Positions 1 through 64,000 of a DNA stretch of 64,000 nt are shown piece after piece. The stretch comes from Sulfitobacter albidus. Its GTDB lineage: Bacteria > Pseudomonadota > Alphaproteobacteria > Rhodobacterales > Rhodobacteraceae. The first letter of the stretch is position 1, and every line of letters begins with the position of its first letter. Location of the stretch: the NCBI RefSeq assembly GCF_018200035.1, contig NZ_CP073584.1, forward strand, positions 9,623 through 73,622, given 5' to 3'. The notes below the pieces were generated by a model. It searched no databases. It saw only the letters and a program-made list of their open reading frames with translations, and was not told where the DNA came from. The translations under genes and the position numbers were made by a program.

Positions 1-405
1 GCCGACAATATGCGGATCTACCGCTTGCAGGCCGAAGATGGTGAACGTGCGATTGGGCGGTTGGTCTCTCAAGAACAGCTGATCAACGTTTATGCACGAC
101 TTGGGCTGGACAGTGACATCCAGATGGAACCAGACGACGTCCTGCGCGCCGTTATGGAGACACGAGCAACGCTGAGCCTTGTGAATGGGTTTCAGCTGCG
201 CCGTTCGCTTGTCATGGGCCAGCCTAGATTGGAAATCATCGGTGCCACGGGCACGATCCTTCCTGAGTTGAAAACCATGGGCTGCTTTACCGAAGTGATC
301 CAATGGAAGACGCGGGTGTTTCTGCCGTCAGTAAACACTGGTGCATTGGAAGCTCTTTTGGCGCGTTTCCCGGTTAGCACGGCTGTGGATGGCGCGGCGC
401 AATGA
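1..405 (+). CDS. Strawberry-notch-type helicase/methylase, C-terminal end (truncated by window edge)
   Basis: The reading frame is open from base 1, so this is only the last ~134 codons of a larger upstream gene; the ATG at 10 is an internal methionine. The MRIYRLQAEDGERAIGRLVS block resembles, from memory, the end of the very large strawberry-notch helicase/methyltransferase proteins on alphaproteobacterial plasmids, where the same neighbour (a toprim protein) follows. Its role in those plasmids is not established; DNA methylation or remodelling is inferred from the family. The stop overlaps the next start as ATGA (402-405), so the two are probably translationally coupled. Identification rests on a short piece plus context. 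Confidence 0.6.
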   Translation, partial: ADNMRIYRLQAEDGERAIGRLVSQEQLINVYARLGLDSDIQMEPDDVLRAVMETRATLSLVNGFQLRRSLVMGQPRLEIIGATGTILPELKTMGCFTEVIQWKTRVFLPSVNTGALEALLARFPVSTAVDGAAQ

Positions 406-1439
406 CAAGGCATGTTTCGATTGCTGAGATTTCAGCGAATCTTGGGGCGCGTGCAGAGAGTTTCTGCCGCGCCTATTTCGCGGAGGGACACCGTCAGGGC
501 AACTATTGGCAGGTTGGCAATACGTCAGGTGCTGCGGGCCGCAGTCTTGTGATCCGGTTGCTGGCCCAAGATGGCCGTAAGGCGGGTGGCTGGACAGACT
601 ACGCCACAGGTGAATTTGGCGATCTCATTGATCTGCTGCACGCCAAGCTTGGATCACGATCCCTGTGTGAGACACTTCTTGAGGCTCAGCATTTCCTTGG
701 AAACGCCCCGCTCCCTGATCAGCGGACATCCAAGAGGAAGTCGAAGGATGATGGTGCGGCCAATACCAAGCGCATTGCATCGGCACGCAAGCTCTTTGCC
801 GCTGGCAGGCCCATCTTGGGAACTGCAGCCGATGCCTATCTGTACGGTCGCGACATCGCACGATTTGGGCCTGCCTTGCGCTATCATCCTCGGGTCTACT
901 TTCGTGGTGCGGACACTGGTCGAGATCAGCCGCGCTACGCCCCTGCCCTTCTGGCGAAGATTACGGACAATCACGGCAATATCACAGGATGCGCACGGGC
1001 ATATCTCGACCCGATCACAGGTGGCATTGCAGACCTGAGCAACCCCAAACGGATACTGGGTCAACTTCATGGCAACGCCGTTCGGTTTTGGTCGGGGTCC
1101 AATCTGGGTGAACTCATTGTCGGCGAAGGTCTGGAGAACACGCTATCAGTTGGCACCGCTCTTCCAGAGTTCAACCTCGCGTCCTGTCTGACAGCCACGC
1201 ATCTTGGCCTCTTCATCTCACCACCAGGCGTCAAACGCATCTGGATTGCACGGGACAACGATGTGGCAGGAGAACGCGCCGCGCAAACCCTCGCATCCAA
1301 ACTGGCATCATCGGGCATTGAGTGTCAGTGCCTCGTCCCAAAGCTTAGCGATTTCAACGAAGATCTTTTGGCATTTGGCAAGGGCGCGCTTCGCAACACT
1401 TTGCTCTCGGCCATGAAGATGGAAGGTCTATCTAGTTGA
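402..1439 (+). CDS. Toprim domain-containing protein (plasmid primase-like)
   Basis: 345 aa. An N-terminal region includes GGWTDYATGEFGDLIDL (about residues 65-80), typical of toprim proteins carried by alphaproteobacterial conjugative elements. The C-terminal toprim fold shows the glutamate motif IVGEGLEN near residue 238 and the DxD motif IARDNDVAGE near residue 282, which bind metal in primases and topoisomerases. I see no zinc-binding cysteine cluster, so full primase activity is not certain. Start chosen at the ATG overlapping the upstream stop (ATGA). Likely works with the upstream helicase in plasmid DNA metabolism or establishment; that role is inferred. Confidence 0.75.
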   Translation: MTRHVSIAEISANLGARAESFCRAYFAEGHRQGNYWQVGNTSGAAGRSLVIRLLAQDGRKAGGWTDYATGEFGDLIDLLHAKLGSRSLCETLLEAQHFLGNAPLPDQRTSKRKSKDDGAANTKRIASARKLFAAGRPILGTAADAYLYGRDIARFGPALRYHPRVYFRGADTGRDQPRYAPALLAKITDNHGNITGCARAYLDPITGGIADLSNPKRILGQLHGNAVRFWSGSNLGELIVGEGLENTLSVGTALPEFNLASCLTATHLGLFISPPGVKRIWIARDNDVAGERAAQTLASKLASSGIECQCLVPKLSDFNEDLLAFGKGALRNTLLSAMKMEGLSS

Positions 1440-1756
1440 AAGTAATACATGAACATTGGGTTCTGGCGTTTCTCGTGGCATGCGTTCCAGCGCGTTCAAT
1501 CTGATCCCGTTTGGATAAGGGGAGCGATGGGCCAACGGGTCGGAGCTGAGTGCTCCTCGCCCAAACCGCAATGCGCCCCCAACAGAAAATTCCCCTGCCC
1601 CGCCAAAGAAAGAAGGCGGGCCATTCCGCGCGGAGCAATTTTCTGCCGTGGCCGCATTCTCCGCTGCGCTGCGATCCCAAGGGATGCGGCCCGGTCGCCG
1701 CCGGCCCTGTTATCGCCCCATCCAAATCGGGTCAGATCAAACAGAGGAACAAGACC
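1440..1756 (+). other. Long leader without a gene, upstream of the DUF2493 gene
   Basis: 317 bases without a convincing gene. Open frames run through it, but none has a good start or ribosome site, and the neighbouring protein similarity begins at 1757. It contains the structured block at 1592-1670, which recurs at 20329-20407, and the 12-mer TCGCCCCATCCA at 1713-1724, which also occurs at 20294-20305 in the other leader. A ribosome-binding sequence (AGAGGAAC) lies at 1742-1749. Confidence 0.6.
1592..1670 (+). promoter_or_regulatory. Structured leader element, copy 1
   Basis: Stem CCCGCC (1599-1604) pairs with GGCGGG (1615-1620) around a 10-base purine-rich loop. A second possible stem is GCGGAG (1630-1635) with CTCCGC (1659-1664). 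A gap-free hand alignment with 20329-20407 gives 52 of 79 identical bases. The first stem changes in a compensatory way (G-C here, A-T in the other copy), which argues for an RNA structure rather than a protein-coding or DNA site. Probably a cis-acting RNA controlling the DUF2493 gene; the function is unknown. Confidence 0.6.
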
Positions 1757-2671
1757 ATGCCCCTTCAAGACAAAACCAACCCCGAAGATCACGGCCTCAC
1801 GTCCGCAATCCTCGATCACCTCGCCCTTCATGGCGCAAAGCCAGGACCAGATGAAATCGATCATCGCCCCCTGCCCCAGCCAGATCAGGTCGAACTCGCC
1901 ATGGCGACGCTTTTTGACACCACCATCAGCTTGCTCGATGACAGCCAGTTGGAAGACAACCTCGAAGAAATGCTCTGGTCCCTCACTTCCCTGTTTCATC
2001 GCCGTCTGACCCATCTGCAAAGACGCCTTGATGACAATGAATGCGAGGTCCGTGACAGCATGAGCACACAGGACGGCTCCGAAGTTGCCTCAGTCGAGCT
2101 GGAACGGCTGCAAATGGTCGGGCTAAAGCTCTGGGATCATCGTGACGCCTTTGAGCAAATGCGTGATCTGGCCTGTGACCATTTCTCAGCGGCGACAGGC
2201 TCGCCATGGATGCCCCGCACCGGATCGAAGGTTTCGCACAGGAGTCTGACATCCGCCGTTGTGGACAGTCGGGCGTTTTTGTCGGCCAAGCGACGTAAAG
2301 AGATCGAAGTGCATTGCCCGGAAGGTACCCGCATCGCCTTCTCTGGCGGGGACTATCAAGCTTACGATCTCATTTGGTCAGTTCTTGATGCCACGCGAGA
2401 GAAATACCCCGACATGGTTTTGCTACATGGTGGCACGCCCAGGGGAGCAGAGATGATCGCAGCACGTTGGGCAGATGCACGCGGCGTGACGCAGGTGGTG
2501 TTTAAGCCTGACTGGAAAAGCCATGGCAAAGCCGCTCCATTCAAGCGCAACGACAAGATGCTGGAGATTCTACCTCAAGGTCTCATCGCGACACCTGGGT
2601 CGGGCATTACCGAGAATATCGTCGACAAGGCACGCAAGCTCGGGATCCGGGTGAAAAGGATTGGGGTGTAG
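1757..2671 (+). CDS. DUF2493 domain-containing protein (SLOG-like nucleotide-binding fold)
   Basis: 304 aa from the ATG at 1757 (MPLQDKTNPED), preceded by AGAGGAAC; the open frame extends further upstream but through the leader RNA. The C-terminal ~115 residues hold the DUF2493 features: RIAFSGGDYQAYDLIW near residue 192 and VLLHGGTPRGAEMIAARWA near 220, a Rossmann-like nucleotide-binding region of the YpsA/SLOG type. The N-terminal half is helical and acidic with no motif I recognise. Such genes sit beside toprim/helicase genes on alphaproteobacterial plasmids. SLOG proteins can sense or process nucleotide-derived ligands; no specific substrate can be assigned. Confidence 0.8.
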   Translation: MPLQDKTNPEDHGLTSAILDHLALHGAKPGPDEIDHRPLPQPDQVELAMATLFDTTISLLDDSQLEDNLEEMLWSLTSLFHRRLTHLQRRLDDNECEVRDSMSTQDGSEVASVELERLQMVGLKLWDHRDAFEQMRDLACDHFSAATGSPWMPRTGSKVSHRSLTSAVVDSRAFLSAKRRKEIEVHCPEGTRIAFSGGDYQAYDLIWSVLDATREKYPDMVLLHGGTPRGAEMIAARWADARGVTQVVFKPDWKSHGKAAPFKRNDKMLEILPQGLIATPGSGITENIVDKARKLGIRVKRIGV

Positions 2672-2917
2672 TTTGGGGAAACTTGGCTGCTGCGCCTTGT
2701 TGGTCTTGCGACCCCCCTGCCCCGCTGTTGGGGCCAAAGAATCGGCTTCACGATTCGATGGCTTTGACGTCGAACCGTCACAAGTTCTGCCGACTGATGT
2801 CGGAATGCAGTAAACTTGGCCGCCATTGTAACAAACAGCATTTTGCATTCTTTAGATACATCTGCGTTGGGCGTGGCGTAGAGGGCTTGAGCGGAAGGTT
2901 GCGATTTCAAGCGCGCC

Positions 2918-2933
2918 TTTTGACAGCCGTGCA
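2918..2933 (+). repeat. Copy 1 of the TTTTGACAGCCGTGCA motif
   Basis: TTTTGACAGCCGTGCA matches exactly the two copies between repA and repB (from 4422 and 4444). Its presence on both sides of repA suggests a binding site for RepA or RepB. The TTGACA core could also serve as a -35 box, but I see no well-spaced -10. Confidence 0.55.
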
Positions 2934-3035
2934 AGTGCCAAAAATTTTTTAAATACAATAGATTATCTTATATTCATGCTGTGAGCGTCTCGCTGGAAAC
3001 GGCGTCTCAATCGAACAGGGTTGGCCAGATTTAGT

Positions 3036-3049
3036 GTACGTATACGCAC
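3036..3049. promoter_or_regulatory. Imperfect palindrome GTACGTATACGCAC, possible parS
   Basis: Centred on the perfect 8-base palindrome CGTATACG, and symmetric outwards except for one mismatched pair. Short group-specific palindromes near repA act as RepB centromere sites in Rhodobacterales repABC plasmids. I noticed only this copy. Confidence 0.4.
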
Positions 3050-3203
3050 GCGGCACTGTCACTAGCGGTCCAAACAAGTCCATGCCGATAACCATGTCCT
3101 CTACGACTGTGAGAGAAAATCGTTGTGGATAAGTCATTTCCGCGTTAAGTCACAGTTTAATGAGGTAAATCGCGCAAAAAGCGATATTAGGCGAGGGCGC
3201 AGG

Positions 3204-4421
3204 ATGGGATCACGACCATTCCAAGGTAACGATGGGGGTATTCCCTTCGATGAAATCATTCTCCAGCAAGGAGAACTGATTTCTGACCGCCTCAATATAT
3301 TGCGTCAGCAGCAGTATCCACCCAATGCCCAAAAGGGATTGCGCCAGTTTTCCTTGGCAGAGGTTGCCTACTTCCTCGGTGTGACGCAATCGACTATCAA
3401 AAAGCTACATCTCGAAGGCAAAGGCCCGGATCCTGAGACCTCCTCGTCCGGACGCCGCTCCTATTCTGCTGAGCAAATGTTGGAGTTGCGTGCTTATCTC
3501 GATGCCAATGGGCGTCCCGGCAAACGTCGTTACTTGCCTGGCCGGTCTGAAGGTGATGAGCTTCATGTTATATCGGTCGTCAATTTCAAAGGTGGTTCCG
3601 GCAAAACAACCACTGCCGCGCATCTTGCCCAGCACCTCGCCCTCAAAGGGCATCGCGTGTTGGCGATCGACCTAGATCCGCAAGCGTCGCTGACCGCGCT
3701 CCATGGCATTCAGCCTGAATTAGACTCTGTTTCTTCGCTGTATGAGACATTGCGCTACGACGATGAGCGCCGTCCGATCAGCACAGTCATTCAGCCTACC
3801 AATTTTCCGAACCTGGATATTGTGCCAGCGAGTCTCGATCTTCAGGAATACGAGTATGACACACCAGTAGCTCTCACGAGCCGCGACCCGTCTGAAGGTC
3901 GGGCCTTCTTCACACGCATTTCGAAAGCTCTCGAGGAAGTCGATGATCGCTACGATGTTGTGGTGATCGACTGCCCTCCCCAGCTGGGATATCTGACTCT
4001 AACTGCTCTAACAGCGTCTACTTCTGTGTTGGTAACCGTGCATCCCCAGATGTTGGATGTGATGTCCATGAGCCAGTTTCTCCTCATGCTCGGCGGTATC
4101 CTTCAGACCATCCGCGAAGCGGGTGCGGAGATGAAACTGAAGTGGTTCCGATATCTCGTCACACGTTTTGAGCCGACGGACGGACCCCAGAAGCAGATGG
4201 TCGGGTTTTTGCAGGCCATGTTTCCAGATCAGATGCTCGGGGCGCAGATGGTGAAGTCCACTGCAATCTCTGATGCTGGGATCACAAAGCAGACGCTTTA
4301 TGAAGTTGAACGCGCGCAGTTTGTACGCTCGACCTATGACCGCGCAATCACGTCATTGAACGCCGTGAATGACGAAATCGTTGATCTTGTACATCAAGCG
4401 TGGGGGCGCGATCTGCCATGA
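3204..4421 (+). CDS. repA: RepA, ParA-type partition ATPase of repABC
   Basis: 405 aa from the ATG at 3204; the frame is open upstream but similarity to RepA begins here. Residues ~50-75 form a helix-turn-helix (VAYFLGVTQSTIKKLHLEGK). The deviant Walker A of ParA ATPases, FKGGSGKTTTAAHLA, lies at ~128-142, and the Walker B-type region VVVIDCPPQLGYLTL follows near 252. RepA drives segregation with RepB and represses the operon. It is followed by two direct repeats and repB, the standard order. Full length for the family. Confidence 0.95.
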   Translation: MGSRPFQGNDGGIPFDEIILQQGELISDRLNILRQQQYPPNAQKGLRQFSLAEVAYFLGVTQSTIKKLHLEGKGPDPETSSSGRRSYSAEQMLELRAYLDANGRPGKRRYLPGRSEGDELHVISVVNFKGGSGKTTTAAHLAQHLALKGHRVLAIDLDPQASLTALHGIQPELDSVSSLYETLRYDDERRPISTVIQPTNFPNLDIVPASLDLQEYEYDTPVALTSRDPSEGRAFFTRISKALEEVDDRYDVVVIDCPPQLGYLTLTALTASTSVLVTVHPQMLDVMSMSQFLLMLGGILQTIREAGAEMKLKWFRYLVTRFEPTDGPQKQMVGFLQAMFPDQMLGAQMVKSTAISDAGITKQTLYEVERAQFVRSTYDRAITSLNAVNDEIVDLVHQAWGRDLP

Positions 4422-4461
4422 TTTTGACAGCCGTGCAGATTGGTTTTGACAGCCGTGCAGA
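4422..4461 (+). repeat. Two direct 18-bp repeats between repA and repB
   Basis: TTTTGACAGCCGTGCAGA occurs at 4422-4439 and again at 4444-4461, 22 bases apart (two helical turns), directly after the repA stop. The first 16 bases also occur at 2918-2933. Such spacing suggests co-operative binding on one DNA face. A partition site between repA and repB is known in some repABC plasmids; assignment as centromere or operator is inference. Confidence 0.65.
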
Positions 4462-4493
4462 CGGCCTGGTTTGCAAGCATTTGGGAGAGCAAC

Positions 4494-5489
4494 ATGGCTA
4501 GAAAAGATCTGTTGAAATCCGTGATGGGTGACACCGCTCAGAGTACGTCTGGATCTGAACGCTCCAGCTACGCAATGCGCGGCGCATCAAAATCAATGAA
4601 GGTCTCCATCGATAGCCTTGCCGAAAACTCGAAGCGTTTGCTCGAAGGCGAGACTATCGTCGAGATCGATACCGATCTCATCGATGCATCGTTCGTCAAT
4701 GATCGTCTGAGCGGCGATGACGACGCCTTCGATGAGCTGAAGAGTTCGATCGCGGCAAGCGGTCAAGATACGCCGGTTCTATTGCGTCCGCATCCAGAAA
4801 CCTCTGGCAGGTACATGATTGTCTTTGGGCATCGCCGTGTGCGTGTCGCGCGGGCGCTAGGCCGTCCAGTCCGAGCAGTCGTCAAAGACATGGACGATGT
4901 CGCGCATGTTCTCGCACAAGGCCAGGAGAATACGGCTCGGGCTGATTTGTCGTTCATTGAAAAAGCTCTGTTTGCGAAGAACCTTCGCGACCTTGATCAA
5001 GACAAAGATATTATTCAGCAAGCCTTGACAATCGATGGAACGCTCTTGTCGCGCATGCTCTCAGTCGCGAGCACCGTTCCCGAGCACCTAATCGAAGCGA
5101 TTGGGCCAGCCAAACAGATCGGCCGTGATCGTTGGGAAGATTTCAAGAAGCTGATGGCCGAAAAAACCAATCTCAAGGTGGCGGATCGCATCTTGGCGAC
5201 AGATGGCTTTGATCAGCTTGATAGCGATACGAAATTTGAGATTTTGCACAGCAAGGTGGCCGAGGCGGGCAGGGTGCCCAAACGGCGGAGCGCCAAGGCA
5301 GCGCCAGCAAAACGCACCTGGACGGCTGGAGAAGGCCGTATCAAGGGCGTCGTTGGTCGCGCAGGTCGCGCTTACAACATCTCGCTGACATCTAAGGATT
5401 CCGCTGGGTTTGGGGAGTTTCTCTCGGAGAACCTCGATCAACTCTATGCGGATTATCTCGCTCAATCTGAGGAGACATCGACAACATGA
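4494..5489 (+). CDS. repB: RepB, ParB-type partition protein of repABC
   Basis: 331 aa from the ATG at 4494 (MARKDLLKSVMGD, a typical RepB beginning), preceded by GGGAGAG; the frame could start further upstream but would read through the direct repeats. The ParB box is present: LLRPHPETSGRYMIVFGHRR near residues 97-116, then RADLSFIEKALFAKNL leading into the helix-turn-helix. RepB binds the plasmid centromere and recruits RepA. The C-terminus is basic and then acidic, as usual. It sits between repA and repC. Confidence 0.94.
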   Translation: MARKDLLKSVMGDTAQSTSGSERSSYAMRGASKSMKVSIDSLAENSKRLLEGETIVEIDTDLIDASFVNDRLSGDDDAFDELKSSIAASGQDTPVLLRPHPETSGRYMIVFGHRRVRVARALGRPVRAVVKDMDDVAHVLAQGQENTARADLSFIEKALFAKNLRDLDQDKDIIQQALTIDGTLLSRMLSVASTVPEHLIEAIGPAKQIGRDRWEDFKKLMAEKTNLKVADRILATDGFDQLDSDTKFEILHSKVAEAGRVPKRRSAKAAPAKRTWTAGEGRIKGVVGRAGRAYNISLTSKDSAGFGEFLSENLDQLYADYLAQSEETSTT

Positions 5490-5497
5490 CCTGAGGC

Positions 5498-5551
5498 AAA
5501 AGAAAAGCCCCCAAGCCAAAGCGGCCCGAGAGCTTATCCGATTGATTAGAC
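5498..5551 (-). ncRNA. Antisense counter-transcribed RNA of the repB-repC spacer (inc-alpha type)
   Basis: On the minus strand a promoter (5558-5586) precedes ~54 bases ending in a terminator: AAGCTCTC (complement of 5528-5535) pairs with GGGGGCTT (complement of 5505-5512) using G-U pairs, followed by TTTTCTTTT. A short antisense RNA in exactly this spacer is a hallmark of repABC plasmids. It limits RepC synthesis and determines incompatibility. Length and position agree; the RNA itself is predicted. Confidence 0.75.
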
Positions 5552-5557
5552 ACCTAC

Positions 5558-5586
5558 TGGATACCGCTCCCGCGAATCACTGTCAA
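5558..5586 (-). promoter_or_regulatory. Promoter of the repB-repC antisense RNA
   Basis: Read on the minus strand: TTGACA (complement of 5581-5586), 17 bases, then TATCCA (complement of 5558-5563). This is a near-consensus sigma-70 arrangement pointing back towards repB. Confidence 0.75.
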
Positions 5587-5622
5587 CGAAAGAACGTCGA
5601 TTAGGCGAACGGGACCCTTTTG

Positions 5623-5644
5623 CCTCCACAAACCACGGAGGTGA
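5623..5644 (+). promoter_or_regulatory. repC ribosome-binding site buried in a hairpin
   Basis: CCTCC (5623-5627) can pair with GGAGG (5637-5641), the core of the repC Shine-Dalgarno sequence GGAGGTGA (5637-5644), ten bases before the ATG at 5654. This fits the known repABC mechanism, in which the antisense RNA changes leader folding so that the repC ribosome site is hidden. Confidence 0.7.
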
Positions 5645-5653
5645 AATACAGGC

Positions 5654-6952
5654 ATGACACAGAGCGGTTGGCGCAAGCCGACGCCGGAACTTCTACAAGC
5701 TGAACGGTTTGCAGAAGTCGGCGAACAGTTAACTATACCCAAAACACGAGCGATCGTTGCAACGAAGAAAGTTGCTGCGGCCATTGGATTGAAATCCCAA
5801 GATTTGCTTCTTCTCGATACTTTTGGGGCTGTCACACAGCCTCAAGACTGGGAGCGGGGCAGGCGGCCTATTGTTTGGGCTTCAAACCACTTTCTGATGG
5901 AACAGACGGGGTTCTCCTTGGCCACACTGAGGCGCCATGTTCGGCGGCTTTGCGAGGTTGGGGTGATTTCTATGAAAGACAGCCCGAACGGTAAGCGTTG
6001 GGGGCGTAGAGATGCGGATGGTGTGATTGTCGAGGCCTATGGCTTTGATCTGGCACCTATGGCCGCGCGTGCAGAAGAGTTTGAAGCGCTCTATAAGCAT
6101 CTTCAAGCCGAGAGGGCGCTCTGTGCATCCCTGCGCAATGCGATCACGGTAACCCGCCGCATGATCCGCGCAAAGATCGAGAAGGCGCTGGATGCGGGCC
6201 TGCGTGGACCTTGGGCAAACCTTCAGGACGTGTTCAGAGAGCTTCTTGAGGGGCTTCCAGCGCGATCTGAGAGGGCAGGGGGCCTTGAGAGCTATCTGGA
6301 CCGTATCAAGGCATTCTCAGCTTCCGTTGAGCAATCTTTTGAAATGGCCTTCGATTGGCCGGCTGAAAGTGATGCTGAACACACTACGGCGGCAAGCAGG
6401 AGATCAATGAAAACTACAAATATGAAACCCACGAGTCTCGAGAATGACCCCCACATACTAACTACAAATGAACCTAATTCTGTAATTAGTAATCGCTTTG
6501 AAACAAAGCACACGGCGGCCGTTGTGCCAGAACGGCGTAGGACCGAGCCAGTTGAAAGGCTAGAAGAGGTCGATCTTGATATCAGCTGGAGCACACATGG
6601 CACCAAGCGGGGATCTGACATTGATATCCCGATGTTGATGGCTTCCTGTCCGCATTTTGCCGAGATGGCGCGAAGTACCCAAGGTTACATGCGGGATTGG
6701 AACGACGTACATCGTGCTGCTGCGGCCTTGCGGCCAATCGTTGGGATCTCCGAGGATGCATGGAATGTGGCAAACAAAGTGCTTGGACCAGCGGTTGCGG
6801 CTGCCTCCATCGCGCTCATTCTCGACAAATCTACGAACGGTGAAGTCAAATCGCCTGGAGGCTACCTCCGTGGCCTCGTTGAACGCGCACAAATTGGAGA
6901 GCTGCATCTCGACCGCAGTTTTTATGGTCGTTTAAACGCGGCAGGGACGTAG
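5654..6952 (+). CDS. repC: RepC, replication initiator of repABC
   Basis: 432 aa, starting at an ATG behind GGAGGTGA. The beginning (MTQSGWRKPTPELLQAER) and the segment RRPIVWASNHFLMEQTGFS with a following winged-helix (SLATLRRHVRRLCEVGVIS) are characteristic of RepC. In this family the origin of replication lies inside repC itself. The C-terminal domain (from about 340) is helical, as in relatives. Expression is probably limited by the antisense RNA and hairpin upstream. Length is normal and the frame is intact, so the replicon looks functional. Confidence 0.95.
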   Translation: MTQSGWRKPTPELLQAERFAEVGEQLTIPKTRAIVATKKVAAAIGLKSQDLLLLDTFGAVTQPQDWERGRRPIVWASNHFLMEQTGFSLATLRRHVRRLCEVGVISMKDSPNGKRWGRRDADGVIVEAYGFDLAPMAARAEEFEALYKHLQAERALCASLRNAITVTRRMIRAKIEKALDAGLRGPWANLQDVFRELLEGLPARSERAGGLESYLDRIKAFSASVEQSFEMAFDWPAESDAEHTTAASRRSMKTTNMKPTSLENDPHILTTNEPNSVISNRFETKHTAAVVPERRRTEPVERLEEVDLDISWSTHGTKRGSDIDIPMLMASCPHFAEMARSTQGYMRDWNDVHRAAAALRPIVGISEDAWNVANKVLGPAVAAASIALILDKSTNGEVKSPGGYLRGLVERAQIGELHLDRSFYGRLNAAGT

Positions 6953-7116
6953 CGTATTCCCAACGAAAAATTTCAAACGCAGGATCGTGTGCATCAATAT
7001 CCGGGACGTAAATTTGGAGAAGCGGCTGTCTGGTGTGTGCTAAAGCCTTTTGTGGAGATGACGAAGATAAGTGAAGCCTCGGTGAAGTCATTTGCGCCCA
7101 TCTTCTAAGTCACTGT

Positions 7117-8418
7117 TTATGAAGAAACTTTGTTGAGGCATGACACGACTAATCCGTTGAGTGCCTTTCGGTGACCAACTGCTGAGCCGGATACGTCAAT
7201 CGTAGCTAAAGACAATTTTTCTTCCGCACCCACCGAAGCAACCGAGTAATGTTGTATAATTGGGTTCTCTGGCAGACCATTGTGGTGGGGATACAGGAGC
7301 ATAATATTTGGGCAATGATAAAGCTGCCCGTATGCCATCATTTGATATACATCTGATTGGCTTACGCCTTGTTTTGGGTCATCAATACGCGGCGTCATAC
7401 GTTTCCATTTTGTGTCGATAATGAGAACGATTTGATCGTTCTTACGTATAATCAGATCTGGCCGCGTCCGAAATCGACCCGTGTTGCTCTCGTATAGGCA
7501 ATCTCGCTGCCCTCCCTGCGTAGAGGCGCTAAGTCCTGTTCCGGCAAGTGCACGAGTGAGGAGGCGAGCGATGTACTTTTCAAAAAGGACATTCATCTCA
7601 AAGAGAATTGCATGGCCGTCAATTTTGCCGGAGCTTGTTTGCTGATGGCGGTTGGACAGAAAAAGTTGAGCAAGTGAGAGGAGATCACGCCAGCGCTGGT
7701 TTGTTCTATCCAGCGTGATCTGATCCCAGCGAAGTGCGTTAGGCGGAACGTCGGCAACATCGGCGTAGACGAAGCTTAATTCGCGAAGCTTCCGCTGGTT
7801 GTCTGTTGCCTGGGTTAATCGCGTGAGCTTATTGACTGTAGCCTTCATAATTTGGTTGAGCGCAATGTTTGGCGAAAGTGCGTCGAAGCGGCAGGCAAGT
7901 TTTTGAGGTGAGATGGCAAGTGTCGAGAACTGCCGTGTCACGTCCAGATTGCCTCTTAATGCTGGGAGGTCATCTTCATGTTCTAGATACTGGCGTGGCA
8001 TTCCTTGACGCACAGCATCAGCGAGCTTTCCGGAGAAAAGGCGGATCAAAATCTCCAACACTGTATCTCGTTGCCAACCTAGGTTCGTCAACGCTCCCAA
8101 CTCGATCGGCAGATCATAGGCCACTGCTAACATGTGGATTAGACGATGTCGCAACGTGGCGTTCGTAACGCCCTCTTCATCCGCACTTTCTATCTTAGGC
8201 AAAATTTCAAGCTGACATCCGGGGGTTGCGATCACCCCAACAACTCCGCGCGCGCGCAGTCCCTTTCTGCCGTGCTCTAAAACCCCTTCGCCCCGACGTC
8301 CGGCAAACAAAGAAGTCTGAGCGACGGCCACTATACCGTCTGCAAGCGCTTCGGGGATCTCAGTATCATCGCTGCCATAGGCAATGCGTTGCCACTCGCA
8401 GATCGTACGACGTATCAT
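7117..8418 (-). CDS. mcrC: McrC family nuclease subunit
   Basis: 433 aa. McrC supplies the endonuclease to the McrB motor in modification-dependent (type IV) restriction. The PD-(D/E)XK core is visible: FRTRPDLIIRK near residue 318 and VLIIDTKWKRM near 331 (the catalytic D...DxK). The N-terminal half shows McrC features such as GVVGVIATPGCQLEILPKI near residue 60. Its ATG overlaps the mcrB stop (ATGA, 8415-8418), so it is the last gene of the operon that starts at the AddB-like gene. Intact and of usual length. Confidence 0.9.
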   Translation of the reverse strand: MIRRTICEWQRIAYGSDDTEIPEALADGIVAVAQTSLFAGRRGEGVLEHGRKGLRARGVVGVIATPGCQLEILPKIESADEEGVTNATLRHRLIHMLAVAYDLPIELGALTNLGWQRDTVLEILIRLFSGKLADAVRQGMPRQYLEHEDDLPALRGNLDVTRQFSTLAISPQKLACRFDALSPNIALNQIMKATVNKLTRLTQATDNQRKLRELSFVYADVADVPPNALRWDQITLDRTNQRWRDLLSLAQLFLSNRHQQTSSGKIDGHAILFEMNVLFEKYIARLLTRALAGTGLSASTQGGQRDCLYESNTGRFRTRPDLIIRKNDQIVLIIDTKWKRMTPRIDDPKQGVSQSDVYQMMAYGQLYHCPNIMLLYPHHNGLPENPIIQHYSVASVGAEEKLSLATIDVSGSAVGHRKALNGLVVSCLNKVSS

Positions 8419-10937
8419 TCCCCTATGAGCATCGTGTAGTCGAAGCCTTCACTCTCGGAGCGTAGTTCCCAACGAAACCGAGGTAAGGCATCGCCATCTT
8501 CGAGACCTGGCGGTGCTTTCAGGACCGAACGATTTAGGAAATTTCCTAATATAGCACTCTCATGGGGCTTAAGATCACCGAGGACGGCCGCGATTTTATC
8601 CCAATCCTCAAAGAAGTATTCTGCCAGCAAGGGAATAACTTTGTGACGCATGACTTGGTCAACGTCAGCAAGTGAGTTGCACCCAGTAAAGTAAGCATGC
8701 CCAATCTGATGCTCTCGGTCGTAAAGATATTCGATCCGCTCATTAATCGTCGTGAGAAGACGTGGCAGGTCGATGCCACATTTCTCAATGGAGCCATCAA
8801 GAACGGATGGATCAGGCATCATTTCCCGAAAAGTAAACCGCCGCCGTAGGGCGGTGTCCAGCAAAGCAATTGATCGGTCCGCGGTATTCATGGTTCCGAG
8901 AATATGCAAGTTTGATGGAACCCCAAACTCATCTCCTGAATACGGAAGGCGTACCGTTAGGGCATTGGTCTGGCCAAGCCGCTTGTCCGGTTCAAGGAGA
9001 GTGATGAGTTCGCCAAACACTTTAGAGATGTTCGCTCTGTTGATCTCGTCAATGATGAGAACGAAAGGCTCTGGGTCGGCGGGCCCGTCGGTGCTTCCGC
9101 TGTTCATGTAACGCTCCAGTGCAGGAACGTTCAGTTCACTATCATACATCGCGTAGATGGATTTCATGGAGAAACGGCGCGTGTAAATTTCGTTCACTGC
9201 TACACCTTCGCGGTCTACCCATAACCATCTTACAGCACGCCGATGGGCGTAGCCGCCGTCGGGTCTCGGGTGGAATTCATAGTCCCCAACAAATTCTCCT
9301 ATCGCTCGAAACATGCCATTGCCCTTTGAAACAATAACGATGTCGCCTTGGTTTACCCAGTTACGAAAGATGAAGGGCATCTGGACTGGGCCAGATCGAG
9401 CATCAGCGTTGGCGTTTTCGTCATTTTCAGCTTTGTACGCCTCAATAATCGCAGCCCTGTCGCTATATTTTTCGTCACTCCAGTCGATATCGTCGAAGCC
9501 AAGGAGCGCATAACCACCCTCAATTGCTTCTTCGAACAAGTGTGCGTCTTCAGGGTTTTTAGCTTCGCCGATCGACATCTTGAAGACCTGCCGTCCAGCG
9601 ATGCTGATCGCATTGCTGCCCACTGAATGCCCTTTGCTAGTATTAGCGCGTTTAGCGATGCGCCTAAAAATTCCAGGTACCGTTTCCAACCGAAACCCTG
9701 AAGACGCTGCTTCATCATCGTCTTCAGACCCGGTCATAGGCTGCCGGCCTTCGACGAATTCTTCGTAGGCCATTGATTGGTGGAAGGTAACAAATTCGAT
9801 GCGCCCTGCAGCCAAAAGATCTTGGTAACTCAACATGAGCTCGGCTCGATCGTCTGGAACTGTTTCCCCACAAAGCCGCACAGCTTCGGCTGCGGTTGTG
9901 AAGGTTTTCCCAGTGCCTGGTGGGCCGTACAAAATGAGGTTCATGGTATGGGGGTCCATTTTCGTTTTGGGCATCATGTTATCGATGTTTGCTTCGGTTG
10001 ATCCGACATTGGCGCCACCTCGAGAGGGAACACCAATCGCCTTTGCAATTTCAGGATCGAGTTCGTAACGAACAAGCTTATTTCCTCCGTAGGTGAGGTA
10101 ATTAACTGTGCCGCCGGAGATTGCCTTGATACGTGCCGCGAGGCCTTCGAGCAAAACTGCTCGTGCAACTTCCTGAATATCTTCTGTCTTTATTGCGTCA
10201 TCCGCAGTGTTCTTCGCGCCCTTTGGTTTGATATAAAAGGCGGATATTCCACTGGTACGGTTGTGGTTCTTTACGGGCTGATAAGGGCTTCCCTCAGCGT
10301 CGAACAGAACAAATGGGCGACCATTTCTGGAATCGGGTTGGTCGCGGATGTCAAAACGGAATACTGTAGCTGAACTTTGATCAGCTCCAATTCGTTCCGG
10401 TATTGGAAGTTGCGACAGGTCCTGAAATATTCGTCCTCCAAGTGCTTGGCAGATATTAGGCCATGCTTCTTTGAGCCCCAGAGCCCCGTTTACATCGCGA
10501 ACAAGAACGTCAACCTCTGCATTCCCTTCCTCGCGCGCTGGCTCAATATAGTGCTCAATAACATACTGTCTGATGCGATCCGCATCTTCGGCCGCACCTG
10601 GAGGATCGCCTGCCAAGAAGCGCCCATACTGGCCTAGCCAACTTCCCCAGTTTGAAAGCCTGTTATGGGGCTTTTCAGAATCCGGCATCAAGATGCGATA
10701 AACTTGTCCGCCGTTGCGGGCGTCTTCACTCATTTTTTTGAGCCGTTCACGCAGACCAATTAACCTGTCCGCTTCCCAAGCTTCTTGGAGGTCCTTGTAT
10801 GGCATACCTAGGGAAGAGAGGTTTTGTTCAATGGTACGGACGGCATAGGTGCGCGAATTGCGCCCTGACGCAGTAAGCGCTCCACCTTGCTCAAGCCACT
10901 CTTTGAAATTGCTTTCATTTTCCATGGTGTCTGTCAA
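8415..10937 (-). CDS. mcrB: McrB-like AAA+ motor with an EVE-like insert
   Basis: 840 aa from the TTG at 10937 (836 from the ATG at 10925; both possible, with no strong ribosome site). AAA+ motifs: Walker A YGPPGTGKTFTT near residue 335, Walker B FVLIIDEINRANISKVFGE near 622, sensor/arginine region NTADRSIALLDTALRRRF near 675. Between Walker A and B is a ~190-residue insert (about 430-620) with NWVNQGDIVIVSKGNGMFR and IGEFVGDYEF, resembling EVE-type modified-base readers. The N-terminal 300 residues are probably a target-recognition or oligomerisation region. McrB translocates DNA after recognising modified bases and activates McrC. Confidence 0.88.
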   Translation of the reverse strand: MTDTMENESNFKEWLEQGGALTASGRNSRTYAVRTIEQNLSSLGMPYKDLQEAWEADRLIGLRERLKKMSEDARNGGQVYRILMPDSEKPHNRLSNWGSWLGQYGRFLAGDPPGAAEDADRIRQYVIEHYIEPAREEGNAEVDVLVRDVNGALGLKEAWPNICQALGGRIFQDLSQLPIPERIGADQSSATVFRFDIRDQPDSRNGRPFVLFDAEGSPYQPVKNHNRTSGISAFYIKPKGAKNTADDAIKTEDIQEVARAVLLEGLAARIKAISGGTVNYLTYGGNKLVRYELDPEIAKAIGVPSRGGANVGSTEANIDNMMPKTKMDPHTMNLILYGPPGTGKTFTTAAEAVRLCGETVPDDRAELMLSYQDLLAAGRIEFVTFHQSMAYEEFVEGRQPMTGSEDDDEAASSGFRLETVPGIFRRIAKRANTSKGHSVGSNAISIAGRQVFKMSIGEAKNPEDAHLFEEAIEGGYALLGFDDIDWSDEKYSDRAAIIEAYKAENDENANADARSGPVQMPFIFRNWVNQGDIVIVSKGNGMFRAIGEFVGDYEFHPRPDGGYAHRRAVRWLWVDREGVAVNEIYTRRFSMKSIYAMYDSELNVPALERYMNSGSTDGPADPEPFVLIIDEINRANISKVFGELITLLEPDKRLGQTNALTVRLPYSGDEFGVPSNLHILGTMNTADRSIALLDTALRRRFTFREMMPDPSVLDGSIEKCGIDLPRLLTTINERIEYLYDREHQIGHAYFTGCNSLADVDQVMRHKVIPLLAEYFFEDWDKIAAVLGDLKPHESAILGNFLNRSVLKAPPGLEDGDALPRFRWELRSESEGFDYTMLIGE

Positions 10938-11008
10938 ATATCCGATCTCAAAATAAGCTTTTTCGCACGTTCTTCGTGCTCCAAGTTGTCCCTAACAATA
11001 AGTGACAT
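10934..11008 (-). CDS. Tiny 24-codon ORF bridging the AddA-like gene and mcrB
   Basis: The ATG (11008-11006) overlaps the stop of the AddA-like gene. The TGA (10936-10934) overlaps the TTG start of mcrB, so the tiny frame fills the 70-base spacer exactly. The peptide begins MSLIVRDNLEHEERAKK and is charged, with no recognised domain. It may simply carry ribosomes to mcrB (translational coupling), or the overlaps may be chance. Confidence 0.3.
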   Translation of the reverse strand: MSLIVRDNLEHEERAKKLILRSDI

Positions 11009-14000
11009 CACGCAAATTCCTTTTTATCAACCGAACAAAACGACAGTCTGCCTTCGTCGATCCAGTTTATTGCCAAGCTTCGAACAGGCTTATCGGGTCG
11101 CGTGAGCGCCATGAGTTGCGCATAGCTTCTAAGCTGCGGAAGGTAGGTGTGAAACCTTGCCTCAGGATCAGGGCAGGGGCCTGATTTATGATCTAGAATG
11201 AGGAAGCCATCGGGGCCCTCTGCAAGGCAATCGATGATCGCGTTGGTTTGTGAGCCGTCCGGTCTGATCTCTTGCACGGGCAGTTCAAAGTGGAGCTGAT
11301 CATAACCTTCTGCGGCGAGTCTGTCTCGCAATAATTCAGCCTGCACGGCGATCTCATCTATGACTTTTGGCGCAAGACCTGTCGCTGCAATGAGTTGCTC
11401 CGAAAGGTTGGGCTGATTGGTCAAGACGCGGAATGCCAAGTGCAGGACGGTGCCGCGATCCGCCGCCGATGCAAATACCGCACCTGATGTATCAATCGCT
11501 GCTCCAAGTTCCACGGTGTTAATTGCTGTTGGCGTTTGAGAGGTGGCTGGTTCCTGCGTCGAGGGGCTTTGTCGCCAGGGCGTATGCGACGCATCCACAT
11601 TTTGACGTGGTGCGCCAAAGCGAGGATAGCCTATTAAGACACCTTTCGGCTCAACTTCGGGCCCGTCCGATGCGCCATCAGTGACATTTGCCGCAAAATT
11701 TTCTCCGCAAACCTCCAAGAAGCCAGCGCCGGTTTGAAGGCCACCGCGATCCCTAAGCAGATCAACCATTCGCTCGGCCTTGTCTCTCGCTTTAGTTTTT
11801 TCTCGTGGCAGGACCAAAATCAACCGGTCGCGTGCGCGCGTAAGAGCGACATAGAGTTCTCGCGCAGCCTCCTGTTCGTCTTGTTCTTGATGGGCCTGCG
11901 CAAAAACAGCCTGTGTTTCGGGCGCATCAAATTTTGGCAGATATCCAAGGTTGGCATGGCTCAAGACATTGCCCAAGTCTTCAAAGCCGTCAAATTCGGC
12001 GCTGAGTGTTCCCGGCCGCTCGGCAAATGTTTGATCCAGACCAGCGACAATTGTAATTGGCCATTCCCGCCCTTTTGCGGAGTGCCAAGTTGAAATCTCA
12101 ATACCCGAAGAGGACCAACCATCGGGGTCGGGATGCTTGTCCCATGCCTTATCTGTCTGGGCGATAATCCAGCCAAGGAAGATTTGCATTCCATATCCAT
12201 GAAAACCGGCAGCACTGCGCAGGTCTGTGGCAAGGCCGTCAAAGTTTTGCGCTTCGGCTTCCAGCCGCGCCAAGTCGGCAAGCGCTTGAGCGGGGCCGTC
12301 GATGCCTGCCGCCCATTCACGCAAGTTGGTGGACCGAAGCATCTCGGTAACCGTGTCGAAGACAGGGCGTCGCTGCTCTGCTTCATGCAGCGCTGCCAGA
12401 GGTTCGAGCGCTGTATGCGTGTCCAGAACGCGGTCGACTGCGTTGCGCAGGGCGTCCTCAATGGGCATGCGCGGTGGACCTAGCGTCAACCAAGTCAGAG
12501 CGGCCAATCGGTCACTTGGATCAGCAATATAAGTCAAAGCAGCGCGCGCGACCCGCATTGCAAGCGATCCAAGCCAGCCTGACTGCTGTAAGCGCACGGG
12601 GAGACCATGGGCCTCAATAGCAGCCGCAACTGCTTCGCATTTTGATCCAGTGTAGCAAAGCACCGCAATATCCGAGGCTTTTGCGGGACGCATGGCCTTG
12701 GTGACCTTGTCATATATTTGGGTGCCGTCTACTAACATTCGTGCGACGCGATCGGCGACGCAGCCAGCCGTAGTATCGCTTCTGCCTCCGGGTAGGTTGA
12801 TGACCTCGAGTGCTGGAACACCCGTTTCTTCACGAACAGGGGCCAGTGCATTGTATCCTTGCGGAAACAAGACAGGTCCTAGTGTATTCACAAACCCCAT
12901 AATGCGGGGATCGGACCGCCAGTTGCGGTCAAGTGGGGTGACAGCTGAGGCATGGGAATCTTGTAGAGCTTGGGTCAGCCGCGCGTCAGCACCCTGAAAT
13001 CCCATGATCGATTGCTTCGTGTCACCAACGATCAATGCGCGTTTGGCACCCTGCGCCAACTGCCAAAGCAGCGCGAATTGCACAGGGTTTGTGTCCTGGA
13101 ATTCATCAATGACAACGCAGTCAATCTCCCCCAACACAGCCGTAAGGATATCTGGCTGGGTGCGTAGCAACGTTTCGGTTTCGACGATCATATCGGCGTA
13201 GTCGACTAGGCCGGCTTTGCGTTTTGCGAGTTGATAAGCCTCTAAAACTTCTTGCGCTCCAGTAACGAGTGCGGTCACTTTGGCGCAAGCGTCTGCCAAA
13301 GGCCCAGGGTGGCGCAGTAACTCATCGGCACTGACCGTGACCGCCTCGGCTAGTTCATCATACCCTTCGGGTGTGGGAGACCCCCGCATAGATTTGCGCA
13401 GTCCACGGAGTTTCTGCCAAAGTGCCCAGTCTGTCTCAAGCGTTTCGTCTTGGGCAGCTTTACGCAGATTTTGATGGTCGCTAATGAAAGCTTTTTTGGC
13501 CGTCGCATTGCACTCAAGTATTGTTCCGAGAGACTCTGGAAACATATCTAACAAGGCAACAACGGTTCTGCGTAGCGCTGCGCTTAAGGCCGCGCCATCT
13601 GGGTCGCAGGGCCCGTAACCTTTCTTCAAAGCCGCTACTGCGGGAGCCAGAATCCCTGGCTCAGACCCTCGATCACCCAAACCTCGGATGAGGTCGACCG
13701 TTCTCAGCACATCACTTCGAAATGCGTCCTCTGCGCTTGCCCCTGTTAAAAAGTTCCAGCGGTAGCCAAAGCGCGCAAGATTCTCCATCAGTGGGCGCAG
13801 GCCTACGCATTTTGCCAATTCCATTCGGATCAGCAGGTCGCGCTCGGGTTCGCTTAGCAACCGGTTCCCAGGAGACCTACCTGCAGCAAATGCGTGTTCC
13901 GTGAGCAACCGCTGGCCAAGGGCATGAATGGTGCCAACATAGGCGTGGTCAATTTCCAACGCATCGGAAATACGGTCGCGCTTCATTAACTCTGCCTGCA

Positions 14001-14160
14001 CACGACCCCGCAACTCAGATGCCGCGGCTTCCGTGAAAGTCACTGCGAGAATGCGCCCTGGTGCGACGTTGCCGTCTTGAACCCAATCAGCAAGGGTCTT
14101 CTGGATGTGATAGGTTTTGCCAGCTCCGGCACCTGCGGGAACGATTGAAAGTTGGGTCAC
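11008..14160 (-). CDS. AddA/UvrD-like helicase-nuclease
   Basis: 1050 aa, GTG start at 14160 with a strong ribosome site (GGAGGACC) inside the end of the upstream gene; GTGA overlap. Superfamily 1 helicase motifs: Walker A PAGAGAGKTYHIQ (residues 8-20), motif II VVIDEFQDTNPVQ near 347, motif VI YVALTRARDRLIL near 775. The C-terminal PD-(D/E)XK nuclease shows GFLILDHKSGP near 985. It resembles AddA of double-strand-break repair but is plasmid-borne, pairs with a diverged AddB-like partner and precedes mcrBC, which suggests a defence role (inference) of cutting or resecting foreign DNA. RecB-type or defence-specific UvrD families are alternatives. Confidence 0.85.
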   Translation of the reverse strand: MTQLSIVPAGAGAGKTYHIQKTLADWVQDGNVAPGRILAVTFTEAAASELRGRVQAELMKRDRISDALEIDHAYVGTIHALGQRLLTEHAFAAGRSPGNRLLSEPERDLLIRMELAKCVGLRPLMENLARFGYRWNFLTGASAEDAFRSDVLRTVDLIRGLGDRGSEPGILAPAVAALKKGYGPCDPDGAALSAALRRTVVALLDMFPESLGTILECNATAKKAFISDHQNLRKAAQDETLETDWALWQKLRGLRKSMRGSPTPEGYDELAEAVTVSADELLRHPGPLADACAKVTALVTGAQEVLEAYQLAKRKAGLVDYADMIVETETLLRTQPDILTAVLGEIDCVVIDEFQDTNPVQFALLWQLAQGAKRALIVGDTKQSIMGFQGADARLTQALQDSHASAVTPLDRNWRSDPRIMGFVNTLGPVLFPQGYNALAPVREETGVPALEVINLPGGRSDTTAGCVADRVARMLVDGTQIYDKVTKAMRPAKASDIAVLCYTGSKCEAVAAAIEAHGLPVRLQQSGWLGSLAMRVARAALTYIADPSDRLAALTWLTLGPPRMPIEDALRNAVDRVLDTHTALEPLAALHEAEQRRPVFDTVTEMLRSTNLREWAAGIDGPAQALADLARLEAEAQNFDGLATDLRSAAGFHGYGMQIFLGWIIAQTDKAWDKHPDPDGWSSSGIEISTWHSAKGREWPITIVAGLDQTFAERPGTLSAEFDGFEDLGNVLSHANLGYLPKFDAPETQAVFAQAHQEQDEQEAARELYVALTRARDRLILVLPREKTKARDKAERMVDLLRDRGGLQTGAGFLEVCGENFAANVTDGASDGPEVEPKGVLIGYPRFGAPRQNVDASHTPWRQSPSTQEPATSQTPTAINTVELGAAIDTSGAVFASAADRGTVLHLAFRVLTNQPNLSEQLIAATGLAPKVIDEIAVQAELLRDRLAAEGYDQLHFELPVQEIRPDGSQTNAIIDCLAEGPDGFLILDHKSGPCPDPEARFHTYLPQLRSYAQLMALTRPDKPVRSLAINWIDEGRLSFCSVDKKEFA

Positions 14161-16751
14161 GACTGGTCCTCCTCGTCATTGGAGGTAAGGAAAGCAGACA
14201 CAAACGCATTGTCTTCGAGGGCGTAGGCCGTAATTCCGCGATCTTTTTTCAGCGCTGCGGCATCGTCTTCGTGGTTGAGGCGGATTGTGCCGCCACCGAC
14301 TTCCGCTACAACTTGCGCCAGATGGTCCATCGCTTGTTTGGAAGCGTCAATGGAGGCGTGTTCTACGCGGGGCAGACCTGCGCCGGCCGCATCGGACAGC
14401 ACAGTGCCATCGAGCATCGTGTGATAGGCCGTTACAATATTGGAGCCTTGTGCGACGAGGTCGGTCAAGGGCGTCTGAATTGATGGACGTTCAAGCATGG
14501 CCTGATACAGCGCAACTTGCAGATCCCACCCCTTAGCCATTCGATCCCGGCGGCCGCCTGAGCTGGAGCGTTTGTGATCTATAATCAAGATACGCCCATC
14601 AGGGAGCTTAAGCAGGCAATCTGCATTGCCACGCAGCAAAAGCCCGCCATGGTCGCCTGCAAGACTGATCTCATTGTGCAGCACTTCAGCTTGAGTTTCA
14701 TGAAGAAACACGACCCAATTTGAGGTGACATTATATGCCTCGCGTAGAAGGCTTTGGCGCTCTGTATCCCACGCGTCAGTCGACAGCCAAGCGGCATAGC
14801 GCCGGATTGCATCGTCCACCGCGGCTGGAACCGCATTCGCGATCATCGTTTGGTCTGGCGCTTTAGTGCCTTCAGGAAAGACAACTTCCATCACGTGGTG
14901 AAGCAATGTGCCAAGTGTCATCACATCCAGTGTTTCTGGGCCCCAAGTGCGATCCTTTGCGCCAAGTTCGTCCAGCAACCATGCCAATGGGCTTACGATG
15001 AGCGTCTCGAGCCGTGATGGTGATTGTGGAGCATGGCCTGTTTCGTCGTCCTCACGTAAGCGCAGCAGATCCGAACCAAGATGCAATAGCCCGATCGGAG
15101 GTACACTTGGCTTTCCACCAGACGGAACGGGTAGTGGGGTCTCTGCTGTTACGGGCCACAGGTTTTGAACTTCAGCGTGAATGTCCCGGATGGCCTTTTC
15201 AGAAGACTCAAAGCCCATCATGTGCGCGATAAGAGACAACCCAGTGGAAGGTGCCAGCTTTTCGCCGCCGAGGGTGCAGGCAGGTACTAGAAAAGTTGTC
15301 GCTTCTGAAGCTGCGCAAAGCTGACGCCTGAAAAGCTCAATACCTCGCGCCATTTTTTGCTGGCGTCCGGCAAGGTGCAGTCCCGTATGCTCTCGGATCA
15401 AGGCAATTTCGCTCTCAGTGAAGAATGGATTGCTGGCTGGTGGCCGCGGCCAAGTCCGGCCGGCAAGTCCAAGAACGATCAACTGTCGAACAGGTCGCCA
15501 AGGTAAGGCAGTCTCGGCAAAAAGCGAGACGCCTTCGACGAACCGGTTGTGGCCTGAGGGCTCGCTGGGTTTAGGTGATGCGATTTTGCGCAGAAGTGAC
15601 CAATCGATTTGATCGACTACTGCGGTTCTTATTGCTTGCAGCTTTGGCCAAAGACCGGCTTCCGGAGCGGCTTTAGCGATAGCCGTGAGGCGACCTAAAA
15701 GCTGTTCGGGCGTCGAGCAAGGACGCAATGCGTCGAGCAATTCGCGCGCAGGCCCATCGATCTCCGCTGCGGTTCTCGACCAGCCGTAATCCATCTGCTC
15801 ACGCGCCATGCGCAATCCGGTTTCTTTTGCCCACGGCATAGAGGGCGCGATGTATAGAGAGGCAATCGCTGTGCGGGGAGCTGGACGCTCAAGTAATGCG
15901 AGTAGAAGTGTCATCAGCTCGCCGACGGTGTCCCGCAACGCGGGCTCCATAGGCTTCCCCGAAAGAGGCAATCCGACACGGTCAAATGCTTCCTCTAAAG
16001 CGCGCTGATAGCTGGCATCATCAGGAACGAGAAGACCGACCTGAGCGGGTGTGTCCACAATTCCCGCGTCCAGAAGGCTTTGAACTCTTGCGGCCGCGAA
16101 TTCTGCCTCTTGGCGAGGATCACGCAAGCCGAAAATCTCAATCGTCTCGTCGGGACTAACTTGGGTCGCAGTCTTGCCAAGTCCTGCTTGAATGGCTCCT
16201 AGGGCCCCATTTGCAAAGGTGTCTTGGGAGGTCGCCGAATTGCGCCATGCCAACGCTGCATCATCCGAGACGGGACCGTGGTGCGCTAACAAAGCGTCTG
16301 CCAGTGCAGTTTCGGCAGGATCTGCAAAAGGACATTGCACATAATTGAGTATCGGCAGAGCTTCGAGCGCATCACTTGCGTTGCTGCGTAACACATGGGC
16401 CCAGGTGGACAGCGGTGCGGGAAAGCCATGAAGCTTTCGCCAAAGATCAGTTAACGCAACTAAGTGGGTGCGGGCGCGACCCTCGGGCAGGGTGCTTAAA
16501 TCAATCTCGCTCCAGTCCAGTGTGCGTGTACCCCGCATGACAGCGAGAAGCCCGTCCTCGACCGCAGCTATCGTTTCCGCGGGGGCAGCACTGAAGCTTT
16601 CTGACCAAGGGGCATGGTCCATCGTAAGAAGGTCTTGCAGTGCGAAGGGCTTACCCAATGGTGCAAGATAGACCTCCTTGAGAAGGTCTTCTGTTACGTG
16701 GCGGACAGCACCTGTCACAGGAGAGGCAGTAAGTAATGGATCAATACGCAT
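14157..16751 (-). CDS. AddB-like PD-(D/E)XK nuclease protein
   Basis: 864 aa from the ATG at 16751 (MRIDPLLTASPV); the frame is open to a TTG at 16814 but without a better ribosome site. The C-terminal RecB-type nuclease shows LRGNADCLLKLPDGR then RILIIDHKRSSSGG near residue 720, the D...DxK core. The middle resembles degenerate helicase domains of AddB/RecC (LIVLGLAGRTWPRPP near 430), and no Walker A is seen at the N-terminus. It probably forms a heterodimer with the next gene. First gene of the AddB-AddA-McrB-McrC chain; the 157-base spacer to the divergent gene at 16909 should contain its promoter. Confidence 0.75.
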   Translation of the reverse strand: MRIDPLLTASPVTGAVRHVTEDLLKEVYLAPLGKPFALQDLLTMDHAPWSESFSAAPAETIAAVEDGLLAVMRGTRTLDWSEIDLSTLPEGRARTHLVALTDLWRKLHGFPAPLSTWAHVLRSNASDALEALPILNYVQCPFADPAETALADALLAHHGPVSDDAALAWRNSATSQDTFANGALGAIQAGLGKTATQVSPDETIEIFGLRDPRQEAEFAAARVQSLLDAGIVDTPAQVGLLVPDDASYQRALEEAFDRVGLPLSGKPMEPALRDTVGELMTLLLALLERPAPRTAIASLYIAPSMPWAKETGLRMAREQMDYGWSRTAAEIDGPARELLDALRPCSTPEQLLGRLTAIAKAAPEAGLWPKLQAIRTAVVDQIDWSLLRKIASPKPSEPSGHNRFVEGVSLFAETALPWRPVRQLIVLGLAGRTWPRPPASNPFFTESEIALIREHTGLHLAGRQQKMARGIELFRRQLCAASEATTFLVPACTLGGEKLAPSTGLSLIAHMMGFESSEKAIRDIHAEVQNLWPVTAETPLPVPSGGKPSVPPIGLLHLGSDLLRLREDDETGHAPQSPSRLETLIVSPLAWLLDELGAKDRTWGPETLDVMTLGTLLHHVMEVVFPEGTKAPDQTMIANAVPAAVDDAIRRYAAWLSTDAWDTERQSLLREAYNVTSNWVVFLHETQAEVLHNEISLAGDHGGLLLRGNADCLLKLPDGRILIIDHKRSSSGGRRDRMAKGWDLQVALYQAMLERPSIQTPLTDLVAQGSNIVTAYHTMLDGTVLSDAAGAGLPRVEHASIDASKQAMDHLAQVVAEVGGGTIRLNHEDDAAALKKDRGITAYALEDNAFVSAFLTSNDEEDQS

Positions 16752-16908
16752 AATTGGTCTCAACTCTTCATGGCTTGGTCGTTTTCGTGTCTTAACAACA
16801 AGGTTGAGGCGCAAATTGGAGGGCTATAATACTGAAATTCCCATGTAAATCTTGCGGTATCAATGATGGGAAGGTATCGAATACGCTGTATCGTTGGAAG
16901 GGACTTTG

Positions 16909-17109
16909 GTGAGCGATCTATATATTTATCTAATCATTGCTGCTGCGATTGTGTGGTTTCTTATTCATTTTATTTGGTCATTTAAGTTCTGTCGCTGGTT
17001 GTTTGCTTGGCGCTATGACTCGCCATTTGCGGTTTTTGTTTCCAGAACGGTCTGGGGGTTGGGGTGGGTAATCGTTCCTGTTTGGCTCCTTGCCAGCGTA
17101 GGGTCCTAA
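16909..17109 (+). CDS. Small two-helix membrane protein
   Basis: 66 aa from a GTG at 16909 (VSDLYIYLIIAAAIVWF) with GGAAGGGA seven bases upstream. Two hydrophobic segments, about residues 4-21 and 40-62, separated by a basic stretch (SFKFCRWLFAWRYD). No family recognised. It is the first gene on the plus strand facing away from the AddB operon, and its stop is one base before the next start, so the two form a unit. A membrane partner for the adjacent nuclease-like protein is possible. Confidence 0.6.
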   Translation: MSDLYIYLIIAAAIVWFLIHFIWSFKFCRWLFAWRYDSPFAVFVSRTVWGLGWVIVPVWLLASVGS

Positions 17110-17110
17110 A

Positions 17111-17629
17111 TTGCCAGTTGCTTCAGTAGTTGACTGGTATGGTCCCTATAACTCTTATGATCGCTTGGTCGCGGAAGCCCGTCAGATGGCCACTAATAGA
17201 TGTATCTACATGGGGATTGGTGGGCTAACCAATAGTTTAGAAGTCTTGTATGTCGGCCTATCTACGCGACCCAACACCCGATTTAATAACCATCACGCCT
17301 TACAAGCCCAGAACATCAAACAATTCTACATTGGTGAGATAACAACCTCGGGACTCCCAGGGCGCAGGCGGAAAAAAGTTCCGACTGATTTAGACGCTAC
17401 AGAGCATGCCTTGATCGCATATCTTAGGCCGGAGCTAAATGTCCGCAGAAAGTCGACACTGCCCGAAGACTGTGTGTCTGTATTTTCGAGGTTCTTCGGT
17501 AAGAATAACTGGGAAAAACCCAAGCCGACGCCATACTTTTTTCCGCCCGTGATCGCGTTCAATACTTACTCAGGGGAATGGCATCCCGAGAGAGAGGACA
17601 TCACTGACGCTGCTGATAAAGCGTCTTGA
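17111..17629 (+). CDS. GIY-YIG-like nuclease domain protein
   Basis: 172 aa from a TTG directly after the preceding stop; the first in-frame ATG (codon 26, MATNRCIYMG) would cut into the domain. The pattern RCIYMGIGG...LEVLYVGLSTRPNTRFNNH (residues 31-60) matches the GIY...YVG...R...H core of GIY-YIG nucleases, and DATEHALIAYLRPELN (about 95-110) supplies the expected glutamate. The first motif is IYM rather than GIY, so activity is uncertain. Probably co-transcribed with the small membrane protein. Together they might be an accessory or defence module beside viperin. Confidence 0.6.
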   Translation: MPVASVVDWYGPYNSYDRLVAEARQMATNRCIYMGIGGLTNSLEVLYVGLSTRPNTRFNNHHALQAQNIKQFYIGEITTSGLPGRRRKKVPTDLDATEHALIAYLRPELNVRRKSTLPEDCVSVFSRFFGKNNWEKPKPTPYFFPPVIAFNTYSGEWHPEREDITDAADKAS

Positions 17630-17770
17630 AGTCACATGCTGCATCAGTGACATTTAACAAATCTCTAAACTGAACAACACTTTACAAGCTGGCCCAGAAT
17701 TGACAGCCGGGCAATGCCCTACACATTGCCTGATTCTTTTGACGGGCTGAATATGACCGGAGACCCAAAA

Positions 17771-19003
17771 ATGGCATCAAACGAATTTCTTTGGCCCATT
17801 CAAAAGCGGCGCGATCAATTGTCAGAGCTGGGATCCCAGTTGCGAAACCTGCAAGATAAGTATCAGGAACTCGAGCGGGCCGTCAAAAACTTCAAAGCGT
17901 ATCAGCCTGACGTTGAACGAGAAGAACTGGTTCGACTGAATGCAAAGGCATCTGAACTGTCGTTAGAGGTTGCCAACCTAGAGAGAAGCAAGGCTGTGCT
18001 GGATAAGCAGCTGAAAGACGTTCGCTCAAAGCAAATTAGCCCGGTGCTGTTCTGGAAATTTTTTAATGAGGAGCAGAAGGAGTTGCGGGCAGAAATGGCC
18101 CGCTTACAGCAAAAAGCCAATGCGGTCGTTCAGCGCATCGAGAACGATAAAGCGACATTATCCGAAACAAAATCCCAAGTTGAGCTGGCTAAAAAGCGCC
18201 TTGCAGAACACGATAAATTCGATCTCGAAAACACAGTTCGACTTCTGTCAGGTATTCCTAAGAGCATCGATCGTACAAAAGCTGATCGCGCAGCGGCTAG
18301 TGCGGAATTGACACGCATAGAAACTCGAATCCGCCCTCATGTGCAGGAGTATGAACGATTACAGTCTGAAGTCTCAACGCTGAACTCGGAAATAGCTACG
18401 GCTGAAGTTTTTAATCGAAATCTCGATGCTGCACCCAACGGGTACGAGCGAAAAATAATACATGAACAATGTGAAAGTAGATTTGGGACTGGACGTCCAA
18501 GCGAAGTTATCAACGACCGTAGAGGTAAAGTGCGGCGCCTTGAAAATAACATTCCCAAGTTGGAGCGGCGGATCCGTGATGAACTCGAAAAATCTGATAG
18601 AAACATTGAGCATCTTTTGATCGACGGAAACAACGTCTGTTACGAGGGGCAGAATTTTATTGAACTGCGCGCACTCATTGCGTTACTTGCCGCGTTGGCA
18701 GGCCAGTTTGCGATTACGGTAGTGTTTGACGCTTCTATTCGTTCTTTACTGAAGGCGAGCACAAAAGACATCAAACGCCGTCTCGGGCCATCTATCACGA
18801 CATACATCGCGCCAACAAAGACGGGTGCCGACGAATATCTTCTGAAATTAGCCGGGAATCTCAAAACCAGCTTCATTCTGAGTAATGATCGATATGCAGA
18901 ATATCATGACTTTGATGCGGTAAAATCCGAACGAGTGTTGCGATTTTTGATAGCGGACGGAAAACTCATGGCAAACGACCTAGATATTTCCGTCAATATT
19001 TGA
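17771..19003 (+). CDS. Coiled-coil protein with C-terminal NYN/ZC3H12A-type RNase domain
   Basis: 410 aa from the ATG at 17771 (MASNEFLWPIQ), chosen for the ribosome site CCGGAG eight bases upstream; ATGs at 17714 and 17753 are in frame. Residues ~5-260 are long heptad-rich coiled coil. Residues ~279-405 form a PIN-like NYN domain with the expected acidic residues: LLIDGNNV, VVFDAS, TGADEYLL and ILSNDRYAEYHD, the last resembling the SND motif of ZC3H12A (Regnase) RNases. Predicted metal-dependent ribonuclease. It ends 16 bases before the viperin gene, so the two are very probably one operon. Target RNA unknown. Confidence 0.75.
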   Translation: MASNEFLWPIQKRRDQLSELGSQLRNLQDKYQELERAVKNFKAYQPDVEREELVRLNAKASELSLEVANLERSKAVLDKQLKDVRSKQISPVLFWKFFNEEQKELRAEMARLQQKANAVVQRIENDKATLSETKSQVELAKKRLAEHDKFDLENTVRLLSGIPKSIDRTKADRAAASAELTRIETRIRPHVQEYERLQSEVSTLNSEIATAEVFNRNLDAAPNGYERKIIHEQCESRFGTGRPSEVINDRRGKVRRLENNIPKLERRIRDELEKSDRNIEHLLIDGNNVCYEGQNFIELRALIALLAALAGQFAITVVFDASIRSLLKASTKDIKRRLGPSITTYIAPTKTGADEYLLKLAGNLKTSFILSNDRYAEYHDFDAVKSERVLRFLIADGKLMANDLDISVNI

Positions 19004-19019
19004 ACTTGAGAGGGAATTG

Positions 19020-19874
19020 ATGCTGCATATTCCAGAGCTGACAATAAACTGGCATATTTTGGAGGCATGTAACTATGATTGCTATTTTTGCTATGCAAAG
19101 TACGGGAAAAAGTCCAATTTCTCTCGCGACTATTCAGAAATCTTGTACGACTTAAGTGCCCTCAGTGGCAAAGTGATTAATTTTCCGTCTGGACCAATTT
19201 CGGTCAAGAACATCAGGATTAATTTCGCAGGTGGGGAGCCTTTCCTAGAGAAGGAGCTTGGCGCTGCCGTTTCTCTGGCCTCTGAACTTGGGCTACGTCC
19301 TTCATTCATCAGCAATGGATCTCTCTTGACCGATAGCTTTATCGAACACTATGGCGCAATGATTTCTGTGGCGGGTTTTAGCATTGATAGCTTCAGCAGG
19401 GATACAAACCAGAAGATTGGTCGTCGTGATAACAAAGGTCGTCAGGTTGATTTTGAAAGATTTTCGGAAGTTTTTTCGCGGTTTAGGAAATTCTCACCTC
19501 AAACCTTACTCAAAATAAACACAGTCGTTTGTCGCGAGAATGTTAATGACGATTTTAATCAGCCACTTGTTGAGCTCCGGCCAGATCGATGGAAGATTTT
19601 GCGAGTGATCCCAATTCATGGCGCAGAAGATCTAGAAATTTCAGACGCACAGTTTGACGCTTTCTTGGCGCGCCATCACGACGTCGACTGTCGGATCGTA
19701 CCAGAGGACAACGCCCACATGCATCGTTCATATCTTATGCTTGATCCGGAAGGTCGCTTCTACCAACGCGAAGGGTCGGGCTATGTTAAGAGCGCCCCGA
19801 TTGTACAAGTAGGTGCTGCGCGCGCTCTAGAGGGTGTCGATTTTGATGCAAAGACGTACGTTAGTAGGTATTGA
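19020..19874 (+). CDS. Prokaryotic viperin (radical SAM antiviral enzyme)
   Basis: 284 aa from the ATG at 19020 with AGAGGG upstream. Radical SAM cluster motif C17-xxx-C21-xx-C24 (EACNYDCYFCYAK), SAM-binding AGGEPFLEKELG near 70, then viperin-specific blocks: FISNGSLL (~96), GFSIDSF, IGRRDNKG, LKINTVV with a following ENVNDDF, DRWKILRVIPIHGAED (~195) and RSYLMLDPEGRFYQ (~240). These match animal viperin and its bacterial homologues, which convert CTP, GTP or UTP to 3'-deoxy-3',4'-didehydro nucleotides that terminate phage RNA synthesis. No fused kinase. The substrate base cannot be read from the sequence. Operon with the NYN RNase. Confidence 0.9.
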   Translation: MLHIPELTINWHILEACNYDCYFCYAKYGKKSNFSRDYSEILYDLSALSGKVINFPSGPISVKNIRINFAGGEPFLEKELGAAVSLASELGLRPSFISNGSLLTDSFIEHYGAMISVAGFSIDSFSRDTNQKIGRRDNKGRQVDFERFSEVFSRFRKFSPQTLLKINTVVCRENVNDDFNQPLVELRPDRWKILRVIPIHGAEDLEISDAQFDAFLARHHDVDCRIVPEDNAHMHRSYLMLDPEGRFYQREGSGYVKSAPIVQVGAARALEGVDFDAKTYVSRY

Positions 19875-20480
19875 GCCTCCTAAAGTGCGAATGGCCTGAT
19901 GAGCACTGATCCGATTGAAAAATCTAAAATACAAAGCAGGCTTTGGCCGTTTTGCAAACTTGGGTCTTATCGAAGTGGGTAACGACAGCGACCGACCCTT
20001 CCTTAAAGCGGCGATGATAGGTTTCCAGCGGCATTCCCGCTGTCGTTTTAGGGGCCCTTGTCCTTTAGCAGGTCGAACCGCCTACGAAGTTGAAGCGAGG
20101 TCGACATTGAGAAAGTGGTCGCGGTGCTTGGCTTGGACCGTGGCATGGCTCGGATGCTTCACTTTTATCGACTTGGGGTGAGTGACTTGACCAACCTCTT
20201 TGCGGAGTTAAATATCGCTTGAGCGATTGCAGCGGCGTAGTCACGGGCTTTCTCCTGATGTGTTGAGTTGCTCGATAATGCTGGTCGCAGCTGTCGCCCC
20301 ATCCACAAAGGTTGCCCCCGATCTTTTTCCCCTGTCCCACCAAAGATAAGAGGTGGGCCATTCCTCGCGGGACAAAAAGAGCGGCGCCTGCCCCTCTCCG
20401 CTGCGCTTCGCCTTCGGTGTGTAAGGGTCTTGGCCAGCTGCAAGGTGACCATCATTGCAACGCAAACAAGGAGAAAAGCA
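19875..20480 (+). other. Gene-poor region and leader of the DUF736 gene
   Basis: 606 bases. The part up to about 20225 holds no supported gene. A 35-codon frame starting at a GTG (20115-20222; internal MARMLHFYRLGVSDLTN) reads like protein but has no known relative and could be a remnant. From 20329 the second copy of the structured leader begins, followed by the ribosome site AAGGAG at 20468-20473. Confidence 0.5.
20329..20407 (+). promoter_or_regulatory. Structured leader element, copy 2
   Basis: Stem CCCACC (20336-20341) pairs with GGTGGG (20352-20357) around a 10-base loop AAAGATAAGA. Downstream AGCGG (20380-20384) can pair with CCGCT (20398-20402). It aligns without gaps to 1592-1670. 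CCCCTG lies seven bases before the stem and CTCCGCTGCGCT begins 39 bases after it in both copies. The G-C to A-T change in the stem keeps the pairing. Probably a cis-acting RNA for the DUF736 gene. Confidence 0.6.
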
Positions 20481-20819
20481 ATGACCACGAACTGCATCAA
20501 ATTCACAAGCGACGATATCGAAACAGCAAAAGGCGTAGGGTCCATTTCAACCCTGAATTTCGACCTCGACATCACAGTCGAACCAATCGCCAGCAGCAAT
20601 CCCATGGCACCGACGCACCGTGTCCTTGGCCGCTCCCCTCGCGGCAAACTGGTCGAATGCGGTGGTATCTGGAAGAAGCAGAACAAAGACACCGGCTCTG
20701 ACTACTTCACCCTGACGGTCCGCGATCACGCCTTCAACGCCAACCTTGGCAAAGCTGCGAGCCAAGATGATATGTCCCTGCAGGCCATCATCCCCTGGGG
20801 TCCCAAAGAGGCCGCTTAA
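20481..20819 (+). CDS. DUF736 family protein
   Basis: 112 aa, ATG at 20481 behind AAGGAG. The arrangement KGVGSISTLNFDLDITVEP, APTHRVLGR and a C-terminal YFTLTVRDHAF stretch matches DUF736, small beta-rich proteins common on alphaproteobacterial conjugative elements; their function is unknown. Followed at once by a strong terminator, so it is a single-gene unit. It is preceded by a long leader related to that of the DUF2493 gene, suggesting shared regulation. Confidence 0.8.
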   Translation: MTTNCIKFTSDDIETAKGVGSISTLNFDLDITVEPIASSNPMAPTHRVLGRSPRGKLVECGGIWKKQNKDTGSDYFTLTVRDHAFNANLGKAASQDDMSLQAIIPWGPKEAA

Positions 20820-20824
20820 CAAAC

Positions 20825-20852
20825 AAGCCAGACCGCTTCGGCGGTCTGGCTT
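20825..20852 (+). terminator. Terminator with perfect 12-bp stem and TTCG loop
   Basis: AAGCCAGACCGC and GCGGTCTGGCTT flank the tetraloop TTCG, five bases after the DUF736 stop. There is only a short T run after it on the plus strand, but the stem begins with AA and ends with TT, so it may act in both directions. Confidence 0.75.
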
Positions 20853-20897
20853 AATACGTGCAGATGTGAGATTTCGACCTCGCGTGAAGAATGTATG

Positions 20898-20957
20898 TCC
20901 GAAATTTGTAACATTCTTCGGACTCGCGTTTGTCCGAAACTTGTAGTACATTTCGGA
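20898..20957 (+). promoter_or_regulatory. Two tandem 25-bp operators of the AbiE pair
   Basis: Two copies of TCCGAA-N13-TTCGGA at 20898-20922 and 20933-20957, 35 bases apart start to start, the second ending one base before the antitoxin ATG. AbiEi antitoxins autoregulate by binding two inverted repeats in their promoter, and this arrangement fits. No Shine-Dalgarno sequence is visible before the ATG, so the mRNA may be leaderless or nearly so. Confidence 0.7.
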
Positions 20958-20958
20958 C

Positions 20959-21624
20959 ATGACTCATGACGTGCAATCCAAATCACTACCAGATCGCCTT
21001 CGTGCACGCATGGACGATGCGCCGCGCCAAGTGTGGACACCGGCCGATTTTGCCGACGTCGGTGGTCGTGCTGCCGTCGACAAGGCTCTGCAACGCATGG
21101 TCACGTGCGGTCAACTGCGGCGCATTGAGCGAGGGCTTTATGACAAGCCATCCCAGAGTGCGCTGACAGGCAAATCAACTGTACCAGACTACCGCGCTGT
21201 CATCGATGCGATCGCGCGCCGTGATCAAGTCCGCTGGTTGATTGATGGGATGACGGCTGCGAACACGCTTGGTCTTACCAATGCGGTGCCAGCCAAAATT
21301 GAGGTGCTGGTGGATGCACGCCTCAAGCCGGTCACATTGGGCAATCAAAAGATCGTCTTCAAACACGCTGCCCCTAGTCGACTATATTGGGCGGGGCGGC
21401 CGGGCATGTATCTGGTTCAGGCTCTGCATTGGCTTCATGATGTCATGTCGAATGATGTCCAGGGGGCGACTGTTCGCAAAACTATACGGCGTCTGCTTGC
21501 CGATAAGGACACAGGTCCGGCTCTTTTGGATGATCTGAAGGGCGGTTTGTCAGCCATGCCGATCTGGATGCAAGATATTTTGCGTGCGCCTCTGTTTGAT
21601 GTGGTCGAGGGAGATCAAGGATGA
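20959..21624 (+). CDS. abiEi: AbiEi-type antitoxin (DUF6088-like), transcriptional autoregulator
   Basis: 221 aa. The N-terminal winged helix (VWTPADFADVGGRAAVDKAL then LRRIERGLYDKP, residues ~25-65) is typical of AbiEi/DUF6088 antitoxins of type IV toxin-antitoxin systems. The C-terminal part carries DGMTAANTLGLT and VLVDARLKPVTLGNQK, as in the family. It represses its own promoter through the tandem 25-bp repeats just upstream and antagonises the toxin without forming a stable complex (family knowledge). Its stop overlaps the toxin start (ATGA, 21621-21624). Confidence 0.85.
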   Translation: MTHDVQSKSLPDRLRARMDDAPRQVWTPADFADVGGRAAVDKALQRMVTCGQLRRIERGLYDKPSQSALTGKSTVPDYRAVIDAIARRDQVRWLIDGMTAANTLGLTNAVPAKIEVLVDARLKPVTLGNQKIVFKHAAPSRLYWAGRPGMYLVQALHWLHDVMSNDVQGATVRKTIRRLLADKDTGPALLDDLKGGLSAMPIWMQDILRAPLFDVVEGDQG

Positions 21625-22661
21625 GCACGGAAGGTTTCCAAAAGATCATTGCTGCAAGCGTTGCAGATCGCGCTGATCTGTTTCTCACCACCGCCAACAG
21701 GCTCGGCGCGCCGCTGATCAATATTGAGAAGGACTTCTGGGTCTGCTGGACGCTTAATGCGCTCTACCATCGGCTTCCTGCCGGTGGTCCACGGCTCCTG
21801 TTCAAAGGGGGGACATCTCTCTCAAAGGCCTACGGTCTGATTGATCGGTTTTCCGAAGACATCGACGTCACGGTGTTCCGCGATGATCTTGGCCACGGCG
21901 AAACACCAGAGGCGCTAGCCGCGCTCTCTGGGAAGAAACGCAAAGCTGCCATTGAAGCGATCCAGAGTGATTGCCACGCCTATATAACTGGGCCGCTTTT
22001 GGTGGAGCTGTCCCAGCTGATCGCCGAGGACACAAGCGGGCAGGGTCGGATTGAAATCGATCCTGATGATGGCACGGGACAGACACTTCTTGTCTGGTAT
22101 CCACGGGTCGACGGGTCCGACACGGGATACGTTCAAGCCGCCGTCAAAATCGAGTCCGGGGCAAAATCCGCCCTGGATCCAAACAGCCCGCAGTTGATCC
22201 GTCCGTACATTTCGGACGATTTGGGCGGCATTGATTTGGATGTTCCGGAGGTTCGAACGATTGATGCAGAGCGCACGTTTTGGGACAAGGTCGTCATCTT
22301 GCACGGGCTACGGAATTGGTTCGAGACGCGCGGTGAACTGAAGCAAGACGGGCAGCGTATTTCGCGGCATTACTACGATCTGCATTGCATGTTGGAAACC
22401 GACGCGGGTAGGGCTGCTGTTGCAGACCTTGAGTTGGGCGCGGACTGTGTGGCCCACGCGAAGACATTTTTTAACCGTCCTGATTTCAACCTAGGTACGG
22501 CAAAGCCCGGAACGTTTGCGCTCGCACCACCTGCAGACATGGCTGCGCGATTGGGCGGTGATTACAAAAATACCGAGGCGATGATCTTCGGTGAGGCTCC
22601 ATCCTTTGATGCAATCTTGGATTCGATTGCGGCTCTCGAGGACCAACTGAACCAAACTTGA
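21621..22661 (+). CDS. abiEii: AbiEii-type nucleotidyltransferase toxin
   Basis: 346 aa. DNA-polymerase-beta-like nucleotidyltransferase signature LLFKGGTSLSKAYGLI (~60-75) followed by FSEDIDVTVF (~80-89), the GG[ST]...DxD pattern of AbiEii/AbiGii. A later block RTFWDKVVILHGLRNW (~220) is also family-typical. Related toxins modify tRNA ends with nucleotides and cause abortive infection or plasmid stabilisation. Coupled to the antitoxin by ATGA overlap. Motifs are intact. Confidence 0.88.
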   Translation: MSTEGFQKIIAASVADRADLFLTTANRLGAPLINIEKDFWVCWTLNALYHRLPAGGPRLLFKGGTSLSKAYGLIDRFSEDIDVTVFRDDLGHGETPEALAALSGKKRKAAIEAIQSDCHAYITGPLLVELSQLIAEDTSGQGRIEIDPDDGTGQTLLVWYPRVDGSDTGYVQAAVKIESGAKSALDPNSPQLIRPYISDDLGGIDLDVPEVRTIDAERTFWDKVVILHGLRNWFETRGELKQDGQRISRHYYDLHCMLETDAGRAAVADLELGADCVAHAKTFFNRPDFNLGTAKPGTFALAPPADMAARLGGDYKNTEAMIFGEAPSFDAILDSIAALEDQLNQT

Positions 22662-23047
22662 TCCTGTCACTTTGAAGCTGTCGTTCGTTTTTTTGGAGCG
22701 GGTTGGCTGACGTGTAGTTTGCCCAAACTTCGGATTTGAGTGTGGGATACTGTCCTCTGTCGCATGCAGGCGAACTGATAGACGACGGTCGATTTATCAC
22801 CACCGTTGTGCTCCTTCCCATTGACCTGTTGGCCCATCAGATCGCTAGCCCGGAGGCGAGCGGCCTGCAACGCTTGGGCAAGGTTTCTGGACGGCTGGCG
22901 CCTTGCGCGCTGCGGTGCATCGCGCACAACAAACATTGCCCGTCGCGTGCTCCATTTCATTGCGCCCCAAGTTGGGTGCAGCCCGCTCTGATGCCTCCAG
23001 TCTTTTCCACGATCCGTCCAACGACGATCAATGGAAAGGATCACAAT
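22662..23047 (+). other. Gene-free leader before the small gene at 23048
   Basis: 386 bases without a supported gene; the open frame running into the next gene has no ribosome site before 23048. A T7 run after GTTCG at about 22687 may help end abiE transcription. The long GC-rich 5' region resembles in style, but not in sequence, the leaders at 1592 and 20329. The ribosome site AAAGGA at 23035-23040 serves the next gene. Confidence 0.4.
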
Positions 23048-23224
23048 ATGACATACGAACAATCCCTCGACCTCGCAGAACTGCAAGCCGACATGGCCTT
23101 TGAAACCTACCTCTCAGCCTTCGAAGTGGGCGACCATCCCGAAGTCATAGACAGCCTCGCAACCGAGGCTCTAATCGCCCAAGATCGCTGCGCAGATTTG
23201 CGCTCTCAGGATCTGGCTCATTGA
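23048..23224 (+). CDS. Small acidic protein of unknown function
   Basis: 58 aa, ATG at 23048 behind AAAGGATCA. Sequence starts MTYEQSLDLAELQADMAF and is rich in Asp/Glu/Leu, probably two helices, with no transmembrane segment or cysteine cluster. No family recognised. It has its own long leader and is followed by three hairpins, the last a terminator, so it is a single-gene unit just ahead of the mobilisation genes. The clear ribosome site and compact unit are the main support. Confidence 0.6.
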   Translation: MTYEQSLDLAELQADMAFETYLSAFEVGDHPEVIDSLATEALIAQDRCADLRSQDLAH

Positions 23225-23232
23225 GCCAGACA

Positions 23233-23283
23233 CCTCTGCGGTTGGATTGATCCGCAGGGGAGGGTGACCTCCTGTCGGAGGTC
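23233..23283 (+). promoter_or_regulatory. Two strong hairpins after the small gene
   Basis: CCTCTGCGG (23233-23241) pairs with CCGCAGGGG (23252-23260), with G-U pairs. GACCTCC (23266-23272) pairs perfectly with GGAGGTC (23277-23283) around TGTC. Neither is followed by a T tract, so they are not ordinary terminators. They may stabilise the mRNA end or belong to a small RNA with the terminator at 23304. Confidence 0.5.
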
Positions 23284-23303
23284 TCAGATGGGCAGTTGCA
23301 AAG

Positions 23304-23337
23304 GCTGACACCGACGCGGTTGGGGGTCAGCTTTTTT
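23304..23337 (+). terminator. Rho-independent terminator
   Basis: GCTGAC (23304-23309) pairs with GTCAGC (23326-23331), extended by an inner CC/GG, followed directly by TTTTTT (23332-23337). It ends the transcript of the 58-aa gene and its hairpins. Confidence 0.75.
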
Positions 23338-23624
23338 GCTGTTTTCATGCTGACGGCTTGATGCGACTTGGTGGCGCAAACCCTTGTATGTTGTTTGGTT
23401 GGTGCGGGCCCGTGTTCGCTTTGTGCGGGCGGCCAATAGAGCAGGCAATGATAGGCCTAATGCTTGGTATGGCTACTGGCAGGCGGTGTAGGGGGCGTTG
23501 AAATGCTATCAATGCAAAAAGATAAATTGCGCAATATATAATATTGTTATATAGAGGAAGGAGAAGAAAAGGACGTTGGCAGGATATGCCACTTGTCTGC
23601 GACATTTGTCCGAGGGGTTTCGAA

Positions 23625-24347
23625 ATGAAGACAGGAAGACCAAAACGCCTCAAGCTGGAGCAGCGCATTGAACTGGCGCGGCGATACCATGCAGGAGAAA
23701 CCCCAAAGGTATTGGCCGAAGCCTACGGCGTTTCTCGCAGGCATGTGACGCGGCTTGCAAAGGAAGAGCAGGGTGAAGGTCTCGCTGTGCGCGATCCCTC
23801 TGAGCGGGTCAGCTTTCGCGCCTCAGCGTCAGAGCTCGCAGCCTTTGATGCGGAGTGGCAGACACGCGGGTTTGCCAACCGCTCTCAAGCCCTCAATGCA
23901 GTGCTGCGCGGACGGTGTGGGTTCCTTGATGTGCCCCGTGATTTGGTCGCTGAGTTCTGTGCCAGTTGGCGGCAAGCCAAGGATGTCAGTGATGCAGGTT
24001 TGGCGCTCGCAAAAGCAGTGCATCGCGGAAAGGTGTCTGTGTCATCTGAGGACCGGGCCTTGCTCGTTTCACTGCTTGATCTGGCGCAGTGCATGACCCG
24101 TGAGCTTGGCCAAATGAAGGATGCAGCGCAGGTCCGGCGCAAGCGGGATTGGCCGTTAAAGGAAGAAGAGGATGCAGCCCTTCGGGCGCTTCCAGATCAG
24201 CCGACGCGGGCGGCATCCGGGCTGCGCTTGGTGGCGGGGGAGGGCGGTCGCGAAGGGGCGCGGAAGTCGGTGGCCTTGGGTTCGTGTGGAGGGGCCGCGC
24301 CGGAGGGGGGCGCGGCTGTGATCGATCGGAGCATCTCCAATGGCTGA
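23625..24347 (+). CDS. MobC-like relaxosome accessory protein
   Basis: 240 aa from the ATG at 23625 (MKTGRPKRLKLEQR), chosen for GAGGGG seven bases upstream. An N-terminal helix-turn-helix (KVLAEAYGVSRRHVTRLAKE, ~27-46) is followed by RVSFRASASELAAFDAEW (~60-77), resembling the ribbon-helix region of MobC-type proteins. The C-terminal tail is Gly/Ala/Arg-rich. It overlaps the relaxase gene by 8 bases, the usual place for an oriT-binding accessory factor. Function inferred from position and DNA-binding features. Confidence 0.65.
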   Translation: MKTGRPKRLKLEQRIELARRYHAGETPKVLAEAYGVSRRHVTRLAKEEQGEGLAVRDPSERVSFRASASELAAFDAEWQTRGFANRSQALNAVLRGRCGFLDVPRDLVAEFCASWRQAKDVSDAGLALAKAVHRGKVSVSSEDRALLVSLLDLAQCMTRELGQMKDAAQVRRKRDWPLKEEEDAALRALPDQPTRAASGLRLVAGEGGREGARKSVALGSCGGAAPEGGAAVIDRSISNG

Positions 24348-26268
24348 TCCGCTTGCCCTCTACAGTTCCGTCATGGGGAAGCTCTGGGAGGATGAGCGGA
24401 TCCGGGGCAAAGCGGCGGCGCGGATTGACGCGCGTATCGCGGGCCGGCGGCAGGGGCGCAGCTTTGGGCGTGTTGGATCCATGTCAGCGCGCAACGTGGC
24501 CAAGACCGCCAGTGGCCAGAGCCGTGCTGCTGTGTTCAAGAGGATCAGGGCTGGGGGATGCAAGACGCAAAGCTCCCTTGGCAATCAGCTCACCTATATC
24601 AATGACAAAGCGGTCTACACCAACTCGACCATGACCAATGCGCTGACTGATGACGCTGTGCTATCCGAGGATCAGAAGTCAGAGATCATCGAGGCGTGGT
24701 CCGAGACCTGGCGTGGATCGACCAAGCTCGGGTTTACCTCGCACATGCTTCTGTCGTTTCCGACTGACGTCACTGTCGATCAGGTCCGCGACATCGCGAT
24801 GGACTGGACCGAGCATTTCTTCGAGAGCGGTGAATACGGTGATCAGTGGGATTACGTTCTCGCCGTGCACGACGACCGGGCGCACAAACATGCCCACATC
24901 ATTCTGAACAATCGCGGCCTCGATCAGGGCACATGGTTTTCTTGTTGGGCCGAAGGCGTGATGTCACCGCAGCTGATGCGCGAAAAGCAGGCTGAGATCG
25001 CGGAAGGCTACGGCGTCATGCTGGATGCCACCACGCGGCTTGAACGCGGCATCTTCGAGAAACCCGCAGGCCTCGCTGAAATCTACCGCGCCAAAGAAGA
25101 AGCGCGTTTGCCGCGCGAAATCATCATGACGGCCGAGGAGTCTGCGATTGCGCAAGCGCAGGTCGTGGGCTTTGCCAAAGACTACACAGAGTTTGCCGAT
25201 CTGCTGGACCGCATGGACCAGCGCCATCTGGCGCGCGCCGTGCGCGGCATGGCCCAGAACCTCGGCACAGGCACCCCGTGGAAATTCACCGAAGGAGAGA
25301 TCGACATGAAAGATATCAAAACCGTCGGTGATGCCATCGACTATTCCGAGCGCACGATTGAGGCGTTGCGGCTGAAAGCCGAAGAGCTGGACGTGTCCGA
25401 GCGCGCCGCGTTCGAGGCCAAGGCGGCGCCGGTCATCGCGGACCTGTCGCAGATGGTGCCTGATCCAGAATTGCGGGCGCGCTTTGGCAAGCAACTTGAA
25501 GAACCTTACCCACCCGGTGCCGGAAACGAGGTGCTGATCGCAGCGCTGCAATCGGGCAATGACGGCGCTTTGAACGATGTCCTCGCACGGGCCGACGAGG
25601 CGGGCATGGATGGTGACGAGTTGGTGGCGCGGATCACCGCAGGCGGTACCAAGAATTATGGCATGGCGCAGGACTGGGTTGAGCGGGACATGAATGCGGT
25701 CCTCAGCAAAGACGGGCTGACGGTTGAGAGTGCGAATGACGAACAGCTTGATGGAGCTTTGAAGCGCGTCGATGGGGTCATGGAAGCCCTGACCGAACGG
25801 GCCAAAGAACTGGGTGTCGCCATCGGGTTGAGCCTCGCAGAAGAAGAGGAGGCAGATCTGCCTTTGATTGATGAGGATGATCGCACGCCAAATACCTATC
25901 TGCAGGATCTGGCGGATATGCTGCGCGATGGGCAGCTGTCGGAGGTCCAAGAAGAGACGGTTGAGCGCACCTTGCAGGCTGAGCTGTTCAAAGAACTTGG
26001 CGAGGAAGGTCTCGGCGAGCTGCGGCGCGGGAATTACGAAGTGCTTGATGACGTGCTGCCGAGCAAGATCGATCAGATCACTGTTACGCAAGAATTCCTA
26101 GAAATGACTTTTGAGGAAACCGGCGACCAAGTGTTCACCGATCGCGCATCCATTCTGCAGCAGGACAAAGCGACTGAGATGGCACAGCTCAAGGGGCAGC
26201 AAGAAGCCCAGACCTTAGGCAAAGACCTTGGGCGTGATCGTGGTCTCGACGACGAGATGGAATTCTAG
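24340..26268 (+). CDS. VirD2-like conjugative relaxase
   Basis: 642 aa, ATG at 24340 inside the end of the upstream gene. The N-terminal relaxase domain shows the candidate nicking tyrosine in GNQLTYINDKAVY (~82-94) and the metal-binding histidines in VHDDRAHKHAHIILNN (~176-191), the HxxxxHxH pattern of MOBP/VirD2 relaxases. It nicks at oriT, stays covalently on the 5' end and is exported through VirD4/VirB. The C-terminal 350 residues are acidic and helical, ending in a Gln/Asp-rich tail that may carry the transfer signal. virD4 follows after 15 bases. Confidence 0.88.
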   Translation: MADPLALYSSVMGKLWEDERIRGKAAARIDARIAGRRQGRSFGRVGSMSARNVAKTASGQSRAAVFKRIRAGGCKTQSSLGNQLTYINDKAVYTNSTMTNALTDDAVLSEDQKSEIIEAWSETWRGSTKLGFTSHMLLSFPTDVTVDQVRDIAMDWTEHFFESGEYGDQWDYVLAVHDDRAHKHAHIILNNRGLDQGTWFSCWAEGVMSPQLMREKQAEIAEGYGVMLDATTRLERGIFEKPAGLAEIYRAKEEARLPREIIMTAEESAIAQAQVVGFAKDYTEFADLLDRMDQRHLARAVRGMAQNLGTGTPWKFTEGEIDMKDIKTVGDAIDYSERTIEALRLKAEELDVSERAAFEAKAAPVIADLSQMVPDPELRARFGKQLEEPYPPGAGNEVLIAALQSGNDGALNDVLARADEAGMDGDELVARITAGGTKNYGMAQDWVERDMNAVLSKDGLTVESANDEQLDGALKRVDGVMEALTERAKELGVAIGLSLAEEEEADLPLIDEDDRTPNTYLQDLADMLRDGQLSEVQEETVERTLQAELFKELGEEGLGELRRGNYEVLDDVLPSKIDQITVTQEFLEMTFEETGDQVFTDRASILQQDKATEMAQLKGQQEAQTLGKDLGRDRGLDDEMEF

Positions 26269-26283
26269 AGGGGGGATGAACAG

Positions 26284-28185
26284 ATGAACAAAGCATTTCC
26301 TCTTTGGGCGGCACTGCCCTTTGGCGTAATCTGCGGCGCGATCCTTGGAACAATCGTCGCCAGCTTCTATTTGGCATTGGCGTTGCGCACGGGGTTTGGC
26401 AATTTCGACATGCTGGCGGTTTGGAACGCCAGCGCGGGATTGCGCGCGGCACACCCCGAAGCGTTCAAAGTGGCCTACGGTGCGGTTGGCTTTGGCTCTA
26501 TTGGCCTAGGTGGTCTCGCACTTGCTTGGACCTGGAAGAAGGAACGCGATGATTATGGTTCAGCGCATTGGCAGACCAAACCCGAGCTCATGAAAAATGA
26601 TATGCTTCACAAGCCGGGGGAGGGGTTTGTGTGCGGCAAGCTTGGGCTGCCGAAGTCAAAGAGCGAGTTCATTTCTTCAGCGGAGATCCCGCACGTGATG
26701 ATGGTGGCGCCAACGCGGGCCGGTAAGGGTGTGGGCTTCGTTATCCCGAACTTGATGGCCTTCGCGGGGTCGGTTGTGGTGCTCGATGTCAAAGGCGAGA
26801 ACTTTGAGAAAACCTCCCGCTTGCGTGCGCTTAATGGCGACGAGGTTTATCGCTTCAGCCCGTTTGATTGGTCCAATGCCACGCATCGCTACAATCCGCT
26901 GTCGCGCATCGCCAAGGCACCGAGCTTTGCGCAGCGGTTTACGGAAGTCAGCATCTTGGCTGATCTGTTCCTCGATAAGGACAATAAGACGCTGGATACC
27001 TTTTCTGAAGCTGGCAAGTCGATCTTTGTTGCGGCCTGTTTGCTGGCCATCCAGCGTGGAACGGCAAACCTCGGCGAGGTGAACAAGATCGTCGCGGGCG
27101 GGGAATACAAGAACGCGCAATACAAAACCTATGCCGATGAAGCCGAAGAAGCCATTCTGCGCGAGCTTTGGACCAATGCCGCCAGCGCGTCATCGCGATT
27201 GCTCACCTCAAATATTCAGGCGCTGATGACTGCAGGGCTCAAGCAGTGGGACAATCCGGCGGTACGATCAGCGACCCAAGGCAGCGATTTTGATTTTGCA
27301 ACGTTTCGGAAGAAACCGCAGTCGCTTTACATCGCGGTGTCCGAGGACCACATCGCGACGTTGGCGCCGCTGTTGCGCCTGATGTTCGCTGATCTGATTG
27401 CGTCCATCCGTCTCAAAGAGCCAGGACCGGATGAGCCATGGCCTGTCATGATGATGATTGATGAATTCCAGCAGATGGGCGCGATGCCGTATCTGGAACG
27501 CGCGATCCATTCGCTGGCGAGCTATGGGGGCAGGGTGGCAATGATCGCGCAATCGCTGGCATCATTGGATCGGATCTATGGACCCGAAGGGCGAGAAAGC
27601 TTGGAGAACGGGGCAGGGCTCAAGCTCTACATCACACCGCGGGACCAACGCACCGTGAAGGAAGTGTCGGCCGCTGTTGGGAGCACGACTCGCGAGGCGG
27701 TGACGCGGATGTATGGGCGCAACAAGGGGATACTGGGTGCAACGTCCACCTCGGCGCGATTGGAAGAACGGCCGTTGTTGTCAGAAACCGAGGCGCGGCT
27801 GATGGATCCGGATGAGGTGATCATCCTTGCGTCACCGCAGCATCCGATCAAGGCGCAGCGGATTAAGTACTACGATGACCCGATGTTCAAGGCGATGGAT
27901 GCCAAGCAGCAGGACAAGCCGTTTCCTTATCCACCAAGTGTAGAAGGTGCTGGGCCGTGGGGTGATGTCGGTAATGAGCAGGGGACAAGTGATACCGTGG
28001 GCCAGCCAGCGGCGCGAGATCGTGCAGAACGGCGCGAGGCGCGGGGGATGCGGGTCATGGCTGAAGGGGTTGAAATGGAGCAGCAGCCTGTGCCGGAGAC
28101 GCTAGAGCGCGAGGCGGATGTGCCGAAGGCTTGGGACAGAACGCTGGATATGCGGGAGGAGCTTATCGAGGAATTGTTGGGGTAA
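26284..28185 (+). CDS. virD4: VirD4/TraG type IV coupling protein
   Basis: 633 aa, ATG behind GAGGGGGG. Two N-terminal transmembrane segments (about residues 7-32 and 55-78), Walker A VAPTRAGKGVGFVIPNL near 140, VVLDVKGENFEKTS near 165, Walker B MMMIDEFQQMGAMPYLE near 390. Hexameric inner-membrane ATPase that delivers the relaxase-DNA complex to the VirB channel. The C-terminus (after 560) is a charged, low-complexity tail. Full length and intact; same direction as relaxase and mobC. Confidence 0.95.
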   Translation: MNKAFPLWAALPFGVICGAILGTIVASFYLALALRTGFGNFDMLAVWNASAGLRAAHPEAFKVAYGAVGFGSIGLGGLALAWTWKKERDDYGSAHWQTKPELMKNDMLHKPGEGFVCGKLGLPKSKSEFISSAEIPHVMMVAPTRAGKGVGFVIPNLMAFAGSVVVLDVKGENFEKTSRLRALNGDEVYRFSPFDWSNATHRYNPLSRIAKAPSFAQRFTEVSILADLFLDKDNKTLDTFSEAGKSIFVAACLLAIQRGTANLGEVNKIVAGGEYKNAQYKTYADEAEEAILRELWTNAASASSRLLTSNIQALMTAGLKQWDNPAVRSATQGSDFDFATFRKKPQSLYIAVSEDHIATLAPLLRLMFADLIASIRLKEPGPDEPWPVMMMIDEFQQMGAMPYLERAIHSLASYGGRVAMIAQSLASLDRIYGPEGRESLENGAGLKLYITPRDQRTVKEVSAAVGSTTREAVTRMYGRNKGILGATSTSARLEERPLLSETEARLMDPDEVIILASPQHPIKAQRIKYYDDPMFKAMDAKQQDKPFPYPPSVEGAGPWGDVGNEQGTSDTVGQPAARDRAERREARGMRVMAEGVEMEQQPVPETLEREADVPKAWDRTLDMREELIEELLG

Positions 28186-28190
28186 TAGAG

Positions 28191-28211
28191 GCTGTTGTCG
28201 CGACCAACAGC
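28191..28211 (+). terminator. Possible terminator after virD4
   Basis: GCTGTTG (28191-28197) and CAACAGC (28205-28211) form a perfect 7-bp stem around TCGCGAC, five bases after the virD4 stop. There is no T tract, so termination may be weak or factor-dependent. Confidence 0.4.
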
Positions 28212-28313
28212 GGTCGTTCAGGAAAGCCGTAGCGAATTCACCCTTCGAACCCAGAGTGTCTGATGCTGTAAACTGCACCGACGACTGCGATGCGCAGAGA
28301 CCGGACTTTGCAG

Positions 28314-28334
28314 AAATGTGCAATCTGCACATTT
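28314..28334 (+). promoter_or_regulatory. 8-bp inverted repeat upstream of the 28476 operon
   Basis: AAATGTGC (28314-28321) and GCACATTT (28327-28334) separated by AATCT, about 140 bases before the start codon and ~95 bases upstream of a TATAAT box (28430-28435). Probably an operator. It lies upstream of rather than on the -10, which would fit an activator. Confidence 0.45.
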
Positions 28335-28475
28335 TTGAACTCATTCAAGTAAATGATTAGCCGCATTCACTATGGTTGATGCAAAATATCCGGTTCGTGT
28401 CCCGACCTTGTTTCTGTTTAGCACGGTATAATTTCCGTATTCCTAAGACATCCTCAAACATGAAAGGAAGACAGG

Positions 28476-28631
28476 ATGTCCAAAACCAAAGCCATGAACT
28501 CGAAAGCTGCGGGACGTATTCAATCCGCAACCGCCCCAAAGACTGGCGGGCAAACAGCAAAAGGCAGTTTCGCCGCACGTGCTCAGAGTGCCGCTGCAAA
28601 AAGCTCCAACCGTAGCAGCTCTAAGAAATAA
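28476..28631 (+). CDS. Small basic, Ser/Ala/Lys-rich protein
   Basis: 51 aa, ATG at 28476 behind GAAAGGAAG. Reads MSKTKAMNSKAAGRIQS...KGSFAARAQSAAAK with a run of Ser/Lys at the end. I recall similar short proteins (seed-maturation-protein-like, with a GSFAARAQ box) on alphaproteobacterial replicons; function unknown. It is probably unstructured and could bind nucleic acid. An 11-bp hairpin follows seven bases after the stop, and the HicA-like gene starts 48 bases later, recalling an antitoxin-toxin layout, but this is unproven. Confidence 0.7.
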   Translation: MSKTKAMNSKAAGRIQSATAPKTGGQTAKGSFAARAQSAAAKSSNRSSSKK

Positions 28632-28637
28632 ACTGGT

Positions 28638-28664
28638 CGGGATGGTGGTAACGCCACCATCCCG
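28638..28664 (+). terminator. 11-bp hairpin between the small basic protein and the HicA-like gene
   Basis: CGGGATGGTGG (28638-28648) pairs perfectly with CCACCATCCCG (28654-28664) around a 5-base loop, with only GTTATC after it. It may attenuate transcription into the next two genes rather than end it fully, setting a ratio between the small protein and what follows. Confidence 0.55.
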
Positions 28665-28679
28665 TTATCGAGGTGAGAC

Positions 28680-28892
28680 ATGTACTATTCCCGAGACAAA
28701 GATTTGAACAAGGTAATTTCCGACGCCGTAAATTCAGGGGCACGTTTTGTACGCGGCAAGAAGCATGGGAAGCTGTTTCTGCCCGAAGGCGGCATGCTCG
28801 TTTTTTCCAAAACTCCAAGCGATGTACGCGCCTCCCGGAATGTGAAATGCGAACTCGCAAGACTGCGGCGAAAACAGGCTTTGATGGCATGA
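28680..28892 (+). CDS. Small HicA-like protein
   Basis: 70 aa, ATG behind GAGGTGA. The pattern GARFVRGKKHGKLFLPEGG then MLVFSKTPSDVRASRN and a basic C-terminal helix resembles the compact double-stranded-RNA-binding fold of HicA: a histidine-glycine-lysine block followed by a TPSD turn. Residual similarity only, so RNase activity is uncertain. Its stop overlaps the ATG of the ankyrin gene (ATGA), so these two are translationally coupled. Confidence 0.5.
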   Translation: MYYSRDKDLNKVISDAVNSGARFVRGKKHGKLFLPEGGMLVFSKTPSDVRASRNVKCELARLRRKQALMA

Positions 28893-31003
28893 CAGAAACC
28901 CTTACCCCTATTCCGCAGCCATCCGAGATCATCGCGTTCCTGATCCGCGCGATGTCGCATGTCGATGACCAGCACGAAGAGGCGCTAAAGAAGGAACTTC
29001 AACGTCTGCGAAAGGGGAAACCGATCTCTCCTGAAGCCGCGAACGACCTGCTGAAGGCGCATTTGGCGGAATTTCATATAGCGAATGGCAATGACATTTG
29101 GGGCGAGACCGACTTCTTGGAAGCGCTGCATGGATACACTTTGCTAAGCCTTAGGCTGGATTGCGCAGCTTTACCCGCTGGCGTGGTACGGGGCGTGTTT
29201 GACCGAGTTGCATATGGATTGTTCCAGAACCTTTTTCGAAACGTACTTTACATAACTGGTGTTAATCCCCAAGAGATTCTTGGAAAACCCGATCAGGCGA
29301 CAAGGCTCTTGTGGCAATCGCGTGTGAAAGACCATGGGCTTGCAGGCCTTGCGGCTGAGATCGATGTCCAGCCTGTGCTCCGCAGAGGGCAAGAAAACTG
29401 GGAAAGCTCAATCAAAGGCTGGTCCAAAGGCGAACATGACCCGCAAATTCATACGATACTACCGTTGATGAAAAACTGGGATCGTGAATTCGCTCGGGCG
29501 CTTCTTGTTGCACGTATGTACCGGAAATACTGCGAATTCAGCATGGTTGATCCAGCCAGACATGTTGACGGGTATGAGCTGCCGTTTAACTTCGATGCAA
29601 TCCAGGCTGCGCTCTTAGATTTAGCGCGATCGCCAAGATATTTGAAGACCTGCGGTCTAAGTGCCTCCGACGAAAGTAAAATTAATGAAATTGCGAAACT
29701 CACGGATCCTCGGCGACCGAAATTAGATAGGGATTTTCTTAGGGTCGAAGCATTGTTTGAAAAGCTTGAGTATTCTCTGCACGATCAACAACGTCTTGCT
29801 GGTCTCTGTTTTTATCGCGGGCGATATCTTGCACAGGTGGGGCGATATGACGATGCACTAGACGCGTTTGAGACCGCCGCCAATTGGTTTCAATTTCGCA
29901 GCGCGACCCAGATGAAGAGCTGTCTGCACTATATCCTTAACCTTGCCAGCAAACTCGGAAAGCGACGTGTTCTTGCAAAGTGGCAAGGGTGGTGTGATGG
30001 CTTGGGGTTGGATCTAGACATTCCAGATGCTGATCTGTCTGTTTCCCGGGATTTTCCGGAGCTTTTTCCAGAGGCGCAGTCGGCTGACAATGCCGACCCT
30101 CTTAGCAATTACCTAATGATTATGCCGGAATGGGAAGAGCGCAAACCAGATTTACGCAACCCAAACCGCGTCATTAAGGGATACGGACCGACTCCGACAC
30201 CGCAACTTTCGCTCTTTGCTAATCTCGGTCAGGTCGAAAAGGTTCGGCAACTTTTACGCGTCGGCGCTGATCCCGATGCTTTAGACAGGAACAACGGGTC
30301 AGCGCTCCTCAATGCACTGCAGGGCGAAGATGATGCCTGCGTGCAAGCGCTGCTTGCGGTGACCTCAACAGAAACAATCAACGTCAAAACGAAAGGTGGT
30401 AAATCTCCGCTACTGATGGCCATTAGTTTGGGAAGTTCAGACTACGTACAAAGCCTCCTTGAGAAAGGGGCGGAGGTCGAAATTACTAGTCTAAACCAGC
30501 AAACGGCGCTCTACGAATCCGTCAGCCATTTTGTTAATCCGATGACAATGGCACGCTCAGCGTTACAGCAGGGTAGAGGTCTCGACATGCCTGCGTTCTT
30601 ACGCAAAACAAGCTCGCCTTTTCGCGACGAGCAAGTGCATACGATGTCACGCTACTCCCCAGAAGAGTCGGAAATTCTTCCCGGACTCGCAAAGCATTTT
30701 GTCAAAGGAGACTCACCAGCCATGCGCAACGTCGTGAAACTTTTGCTCGATGGCGGCGCGAATGTGAATGCACTTGCTGGACCCTCGAAACTAACGCCAT
30801 TCCTTTACGCGGCCGAAATCGGTAATTTATGGCTACTTCAAACACTTGTGGACCACGGAGTAGACGTACGCTCACAGGATGATCAGGGTGGTACGGCCTT
30901 CTCGAGGCTGCACTATTTCGGGCATTCGCATCTTGTCTCTGAGTTCTTGCGCTGGCTGCCACCGGAAGACCGCATCTGGTTGAGAGAGAACGGATTTCGG
31001 TGA
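28889..31003 (+). CDS. Ankyrin-repeat protein with large helical N-terminal region
   Basis: 704 aa from the ATG at 28889, which overlaps the upstream stop. Residues ~1-430 are helical without a recognised enzyme motif; a TPR-like stretch is CFYRGRYLAQVGRYDDALDA near 310. Residues ~438-700 carry ankyrin repeats, e.g. SLFANLGQVEKVRQLLRVGA, SDYVQSLLEKGAEV and MRNVVKLLLDGGANVNALAG. Ankyrin arrays bind proteins, so this is likely the recognition or regulatory arm of the three-gene unit starting at 28476. No signal peptide. Function unknown. Confidence 0.75.
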   Translation: MTETLTPIPQPSEIIAFLIRAMSHVDDQHEEALKKELQRLRKGKPISPEAANDLLKAHLAEFHIANGNDIWGETDFLEALHGYTLLSLRLDCAALPAGVVRGVFDRVAYGLFQNLFRNVLYITGVNPQEILGKPDQATRLLWQSRVKDHGLAGLAAEIDVQPVLRRGQENWESSIKGWSKGEHDPQIHTILPLMKNWDREFARALLVARMYRKYCEFSMVDPARHVDGYELPFNFDAIQAALLDLARSPRYLKTCGLSASDESKINEIAKLTDPRRPKLDRDFLRVEALFEKLEYSLHDQQRLAGLCFYRGRYLAQVGRYDDALDAFETAANWFQFRSATQMKSCLHYILNLASKLGKRRVLAKWQGWCDGLGLDLDIPDADLSVSRDFPELFPEAQSADNADPLSNYLMIMPEWEERKPDLRNPNRVIKGYGPTPTPQLSLFANLGQVEKVRQLLRVGADPDALDRNNGSALLNALQGEDDACVQALLAVTSTETINVKTKGGKSPLLMAISLGSSDYVQSLLEKGAEVEITSLNQQTALYESVSHFVNPMTMARSALQQGRGLDMPAFLRKTSSPFRDEQVHTMSRYSPEESEILPGLAKHFVKGDSPAMRNVVKLLLDGGANVNALAGPSKLTPFLYAAEIGNLWLLQTLVDHGVDVRSQDDQGGTAFSRLHYFGHSHLVSEFLRWLPPEDRIWLRENGFR

Positions 31004-31131
31004 ATATCAAATGGCTGAACTTTGAGTAAGGCGGTCATTTCCGCATCTCGTGGCGAACTGCCGCTTTTCCCGCATTCTGTAAGTCGATACGGTGCGCAGC
31101 GAATGGCTGCGATCGCCGCGCTTTATGGATT

Positions 31132-32112
31132 CTAGTTGGGCAAATAAAACTCAGCGATTCCGCGTTTACCATCAATCCGCCCTAGCTGGACGATCACATC
31201 TATAGACTTCTGAATGTATTGCCTCACCTCAGCAAAGGTCAGCGGTGTCCCGGCCTGCAAGACCATGATGGCTAACCGATCGATTGCAAGTTCAGCTGTT
31301 TCCGCATGGATGGTTGAGACTGACCCACCATGTCCGGTGTTGATTGCTTCGAGGTAAGTCAAGGCTTCGTCTCCCCGCAGTTCCCCGACGATGATACGGT
31401 CTGGGCGCATCCGCAAAGACGCTTGCAGAAGCGCGTTCGAACTTCTCTGTGATCCACTGCTGCGACTTGCCAGAAGGCCAACGGTATTGGGTTGGCTAGG
31501 GAACAGTTCAAACGCATCTTCAATCGTGATCAGTCGTTCGCCATCATCGACATGAGTAAGGAGATGTCGAGCAAAGGTGGTCTTGCCTGTCGATGTGCCA
31601 CCACTGATCAATATATTGAGCCTTTGATGTACTAAGGCCTCTAAAGCGGCTTCAAGATTTTCTTCAGCTTGGCTGGCAATTTCCTTCATCTTTTCAGCCC
31701 TTAGTTGGTCGAGCGAGACAGCTTTGCCAAAAAGATATGATGGTTTGTACCCCTTCACGCCGCCTGTGGCGAAGAGACGGATCGTGATCGAAGCACCCTG
31801 TTCGATGGCTGGTGGAACCGCGACCTGAACGCGCAGAGGTCGGTCTGCATATTCAACTTTGCCAGACACTAGCGGGTTTTTCTCTGAGACGCGCGCATTG
31901 GCATCACCGACGATTGTCTGTGCCATATTGAATGCTGTGGCACGGTCTACGGTTTGGCCTTCGTGTCGCATTGTGGCGTCAGCTGCGGCCTCGATCCATA
32001 CTTTGCCATCAGGGTTGATAGCGATTTCGACGACATCGTCGCGCAGTAACAGGTCTCGAAACGGCTCAAGATATCGTTCCAAGTACGACGCAGGCAGTGG
32101 GGATTGGCTCAA
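31132..32112 (-). CDS. virB11: VirB11 traffic ATPase
   Basis: 326 aa. Hexameric cytoplasmic ATPase that powers pilus assembly and substrate transfer. Walker A ISGGTSTGKTTFARHL near residue 168, Asp box DRIIVGELRGDEALTYLEA near 240 and His box NTGHGGSVSTIHAE near 262, all intact. Its ATG overlaps the virB10 stop by four bases. It is the last gene of the virB operon. Confidence 0.95.
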   Translation of the reverse strand: MSQSPLPASYLERYLEPFRDLLLRDDVVEIAINPDGKVWIEAAADATMRHEGQTVDRATAFNMAQTIVGDANARVSEKNPLVSGKVEYADRPLRVQVAVPPAIEQGASITIRLFATGGVKGYKPSYLFGKAVSLDQLRAEKMKEIASQAEENLEAALEALVHQRLNILISGGTSTGKTTFARHLLTHVDDGERLITIEDAFELFPSQPNTVGLLASRSSGSQRSSNALLQASLRMRPDRIIVGELRGDEALTYLEAINTGHGGSVSTIHAETAELAIDRLAIMVLQAGTPLTFAEVRQYIQKSIDVIVQLGRIDGKRGIAEFYLPN

Positions 32113-33542
32113 TAGATCACCACATCTCGATCGACGATAACGGTTACGGATGCGCCTTGATCAATATATATAGTGGGTGCGATCGAAACCTGCTCGGCGA
32201 TCACAGATCCCACTGCGTCTTCCAGATCGCCTGAAACCCCCTCAAGAACTTCGCTAGCTGTCTCATTGTCGGTACTGTTTGCAGCGACAGCGGGTGCTGC
32301 GCCAATGAGCGAGATCAGCGCCGCGCCACCAAAGCGTTCAGCGAACTTCGCATCAACGATCCCTGTTAACCCGGAGCGCCCAAGCTGGTCGCCGCCAACG
32401 GACGCAATTTCTATCGACGTCCCATCTGGGGTTAGAACGCGTGTCCAAAGGATCAGGATGCGTTTCTGGTTCAACTCAATCCCAGACCGATATTGGCCAA
32501 AAAGGCGAGAGCCACGTGGGATCAGGATCTGATTGCCAGAAAACGCAGGCACCGGTTCAGACACAACTGCTACAACAGATCCCGGCAGGTCACTGTTGAT
32601 TGCTGTTTGCAGCGCGGCTTGGATGACAGAGCCTTGCGAAAGCGTTCGTTCTGGAAAGGCCATCTGGGATGCTTCTTGAACGTCCAACGGTCGTGCACCT
32701 TGGCGTAGATATTGCTCGTTTTCAGAAAGGGTTGGTCCATCCGCTCCTGCCACATCAGCATTTTGATTTGTTCCGCCAGCGGATGTGGCCCGCGGACCAT
32801 CTGCATAAACGACAGAAGGCGAAACGATCTGTGCTGTCAGCAATTCTTGTGCTACCCGTTCCGCTTCACGCTGACGTTGTTCGTCCTCCTGACGCTGGCG
32901 CTCTTCGAGCAACCGTTGATCTGCTATCAACCCGTCGCGCGCCATTTCTGCTTCAAGCCCTTCGCGCTGCGCTCGTTCAGCGTCCAGCATGGCCTGTAAG
33001 CCGGCCAGACGTGCCTCGTTCTGTCGCTGCGCGTTTTCTATCTCGGTATCTTTGGCGGCAATCGAGGCTTCAAGTGCATCGGTTTGTACCTGAAACGCTT
33101 CACGCAGATCAGACACAGCTTCCTGAATTTCAGCGTTGCGAGCAGATTGGCTCGCAGCAAGCGCTTCCCGCAGCTTCGCGATTTCTTCCAGGACTGCTGC
33201 ACTTGGCTCTACGGGTGCTGGGGCAGGGGCCGGAACATCGAGGGCCTCTTCAACTGCGATCAGTGCGTCATTGACCCGCTGGTCCGCTTCATCCGGCGGG
33301 AATTCCAACCGCCCACCATTTCCGGTGCGCTGGTCCTGAAAAGTCTCGACGTCGGATGTTTCTAGGCCTTCTTTTCCTTCTTGCAGATTGGTCGCCAGCA
33401 AATAAGCTGCGCCACCTGCGCCAAGCGCAAGGGCGATGGCCAGTGCACCGACACCGATATTACCGCCACGGCGTTTGGTTTTGCCCTTCTGGCTAAACGT
33501 GCTGAGGCGGTCCTGCAGGTCGGGTGTGTTCTCATCTGCCAT
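32109..33542 (-). CDS. virB10: VirB10 / TrbI-like scaffold protein
   Basis: 477 aa. A cytoplasmic N-terminus is followed by one transmembrane helix (IGVGALAIALALGAGGAAYL, ~30-49). A Gln/Glu-rich coiled coil occupies ~115-235, and the C-terminal VirB10 beta-barrel domain has GNQILIPRGSRLFGQYRSG near 345 and ends in IYIDQGASVTVIVDRDVV. It spans from the inner to the outer membrane and gates the channel. The coiled coil is longer than in Agrobacterium VirB10. The virB9 stop lies two bases upstream. Confidence 0.95.
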   Translation of the reverse strand: MADENTPDLQDRLSTFSQKGKTKRRGGNIGVGALAIALALGAGGAAYLLATNLQEGKEGLETSDVETFQDQRTGNGGRLEFPPDEADQRVNDALIAVEEALDVPAPAPAPVEPSAAVLEEIAKLREALAASQSARNAEIQEAVSDLREAFQVQTDALEASIAAKDTEIENAQRQNEARLAGLQAMLDAERAQREGLEAEMARDGLIADQRLLEERQRQEDEQRQREAERVAQELLTAQIVSPSVVYADGPRATSAGGTNQNADVAGADGPTLSENEQYLRQGARPLDVQEASQMAFPERTLSQGSVIQAALQTAINSDLPGSVVAVVSEPVPAFSGNQILIPRGSRLFGQYRSGIELNQKRILILWTRVLTPDGTSIEIASVGGDQLGRSGLTGIVDAKFAERFGGAALISLIGAAPAVAANSTDNETASEVLEGVSGDLEDAVGSVIAEQVSIAPTIYIDQGASVTVIVDRDVVIY

Positions 33543-33544
33543 GA

Positions 33545-34276
33545 TCAGTTGCTCACATAAATTGCGCTGTTATCGCGCAAAGCGCAGATGGCCTCGTCGC
33601 CAATCCGCAAGGTCCAGAATTGGTTGACCCCAAGTACGCGAACAGTGTTGCCTTGCTGGGTCCAGTTCACGGTGCGTTCGCGACCTTGATCGTCTGCTTT
33701 GAAGACGGCGGGTTGCCGTCCGTTTTCAGGGAAGGTGAAGTAGGTATACCGCCCGTCATCGTAGATATGCGTTGGACGGAAATCCCCTTCGCCCGCGACG
33801 CGGTAGCTGTAGTTGCGCGGGGCCTCAAAGCCCTTGGGTTGGGTGTTGGCCGCTGCCGCGCGACGCTCATCCTCTGGATAGCGAAACCGCACCTCAAAAA
33901 ACATGCCCGAGCGACCCGGAATGGCCCCTTCGCGCAGATGGAAGGAATAGGTCCGGCGGTTGGTGATTACTGTCATGTTGGTTGAGGCACCTTGCACATG
34001 CGGCTTGATGGTCAGGACATTGCCAAGTTCTGGTATGGGATCGACTTGGAAACTCTCGGTGTCGCCGACAATGACCGCGTCAAATCGTTCGCCCGCCCCA
34101 AAGTGGATGGTCGTTGAATGGCGCAGGTCAGTCTCTATCACGAAGACTTGGTTTTCAACATAAGTGGCGTTGCGCACGCGGTTGTCGAGCGACCCGCTTC
34201 GCGGAACGGCCTCTGACAGGGCGGGCGTGGCCGATAGCAATGCGGCAGCGCAGATCAAACGGGCAGCGATATTCAA
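33545..34276 (-). CDS. virB9: VirB9 outer-membrane channel protein
   Basis: 243 aa from a TTG at 34276, chosen because it gives a proper signal peptide (NIAARLICAAALLSATPALS) and has GGAG ten bases upstream; upstream frame extensions run into virB8. VirB9 features include IHFGAGERFDAVIVGD (~55), NMTVITNRRTYSFHLRE (~95) and the C-terminal THIYDDGRYTYFTFPENG. With VirB7 and VirB10 it forms the outer-membrane core complex. Confidence 0.92.
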   Translation of the reverse strand: MNIAARLICAAALLSATPALSEAVPRSGSLDNRVRNATYVENQVFVIETDLRHSTTIHFGAGERFDAVIVGDTESFQVDPIPELGNVLTIKPHVQGASTNMTVITNRRTYSFHLREGAIPGRSGMFFEVRFRYPEDERRAAAANTQPKGFEAPRNYSYRVAGEGDFRPTHIYDDGRYTYFTFPENGRQPAVFKADDQGRERTVNWTQQGNTVRVLGVNQFWTLRIGDEAICALRDNSAIYVSN

Positions 34277-34280
34277 GGGA

Positions 34281-34952
34281 TCAGTTCTCCAAAGTCTCGG
34301 CGTCGACGCGGTAAGAGGTGACCACGAAGCCCAGGGGGTTGGCCCAGACGTCTTGCAGGCGTTGGCGGGTTTCAGGTTCAAAGGCATAGCCAACTGTGGC
34401 TACATAGCTGCGGGTCACCGAGCGCGTATCGCGCGCGCGGCGCAGTGTGCGGGTAAATCGCACTTGCGCCACGCCAGTTTCGATCTGGTTCACAGATTTG
34501 ATGACAACTTCGATGACGGCATCGCGGCCATAGACAGCAATCGGATAGTCTTCGTTGGACGAGGTCCAAAGATCACGCAGAGTTCGTGCGGCATCGCCGT
34601 CTGAGCGTTCGAGCACAGAATTGATCCGTTGTTCGCCGTCGGTCAGATCATAGGTTTCTCGATCATCCACATAAGCGACAAGGTTGGCCTGAATAATGGC
34701 GTCACTCTCGGACAACGACAGCGCTTGTACAGCCGCAACACGGTCCATTTGGCCGGTTTCCTTGTCGACAACGACAACGAAAGTTTCGATCGACTTGAGT
34801 GGGAACAAGCTCGCTCCAGCGACAATTCCTGCCAGCCCAACCAGAACGCCCGCCGCAGCGACAAAATAGGCAAAGCGCTCGCGCCTACGCGGGCCGTAGA
34901 TGAAATCCACAGCAAAGGCGTCGCTTTGGTCTTGGCTCGATTGGCTCTTCAT
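34281..34952 (-). CDS. virB8: VirB8 inner-membrane assembly protein
   Basis: 223 aa from the ATG at 34952 (MKSQSSQDQ), 19 bases after the virB6 stop; the frame is open further but would overlap virB6. One transmembrane segment (AYFVAAAGVLVGLAGIVAG, ~28-46) and a periplasmic NTF2-like domain with SIETFVVVVDKETGQMDRV near 57 and RSYVATVGYAFEPETRQRLQ near 180. Bitopic organiser of the inner-membrane complex. Confidence 0.92.
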   Translation of the reverse strand: MKSQSSQDQSDAFAVDFIYGPRRRERFAYFVAAAGVLVGLAGIVAGASLFPLKSIETFVVVVDKETGQMDRVAAVQALSLSESDAIIQANLVAYVDDRETYDLTDGEQRINSVLERSDGDAARTLRDLWTSSNEDYPIAVYGRDAVIEVVIKSVNQIETGVAQVRFTRTLRRARDTRSVTRSYVATVGYAFEPETRQRLQDVWANPLGFVVTSYRVDAETLEN

Positions 34953-34971
34953 TTTTGGTGTTGGTCTTTCG

Positions 34972-35985
34972 TTACGGGGCGCGGAAGGACTTGACGGTGT
35001 TAAGCGCTGTTGCTGGTGTTCCGCGGATTGCTTCGCCGGTTTTGACAACGCCACTGTTCACCGCTTGTTGGAGTTCTTGGGGTGATTTGCCCGTTGCAAG
35101 GCGCGTGGCACTGCCCGTGCCATAGTCTCCGGTGTTGACGATGCCGCGTCGCGCCAGCCCCGTCAGCCCAACTGCGTTGGATGCAATGCCCATCACTCCG
35201 GTTAAGTTGGACGCGATGTAGGGAACAGATGCCATAATCCCGGCGCTCAGGAGCAGAATGACCAAGAATGGCAGGATGAGACTGACGGTTTCGACATCGA
35301 CGGGATCGGCTGAGGCATCGCCAATGGCCTCAGCGATTGCCACGATGATGCCAGCAGCACCAGCAGCAGCGACGGGCATCAAGGCATAGCCGATGGTCGC
35401 GCGGCTCCAGGCCTCAAAAAGGGATTGGGTTGGCTTGAAAAGCGATGTGATGATCATGAATGGGGCGATCACGATCATCAGTGCGAAGACGATTTTGGCG
35501 AAAGCGATGATCCCGGCTGTTACTGCTGCGAAGAGTGCTGAGAGAACAAAGAAGATCGCGCCAAGCACAGCCCCAAAGACCCAGCCTGCTTGATCACCGA
35601 TGGTATCGCCATAGGCCGTGATGCGGGCCACCATGTTGTCGAGGCTTTCATATACGCCCGCCTCATCGCCAGATCCCGTAAGCGCAAGAATTGATGCGCC
35701 GATGGAGTCCGGCACTTGTGTTGCGATCCCGTAGATGACGCTGAAATTATCCCAACTTTGGGCGAAGATGGCGACCAGCGAAATCTTGGCTCCAAACGCG
35801 AAGGCACTGCCAAAGGTCATGGGCCTGAGTTGCATGACGACATTGATACCCAACAAGATCAGCAACAGGATGGCTCCTGCGGTGATGACATCGCCAACAG
35901 CAGCGGCTGACGAGATGAACCCATCTTGCGCAACGCTGTCGACGGCTGCATCGACTTGGTCGAGGATATCGCGAATAATCCCCAT
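34972..35985 (-). CDS. virB6: VirB6 / TrbL polytopic channel protein
   Basis: 337 aa with at least five hydrophobic segments (for example VITAGAILLLILLGINVVM at ~32-50, VFGAVLGAIFFVLSALFA near 138, IVFALMIVIAPFMII near 166 and LILPFLVILLLSAGIMASV near 232), the VirB6/TrbL pattern. It forms part of the inner-membrane path for DNA. The C-terminal ~80 residues are cytoplasmic and polar. It directly abuts the upstream 140-aa gene. Confidence 0.9.
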   Translation of the reverse strand: MGIIRDILDQVDAAVDSVAQDGFISSAAAVGDVITAGAILLLILLGINVVMQLRPMTFGSAFAFGAKISLVAIFAQSWDNFSVIYGIATQVPDSIGASILALTGSGDEAGVYESLDNMVARITAYGDTIGDQAGWVFGAVLGAIFFVLSALFAAVTAGIIAFAKIVFALMIVIAPFMIITSLFKPTQSLFEAWSRATIGYALMPVAAAGAAGIIVAIAEAIGDASADPVDVETVSLILPFLVILLLSAGIMASVPYIASNLTGVMGIASNAVGLTGLARRGIVNTGDYGTGSATRLATGKSPQELQQAVNSGVVKTGEAIRGTPATALNTVKSFRAP

Positions 35986-36408
35986 CTACTCGGTACAGGC
36001 CTCTGTGTGCTCGGCCTCAAGGGCATCGGCCATTGCGTAGAGATCAAGGACTTTGAAGGGCAGGCGAGGATTGTTAGATGTCTGAAAGCGCAGCAGTTCT
36101 GCGAGTGCCATGTCCCATGTAAACTCGCTCAAGAGGCAATCACAGGTCTCGGCTTCAAGATGTCGCTCGGCGACAAGAATACGCAATATCGCGCGATAGC
36201 CGTTGCGCAGATAAGCGGTCTCAGCGAGATCAGCAGGCGGACGTGGCACGCGGCAGAACTCCTCGGCATCTGGTGTGACAGCCATTGAGCTGAATGGCTT
36301 TGGCCCGCTGGATGTCGCGTCAGGTGTTTCAGCAAAAGCGGAGACAGGCAGCGCGATAAGCAGCGCTGCAACTGTAGACCAAAGCGAAGGCGAAGGGCGC
36401 ATCATCAT
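35986..36408 (-). CDS. Exported protein of the virB operon, unknown function
   Basis: 140 aa with a clear signal peptide (SLWSTVAALLIALPVSAFA). The mature part has three cysteines (EEFCRVPRPP and ETCDCLLSE) and is mostly helical. No family recognised. Fixed between virB5 and virB6 and coupled to virB5 by an ATGA overlap (36405-36408), it is probably a periplasmic part of the transfer apparatus. Confidence 0.75.
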   Translation of the reverse strand: MMMRPSPSLWSTVAALLIALPVSAFAETPDATSSGPKPFSSMAVTPDAEEFCRVPRPPADLAETAYLRNGYRAILRILVAERHLEAETCDCLLSEFTWDMALAELLRFQTSNNPRLPFKVLDLYAMADALEAEHTEACTE

Positions 36409-37172
36409 GGATCCACCGCCATTGATCTGAACCGGCGCTCGTCTGCAAGCGTCGCAGCATCAACAACACCAAGTTGTCCTGCGCTGACACCTTGTGCCGC
36501 CTCCAGTCGCCAAATTTGCGTTAGGATGATGCCGAGTTCCGCTGTGACCCGTGTGTTGAGATCAACGGCTGCTTTCAAGCCGTCCTGATCGTCTATCAAG
36601 CCAACCATTGTCTCGAGGCGTTCCAAGCTCTGCCCGGCTTCTGCATGGCTTTCTTGGGCAGCCACGGACAACATGGCGCTGGCGCCTGCTGAGGTTGCGA
36701 TGCGGTTGTCGGCAGGCTCAGGTGAAGAAGAAAGGGTGCTCAATGTCTCTGATGTAAATCCGCTTCCTGATAATACCCGCTCAACCGAGGCTTCGAGTTC
36801 AGCGCCCGGAGTGAAACCGCTCAGGAAATCGCCATCAGCCAATGCCCGTGCCGTATTCAGCGGCGCGACCAGTTTGCCGCGCAAGGCCCGGAATTCTTCG
36901 ATGGATGCGAAGAGATCGCTCAACCCACTGCCTTCGATCAGCGACGTGAGCTGAGCTTCCAAATTTAGAAGCTGGGAAAGTTGCGTCTCAAGTTCCAACC
37001 GCATCGTGGCCAACTGTTGCAGCTGCACATTCAGGTCTTCGGCCATGTGTTCAAGCTGCGCGACCAGTTGACCTAGTTGTGAGCCATCAAACGTCGGCAC
37101 GCCTTGCCCGCGGGCGGGGGTGGATAGGCCGAGGGCGGTTATCGCCGCGACCGAAAGTAGAAGCTGTTTCAA
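36405..37172 (-). CDS. virB5: VirB5 minor pilin-like protein
   Basis: 255 aa with signal peptide (MKQLLLSVAAITALGLSTPA). The long helical mature region MAEDLNVQLQQLATMRLELE onwards and the C-terminal block KAAVDLNTRVTAELGIILTQ are typical of VirB5/TrbJ. It locates at the pilus tip and helps adhesion. Its C-terminal block and the start of the mature protein (QGVPTFDGSQLGQ) are repeated in the preceding lytic transglycosylase, which suggests duplication. Confidence 0.88.
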   Translation of the reverse strand: MKQLLLSVAAITALGLSTPARGQGVPTFDGSQLGQLVAQLEHMAEDLNVQLQQLATMRLELETQLSQLLNLEAQLTSLIEGSGLSDLFASIEEFRALRGKLVAPLNTARALADGDFLSGFTPGAELEASVERVLSGSGFTSETLSTLSSSPEPADNRIATSAGASAMLSVAAQESHAEAGQSLERLETMVGLIDDQDGLKAAVDLNTRVTAELGIILTQIWRLEAAQGVSAGQLGVVDAATLADERRFRSMAVDP

Positions 37173-38281
37173 TTTGGCACTCCCATTTGCATGAATTCAC
37201 GCTCGGATAGGCGATCTGCGACCAGATGCTGCGCATGGGCCGCTTCGCGCTGTTGGTTGGCTGCCATCAACCTGACACGCAGATTTAAAATCCGGGCGAT
37301 TTCAGCTTTGGCGTAGGTGTTGAGTTCCCACGCGGCTTTGGCATTGGGTTGGGCATCGATTTGCAGAATGATCGCGCGCAGTCGGTTGATAACCTGCATC
37401 GTCGTGGCGTGGCTGCTTGCCGCATAGTAGACGCCTGCATCCGAGATGTTGGCGTATTCAGCGAGAGCAAAGTCCGAGGATGACAGCGTGCCGAGCGCGT
37501 CCGCGCCGCCCACAAGGGCGAGGTATTCGTTGTAGAACTTGGAAATATTGCGCACGTAACCTTGGGTCTCTGTGAAGGGCGGCACACCGCCATACTCAAT
37601 CACGCGTCCGGGGCCTGCGTTATAGGCAGCGAGCGCATGTGGGATGTTGCCAAAGCGGTTCAGCTGGGTCGTGATATAGCGCGCGCCGCCGCGCAGATTG
37701 TCCATCGGATCATAAGGATTTACGCCCATGTCCGATGCGGTGCCGGGCATGAGTTGAGTTAGGCCGTAAGCACCGACATGACTTTCAGCGGTGATGTTAA
37801 ACCGGCTTTCTTGCTTGATCAGTGCCTGGAACAAGCAGCGCCATTGCGTGGCGGAAAGACCCGCCCGTGCCACGCCCGGCGCACCAGCATATTCGCCTGC
37901 CACCCGCACAATCATCATCTCGACGGTTTCACGGCCCTCGCCAAAGAGACGGCTGTTCATCGGGCTTGTGTCAGTGTTCGGGTATACCGAAGCGACCCCA
38001 AAATCCGCGTCGCCTTCAAGGGCGCTGATATCAAAGCCTGGACCCGTCATCGCCGCAGAAATGGCTTCGAGCGTGCGCAGCTGATCTGCTTGCACGTCAG
38101 CGATGGAAGCCCGCTCGGCTTCTTTGTCGCCTTGGGTTCCCAAGTCCTGACCCAATGCGGTCACGCGTGCGATGGTTTGCCCGATCGCGGCATTGTCTTG
38201 CGTTGGAACGCCTTGGGCGAAGCCCGAGGTCGCATGTAGGCAGAAGAGGAGCCCCGCAGTTATGACTGCAGCGCGGATCAT
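37169..38281 (-). CDS. Lytic transglycosylase built on a VirB5-like scaffold
   Basis: 370 aa, signal peptide (VITAGLLFCLHATSGFA), then QGVPTQDNAAIGQTIARV, which mirrors the start of mature VirB5. Residues ~145-260 are a goose-lysozyme-type transglycosylase domain: catalytic glutamate in LIKQESRFN, then GAYGLTQLMPGTASDMG and HALAAYNAGPGRVIEYGG. The last ~85 residues (KAAWELNTYAKAEIARILNL) again mirror the VirB5 C-terminus. It cleaves peptidoglycan so the channel can pass, and may itself be built into the pilus base. Coupled to virB5 by ATGA overlap. Confidence 0.85.
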   Translation of the reverse strand: MIRAAVITAGLLFCLHATSGFAQGVPTQDNAAIGQTIARVTALGQDLGTQGDKEAERASIADVQADQLRTLEAISAAMTGPGFDISALEGDADFGVASVYPNTDTSPMNSRLFGEGRETVEMMIVRVAGEYAGAPGVARAGLSATQWRCLFQALIKQESRFNITAESHVGAYGLTQLMPGTASDMGVNPYDPMDNLRGGARYITTQLNRFGNIPHALAAYNAGPGRVIEYGGVPPFTETQGYVRNISKFYNEYLALVGGADALGTLSSSDFALAEYANISDAGVYYAASSHATTMQVINRLRAIILQIDAQPNAKAAWELNTYAKAEIARILNLRVRLMAANQQREAAHAQHLVADRLSEREFMQMGVPN

Positions 38282-38484
38282 TCTGGGCGCGGCAGGGCTT
38301 CGAAGGTGCAGTCCTTGCTGCCCTGGTCTGAAACGGGTGCTGTCGCCGCGAAGGATATCACTGCGCGTGTCACCACGGGCTCACCATTGCGACCCAAACA
38401 GGGTGATGTTTTCTCGGTGTATTGCTCGCACGCCGATAGCAGCGGCACCGCGGCTACTATGACGAAAAGTGGGAAAAATCTCAT
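38278..38484 (-). CDS. virB7: Small lipoprotein, VirB7-like
   Basis: 68 aa from the ATG at 38484, overlapping the virB4 stop (ATGA). Signal sequence with lipobox: FPLFVIVAAVPLLSACEQ, cysteine near residue 18. The mature part is short (~50 residues). VirB7 proteins are small outer-membrane lipoproteins that stabilise VirB9. Sequence similarity in this group is minimal, so the call rests on the lipobox, size and operon position. Confidence 0.7.
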   Translation of the reverse strand: MRFFPLFVIVAAVPLLSACEQYTEKTSPCLGRNGEPVVTRAVISFAATAPVSDQGSKDCTFEALPRPE

Positions 38485-40871
38485 TGAGGTCTCCAAAAAT
38501 CAGAATTTGAACGCCAGTCGGCTGGCACGCGGGCCTCACCCGTGGCCCCGCCGCCAAGAATTGGTAGCAAGTCGCCAAGCGCAGAGAGATCAGCATCGAC
38601 AAAGACGCTGTCGCCAGCAGAGCGCACCAGCGCAATGCGTTGGCCAATGGTGGGTTGGACGAGCAATGCGGCTTCCTTGGCGTTCACACGCAGGAAATCG
38701 TAATCGGTCACCGTGGCACGGTCGTTGGGAAACAGAATCTGCGTCGGGACGGTTTCAACAATGGTTTTGCCCACGCGGCTATCGCGCAACTGGCTGGGAT
38801 ACTGGGTCATCATGATCACGACGCAGTTCATCTTGCGTAGGGTTACCAGCCAGTTTTCCAGACGTGCGCCGAAATAGGGATCATCGAGCAGCTTCCACGC
38901 CTCGTCCAAGACGATGATGGTGGGTCGGCGGTCCTCAACGACCCGTTCGATTTGGCGGAATATATAGGAAAGCACCGCCATGCGCTCGGTTGTCATGTCA
39001 AGGATCTCAGTCATGTCAAACCCGACGATATCGCCCGAAAGATCAAGGATTTGCCCGCGCTCGGGTTCATCAAAGACCCAGCCAAACCGACCACCGGGTG
39101 CCCATTCTGCGACGCGGGACTGCAGCTCACCATCATCATCCAAAGACTGGAACAAGGTCTCAAAGCTGGCGAAACGTTGGAGAGCGGCACCAGCATCCGC
39201 GTTCTGTGTCACAGCACCTTGGATATGGCGCGATTGTTCGCCTGAAAGGGCACCACTTCGCGTCAGCAAGGTCGCCAACCAATCGGACAACCACGCGCGG
39301 CCACGTTCATCGGTTTCAGAGGCGAGCGGGTTGAGGCCCGTCGGCACACCTGCGCGGATTTCATTGTAACGGCCACCCAAGGCTCGGACGGCCATTTCCA
39401 AACCGCGATCTTTGTCAAAGAAGAATAGGCGTGCTCCCACACGTTGCGCTTGGGCGGTGAGGAAAGCTGTGGTGAGTGTTTTGCCAGTTCCAGTCCGGCC
39501 CAATACAAGCGTGTGGCCCACTGTAGGTTCTTTGCCTGCAGCGCCTGCTTCGTGGAAGTTGAAGCGATAGCCTGATGTGCCGACCGTTGGCAGGACGGCG
39601 ATGCTCTGGCCCCATGGGCTTTTATCATTGCTGCGCCCTTCAACGCTGCCGTGAAGGGCTGCAAAATCAGCAAAATTGGTTGAAGAGATTGGTGTCTTGC
39701 GGGCACGGTAGCCAAAGTTGCCCGGGCTTTGTGCAAAATAGGTGGCTTTCAGGGCCATATTCTCGCGCACGATCACGGCCATGATTTCTTGGCCGACCCG
39801 CTTGATCTGCGCGGCGGCGCGTTCCAGCGTGTCACGGTCGGGCGCATAAACGGCGATGGAAAGGTGATGGTCGCCAAACGCGATGCGTCCGGCCTCTTGA
39901 TCGTCTGCCGCCAAGGCCAGTTGGTCGCGCAAAGACACAGCGGCATCATCTGAGGCATGCATCTGCCTGATAATGCGCTGGATGCGCTCGGCCATGATGT
40001 TGTTCGGGATTGGACTGAAGGAATTGGTCAACACAATATCGAGGGGCAGATCCAAGGCATCAAGCAGCGTCACGTCTGTCAGTGCGGGATAGGATTTGAT
40101 GCTAAAGAGCGCGCCATATTTGACAGCACCCGTTGTGGCGCAAGTAATTGTCATCACATCACCATCAAACGTCGCGCGGCAATCGCTGATAGTATGAGAA
40201 AGGGGAAGGGGGCTTCGACCAAATGCGATGGGTGAAAAGCTGCCTGCGTTGAGTGTATTCAGATAGCCGAGCCATTCACCGCCCGTCTTTGTTAAGCGAA
40301 CCGGGTTTGCCGAAGAGAGAGCAACCGCAAAAAATTCCATAACCTCATTGAGCTCTTGCACACGCGCTGCACGGTCTTTGATCCAAGCTTTGCGTGCGAG
40401 CGCCCGTAGAAACGGGATGCGTGCTGCGAGATTAGGGCGCCGAATGACGCTCAAATACATCTGCCGTTTGGAAGGGCGCAGGTCTTTGATGTGAGCAGCC
40501 CAACGGGCATCAACGTGGGATGCGAAGGTATCACCCTCAACAGGTTTCAGATCCAAGTCTTGTGGAACAGAGACACGGTGGATGTAGAAACCGAACGTAT
40601 TCCCAGTTTGCGCTACGATCGCAGCAACAGCACGCTTGAGTGCATCAAGACGGTCGTCCTCGGTGGTCATCGGGTTCAGGCCATCAAGGCGAAGAGTTGC
40701 GAGGAGATCGCCTTCGCGCAGCACCATCACATCATCCGTTGTCAGAGCAAAATAGGGCAGGTGCTCTGCAAGGTAGCTTTCACGGGCAAAGCCTGTTCCA
40801 CCAGCTTCATGCACCGCCGGGCCGATGCCGCTCAGAGTACCACCATCAAGCGCCAAAACTGTCACCCCCAT
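38481..40871 (-). CDS. virB4: VirB4 ATPase
   Basis: 796 aa from the ATG at 40871 (MGVTVLALDGG), which overlaps the end of virB3. Walker A VLGRTGTGKTLTTAFLTAQA near residue 455 and Walker B TIIVLDEAWKLLDDPYFG near 653, followed by MMTQYPSQLRDS. It is the largest energiser of the transfer system and binds VirB3 and the inner-membrane complex. Intact, of normal length. Confidence 0.95.
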   Translation of the reverse strand: MGVTVLALDGGTLSGIGPAVHEAGGTGFARESYLAEHLPYFALTTDDVMVLREGDLLATLRLDGLNPMTTEDDRLDALKRAVAAIVAQTGNTFGFYIHRVSVPQDLDLKPVEGDTFASHVDARWAAHIKDLRPSKRQMYLSVIRRPNLAARIPFLRALARKAWIKDRAARVQELNEVMEFFAVALSSANPVRLTKTGGEWLGYLNTLNAGSFSPIAFGRSPLPLSHTISDCRATFDGDVMTITCATTGAVKYGALFSIKSYPALTDVTLLDALDLPLDIVLTNSFSPIPNNIMAERIQRIIRQMHASDDAAVSLRDQLALAADDQEAGRIAFGDHHLSIAVYAPDRDTLERAAAQIKRVGQEIMAVIVRENMALKATYFAQSPGNFGYRARKTPISSTNFADFAALHGSVEGRSNDKSPWGQSIAVLPTVGTSGYRFNFHEAGAAGKEPTVGHTLVLGRTGTGKTLTTAFLTAQAQRVGARLFFFDKDRGLEMAVRALGGRYNEIRAGVPTGLNPLASETDERGRAWLSDWLATLLTRSGALSGEQSRHIQGAVTQNADAGAALQRFASFETLFQSLDDDGELQSRVAEWAPGGRFGWVFDEPERGQILDLSGDIVGFDMTEILDMTTERMAVLSYIFRQIERVVEDRRPTIIVLDEAWKLLDDPYFGARLENWLVTLRKMNCVVIMMTQYPSQLRDSRVGKTIVETVPTQILFPNDRATVTDYDFLRVNAKEAALLVQPTIGQRIALVRSAGDSVFVDADLSALGDLLPILGGGATGEARVPADWRSNSDFWRPQ

Positions 40872-41130
40872 GATGTGCGCGGCTTTTGGTCGGACGCACG
40901 GTGCCGAAGGAGATGCGCAGCACTTCAAAGAAATGAGGCTCTTTGTCTGCGACGAACCAAAGGACCGGATAGGCGATGATCCCGATCAGGAAGAAGATCA
41001 GAGATTTCGTCCAGATAAACGGCAGAACGACCCCCATGGCCAAGACCACCAGATAACCGACAGGGAGACCCAGATACTTGGGTGGTCGCGCAAGGCCGAG
41101 GAAAAGGGGGGAACGTTCTGCCATTGTCAC
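40846..41130 (-). CDS. virB3: VirB3 inner-membrane protein
   Basis: 94 aa from the GTG at 41130, or 92 from the ATG at 41124 (MAERSPLFLGLARPPKYLG); the ATG seems more likely. Two adjacent transmembrane segments (GYLVVLAMGVVLPFIW and LIFFLIGIIAYPVLWFV) and a polar tail ending in DSFGA. Typical VirB3, working with VirB4. It overlaps virB4 by 26 bases. Confidence 0.92.
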   Translation of the reverse strand: MTMAERSPLFLGLARPPKYLGLPVGYLVVLAMGVVLPFIWTKSLIFFLIGIIAYPVLWFVADKEPHFFEVLRISFGTVRPTKSRAHHGGDSFGA

Positions 41131-41139
41131 AACCCAGCC

Positions 41140-41421
41140 TTAGGTGAAGCCATCAACGATTGTGCCCGCCGAGAATATCAACACGATCCCGATGATCACA
41201 GAGGCAAACCATCCCCAGTTCAGCCGTCCCATCATGCACATGAAGCCTGTGCCAATGACCGCCAGTGTGGCCACGGCAATGCCAATTGGTCCCGTGAGTG
41301 CGGCTTCGACCGTTTCCAGCATGGTTTGAATGGGCGACAAGTCTTGCGCGAAGGCAGGGGAGGCGGCGAGCGCCAGAGTTGCGGCCATCAGTGGCAGGTA
41401 TCGTGAGTGGTGTCTTGGCAT
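41140..41421 (-). CDS. virB2: VirB2 / TrbC major pilin
   Basis: 93 aa. Long signal sequence (YLPLMAATLALAASPAFAQ), then two hydrophobic helices (GPIGIAVATLAVIGTGFMCM and WFASVIIGIVLIFSAGTIV) linked by a short basic loop (MGRLNWG). This is the pilin layout of the VirB2/TrbC family, processed and assembled into the conjugative pilus. It lies between the transglycosylase and virB3. Confidence 0.92.
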   Translation of the reverse strand: MPRHHSRYLPLMAATLALAASPAFAQDLSPIQTMLETVEAALTGPIGIAVATLAVIGTGFMCMMGRLNWGWFASVIIGIVLIFSAGTIVDGFT

Positions 41422-41435
41422 GAAAATGTCCTTGA

Positions 41436-42137
41436 TCAGTTCAGGTCGATAATGACGGGCGCGCGTGTTGGCGCTGTGCTGGCCACGCGAATTGAAGGAG
41501 TCAGTGATGATCCACCCGACAGCCGTTGGCGAATGACGTGGATACGCGCGATGTAGCCTCGCGTTTCTGCAAATGGCGGGACGCCTGCATATTGCACGAC
41601 ACGGTGCGGGCCTGCGTTGTAGGCAGCCAAAGCGAGATCAACGCTGCTGAACTCCGCGAGTTGTGCCAGTAGATAACGTGCCGCGCCGTCGAGATTTTGG
41701 GAGAGATTGCGCGGATCGACCCCAAGCTCGCGCGCCGTGCCGGGCATTAATTGCCCTAAGCCGTAGGCACCTTTTGGGCTGACGGCGGCCGGATTGTAAC
41801 TGCTCTCTGCTTCAATCATTGCCTGAAACAAGACGTGCCAGTCTCGCGTCGAAAGGTCTGCTCGTGCGATGGCCCTGTTGTTTTGGTGGCGAATGGCTGT
41901 CTGGCGAATGAGTGAGAGAACTTGGGGTGAGGCTCCAGTGGCGGGCGCAACGCGGGCCACTTCGACCGCTGGCACCTCGATAGCGTCCTCAGCACTTACC
42001 CAGCTCGGGCGTGTTCCGTGAAACGTCCAGCCAGATGCCGTAGCCGATCCGTCAGCGCGAAACGCTAAAACGTCAGCCGTTGCCCTCGAGGGTAATGCCG
42101 TAGTCAGCATCAAAACGCAGATCGCGCCCGTCGCCAA
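41436..42137 (-). CDS. virB1: VirB1-type lytic transglycosylase
   Basis: 233 aa if started at the TTG at 42137, which gives the signal peptide ATGAICVLMLTTALPSRATA; an ATG at 42110 is the alternative. The longer open frame (to 42350) is antisense-like overlap with the upstream gene. Goose-lysozyme-type domain: MIEAESSYNPAAVSPKGAYG (catalytic Glu), LGQLMPGTARELGVDP and ALAAYNAGPHRVVQYAG. It opens peptidoglycan for the transfer channel. Second transglycosylase of the operon, without VirB5-like ends. Confidence 0.85.
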   Translation of the reverse strand: MATGAICVLMLTTALPSRATADVLAFRADGSATASGWTFHGTRPSWVSAEDAIEVPAVEVARVAPATGASPQVLSLIRQTAIRHQNNRAIARADLSTRDWHVLFQAMIEAESSYNPAAVSPKGAYGLGQLMPGTARELGVDPRNLSQNLDGAARYLLAQLAEFSSVDLALAAYNAGPHRVVQYAGVPPFAETRGYIARIHVIRQRLSGGSSLTPSIRVASTAPTRAPVIIDLN

Positions 42138-42387
42138 ACTCGAGATGGTGCTTGAAAAGCCCCGGCCAGATATTGAAGTACCGTGCTTCGGGGCCGAGCG
42201 GTGTGATCCGTGTGGACACAAGAATGGCTTCGGGTTCGCCCTCACGCAAGTAGATGCACTGGTAGCGCGGCTTGCCATCGTCCGTGAACCCCACGAGTTC
42301 ATACCGGCAGCGGAACGCAACTTCCCTCTTCTGAAGGTCTTTGACCCCATCGAGTGTGATCAAGATTTGATTGCGCGCTATCGGCAT
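42073..42387 (-). CDS. Hypothetical first gene of the virB operon
   Basis: 104 aa from the ATG at 42387 (MPIARNQILITLDGVKD) behind GGGGGAGAG. No signal peptide or transmembrane segment. It contains REVAFRCRYELVGFTDDGKP and EARYFNIWPGLFKHHLEFGD, with no domain recognised. It overlaps the virB1 start region, so it is probably the leading gene of the transfer operon and may be regulatory or structural. The promoter should lie in the AT-rich 130-base spacer to the divergent gene at 42520. Confidence 0.6.
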   Translation of the reverse strand: MPIARNQILITLDGVKDLQKREVAFRCRYELVGFTDDGKPRYQCIYLREGEPEAILVSTRITPLGPEARYFNIWPGLFKHHLEFGDGRDLRFDADYGITLEGNG

Positions 42388-42519
42388 TTGGACTCTCCCC
42401 CTGAGAGCCCTTCTAGTCCGACCCAGTACAAGCGGAAAGACACATTGAGTCAATATGATATATTGCATAATTTAACAAAATGCTAAACCATAGGATGAAA
42501 CCTAGCAAAGGAGTCTCCG

Positions 42520-43098
42520 ATGAAACGGCTTATTTTGTCAGCATTCTTTGGTGTTTTAACGACGCTCAGTTCGCCCCAGAAGGCGCAGGCCTACGACATT
42601 GATTGTGCGATTATGCTCTGTATGGCGGGTGGATTTCCTCCGAGCGCTGTCTGTGCGCGGGCCTATCGGACAATGATCCGCCGCATTACGCCGTGGCCCA
42701 GCAGACCGCCTTTTGGGATTTGCACCTTCGCTGCAGTGCCCATCGAATTGGGTGGTCCGGGTGGAGAGGGCGAGGTTGATACGAACCTGCCAGAATACGA
42801 ATGGCTCAACCGTACTCATGTGATTTGGTTCACAGGTCGGTCCTACACGCCGCGTGACGATCCCAGGCAGTGGGATTGGAGTATTCGGTCTTGTGACCGC
42901 GAAAACAGAACTTGCCGATATATCGCGCGTGTCTACGGCTCGCGCATCCGTTGGCCGAGCTCATTTGTCTCCGAATGCGGGCAAACCATTCTACTGCCGG
43001 TTGGACGTGGGTTTGGGAACTTCTACTCACGCGACATCATGGTCGAATTTGGTGATTACGAAGGAAACATGGGGCATTCAGACTGGTTTTCCTACTGA
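42520..43098 (+). CDS. Secreted protein of unknown function
   Basis: 192 aa, ATG behind AAAGGAG. Signal peptide (LILSAFFGVLTTLSSPQKAQA) and a cysteine-rich mature part: DIDCAIMLCMAGGFPPSAVC, RSCDRENRTCRYIAR and ECGQTILLP, probably several disulphides. I recall proteins of this kind next to transfer genes on Rhodobacterales plasmids, but no function is known to me. It is divergent from the virB operon and its stop overlaps the end of the convergent gene at 43092. Confidence 0.7.
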   Translation: MKRLILSAFFGVLTTLSSPQKAQAYDIDCAIMLCMAGGFPPSAVCARAYRTMIRRITPWPSRPPFGICTFAAVPIELGGPGGEGEVDTNLPEYEWLNRTHVIWFTGRSYTPRDDPRQWDWSIRSCDRENRTCRYIARVYGSRIRWPSSFVSECGQTILLPVGRGFGNFYSRDIMVEFGDYEGNMGHSDWFSY

Positions 43099-43658
43099 GC
43101 GGCTTCGAGAACGGGCTCAAGATCGCTCCATTTGACGCGGACAAAATCACCTTTGGTTTTAGGCAGCGATTGTCGGTCAACCAGCTTGGAAGAAACTTCG
43201 AAATTTTCATTGATGCGCACGACCAACAGTTTGTTGAAGTTTCCCGTGAGCTTAACTGTGACCTCATCTTTTTGCTTGAATGGGGTTATCGTCTTCACTT
43301 CGATAAAGTCATTCCCAAGCCTGCCATCAGATCCCTGTGCATAGGTCTTGTGGAGTTTGAGCCCATGGGTGATGGCCCCATAGAGTTCGCCAATATCGCC
43401 GTAAACGTTCAGATGCAGGCCGGTTTCCATATGATACCCTTCGGCAAGCGACAACAGCTCCTCGAAATATGGGATCAAAGATTTGCGTGCGTTCGGGTAT
43501 TTCGCACCCCACTCTTTGAAACGAACTTGCTCTTCGATCTCAGACCAATGCACCCATTCGCCATCATCATAGAAAGCACGGTCAGCCCAAATATCATCTT
43601 CCATGTGTATGGCCTCCGGTAATTCGTTTGCGTCGAATGAAGCATCACCGTTTGGCAT
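43092..43658 (-). CDS. Putative PD-(D/E)XK-like protein (DUF6998-like)
   Basis: 188 aa from the ATG at 43658 (MPNGDASFDANEL). GDIGELYGAITHGLKL (~100) followed by GRLGNDFIEVKTITPFK (~125) forms an E...D...ExK pattern seen in restriction-endonuclease-like folds such as DUF6998. It is downstream of, and 20 bases from, an XRE regulator that probably controls it. Might be a small restriction or toxin-like nuclease. The fold assignment is from pattern only. Confidence 0.55.
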   Translation of the reverse strand: MPNGDASFDANELPEAIHMEDDIWADRAFYDDGEWVHWSEIEEQVRFKEWGAKYPNARKSLIPYFEELLSLAEGYHMETGLHLNVYGDIGELYGAITHGLKLHKTYAQGSDGRLGNDFIEVKTITPFKQKDEVTVKLTGNFNKLLVVRINENFEVSSKLVDRQSLPKTKGDFVRVKWSDLEPVLEAAQ

Positions 43659-43678
43659 TTTTGTGGCCGCCCCTTTGA

Positions 43679-44131
43679 TCAGGGGATCTGACAAGGTTCG
43701 AAAACAATGGCCGAAATTTTGACCTTCTTGGGGTCGACGAGCCATCGGCGCACGGTTGACCCGTCGTTCCAACGATAGTCGATCAATATGGGGACGAGGC
43801 CGTTGCTCTGGCGCTCAAAACCTTCTTGAAAAGGCGTAGCGAGCAACTTTAGGCCGATGCAACTTCCTGACTGGTCAGAAATCTCGTTGTTAGACTTTTT
43901 AGTCATCTGACCACTGCTGATCAGAACTGGCTCCGTCAATTCAGATGGATCGACATCAAGTGCCAATGCCAGCTTTTGCAAAGTTGACACCGACGTGAAA
44001 TATTCTGAGCGTTCAAGCCGGCCAACATAGCCCCGTTCAAGCCCCGCAGCGAAAGAAAGAGCCTCTTGGCTAAGGGAACGAAGCCGCCTTAGTTTTCTGA
44101 TATTTGTACCAATGCGATCTCGTAAATCCAT
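43679..44131 (-). CDS. XRE-family regulator with extra C-terminal domain
   Basis: 150 aa. Residues 1-65 are a Cro/CI-type helix-turn-helix (RLRSLSQEALSFAAGLERGY then VGRLERSEYFTSVSTLQKLA). Residues ~85-150 (GLVPILIDYRWNDGSTVRRW) form a small separate domain I do not recognise. Probably controls itself and the nuclease-like gene downstream. Divergent from hicAB, with a 153-base shared promoter region. Confidence 0.8.
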   Translation of the reverse strand: MDLRDRIGTNIRKLRRLRSLSQEALSFAAGLERGYVGRLERSEYFTSVSTLQKLALALDVDPSELTEPVLISSGQMTKKSNNEISDQSGSCIGLKLLATPFQEGFERQSNGLVPILIDYRWNDGSTVRRWLVDPKKVKISAIVFEPCQIP

Positions 44132-44248
44132 GCGAGATCAATGGCTTGATTTTGGCAAATAGTGCGACGGAGTATACTACAGATTCTGTTGTTTCGGCGT
44201 TTCGTGCGGCGCGTCATGAGAAAACCGCTCACACCCAAGTGGAGATTT

Positions 44249-44267
44249 GCTTGCAATATATGCAAGC
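44249..44267 (+). promoter_or_regulatory. Inverted repeat in the hicAB promoter
   Basis: GCTTGCA-ATATA-TGCAAGC, a perfect 7-bp inverted repeat, 17 bases before the hicA ATG. It lies just upstream of TATATAAG (44274-44281). Probable operator for autorepression by HicB. Confidence 0.6.
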
Positions 44268-44284
44268 ATGGTCTATATAAGCCC

Positions 44285-44539
44285 ATGAATAGTAAACACC
44301 GCAAGATTCTGGCCGTTGTCTTTACCGACCCAGTGTCGGGAACGGTCGAATGGTCAGCTGTTGAGCGATTGCTTGTCGCAGCTGGCGCGCAGGTCATCGA
44401 AGGTCGCGGTTCACGAGTGCGGTTCGAAAAGGACGGCGAGGTCGAGACGTTTCATCGTCCGCATCCCGCCAAGGAAGCCAAACGCTATCAGGTGCGCGCC
44501 GCCCGCGCATTCCTGGAACGGATCGGAGTAACGCCATGA
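44285..44539 (+). CDS. hicA: HicA toxin (mRNA interferase)
   Basis: 84 aa. HicA with the core EWSAVERLLVAAGAQVIEGRGS then RVRFEKDGEVETFHRPHPAK; the histidine in TFHRPHP and the RGSRV turn are the RNA-binding/catalytic features of the family. It cleaves mRNA independently of ribosome codon when not bound by HicB. ATGA overlap with hicB. No good ribosome site is visible; the operator is 17 bases upstream. Confidence 0.88.
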   Translation: MNSKHRKILAVVFTDPVSGTVEWSAVERLLVAAGAQVIEGRGSRVRFEKDGEVETFHRPHPAKEAKRYQVRAARAFLERIGVTP

Positions 44540-44868
44540 CAAATACAATGACCCACAAAGGCTACTCAGCTCGCATCGAATATGATGATGAAGACGGCAT
44601 TTTCACGGGCCGCCTCGCCGGTATCAGCGATGGTATCGGCTTTCATGCTGACACGGTTGAGGCTTTGCGGGATGCCTTTCATGAGGCAGTCGAAGACTAC
44701 ATTGAAACCTGCGCAAAGGTTGGCAAGGAGCCGCAAAAAGCATTCTCTGGTCAAGTGATGTTCCGCGTCGATCCTGAGGTGCACCGTAAGGCGGCACTCG
44801 CGGCAGAGCTGTCTGGCAAAAGCCTGAACCAATGGGCCGAAGAAGTTCTTGATCGCGCGGCGGGGTAG
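44536..44868 (+). CDS. hicB: HicB antitoxin
   Basis: 110 aa. N-terminal partial RNase-H-like fold (YSARIEYDDEDGIFTGRLAG, GIGFHADTVEALRDAFHEAV) and C-terminal ribbon-helix-helix (RVDPEVHRKAALAAELSGKS then LNQWAEEVLD) that should bind the inverted repeat at 44249. It neutralises HicA by direct binding. Together with hicA a complete pair that probably stabilises the plasmid or acts in phage defence. Confidence 0.9.
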   Translation: MTNTMTHKGYSARIEYDDEDGIFTGRLAGISDGIGFHADTVEALRDAFHEAVEDYIETCAKVGKEPQKAFSGQVMFRVDPEVHRKAALAAELSGKSLNQWAEEVLDRAAG

Positions 44869-45013
44869 AAAGGTAACAAGCCCGCCTTGCTGTTTTCAAT
44901 CTTTGAAGGAACTGCCTTTTGTGAACCCCTGAGACAGTTTCGGGCGCTGCGCTGCGGCTTCACCAGACTAACCATCGGCGATAGGTTATCCCGTACTCGG
45001 CCGAAAAGATCGC

Positions 45014-46609
45014 TTGGAGCGCGTAAAATTGGATCATGGAAACCAGAAAAGACCTCCGCTATCAGCACGGGCGGCAAGCACGACTGGGCGTTCGGCGCTG
45101 TTTTTGGCTAAGGTCGCTGGGAAAGCTGTTTGGGCAATCGCCAAGCCTGTGGGGCGGCAGACAGGCAAACTCGCCGCAAAAGGGGGTAAGGCGGTCAAAG
45201 ATCACGCGGCTGTTAAATTCGCGGAATTTGAACTGAGGCATACCAAATATACGCCGGAGAACTTCTTTGAAAAAGGAGCGATCTTGCTAGAAGATCTCGT
45301 CGATGCGCTATTGATTGAAAAACGCGGCACGTCGGCAAGGATAGTTACAGCGCTTTCTGGGAAATTGGCTGCGGCAGGTACGACAGCAAGTCTATTTTCC
45401 ATCGCATCTATTCTCGGAACGGCCAGTACGGGAACGGCCATCTCTTCACTTTCAGGCGCGGCATTCAATAGTGCCGCGTTGGCCTGGATTGGTGGAAGCG
45501 TTGTAACTGGCGGATGGATCGTCTTGGGCGTAGCCGCGGCTGGAGGAGCGGTTGCATATTTCGGGTCTCGCAAGCTTGTTGGGAAATGGACCGGTAAAAG
45601 GCGCAAGAAGAAGTCCTTGGACCCGCAGGAAATGCGGTTTGTCGAAACATGTTTGATGTTGGCAACGGCTTTTCGTGAACGGGCCAATCAAAACGCCGTT
45701 TTGGACCCTCTCACTGCTGAAACCCTGCATCAGAACTTAAAACACGACCTCCTCGAACAGTTGGATTTCTGCATCGCCAAAGTCAGCGACTGGCCAGAAC
45801 TTCCGTTGTTGCGGCTTGAAGATTGCAAGGTAGATCTGGTCGAATTATTCGACTCCTTACCAACGGCTCAAATTCACAAACCATCAGTCGGAAGAAAACC
45901 CACAGCCGCTGCCCCTATCGTTACAGGTGTCGTATCCGCCACGATATTGAAATTGATGTCGGACACTTTGCCTTCATTTACGGAAGATGAGGAACTGGTT
46001 CTTCAGGCGCTCCGGCGGTCGAACAACAGCCTTGCAGATGCCAGTGAACTTGGACTGTCAGAATACGTGCAATCGCTATCCGTTGAGCAAATTGCCGGGC
46101 TCAAAAATAATGTAAAGGGAATCTACCATGAACTCGCGTTTCAGCGGCAAGAGAACCTGGATGGAGACGAGTACATCGTAGAGCTTTTCGGCGACACGAA
46201 CCATGCTGGCGCAGATGTCCGGATTATCAATGTTGAAACCGGCGACGTTTCCGAGGTTCAACTCAAGGCGACAAATTACGCGTCTTATGTACGTGAACAC
46301 AACGAAAAATACGAAAACATCGACGTGCTCGTGACCAGTGAGATCGCCGGCTCTTCGCCAGATTGGTCTTCCTCTGATTTCAGCAATGCTGACCTTACAG
46401 CTGATACGTCCTCGGCGTTACACAAGCTCGGACACGGGGCCGACGCTGACATTGTTAACAGTATGGGCGTCGCTGCGATGGTGACACTTGCGGCCAATGC
46501 CAAGTCCATGCTGAAGGGTGACGCTCTTTCAACTCAAGCGAAACAAAAAATCATTCAGGACGGAGTGGTGGCTGCAAGCGTTGCTGGAATGGTGCAGCTT
46601 ATTATCTAG
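45014..46609 (+). CDS. Membrane protein with C-terminal nuclease-like domain
   Basis: 531 aa from a TTG at 45014; no in-frame ATG lies near the start and the exact beginning is uncertain. Residues ~105-190 are Gly/Ala-rich membrane segments (ASLFSIASILGTASTGTA and GSVVTGGWIVLGVAAAGGAV), then a basic stretch. Residues ~362-440 hold GIYHELAFQRQENLDGDEY, HAGADVRIINVET and VSEVQLKATNYASYV, an E...D...QxK pattern of PD-(D/E)XK-like nucleases. A nuclease tethered to the membrane is reminiscent of defence effectors. It stands alone between hicAB and the convergent gene at 46742. Confidence 0.65.
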   Translation: MERVKLDHGNQKRPPLSARAASTTGRSALFLAKVAGKAVWAIAKPVGRQTGKLAAKGGKAVKDHAAVKFAEFELRHTKYTPENFFEKGAILLEDLVDALLIEKRGTSARIVTALSGKLAAAGTTASLFSIASILGTASTGTAISSLSGAAFNSAALAWIGGSVVTGGWIVLGVAAAGGAVAYFGSRKLVGKWTGKRRKKKSLDPQEMRFVETCLMLATAFRERANQNAVLDPLTAETLHQNLKHDLLEQLDFCIAKVSDWPELPLLRLEDCKVDLVELFDSLPTAQIHKPSVGRKPTAAAPIVTGVVSATILKLMSDTLPSFTEDEELVLQALRRSNNSLADASELGLSEYVQSLSVEQIAGLKNNVKGIYHELAFQRQENLDGDEYIVELFGDTNHAGADVRIINVETGDVSEVQLKATNYASYVREHNEKYENIDVLVTSEIAGSSPDWSSSDFSNADLTADTSSALHKLGHGADADIVNSMGVAAMVTLAANAKSMLKGDALSTQAKQKIIQDGVVAASVAGMVQLII

Positions 46610-46741
46610 CAGAAAAAATGCTCTGCTGAATTTGCGATGCAATAGGAACTTTCCGCCCTCGCTGTTGATCGGTGATGCCGCGATGCCCAGCTTGCGGTCA
46701 GTGGGGCAGCCGCAGCACGATGGCGCCATGTCTGCTTAGTT

Positions 46742-47074
46742 TTAGTTATCCAGCGGAAGTTTCACAGTATCGCCCTCAATCACGGGAAAGGAAACTTTGG
46801 CGAAACCGCAGTCTGTCAGAAAAGACACGATTCCCGTCACAGTCTTGAACTCACGAACGGAAATTTGACCTGCCAACCTCGAACGCGCCGTGACCAACAT
46901 TTGCGTCGTCCCATCGGAATGCTCTGCGTGCATCGTCCAAAGTCCTGACCATGACGCAGCTTTGCGCGTTGGTGCTAAATTGCATGTGATGATGAGCTTT
47001 GAACCCGTTTCAAGACGCTGTTTCAACGCAATCTCGGTTAAGACATTGGGTGTTGCAGGCTGGCCTAATGGCAA
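46742..47074 (-). CDS. Hypothetical protein
   Basis: 110 aa at most, from a TTG at 47074; the true start is unclear and no strong ribosome site was found. A beta-rich pattern (SKLIITCNLAP, WSGLWTMHAEHSDGTTQMLV, VSFPVIEGDTVKLPLDN) suggests a small compact domain. No family recognised. Convergent with the membrane nuclease-like gene. Confidence 0.5.
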   Translation of the reverse strand: MPLGQPATPNVLTEIALKQRLETGSKLIITCNLAPTRKAASWSGLWTMHAEHSDGTTQMLVTARSRLAGQISVREFKTVTGIVSFLTDCGFAKVSFPVIEGDTVKLPLDN

Positions 47075-47402
47075 AATTCAATCCATTCCTATTCGGGCAA
47101 TAATGCTTTATTGTATCAACGCGGATCCCGAAAACAAGCTACAAAGTGGGCTGTCTGCCCCACGCCGGTGGCGCTCCCCCAAGACATTTCGAGGAGGATG
47201 AAGTTTGGCGTCTTATCCTTCTGCGTCGCCTACGCGGCGAAGGTGTAAGGAGAGCCCTTCGCGGAGGGTCGCTGTGACTTTGATACTGCGGCGGGAAGCG
47301 AGACGGGATATCACATAACCATCGCAGGACTACCTTATGAAAGACACAAATCCAGTGTGGGAGGAAGCAGGCGTTTAAGAAGCAAATTTGCGAGAGGCAG
47401 CG
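47075..47402 (+). other. Gene-free spacer
   Basis: 328 bases without a supported gene. It holds only very short frames (a 13-codon frame starting at 47338 and a 16-codon frame starting at about 47199), neither convincing, and an imperfect GC-rich inverted repeat near 47219-47245. Promoters for the genes at 46742 (minus) and 47403 (plus) are expected here, but I cannot point to clear boxes. Confidence 0.4.
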
Positions 47403-48281
47403 ATGATTTCATTGGCGATTATTGGGTTTCAGGTAGTCATCGCGCTGTCACTGGTCGTTACGCGGATATTTGGATCAGCGTTTAACAAGCCGGATTGGCT
47501 GTTCTGGGTAGCTTTTGGCTGGACCGCATTCACCTTTGCTTTTGTGTTCGCATCTCCATTAATCATCCTGCAACTTGTGGTCATTTGGGGTGTCACAGCA
47601 TGGATTCGGCCTAAGGATGAGGTCGTGCCAAGGCAACCAAGTAAGCTTGAGAGGCTGACGGAAGAAGATGAGAACTGGCTCCGCGTTTTTCAGAGCCTTT
47701 GTGAGTCACCCGCTGAAACCGCGTTTCTCGATGCAATGGTCTCTGCGTTTGACCTCAAGCCAGACAATGGCCGTTTGTCGGGGAGTGGTCTGATATTGCA
47801 GATGCAGGTTCCTGTGGTGAACTATCGGGTCGACTTTCTCATTGATGAAAAGCTGGTCGTCGAGGTGGATGGCGCGCGCTGGCATTCGTCACCTGAAGCT
47901 GTCGAGCGTGATGCCGCACGAGATAAAACACTATCTGCCAAAGGCTTCGAGATTTTGCGCATCCCCGCGAAAACCACTCTCTACAATCCGACTGAAGCAA
48001 TCGAGCTGGTTCGCAAAACACGCACCCAATGGCTGGCCCGAAAGGCGCAGGTAAGGGCGTCAGATGTGGGTGAGGCTCGTCAGCTTGGTGAAACACAAAA
48101 CAATATCAGAGAGCGGGTAAAACAATTTAATGACCGCTTACAGCAGGAACTGGATGAAAGCCTTGAACGATCCAACCAGCGAGCCGAAGAACAAGAAAGG
48201 CGCTTGCAAGCAGAACTTGATGCCAACCCGAAACTAAAAGAACGATACGACAAAGTCGTCGCAGAATGGGATAAATACTGA
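47403..48281 (+). CDS. Membrane-anchored DUF559-type endonuclease
   Basis: 292 aa from the ATG at 47403 behind GAGAGG. Two N-terminal hydrophobic segments ([19 protein letters not shown] and [20 protein letters not shown]), then a very-short-patch-repair-like DUF559 nuclease domain: [14 protein letters not shown] (~108), [19 protein letters not shown] (~142-160), [20 protein letters not shown]. The C-terminal ~80 residues are coiled coil. Nuclease type is clear, target unknown. The next gene starts 3 bases after its stop. Confidence 0.75.
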
Positions 48282-48283
48282 TC

Positions 48284-48520
48284 ATGAAAACACTCAAATG
48301 GCTTTGGATTGCCGCCCTTCTAACAATCGGCTTCAAGCTATATAATTTGGTTATGGCCGGACCGCGCGGCTCTAATCCGGATGATATGCAGTCGTTCGTG
48401 GGTATGGTTTTGACCTTTGCTTTGCTGAGTGCGGTCCTGATCGTGTTATGGGCAACTGGTCGCGCAAAAGCCGCTCTGGCACGAAGAATCGAGCGAGCAA
48501 AAGGAACAGCCAAGTTATGA
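48284..48520 (+). CDS. Small membrane protein
   Basis: 78 aa. Two hydrophobic helices (LKWLWIAALLTIGFKLYNLV and GMVLTFALLSAVLIVLWATG) and a basic C-terminal tail (RRIERAKG). Starts 3 bases after the stop of the DUF559 gene and is probably co-translated with it, so it may be its membrane partner. No family recognised. Confidence 0.65.
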   Translation: MKTLKWLWIAALLTIGFKLYNLVMAGPRGSNPDDMQSFVGMVLTFALLSAVLIVLWATGRAKAALARRIERAKGTAKL

Positions 48521-48703
48521 TTTTCAGGTTGAGACCCCACACCACTGTCGCTGAGGTCTGCCTTTGATGCGGATGCAGCGAAATTCCGCATTGTGTAATT
48601 TCATGCGCTGTGCAGGGAAGGGCAGATTGTTCCAAATCGGCGTTGGTGAGAAATTAAGGGAGGGGGCTGGCATTCGAGTTGCTTGTTGATCTAAATTTCC
48701 CTC

Positions 48704-50056
48704 ATGGCTTCGAAAACAACATTGAATGCAAAGAACCTTGCCGCCCTCGGCACAGATCGATTGGCTGATCTCGTTCTTGATTTAGCGAAGGGCAATGCAG
48801 GGGCCAAGCGGCGCCTTAGACTCGAGCTTGCCGGCGAAGCTGGCTCAGGCGATGTGGCGCGTGAGATCCGCAAGCGGCTGACAACAATTGCACGATCCTG
48901 GTCGTTTATTGACTGGCAGGGGCGCAATGCTTTCGCGGCCGATCTGGATATGCAGAGACGCGCTATCGTCTCGCAAGTTGGACCGGTCGACCCAGCTGCG
49001 GCTTTTGATCTGATCTGGCGGTTCGTGGCACTTGCGAATGGCGTTTACGAGCGTTGCGATGACAGCACAGGACGGGTCCAGTCAGTGTTTCAGGCAGCCT
49101 GCGACGACCTGATGGATCTGGCTGAGGCAGCCAAACCGGACCCGCTCGGGTTGGCAGATCAGTTGCTGGAGGCCCTGATTGATGATGACTATGGGCACTA
49201 TCCAACTTTGATATCTGGCCTTGCTCCCAACCTTGGTTCTGAGGGTTTACAGCACCTCAAGGCGGGGATCACCGCTTCGGAATTCGATTTGTCAGACAAC
49301 TACGCGCTGCGCATGGCGCTCGAACAGATTGCGGATGTCGAGGGCGATGCAGATGCCTACATTGCTCAACAAAGTGATCTGGCTCGAAAGGCACCACAGA
49401 TTGCCGCAGAAATTGCGTGCCGTCTTCTCGAAGCAGGGCGGATTGAGGACGCATGGGTCGCCATAAATGCGCCAGACGAGAAAGATCGCGGATGGATACC
49501 CTATGAATGGGAAGCGACACGGATCAGTGTGATGCAAGCGATGGGGCAACCCCAAGCGGCACGGGACTTTATGTGGACGTGTTATGCTCGCAGCCTCAAT
49601 CCAGACCATCTGCGTGCTTGGCTTGGCGGGCTACCAGATTTCGAAGATGTTGAAGCGGAGACCCGCGCCATGGAACACGCGCTAGGTTTTGAGAATTTCA
49701 CGACAGCACTCCATTTTCTGATGACCTGGCCCGCGATTGAGCAGGCCGCAGTTCTGATCACAAATCGTGCCGCCGAAATTGACGGACATCATTATGAGCT
49801 TTTGGGGCCGGCGTCTGATGCCCTCGAAGATCGCTATCCACTGGCCGCCACACTTTTGAAACGCGGCATGATTGATTTTTCGCTACAGAATTCGCGGGTC
49901 AAACGTTATCGCCATGCAGCGCGCCACCTGCGCGAATGCAAGAACCTCGCGGCTAGAATTGACGACTTTGCACAATTCGAGACGCATGAGGCTTATCTCG
50001 ATGGCTTGAAACAGTCCCATGGGAAGAAGACGTCATTTTGGGGGGCGGGCGCTTAG
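48704..50056 (+). CDS. DUF6880-like protein
   Basis: 450 aa. The N-terminus contains LNAKNLAALGTDRLADLVLD then GNAGAKRRLRLELAG, which I associate with DUF6880, an uncharacterised alphaproteobacterial family. The remainder is helical, repeat-like (AADLRLLEAGRIEDAWVAI-type helices, for example CRLLEAGRIEDAWVAINAP near 245), resembling TPR/HEAT scaffolds. No catalytic motif. Single gene with its own promoter, at the border of the dnd region. Confidence 0.65.
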   Translation: MASKTTLNAKNLAALGTDRLADLVLDLAKGNAGAKRRLRLELAGEAGSGDVAREIRKRLTTIARSWSFIDWQGRNAFAADLDMQRRAIVSQVGPVDPAAAFDLIWRFVALANGVYERCDDSTGRVQSVFQAACDDLMDLAEAAKPDPLGLADQLLEALIDDDYGHYPTLISGLAPNLGSEGLQHLKAGITASEFDLSDNYALRMALEQIADVEGDADAYIAQQSDLARKAPQIAAEIACRLLEAGRIEDAWVAINAPDEKDRGWIPYEWEATRISVMQAMGQPQAARDFMWTCYARSLNPDHLRAWLGGLPDFEDVEAETRAMEHALGFENFTTALHFLMTWPAIEQAAVLITNRAAEIDGHHYELLGPASDALEDRYPLAATLLKRGMIDFSLQNSRVKRYRHAARHLRECKNLAARIDDFAQFETHEAYLDGLKQSHGKKTSFWGAGA

Positions 50057-50167
50057 TGTTCGGCTCGCAAAATTGAACGGAGTAGATCTCGTGTTCATTA
50101 TTTGTTCTTTAACGCATAATGAAGTTTATGTTAAATTTTTGAGGTCTGGTCAGGTATGCAGATAGTT

Positions 50168-51397
50168 TCAAATTCCTATAGCGTTCTCAATTGCTTTGCG
50201 GATGAAGGTGCGACCAGAGCCTGAGGCATTTTGGAATTCAGTTGAGGAGAAATCGATCTCTTTGGCTGGTGTCAGAATTTTTTCGAAATAGCCAGAGCTT
50301 ATGTTCCTCTCTTCAAACGCATCCGATGCTAGTTTTCGCAATATATCGAAAATGGCTTGCACACCTATGGTCCGAAAGATGTAAGAACCCTCGTTCGCGT
50401 TTTCCCAAAAAACATTATCTGCCGCTTTTAGATAGTTTAGCACCATCTTGAAGATCACAGCGTCGTTGCCTTCGATGTAAGCGCTTCTCAGGGGAGATTT
50501 GTCCTTGGGGCCTTCCAAAAGCACATCTCTGGTATGAGCGTCGCCTTCACGCATTAGATTGGCGTCTCGCTTTGGGTTACTCGAATAAAGTCTCATAATT
50601 CCGTCAACCGCAACGGCAGTCGAAATGCGCCATGTGGCTTCAGCGGCAATCTTCTCTAACTTAGAGTCTCGCTTTGGCGCGACCATGATACGGCCTCGCA
50701 AGGGTGAGTCCGTATCCGTTGCTAGCTTTCGGGCGAAAAAGACGGCCAATTTGTCTGGAGTCCAATACTCTTCTTGCTCGTCGGAAACGTTATATCCAAA
50801 TAGTTCAAACGTTAGACTGCGATCTACTCGCTTCTGTGTGGAGTTAATCGTCGCAAAGATTTGGGCTTGCAGCGCTTTGGGAAGGTCGATGAAGACGGAA
50901 CAAATCAGGTTCATGCTCTGCAAAGCTTCCGGATTAGCTTTTGCAAATGAGAACAACCTGTGCTGACCATCAATCACTGCTGCAAGCTTTGCTTCCGATG
51001 GGATCGTTAGTTTGTGACAACCGTCATCTGACATCTGAACGCTCCATGCACTGGATACAGCGTTGCCCTGCTCTCCTTCCTCTGCCGCGATATCTTCATT
51101 TTCGGTTTGGTCAAATCCGGTCTCTCGGTCGTAGTTCGCAGCGACGATGATTGAGTTTGGAAAGGCTGCATCGACACGATTAATGTAAGCAGCGATTTCA
51201 GATAGGCGCTTGTCTTGTATTACCCGTTGTGTGCCTTCGAGCGAATAACCCACTCCGTCTGCATTGAGAGATGCGCTCATCCTGTCGCTTGCGCAGACGC
51301 GAAGCAAAAGCTCGGCTGGAAGTACAGCAACATAAAAACTGCCGAGACGCTGATCGACCCGCAAGGCGGGTATTGTAACAGGGAATTGAATGTCCAT
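50168..51397 (-). CDS. DGQHR-domain protein (DndB-like)
   Basis: 409 aa. The signature AAVIDGQHRLFSFAK near residue 138 defines the DGQHR family, which includes DndB, the regulator of phosphorothioation genes. IDLPKALQAQIFATINSTQK (~170) is also typical. In standard dnd clusters dndB precedes dndC; here it is the last gene of a long minus-strand series. It overlaps the preceding membrane-protein stop by one base. Could be a DndB equivalent or an independent partner of the membrane protein. Confidence 0.75.
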   Translation of the reverse strand: MDIQFPVTIPALRVDQRLGSFYVAVLPAELLLRVCASDRMSASLNADGVGYSLEGTQRVIQDKRLSEIAAYINRVDAAFPNSIIVAANYDRETGFDQTENEDIAAEEGEQGNAVSSAWSVQMSDDGCHKLTIPSEAKLAAVIDGQHRLFSFAKANPEALQSMNLICSVFIDLPKALQAQIFATINSTQKRVDRSLTFELFGYNVSDEQEEYWTPDKLAVFFARKLATDTDSPLRGRIMVAPKRDSKLEKIAAEATWRISTAVAVDGIMRLYSSNPKRDANLMREGDAHTRDVLLEGPKDKSPLRSAYIEGNDAVIFKMVLNYLKAADNVFWENANEGSYIFRTIGVQAIFDILRKLASDAFEERNISSGYFEKILTPAKEIDFSSTEFQNASGSGRTFIRKAIENAIGI

Positions 51398-51939
51398 TAA
51401 TCTACCTTAAATTCGCTCAGGTTGCCCTTTACTGCACGTGCTGTGTTTCCTCCCGCAGCGGCATCGATGGGAGCATTTTGATAGGTTAGTTCGTCCCCGT
51501 TCGTGAACCACCAAAACCAAACTGCAAAAATTCCAAACCAGATTGCTGCCGCAAGGGACCAGGTAGGATGAACCGGATAAAAAACTGTGATAAGAACTAC
51601 GCCAAAAAACGAGACAAAGCAGGCAAGTAGAGAGAAAGAAACCAAAATTTTATCTGAATTTCCGGTTGAACTCAAAATTAGCTGGAGCGAAGCAGAACCG
51701 ATCAAGGCTGGGAAGAATGTGGACAACGCGGTGAGCAATCCTGAATTATCCGTGGCTTGTCCCAGCTGACCCTTAATTACTTCAACCCAGATGCCGAGGC
51801 CACCCAAACATATGATTGCCAGAACAACGTAGAATACAAAGGGTACGTTTTTGAACGGTTGCCATGAACGGCGCCAGATTTCGCGACCTAGATACTGCCA
51901 ATCACCCAGTTGGTCGGGGTTCGTGTCTTTGCTACTCAA
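51397..51939 (-). CDS. Membrane protein with four predicted helices
   Basis: 180 aa. Hydrophobic segments: FVFYVVLAIICLGGLGIWVE (~33-52), LSTFFPALIGSASLQLIL (~73-90), LVSFSLLACFVSFFGVVLIT (~98-117) and LAAAIWFGIFAVWFWWFT (~128-145). No family recognised. It is joined to the DGQHR gene by a one-base overlap, suggesting the two act together, while a 123-base gap separates it from the gene upstream. Confidence 0.65.
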   Translation of the reverse strand: MSSKDTNPDQLGDWQYLGREIWRRSWQPFKNVPFVFYVVLAIICLGGLGIWVEVIKGQLGQATDNSGLLTALSTFFPALIGSASLQLILSSTGNSDKILVSFSLLACFVSFFGVVLITVFYPVHPTWSLAAAIWFGIFAVWFWWFTNGDELTYQNAPIDAAAGGNTARAVKGNLSEFKVD

Positions 51940-52062
51940 TTGCCTTCCTCTCGCTGAATGGCGTTGTGCGCGACGAAACTGCGAACGAGACTATGCTGCA
52001 CCAAACTATCGCACCAATGCCAAATTCGACGCGGATTCATCCCAAGCTCCCCGCAACCTTGT

Positions 52063-52494
52063 TCAAAAATTTGCCAACTCCGTAATGTCGTCAAGTATCG
52101 TTTGATCACCCTCTTCCCTGTGAATTAGAGAAAGAAGCCCTTCCCGCCAGTCTTGTTTTCCCTCTGAGATCTCGCGCCTCATGATCTCAAGACCACCATT
52201 CGCATATTCTTCAAAGCAAAGGACACGCTCTGCTTCGTTTGAGGGAGCAAGCATCTTTGGGTCTTTGTTCTCTTCGATCGCAATCATGCTCATGATCGTG
52301 CGATCAAAATCGCCTCTGAATACTTCAAGATCGATCGGTTCAGAGCTCTTCTGGAAAGACTGCCGATTGCCCCTGCGGAAGCCTAGTGCAGCTGCAAAGA
52401 CAAGTGCATCCTTGAAGGTTGGGAAAATCCCTTCGTCCCGTAACTCGCTCAGCATATCTTCAAATTCTGCGGGTCGTCTTACTCTAGTGGCCAA
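52063..52494 (-). CDS. DNA phosphorothioation-associated protein 4-like
   Basis: 143 aa from a TTG at 52494 with a strong ribosome site (GAGGAGG) inside the end of the previous gene. TRVRRPAEFEDMLSELRD, FPTFKDALVFAAALGFRRG and CFEEYANGGLEIMRREI match, as I remember it, the dnd-associated protein 4 family, which occurs with phosphorothioation loci. Molecular function unknown. It overlaps the DndD-like ATPase gene by 11 bases and ends the effector-like block. Confidence 0.75.
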   Translation of the reverse strand: MATRVRRPAEFEDMLSELRDEGIFPTFKDALVFAAALGFRRGNRQSFQKSSEPIDLEVFRGDFDRTIMSMIAIEENKDPKMLAPSNEAERVLCFEEYANGGLEIMRREISEGKQDWREGLLSLIHREEGDQTILDDITELANF

Positions 52495-54535
52495 GGTAGC
52501 CCTCCTCAATCTTGGTGAACTCAGGCCCCTCGGTACGCTTGACGTAGTCACTATCCTCCTCACGACCTTTCGATTTTGGGGCGTGATAGACTAAGCTGTA
52601 TTCTTTGCCGATAAATGGGCGACACTTGTCGTCAACTTCCTTGCTCCACTGAGAGTTAGACGCAAAAATGATTACTTGATCGGCGAGATCAGGAATGTGC
52701 TGGGCGATCTTCTCACGATATTCGCGATCCAGAGCGCCAAATGGTGAATCCATGATCAGTGGATACACGCCGCCTTTAAAGAAAGTTGTTTTTGCTTTGT
52801 TACGCTCCTTTGCGAGGTTTACCAAGCTCGCAATGAAACTCAGACTAATGACCTGGTTCTCACCCGTCGACTTCTCAGAAACGGGCTGCTTTCCCACCCC
52901 TGGTATGTCTTTGAATATTCTCAAGGTGTAGTCGCTATCAATCTCCGCATAGAAGTCTTTGCGCAGGATGCTCTGGAAAGTGTCATTAACCTTGGACGAG
53001 AGATGGTGTCGCGTCTCCTCGGCTAAAGCCTCATGGAGATTGTCAATGAGACTTTTGCAGGCTTCTGCGAACTCAAGCTTCTGTCTTGCCAAGTCTTCTT
53101 TTTGAGATTTGGATTGGACTTTGTCGATCTCTTTTTTGATCTTGGCCAAGTCGTCGTTCAGCGTTTCGATCGCATCTTTCGCCTTGATGATTTTCAAGCG
53201 CTCGTCCGCTTGCAGTTGAGTCAATTCGTTCCGCCGCTCTTCAAGACGTTTTACATCTTCAATATCAGAAGACCCTAAGCTGCTACTGATCTCGTCAAGC
53301 TCTTCTGCGATCGCTTTTATTCGTTTGTTGAAGTCACTTTCTTTTGCGGACCAAATCGAGAGCTGTGCATATAGCCGATTTCTCTCACGTGGCATTGCTC
53401 TTAGGTTGCTTACGACATCGGTAAACGCGGCCTCCAGATCCTCTCCTGTTGCTTGATCTCGATAACCTTCGAGAGCTGATCTAGCTTGCGAGCCCTCCTG
53501 TAGCTCTGTACCGCAAATGCACTTCGCGTCATGCAGCAGATCGTCGATGAAGGTGCGTCTGATTTTGTACGGTAGTTCGCCCTTCTTACGACAATCTTCT
53601 AGAACATTGGATACAGAGGTCACGGTATCGTTCAGGAAAGCCAGCGCACCAGTCTGAGAGACCAGGCCCATTCTATCTTGGCTGAGGTTCTCAAGCTCGC
53701 CTTCAATTTTGCCTTTTTCAGTCTCCAGACTTCGCCTTTGCTCTGCCTTCGCCTTCACATCAGCAATCTGCTCATATGATGCGTTGATGGCATCAAGTTC
53801 GGTTTGAAAGCCTTTGTTAGATTTCGACGCAGTTTCCCGCTCCTGTTTGCGTTGATCTATCTCAGTGTTGATCTTCGCTTCTTGCTCAAGCAGCTCGCGG
53901 TAGTCAGAAGAGGCCGTTTCACTTGCTTCTTTCCGTAAGTCCTTAATCACCAGACGCCCAAGATGATCACTGGCACGGTCGATGATCTCTAAGCCCATCA
54001 AGGTCTTGATGGCTTCTCGGATTTCACCGGATGCAGACACATTCGCGAGTTTTTCGATCCGCTCTCCGTTAAAGAAGAAATACGAATGCATCTGCTCAGG
54101 TATCAATTGATTGATACGGTTAGCCGGATTTTGCGCTGTTTCGGTTCCGCCCTTTTCATTAATCCAATGAAGGGTTGGAACAGATTTTCCGATTGCATCG
54201 ACCTCTAAAGCATCACTTGTACGCTTGAAATCTTGTTTTCGATGTACAGTGTAGGTCGAGCCTTCATGCTCAAACTTGAGCTCCAAGCTTAGCTCCGCAA
54301 CTGAGCCAATGGCTGTCTCGGATAAAGCAAGTTCATTTAAAATGGTCTGATTGCCAGTGTCAAAGTCTGTAGTTCCATACAGCACCCATTTGAAGGCATT
54401 TAGGAGGGAAGTTTTCCCAGAACCATTTTCACCGTGAATAACGGTTATCCTTGATGTATCATCTGAAAGAAAATTCAGTTCGCATTCCCCATAAAACTGG
54501 CGGAAGTTCTTGATTTTTAGCTGAAGTATTCTCAT
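52484..54535 (-). CDS. DndD-like SMC/AAA ATPase
   Basis: 683 aa. N-terminal Walker A HGENGSGKTSLLNAFK (34-49), central coiled coil with a CICG turn near 337, C-terminal ABC signature STGENQVISLSFIASL (~560) and Walker B LIMDSPFGALDREYREKIAQ (~595). Related to DndD and SbcC/RecF-type ATPases but separate from the dndD gene at 61716. In a phosphorothioation locus it is probably the ATPase of the restriction or effector module. ATGA overlap with the 62-aa gene upstream. Confidence 0.85.
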   Translation of the reverse strand: MRILQLKIKNFRQFYGECELNFLSDDTSRITVIHGENGSGKTSLLNAFKWVLYGTTDFDTGNQTILNELALSETAIGSVAELSLELKFEHEGSTYTVHRKQDFKRTSDALEVDAIGKSVPTLHWINEKGGTETAQNPANRINQLIPEQMHSYFFFNGERIEKLANVSASGEIREAIKTLMGLEIIDRASDHLGRLVIKDLRKEASETASSDYRELLEQEAKINTEIDQRKQERETASKSNKGFQTELDAINASYEQIADVKAKAEQRRSLETEKGKIEGELENLSQDRMGLVSQTGALAFLNDTVTSVSNVLEDCRKKGELPYKIRRTFIDDLLHDAKCICGTELQEGSQARSALEGYRDQATGEDLEAAFTDVVSNLRAMPRERNRLYAQLSIWSAKESDFNKRIKAIAEELDEISSSLGSSDIEDVKRLEERRNELTQLQADERLKIIKAKDAIETLNDDLAKIKKEIDKVQSKSQKEDLARQKLEFAEACKSLIDNLHEALAEETRHHLSSKVNDTFQSILRKDFYAEIDSDYTLRIFKDIPGVGKQPVSEKSTGENQVISLSFIASLVNLAKERNKAKTTFFKGGVYPLIMDSPFGALDREYREKIAQHIPDLADQVIIFASNSQWSKEVDDKCRPFIGKEYSLVYHAPKSKGREEDSDYVKRTEGPEFTKIEEGYLGH

Positions 54536-54720
54536 CTCTGATACTCACGCTCAATAACCTGTCTGATGCGTTGCGCGATTTCTTTGTCTTTGCCAGCAGA
54601 AGCAGTGTTCTTATAACCTTGAAATTCTTGCTCCTGCTTCAATATCTCATTCACAGCCTTTTTCACTCTGGGTGATGCTGAATCTAAAACCTCTTTTGGG
54701 GATTTGCTTCGCTCGTTCAT
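54532..54720 (-). CDS. Small charged protein in the dnd locus
   Basis: 62 aa: MNERSKSPKEVLDSASPRVK then a helical, Lys/Glu-rich stretch ending in RQVIEREYQR. No family recognised, no membrane segment. Its stop overlaps the ATPase start (ATGA) and it lies 38 bases after the helicase gene, so it belongs to the operon. It may be a small subunit or only a coupling frame. Confidence 0.6.
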   Translation of the reverse strand: MNERSKSPKEVLDSASPRVKKAVNEILKQEQEFQGYKNTASAGKDKEIAQRIRQVIEREYQR

Positions 54721-54758
54721 TCTAAATGTATTCCTCTAAGTACATTGATATATACCTG

Positions 54759-56846
54759 TTAATGGTCAAGGAGGTTAAGGCTTTTCTTGATCTCAGTAAT
54801 CACGGAGAGAGCTTCACCATAGTTTTCTGCAAGCATAGCAAATTCGTTGAACCTCGCCAGTTCGCGTTTCATCAGGGATCGCTCTACGTTGGATGGAGCC
54901 TGATCTGACAATTTTTCTAGATCCGGCACAACGATAAAGTCATAGATGTATGCTCGGCTCTTTCCTTCAGAGCGCCGAAGTACCCTACCTCGTCTTTGGA
55001 CAAACTCTTTCGGGTTTGCAGATGAAGCCAAGATGTAGGCTGTCCGCGTCATTGGTACATCGACCCCTTCATCTAGGCATCGGATAGCGAGCAATGCTTG
55101 TATGTCTCCAGCCGCGAACTGCTTCAGCAACCTTGACCTCTCGTCGTTGTTTTCTTCTGAAGTGAACGGGCTTGCCCTCAACCCTAGTTCACCCCCTACC
55201 CTCGCAAGAGCAGTATCGATGTAACGCTGACCATTTTCCTTGCTGTCACCACAATAGATCAAAGTATGTGAGACATCTCGCTGCTGCTTCAGAAGCTTGA
55301 TTAACTCCGGTAGCTTGTTTCGCGCTTTGCCTACCAAACGTGCTCGTTTGATCAACAACCGATTAAGCTGCTCGCCCTTGTCGCTATCAGGCTTGGCTGC
55401 TTGGCCGAACAGCCTGCCAATCCTCGTCGAGAGCTCCGCGTACTCGTCTTGTTCATCTTCGTCCAAGTGCACGAGGATCGGATAGTAAAGATATCGGCAG
55501 AGATGCCCTCCGCTGATTGCCTTGTCCAGGCCATAGTCTAAGACAATCTCGCCGAAATACCTTTTGAGACCGTCAGTCCCTTCTTCATCGCCGTAGCGAT
55601 CAGGCGTCGCCGTTAATCCAAGTCGAAATGCAGCGCTCTCTGGGAGCGCTTGTAGGTTAGATGGCGCGCCTAAATTATGTGCTTCGTCACCAACAAATAG
55701 GATGTTGCCATTAAATGAGCCCAAGACGGACTGGAATGGCTTGTCTGCCATAGACGCATTAACCGCGATGAGCATTACGTGCTGCGTTGCCTTTGATCGC
55801 AGCTCATTCAGGTGCCTTTGGCATTCTTCCATCCAGCGATCGACGCCGCCGTAGCATAGGACAGGTTCAAACCCGAACTCTTTAGCTTCTCGGGCCCATT
55901 GTTCTGCGAGGTGTTGATAAGGAACCGTAACAACGATGCAAAGCTGGCCGTTCTTCTGGGCAACAAAATCATTCAGCCTAGTCACTGCCGTCAAAGCAGT
56001 TACTGTCTTACCGGTTCCAGTTGCCATGTGGAGAATCCCGCGACCATTATTCTTGAACCATTTACGTATCCCCTCTTCTTGGTAGCCACGTAGGCGACCG
56101 TCAGTCAGGAAGTGTTCAGGCACACGAGGAGAGCTTGGCTTTTCAGGCGGAAACAATTCGTAGTGTCTTGAGCTATCTTGAGCATCGCGGACGAACCTCT
56201 CGAGATCGGCTGAAGAAGGGTCAAACAGCGCCAAGTTCGGATCGAGCCCTCTCCACATTCGATCAAAGGAAGCTGCGATGTGGTTGTTCCTTTCTAGGCT
56301 TTCACCTGATTTCCAATCGCAAAAAACGCTGAAAGCCTCCCAATTGGTGCCAGCTCCACCGGTCAAATTGTAGGACCCTTGAAAGCCGACCCGGTTTCCA
56401 AACTCATCTGTGAAGATACCCTGTTTGGCATGCAGGATTCCGGAAAGCCTATTCTTCGGAATACCCACTTTGAAAGTCAGCACGCCATCACGTAGAAGCC
56501 ACCCGAGCGCTTCACGCGTATGTTGTGTAAGACTGTCGTAGAAATCTTCATACGTTTGAGAAATTAGGTCTTGGACACGCTCATCCGACAGCTGACCGTC
56601 AATCTGAAGGCTCTTGAAGTCCTCGAGAGAAATTTCGGGTGAGATCACCCACCTGGCTTTACCTCCGTTGATTGCGAAGGTTGCCATGCCATGTGCTGCA
56701 TCGCGCAACCACGCGCTGCTAAAATACCCGACAGCTATGTCATACTGTTGCGCGCGCTCAAGAACAGGATCGAAGAAATCCGCTACAGGATCATTTTCGC
56801 TCGTTGTGACGTAAAAAGGGAGTTTCAGGGTCTCAAGGGACATCAT
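54759..56846 (-). CDS. PLD-nuclease/DEAD-like helicase, phosphorothioation-linked
   Basis: 695 aa. The N-terminal phospholipase-D-like nuclease has a single HxK motif (GILHAKQGIF, ~137) followed by GFQGSYNLTGG. Superfamily 2 helicase: Walker A HMATGTGKTVTALTA (~270), motif II FVGDEAHNLGAPS (~388), motif VI FVQRRGRVLRRSEGKSRAY (~615). This layout matches the family annotated as DNA phosphorothioation system restriction enzyme. Predicted to act on unmodified DNA. Its ATG overlaps the stop of the 1015-aa gene (ATGA). Confidence 0.82.
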   Translation of the reverse strand: MMSLETLKLPFYVTTSENDPVADFFDPVLERAQQYDIAVGYFSSAWLRDAAHGMATFAINGGKARWVISPEISLEDFKSLQIDGQLSDERVQDLISQTYEDFYDSLTQHTREALGWLLRDGVLTFKVGIPKNRLSGILHAKQGIFTDEFGNRVGFQGSYNLTGGAGTNWEAFSVFCDWKSGESLERNNHIAASFDRMWRGLDPNLALFDPSSADLERFVRDAQDSSRHYELFPPEKPSSPRVPEHFLTDGRLRGYQEEGIRKWFKNNGRGILHMATGTGKTVTALTAVTRLNDFVAQKNGQLCIVVTVPYQHLAEQWAREAKEFGFEPVLCYGGVDRWMEECQRHLNELRSKATQHVMLIAVNASMADKPFQSVLGSFNGNILFVGDEAHNLGAPSNLQALPESAAFRLGLTATPDRYGDEEGTDGLKRYFGEIVLDYGLDKAISGGHLCRYLYYPILVHLDEDEQDEYAELSTRIGRLFGQAAKPDSDKGEQLNRLLIKRARLVGKARNKLPELIKLLKQQRDVSHTLIYCGDSKENGQRYIDTALARVGGELGLRASPFTSEENNDERSRLLKQFAAGDIQALLAIRCLDEGVDVPMTRTAYILASSANPKEFVQRRGRVLRRSEGKSRAYIYDFIVVPDLEKLSDQAPSNVERSLMKRELARFNEFAMLAENYGEALSVITEIKKSLNLLDH

Positions 56847-59800
56847 TCAATACCAAAATCCCCAAGTATCATCCCAAGCATTTCTTCTCCTTCTCCCTGT
56901 TCGCCCTCATTGCTTGCGAACAAGTGGTCGAGTCGAGTTAGATCAGATTCACCCCGTGATTTGAGAGCATCTCGCACCGCTTCATAATCTGGCACTCCTG
57001 CATTCCCATGTTCTAGAATTTCATCTCGAATACCAACGTATCTTGAAACCACTTCAGGCAGTTCAGTTATTGTGATGACCTTTTGGTCAACTTCGAAAAT
57101 ATAGCGGTTCTTTAGGAAGCTAAGAAGCGGTCTTGTCTGAATCTCGCCCCAAATTGAGCCCAGTACTTCTGAAAGCGCAAATGCCGTCTTTGGGCCGCTT
57201 GCCAAAGCGATTGAGCAAGCCAGTATTAAGTCAGCTTGGCGTTCCTCTTGACCGATGGCCCGCACAGTCAGGTCAAAGCGGCCTCGACCGACCGAAACCG
57301 CCTCAGGCGAGTTATCGAGACCAATTGATATGGACGTTGTCAAAACATCTCTTCGGCCTTCAAGCTCTTCGGCAATTTCAACGAGCGTCATCGACCTTTG
57401 CCCTTCGGTTAGAACGGCTAGTACGTCTTCACCAAGACCGCGGAACTCAGACTTTTTGTCATCGGATGCGAGACCGATCATTAGCCCACGCTTCGTCTCG
57501 AAACGCTCGTCGTCCTGCACGATCCCAAGTAGCATGTAAGGTCCAAACGCGATTCCGAAGCGTTCAGTCTCCCCCTGAAATAGGCCGGAGAACAGAACTT
57601 TAGCGCTTACAAACCCACCAATATTTTCCAGGTGATGAAGCGTGCGGTTCCGAATATCTTCAAGATCTATGTCCGTAAGGCTTAGGTTTTCGTATAGATC
57701 ATATGTTCCTCTCTCGACGATGAGGACTTCTTCCAGTCTTGCTAGTGTGCTTCCAATGTGGTGAATGCTCTCGTCTTTGGCAAATATCTCATGCATCCGA
57801 GCTCTGACTTCGTCGCAGTGCATGGCGTGCCCAGCCTCTCGAAGGATCAGCACGCATCGAATGGACATTGGCAATCTCGCTGCCAATTCAACAATATCGC
57901 CGTCGAAGGTCGCGTCGAAGCGGCCCGACAACTCGGCTTTAATCTCTGAAAGCGGATAGTCAGGTAACATAGACTCAATTTGTGACAAGCGGATTGGAAG
58001 GTGTTGGTCACGGATCGCCGATACAATCCGTTGTCGAAGCGAACCAGACAAGTCTTCCGGTTCGTGGCTCATCAAGAGCAGATCTTGTTCTTGCACCCAA
58101 CCTGCTTCGGTTCGAACACTTTCAGCGTCGAGGAAAGATCTCAGGTCGCCGTACGCCAAGTCCACCGCAAGACGCTCCTCTGCAGTTAGTAGCTTGCTTA
58201 CAGCACTTATCTGTTCCTCAGAGACGATCTTTCTGTTCTTGAAGAGGTTCTCCAACGACCCCTCTTGCTGAAGCGCGCCTATCAATATTTTTATTGTGCG
58301 CCGTGTTGTGAGCTTTTGCTTTGCTTTCTTTTCTATCTGACGAATGCGCTCTCGGGTCACATCATAGCTTGAGGCGATTTGTTCAAGCGTCTCTGTTACA
58401 TCACCATTGATGCCATACCGCCGCTGAAGGATGTCTTGCTGCCTGTCATTGAGAGAAGAGACGGATGCCGCGATGATTTCGGCTACTGTCAACTCTTCGA
58501 TTGAGGCCGTCTCGGAAGCCTTGATGTCTTCAGGTTTGATGTTCCCGAGTTCAACTATGCTCGCAAGCGATGTGCGCGACACAAATTCGCCTCGCAGCAA
58601 ACGTCTAAGGTCGGGTGCAATTTCGCTACTTGCACCACAAATTGAAAGTCGCGCTTTAATCAACTTATACATGATTTCGTCGAGTTGTTCGATGCTCTTT
58701 CGTCCGCAGCCCGGCAGCGAACGGATGCGTGAGGCGGTTTCGTCATATGTCTTCAGGAAATCTACAAGACTCTTTCGATGTTCTAACTGATCAATTTTGA
58801 GGAGGTTCGCGAGCCTAGTCGGCGGTGACCATTCGAACAGTTCATCAGGATACATCATTCCAGAAAGAAACAATTCGGCGGCGGTGATCGCTCGTTGGAA
58901 GTAACCATCCTCGTTTGAGATCAGTTCTTGGTCACCTTCAGGATCAGTTGCGCTTGGCACGAAATTGCGCAAAATCTGATCGAGTTCATCTGCCGACTTG
59001 CGCCCGAGGTTCGGCAGTTTGAGAAATGCTTGCCGGGAGCTTTCCGGGTCTCTCATGTATTCGCACACTGTGTTTACAGGCAGAGCATGCAAATGTGCTG
59101 TGATTGCATTTAAAAGGCGAACCGAACAATCGGCTTCGCGCACGACATCGACTATACTGTCATCCGCAGTTTGCCTGTTCTGATCGGCTTTGCGCGCTAA
59201 CTTTCTGACAAGGTCATCGAGTTCCATTGCGGTCTTTTCACCAGAGTTCTCGAGTTGCCTGAATGCGTCTCGCGCTGAGTCAGGCGCCCGCATGTAGGCG
59301 GCGACTGTATTTGCCGGCAGCTCACCTGCGGCATTACGCAACACATTGATCAGCCGCGTTGACGCGAAACTCTGTATTGCCAAGTCTAGAAGTTGTTCTT
59401 CTTCTGGAACAGTTTGAGAAGTGGGCCGTCCTGACTGGCGCGGCCTATTGCTAGTAGTGTACGTGGCCAGCTTCTTCGAATGGACGCCTAGAAGCGGTTC
59501 ATCGATGGCCGCGCCGAGCCGCAAGACAGTTAAATCGTCGTCAGAATTTGTCCCGACTTCTATCGGTTCAACAGGCGCTAAGTGGGTAACTTTCGCCTCG
59601 GCTCTTTCAGTATTTTCTCCTACGACAGCATCTTCAAACTGGGTGCTTTCAGTTTGGTCACGCGCTCCGGACACGTTTTTCAAAACAGGCACGGGAGCTG
59701 GCTTCGGATCCTGACTTGGCTCTGTGCGATCTACACTAGGTTCAGCTGACCAGATTTTTGGGGCGTTCTCAGTGTCTGGTGCGTCCACGCGACTTTGCTC

Positions 59801-59890
59801 ACCTGCTGTGGGGGCAGGAGCCGTTGGCACAGTCTTCACTGTTTCCTTGCTCACGAGAGCTTTGAGTTTCTTGCCTAGTCTTGAAAGCAT
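56843..59890 (-). CDS. Large alpha-CTD-repeat / sigma-region-4 / winged-helix protein
   Basis: 1015 aa. Residues 1-165 are low-complexity. Three repeats resembling the RNA polymerase alpha C-terminal domain follow (~178-232, ~257-310, ~358-412), e.g. LKLPNLGRKSADELDQILRN and SLPGCGRKSIEQLDEIMYK. Residues ~478-530 are sigma-70 region 4: SLNDRQQDILQRRYGING, then VTRERIRQIEKKAKQKL. After ~615 come winged-helix-like units, e.g. RCVLILREAGHAMHCDEVRA (~678). No catalytic motif. It is the first gene after the dndCDEA block and is coupled to the helicase by ATGA. It could redirect host polymerase or recognise DNA for the effector module. Confidence 0.8.
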   Translation of the reverse strand: MLSRLGKKLKALVSKETVKTVPTAPAPTAGEQSRVDAPDTENAPKIWSAEPSVDRTEPSQDPKPAPVPVLKNVSGARDQTESTQFEDAVVGENTERAEAKVTHLAPVEPIEVGTNSDDDLTVLRLGAAIDEPLLGVHSKKLATYTTSNRPRQSGRPTSQTVPEEEQLLDLAIQSFASTRLINVLRNAAGELPANTVAAYMRAPDSARDAFRQLENSGEKTAMELDDLVRKLARKADQNRQTADDSIVDVVREADCSVRLLNAITAHLHALPVNTVCEYMRDPESSRQAFLKLPNLGRKSADELDQILRNFVPSATDPEGDQELISNEDGYFQRAITAAELFLSGMMYPDELFEWSPPTRLANLLKIDQLEHRKSLVDFLKTYDETASRIRSLPGCGRKSIEQLDEIMYKLIKARLSICGASSEIAPDLRRLLRGEFVSRTSLASIVELGNIKPEDIKASETASIEELTVAEIIAASVSSLNDRQQDILQRRYGINGDVTETLEQIASSYDVTRERIRQIEKKAKQKLTTRRTIKILIGALQQEGSLENLFKNRKIVSEEQISAVSKLLTAEERLAVDLAYGDLRSFLDAESVRTEAGWVQEQDLLLMSHEPEDLSGSLRQRIVSAIRDQHLPIRLSQIESMLPDYPLSEIKAELSGRFDATFDGDIVELAARLPMSIRCVLILREAGHAMHCDEVRARMHEIFAKDESIHHIGSTLARLEEVLIVERGTYDLYENLSLTDIDLEDIRNRTLHHLENIGGFVSAKVLFSGLFQGETERFGIAFGPYMLLGIVQDDERFETKRGLMIGLASDDKKSEFRGLGEDVLAVLTEGQRSMTLVEIAEELEGRRDVLTTSISIGLDNSPEAVSVGRGRFDLTVRAIGQEERQADLILACSIALASGPKTAFALSEVLGSIWGEIQTRPLLSFLKNRYIFEVDQKVITITELPEVVSRYVGIRDEILEHGNAGVPDYEAVRDALKSRGESDLTRLDHLFASNEGEQGEGEEMLGMILGDFGIE

Positions 59891-60186
59891 GTTTTTGCTT
59901 ACGGCCCCTTATAACTTACTAGAAAAGCAACAAATAGAGCCCCACTATGCCGTTAATCTATCAATTGAATCCTCTAAACGCTATGTGTTTTGAGGAGAGC
60001 AAGTCTAGAATTTTGCTCGCAATGATTGCGATTTTTTTTGGAAATACCTTTGGATATAGAATGAACAGTCCGGGCGCTATATTGCAAGACCAGTTGCGAC
60101 GGCAAAGTGAACCATTTGACGCTCTTTGGGCATGCCGGACCAAAGTTCGTTCACGACATCTAGAAGTGGTTGCCGTGATTGCAGCT
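59891..60186 (-). other. Spacer between dndA and the 1015-aa gene
   Basis: 296 bases without a supported gene. It is the only large gap in this part of the locus, so the downstream genes may have their own promoter. TTATAAG at 59909-59915 (minus strand) lies 19 bases before the ATG at 59890 and could be a -10, without a clear -35. A hairpin CGCAA-TGA-TTGCG followed by T8 at about 60016-60042 is oriented to stop plus-strand transcription, where no gene is known. Confidence 0.4.
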
Positions 60187-61347
60187 CTATGCACTTCGCA
60201 AAAGCAAAAGCTCGCCAGCCGCTTGGCCAAAGAGATCAGCTACCCGAGAGATGTCTTCTCGGCGAGTTTGCCGTCCCAGACCTAAACGAAAGGCGTTACG
60301 TGCTCTCGGAGTATCGCCAAACATAGTAAGCAGAACATGCGAGGTTTCGACATGTTCTGTTGCGCAAGCGCTCGAGGCAGAGAAGCAAAGATCGTTTCTG
60401 AGTTTCTGCATCAGTGCCTGAGGGACAACTCCATCGATTGTAATGGAAATGGTGTTAGGCAAACGAGCCTCAGGATTACCATTAACGTGGACTTGAAGAG
60501 TTTCTTTGAGCTCTGTTTCCAGCTGATCTCGAAGGACAGCAATGCGTTCACGGTCGGGTTCTATGTTCTTTGAGATGAGTTCAAAAGCATGCCCAAGACC
60601 CGCAATACCAGGAGTGTTTAGGGTTCCTGCCCTCAAACCTTTTTCCTGCCCGCCCCAAACAACACTGGGGCCAGGTTCACCCGTGGTTTTCGGATCGAGC
60701 GGTAAAGGGCCCGACCCCTTCGGACCATAGGCTTTATGTCCGGAGAAGCTCGCCAGATGAATTGGCGAGTCCTTGAGATCAAGTGGGACCAGTGCCGAAG
60801 CTTGCGAGAAATCCGTGTGAAACAGTGCCCCTGCGTCCTCAGCGAGCTGGCCCGCCTGCAGGATAGGTTGCAACACACCCGTCTCATTGTTTGCGGCCAT
60901 TATCGAGACCAAGCCAGTCTCATCGGTTAAGGCCTCTGCCAGCTCATCGAGCGAGATTTGCCCACCTTCATCAACACCCAATCGCGTGACCCGCGCGCCG
61001 TGACCTTCGAGATGATCGAAACACGCCAGAACCGATGGATGCTCGATTTTCGAAGTTATCAGATGGGACCGTCCTGCGTCCTGCAGCTTTGGGAATGCGC
61101 CCAAGATCGCTAGGTTGTTTGCTTCGGTAGAGCCAGCTGTGAAGATAAGTTCGGTTTCCTTGCAGTTGACATGAGCCGCGACTTGCTCGCGCGCAGTTTC
61201 GACAATCCGGGCCGCTGCCGAACCGTCGCTGTGTTCAACGCTAGAGGGGTTGGCGTAGCTGTCCCGACTGACCCGTATGACCGTCTCCAAGACATCGGAA
61301 TCAATTGGTGTTGAGGCATTGTGATCGAGATAAATTGGTGCCGACAT
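60187..61347 (-). CDS. dndA: DndA/IscS-like cysteine desulfurase
   Basis: 386 aa. PLP-dependent desulfurase: start YLDHNASTPID, IEHPSVLACFDHLE (~102), the PLP lysine in ASFSGHKAYGPKGSG (~198), and the catalytic cysteine loop FSASSACATEHVETSHVL (~325). It supplies sulfur for phosphorothioation through DndC. The dndE stop is only 4 bases upstream, so the order is C-D-E-A. Intact, which matters because host IscS can replace DndA in other systems. Confidence 0.92.
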   Translation of the reverse strand: MSAPIYLDHNASTPIDSDVLETVIRVSRDSYANPSSVEHSDGSAAARIVETAREQVAAHVNCKETELIFTAGSTEANNLAILGAFPKLQDAGRSHLITSKIEHPSVLACFDHLEGHGARVTRLGVDEGGQISLDELAEALTDETGLVSIMAANNETGVLQPILQAGQLAEDAGALFHTDFSQASALVPLDLKDSPIHLASFSGHKAYGPKGSGPLPLDPKTTGEPGPSVVWGGQEKGLRAGTLNTPGIAGLGHAFELISKNIEPDRERIAVLRDQLETELKETLQVHVNGNPEARLPNTISITIDGVVPQALMQKLRNDLCFSASSACATEHVETSHVLLTMFGDTPRARNAFRLGLGRQTRREDISRVADLFGQAAGELLLLRSA

Positions 61348-61351
61348 CGTG

Positions 61352-61726
61352 TTAGGCGCTCCCGGCGATCAGCTCGGCAGCATCAGCTGGGGATTTCAGG
61401 CGGACCGAGAGTTGCCGAACACCACGATCAATGTGGAGCCGAAGACGCTCCAGCAAATCAGTGTCTTCGGTCTTGATCTCTTCGGGACCAAACTCAACAT
61501 ACCTCAAGAGGTCAATGAAGAGAGGTTGGAAGTCCCCAAACAGCGTATAAGCATTGAATTCTTGACCCTCGCTCGTGTCATCGGTCGCGCCGGAAATGGG
61601 CCCGGCTTCAAAGGATGACAACATCGCCATGCGGCACACGAGATTTGGCGTCAGGCCTGATCTTTGCGAGATGATTCTGACCTGGCCTGTAGCCTTCGAT
61701 GAAATCCGAAACTTGTTAATGTGCAT
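61352..61726 (-). CDS. dndE: DndE
   Basis: 124 aa from the ATG at 61726 (MHINKFRISSKATGQVRI). The core RSGLTPNLVCRMAMLSSFE, EGQEFNAYTLFGDFQPLF and HIDRGVRQLSVRLKSPADAA matches DndE, a small protein of the phosphorothioation complex that binds (nicked) DNA. It overlaps the end of dndD by 11 bases and precedes dndA by 4. Intact. Confidence 0.92.
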   Translation of the reverse strand: MHINKFRISSKATGQVRIISQRSGLTPNLVCRMAMLSSFEAGPISGATDDTSEGQEFNAYTLFGDFQPLFIDLLRYVEFGPEEIKTEDTDLLERLRLHIDRGVRQLSVRLKSPADAAELIAGSA

Positions 61727-63663
61727 CTGTCGTCTCCAAAACCTGAGCATCTTGCTCAGGGTCCAGCACAGTAATCTCAGTGCGCTGCCCGCCGCCTACT
61801 GCACCGATCTCAAATCGCCTGCTCACATAAGGCCTGATGATATCCGATAGATCCGGTGTCAGCTCTGTATCGGTGCACAGCATAATGACTTGGGCAGAGC
61901 TGCGCGGCATATAATTTGCCATCAGGTTTGTCCGGTGCTGTCGGTCCAGCCGCGACAATGGTGTGTCGATAATCATCGGCAGTTCTCTTCCGCTCGTTTG
62001 ACCAAGCGCCCAAAGCATCGAGATTGCAAAAAGTTGCCGTTCTCCGGCAGAGAGTTCTGAGTGGTAATCTCTCTGCCCTCTGCGCCCAACAGTTTCAACC
62101 GAAACGTGTTGGGGTCGACGATGACGTCACTCACTAGTGATTTACGTGTAACGAGTCCGCTAAATGCCTCGACAAAGTGCTTAGAGAGGGAGGAAAGCCG
62201 TAGTGCAACAATCCGCTCTTCGTAGTCATTGAGTGCGGCCTGTGCCCGCGTCGCTAAATCTCGCTTTTCTTCTGCCTTGGCCAAAGCAAAGACCGCGTCT
62301 TGCGACTTACGCAACTCTCGTTCCAGGCGTTCGACCAGCGCACGGGCCTGCGTTGCCTCGGCGTGTTTGCGATTGAGTTCAGTTTCAACAGTGCCGAGCT
62401 CGAATTCAGCTTTCTTTAGGTCCTCAAAAGCACCGATGCCGCGCCGGGCCGGAAGTTCTTCAACTGGTCTTCAAGAGCGTTCGTTGCTTCTGTAGCTCTC
62501 CCAATTGAGCAGCAAGCGTGGCCATCTTAACGCGCTCATCGGCGACCTGAGCAAATTTCGCCATGACCCAGTCAGGTTCTGTGCTCAAGGCCATTTTTGG
62601 CGCGGAGCTTCGGCGACTATCGACGAATTCACGAAGCCGCGCAAAATGGACCTTCGTCCAGTTGGCGTCGTCTTTGGCGACAGTCTTTTGAAAACTGGAC
62701 ACAAATGCTTCGATTGCGGAAGCCGACTGCTGCCCGCGGCTTTCTCCATATCGGATGAGAACCTAGCCAATAGTTTGGAGCCAGGGCGAAAGGTGCGACA
62801 CTGTTCACAAGCGATTTGAGCGCGTTCGTTTGTTTGGTCAGGTCAGTTTCGATGCTCTTGAGTTCCTCCGACAGTGGTGTCGCGGCTCAACGCAATGCTG
62901 CCGCCTTCTTGCTCGAAGACCTTCTGTGATGCTTCACTTCGGCGTGCTAGCTGAGTGCGTTTTGTCGAAAGAGATCCAATCTCTTCTTCAGCTAAGACCA
63001 GATCAGATTTGGCGACCTCCACTTCGCGACTGAGCTTCTCAAATCACTATCACCTTCCCGGTCCATGCTGCGAGATTTGTAGAGCGAAGATCACCCCGAA
63101 GCTGATCCAGAATGTCGATTCCGAGCAGAGATTTGATGCATCGGTCAGCCGGTGTTTTCTTGGTCGTCCGCAATGTTTGGATCTTTTCTCCATCAAAAAA
63201 GAAGAGCTGCGACACTCAGCAGGGATAATGTCTCGAAATAGTGTTCCAATCCTCGCTTGGAATATCGTCGACCTGCGCGCCATTGCGCTCAAATTCGAGG
63301 CTTTCGGCTACGCTGGCACCGCGAGCGGACCAAGAAGTCGCACGACGTACGTATCTCATTGCCCAGATGTTGGCTCTTGAAGGCCAGTTCGACGGAGGCA
63401 CTGCGGTCTGTGGCAAAGTTGTTGATTCGTTTGAGCAGATGCGTTCATATTCGACTTGTCCAACACGCGCACCAAGGGCACGTTTGCCGTAGAGCGCTAA
63501 ACGTACAGATCTAGGAACGTTGTCTTTCCAGCTCCATTGTGACCAACGACCAAAACCACGGCTTCTTGCCGTCCGCATCTGGAGCCAGCTCAAAGCAGTG
63601 CTCACCGCCATAAAGGCCAAAATTCACGAGACGTAAGGATTGGGGATCATGATTCAGACTCAA
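61716..63663 (-). pseudogene. dndD: dndD broken by many one-base frame changes
   Basis: DndD similarity is continuous over ~1948 bases (about 649 codons, the usual length) but is spread over several frames. It begins LSLNHDPQSLRLVNFGLYGG at about 63663; a missing base in AAGAAGCCG (~63553) breaks the frame just before the Walker A, VVGHNGAGKTTFLD, and two more missing bases follow within ~100. Later pieces include AKDDANWTKVHFARLREFVD, RKSQDAVFALAKAEEKRD and MIIDTPLSRLDRQHR (Walker B). All inferred changes look like single-base losses. Either sequencing error or recent decay; if error, dndD is a normal ATPase gene. Confidence 0.8.
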
Positions 63664-63671
63664 ATAGCGGG

Positions 63672-64000
63672 TTAGACGATGTTGATTATTCTTTCCAGCT
63701 GCTCTTTGCGCTCGTTCAGGACTGTTGCTTCGTCAGCCATTCCTGCTCAAGAATGGAAGCAATTTTTCTGTGAATGAGAGTGCGGCGCTTGAGGCCACGT
63801 ACAGATCGTTCAGCCTCTAGAGCTGTGCCATGAGACTGGTGGCAAGTCATGCGTGGCCAAACATCTGCCAAGACATTCGGTCATCTGCTTGAAATCAAAA
63901 CCATCAGCGGCTTCGGCTGAAGCTCTTTGCCCGTTACCGTTTTCACAGTCTCAGAAACAGCATCGCCCCAGTCACCTTGCTCGCTGCGCCAGATGCGACG
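63672..64000 (-). pseudogene. dndC: dndC, C-terminal part, frameshifted and cut by the window edge
   Basis: Reading minus from 64000: RRIWRSEQGDWGDAVSETVK, then a frame change to DGFDFKQMTECL, another to LEAERSVRGLKRRTLIHRK followed by IASILEQEWLT, and a last one to VLNERKEQLERIINIV with a TAA at 63674-63672. These are C-terminal pieces of DndC, the PAPS-reductase-like enzyme that inserts sulfur. The catalytic part lies outside the window. At least three one-base frame changes in ~330 bases, the same error pattern as dndD. Confidence 0.7.

Follow-up and report, generated by a model that had tools for sequence, protein, structure and literature searches.

The window, a stretch of 64,000 nucleotides of Sulfitobacter albidus, carries a gene for a coiled-coil protein with a C-terminal NYN domain directly followed by a gene for a prokaryotic viperin. 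The two genes adjoin each other on this plasmid as well as in contigs of phage type, their sequences diverge together, and in other loci the NYN gene is combined with a different partner. We interpret the pair as a mobile two-gene antiphage cassette, in which viperin and the NYN RNase would both strike phage RNA and the NYN protein would be the core; the probability of this interpretation is estimated at about 0.5. The features of the pair and of its surroundings are listed in Table 1.

Table 1. Features of the window related to the NYN/viperin pair. Residue numbers of the NYN protein refer to the 429-aa ORF, not to the 410-aa protein.
Feature	Position	Strand	Remarks
ParA/RepB/RepC-type genes	3123-6952		
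McrBC-like pair	7117-10937	other strand than NYN/viperin pair	
AddAB-like helicase-nuclease pair	11008-16814		adjoins McrBC-like pair
Coiled-coil/NYN protein	17771..19003	+	410 aa, first gene of the pair
Coiled-coil part	17771..18598	+	residues 20-295, AlphaFold model
NYN/PIN domain	18602..18985	+	residues 297-424, structural match of AlphaFold model
Acidic positions of NYN site	D304 18623-18625; D339 18728-18730; D373-E374 18830-18835; D392 18887-18889	+	
Intergenic gap	19004..19019	+	16 bases, AGAGGG before viperin ATG
Prokaryotic viperin	19020..19874	+	284 aa, second gene of the pair
Radical SAM CxxxCxxC	19068..19091	+	CNYDCYFC
AbiE genes	20959-22661		
Relaxase	24340-26268		
Coupling protein	26284-28185		
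Type IV secretion genes	within 31132-40928		

By its sequence, the second gene encodes a true prokaryotic viperin (pVip, NF038283). It matched the NF038283 profile with 299.7 bits (cut-off 180), residues 7-285 being aligned to positions 1-280 of 281, and the PADLOC pVip profile with 285.5 bits; the match to a solved viperin-like enzyme had an E value of 1.9e-34. The three cysteines of the cluster motif were kept in all 21 aligned rows, the query included. Viperins produce 3'-deoxy-3',4'-didehydro-NTPs, which terminate transcription, and family membership suggests that this protein makes a ddhNTP as well. No nucleotide kinase was found beside or fused to viperin among the scanned neighbours (the short ORFs at 19915-20692 were outside the scan). 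The initial annotation had correctly placed the 410-aa protein sixteen bases upstream and recognized both families, but the two genes, described there as fused, are separate ORFs. Since scans for promoters and terminators at the pair gave only matches at chance level, it is the spacing that suggests co-transcription of the two genes.

The start methionine of the NYN protein was kept in 20 of 20 rows, including the query. In the AlphaFold model, the coiled-coil part consists of six helices (residues 24-62, 65-106, 119-168, 171-239, 243-257, and 262-295). Its only NCBIfam matches were of SMC type and lay far below the cut-off; matches to PADLOC LmuB/JetC were of the same kind. Membership in the SMC, Rad50, or Lamassu families was rejected: the sub-cut-off NCBIfam matches were confined to the helices and no Pfam ATPase match was obtained. 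The C-terminal part is modelled as a NYN/PIN-like RNase fold (PF11977 type) with a complete acidic site, and the protein ends five residues past this domain. The best structural matches were KHNYN, ZC3H12C, and MCPIP1, with 23-26% identity to the vertebrate KHNYN/ZC3H12 structures over 120-125 residues. At the sequence level, the Pfam search revealed no NYN match in this protein, and a profile match from the PDB was weak (E 0.0041). Matches to HicA or RelE were absent at E 0.1 from PADLOC, Pfam, and NCBIfam.

The blocks around D304, D373, and D392 align with IDGSN, DDRFMVKLA, and VSND of KHNYN, respectively. All five acidic residues (D304, D339, D373, E374, and D392), which we take from knowledge of the family to bind metal, were unchanged in 66 of 66 rows of an alignment that takes in the query, one identical copy, and three plasmid homologues at 21-28% identity. 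Mean conservation was 0.84 for the NYN domain, 0.79 for residues 200-295, and 0.64 for residues 20-199. NYN domains of the KHNYN/Regnase type cleave single-stranded RNA. Taken together, fold and active site point to a metal-dependent single-strand endoribonuclease. ZC3H12/Regnase proteins have a CCCH zinc finger following their NYN domain; here it is absent, the whole protein having only two cysteines (253 and 309). The likeness to Regnase/ZC3H12A proposed in the initial annotation thus holds for the KHNYN/ZC3H12-type fold and its acidic site, the latter being present in the predicted structure, but not for membership in the ZC3H12A family.

The window lies on contig C4 of a five-contig genome and belongs to a conjugative plasmid of RepABC type. 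The McrBC-like pair, the AddAB-like pair (whose matches are far below the cut-offs of AddA and related equivalogs), the NYN/viperin pair, and AbiE follow each other in this order between the replication and mobilisation genes. When region 16800-24400 was compared with plasmids, the best matches were Sulfitobacter plasmids with about 86% identity over 42% of the query, starting from window position 20230. In two inspected relatives, the stretch before DUF736 contains a HipA toxin gene and an HTH gene instead of NYN and viperin; the location of the pair therefore looks like a variable accessory slot of the plasmid. Also, a DndB-like gene, an SMC/AAA-type ATPase, a helicase, and a large sigma-region-4-like protein are encoded on the same strand at 50168-59890; this region has the appearance of another defence cassette of the plasmid. 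A GIY-YIG-like ORF at 17111-17629 was considered as a third member of the NYN/viperin cassette and discarded: its Pfam match (E 0.035) was below the cut-off and was not obtained in a second run at 0.01, and tblastn matched none of the remaining 24 sequences in the test set.

This test set comprised 25 sequences, the window and 24 loci, and was searched with six queries, two each for NYN, viperin, and the membrane-type protein. Ten distinct loci with NYN-family proteins of at least 48% identity were counted, after identical copies had been dropped (L032/L069, L033/L067, L052/L064, and L065). Viperin is located downstream of the NYN gene on the same strand in five of them, with a gap of 16 bases in the window, L047, L053, and L054, and of 18 bases in L055. 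The other five NYN loci lack viperin: four (L048, L049, L050, and L068) have a gene for a glycine-rich protein of 237-251 aa upstream of NYN on the same strand, the cassettes of L048 and L049 being close to each other, and one (L070) has neither viperin nor this membrane-type protein. Both partners together were not observed in any of the ten loci. In L047, the NYN gene is cut by the contig end and the viperin reads, after 140 residues, into sulphite reductase, a junction that is probably a chimera of the metagenome-assembled genome.

More distant NYN proteins, with 29-38% identity in the matched parts, have neither partner; they were found in L051 and in plasmid stretches L075-L078 (four stretches inspected among 19 plasmid records with remote NYN homologues; L077 is truncated at the start of its record). 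Three of these stretches, L075, L076, and L078, come from large Pseudomonas plasmids, including pQBR103, and encode stand-alone coiled-coil/NYN proteins of 403-422 aa that are annotated as hypothetical.

The glycine-rich partner of 237 aa (L048 9007-9720, L068 10335-11048, relatives P0243-P0362) is widespread, with 396 matches. It had no Pfam match; among the matches listed, 3 of 120 relatives contain an HTH_3 domain. Its hydrophobicity is borderline, one window exceeding 1.6 in L068 and several in L069. Just past NYN, loci of the membrane-partner variant encode another protein on the opposite strand, similar between loci (L048 11321-11941, L049 3552-4172, L068 8091-8735); in the protein from L068, a DnaJ-zinc-finger-like match stayed below the cut-off.

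Viewed from the viperin side, NYN is directly upstream in five of seven loci with viperins of the same subclade (63% identity or more). In L086 (8535-9564), a Mutator-family transposase occupies the place of NYN, and a C-terminal NYN remnant of 43 residues precedes the intact viperin by 22 bases; L082 (genome G808) has a same-subclade viperin without NYN. These two loci suggest that viperin can persist without NYN. In L082 (5768-14465), the viperin gene and an AIRS-type gene overlap by 8 bases, a thymidylate-synthase-like gene comes next, and a NACHT/Schlafen-type protein is encoded upstream; this region is possibly a nucleotide-modifying viperin operon. No NYN gene was found beside viperins of less than 40% identity in eight inspected loci (three over-cut-off class genomes, three family/order genomes, and two of 14 plasmid records). 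Accordingly, the NYN gene, first proposed as a partner of viperin from the window, is a conserved neighbour, on the upstream side, of viperins from one subclade and is not specific to viperin. Neither of the two outcomes given in the initial annotation as contradicting its proposal, a lack of this neighbour at any other viperin locus and a predicted structure without the acidic site, was obtained.

Three loci of the pair are viral contigs (L053, L054, and L055), in which it lies immediately 5' of the tail terminator gene phrog_4204. The surrounding genes encode portal, protease, minor tail, and tape-measure proteins in L053, major head and head-closure proteins in L054, and minor tail and tape-measure proteins in L055. 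In L048, which has a related tail module, the genes for NYN and the membrane-type protein are on the strand opposite to the tail terminator and about 1.4 kb away from it. Viperin thus occurs as cargo of phage-type contigs. Catalogued phages gave no NYN/viperin matches in 50,697 records at 1e-5.

The identities of NYN and viperin are correlated across 13 pairs (r 0.95; none of 5000 permutations as high). For all 19 pairs, of which four were read in DNA and 15 matched by the size of the longest contig only, r was 0.48, with 11 of 5000 permutations as high. The six pairs dropped from the smaller set were partial or inconsistent: P0007/P0202, P0069/P0134, P0022/P0204, and P0060/P0173 had unsure links; P0008/P0201 and P0085/P0176 had partial rows. 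Both genes are under purifying selection in the pairs compared. Namely, dN/dS between the partial genes of the window and L047 was 0.15 for NYN (321 codons) and 0.12 for viperin (140 codons), and between L053 and L054 it was 0.13 and 0.20, respectively. A tree of 130 rows implies a minimum of three partner changes, a soft figure because unsure rows kept the viperin-linked label (P0008, P0022, P0060, and P0085 were marked although dropped, and P0007 and P0069 were unmarked).

The cassette is a rare and patchy cargo. Among 394 family genomes, three had a strong NYN match, as did three of 387 relatives. Another 13 matches in family genomes were weak: 12 were short ORFs that aligned with the NYN region, and one aligned with the coiled coil. 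Viperin was detected at 1e-20 in 2 of the 394 family genomes and in 2 of the 62 genomes of the genus. At order level, with a threshold of 1e-40, 5 of 361 genomes carried it, and 4 of 385 class genomes had a viperin that exceeded the curated cut-off. These samples overlap, and each includes the window's own genome. A protein collection searched at 1e-3 yielded 175 NYN and 2234 viperin-type matches, many of them metagenome-derived. Links were defined here as the same size of the longest contig in both source assemblies, with 120 matches listed per family; on this basis, viperin was linked to 15 of the 120 listed NYN proteins (0-4 in controls), and the membrane-type protein was linked to 6 of them (0-3 in controls).

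If the pair is an antiphage cassette, viperin would, judging by its family, use a nucleoside triphosphate to make a ddh-chain terminator and stop phage transcription. The coiled coil would most likely multimerise the NYN protein and restrain it until infection; once active, the NYN protein would cleave transcripts, and with viperin beside it phage RNA would be hit at the levels of both synthesis and stability. The partner, viperin or the putative membrane protein, may be an exchangeable second effector. Because NYN is constant while the partner is swapped, we take it as the core of the cassette, which is more likely than an accessory role to viperin. The same pattern of a constant NYN protein and a swappable partner is that of a sensor and its effectors. 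A tentative, possible version is a new, modular kind of defence in which the coiled-coil NYN RNase senses infection and recruits or licenses viperin or a membrane-disrupting protein. Temperate phages of marine alphaproteobacteria would carry this cassette in their tail-gene modules to combat competing phages, and it would have been passed to plasmids of these bacteria. It is rather unlikely that the NYN protein is a sensor or adaptor whose cleavage is not itself the defence, with the coiled coil detecting a phage product and the NYN domain making an RNA signal or binding RNA to license viperin. Residues 200-295 are conserved nearly like the NYN domain, as would suit such a role, but the acidic nuclease positions are invariant, which argues that cleavage matters.

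A constant NYN member with unrelated partners would also fit a control gene, that is, a GhoS-like RNase that cuts the mRNA of its partner and keeps it silent, the partner being costly or toxic, until NYN is removed or overwhelmed in the course of phage infection. The glycine-rich partner would suit a small membrane toxin, its hydrophobicity being borderline. However, the coiled coil of about 250 residues far exceeds the antitoxin RNases known to us, and the viperins of G808 and of the transposon-cut locus L086, kept without a working NYN neighbour, suggest that viperin is tolerated alone; we regard a control gene as improbable. Defence slots do gather unrelated genes, both NYN and viperin have other neighbours elsewhere, and the same plasmid slot holds the HipA pair in the two relatives, so that two cargo genes might have met by transposition and hitch-hiking without any functional link. 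Against this, order, strand, and the gap of 16-18 bases are the same in plasmid and phage-type loci with NYN proteins only 48-54% identical, and the divergence of the two genes is correlated; such a chance association appears very unlikely. The NYN/viperin pair makes it testable whether chain-terminating nucleotides and RNA cleavage act jointly, and through the partner swap the RNase role can be parted directly from the effector role.

The NYN protein shares the NYN/PIN domain fold and acidic motifs with vertebrate KHNYN and ZC3H12/Regnase, but a coiled coil replaces their other domains, such as the KH domain carried by KHNYN, and the zinc finger is missing. In vertebrates, viperin and the NYN RNases KHNYN and Regnase are separate genes in antiviral and inflammatory control; bacteria and phages bundle the viperin and NYN folds in one cassette. 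The variant with the membrane-type partner perhaps resembles the type V toxin-antitoxin system GhoST, in which an RNase gene is next to a membrane toxin gene; GhoS is a small RNase antitoxin with a fold other than NYN. CoCoNuTs, as far as described in the accessible part of the source, likewise combine extensive coiled coils with nucleases and are predicted to target RNA, but represent a branch of McrBC (PMC11090510), while the McrBC-like pair of the window is apart and on the other strand. The second gene agrees with known pVips (NF038283, PADLOC) in the radical SAM motif, the full-length match, and the KINTVV, RWK, and PE(D/S)N blocks. Its coiled-coil NYN partner differs from the recorded ones, which, in the accessible parts of these sources, are a kinase and TPR proteins (PADLOC descriptions; a TPR-associated viperin type in PMC12988326) and HicA and RelE (PMC10865869). 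A pairing of viperin with an RNase is not unprecedented: hicA and relE directly adjoin pVip genes and are discussed as a link between RNases and viperin (PMC10865869, accessible part). An NYN partner of viperin was not found in the openly accessible literature searched. Compared with hicA-pVip and relE-pVip as presented in that part, the cassette differs in its NYN/PIN fold, long coiled coil, location in phage tail modules, and swappable partner, and NYN becomes the third, unrelated RNase type beside viperins after HicA and RelE.
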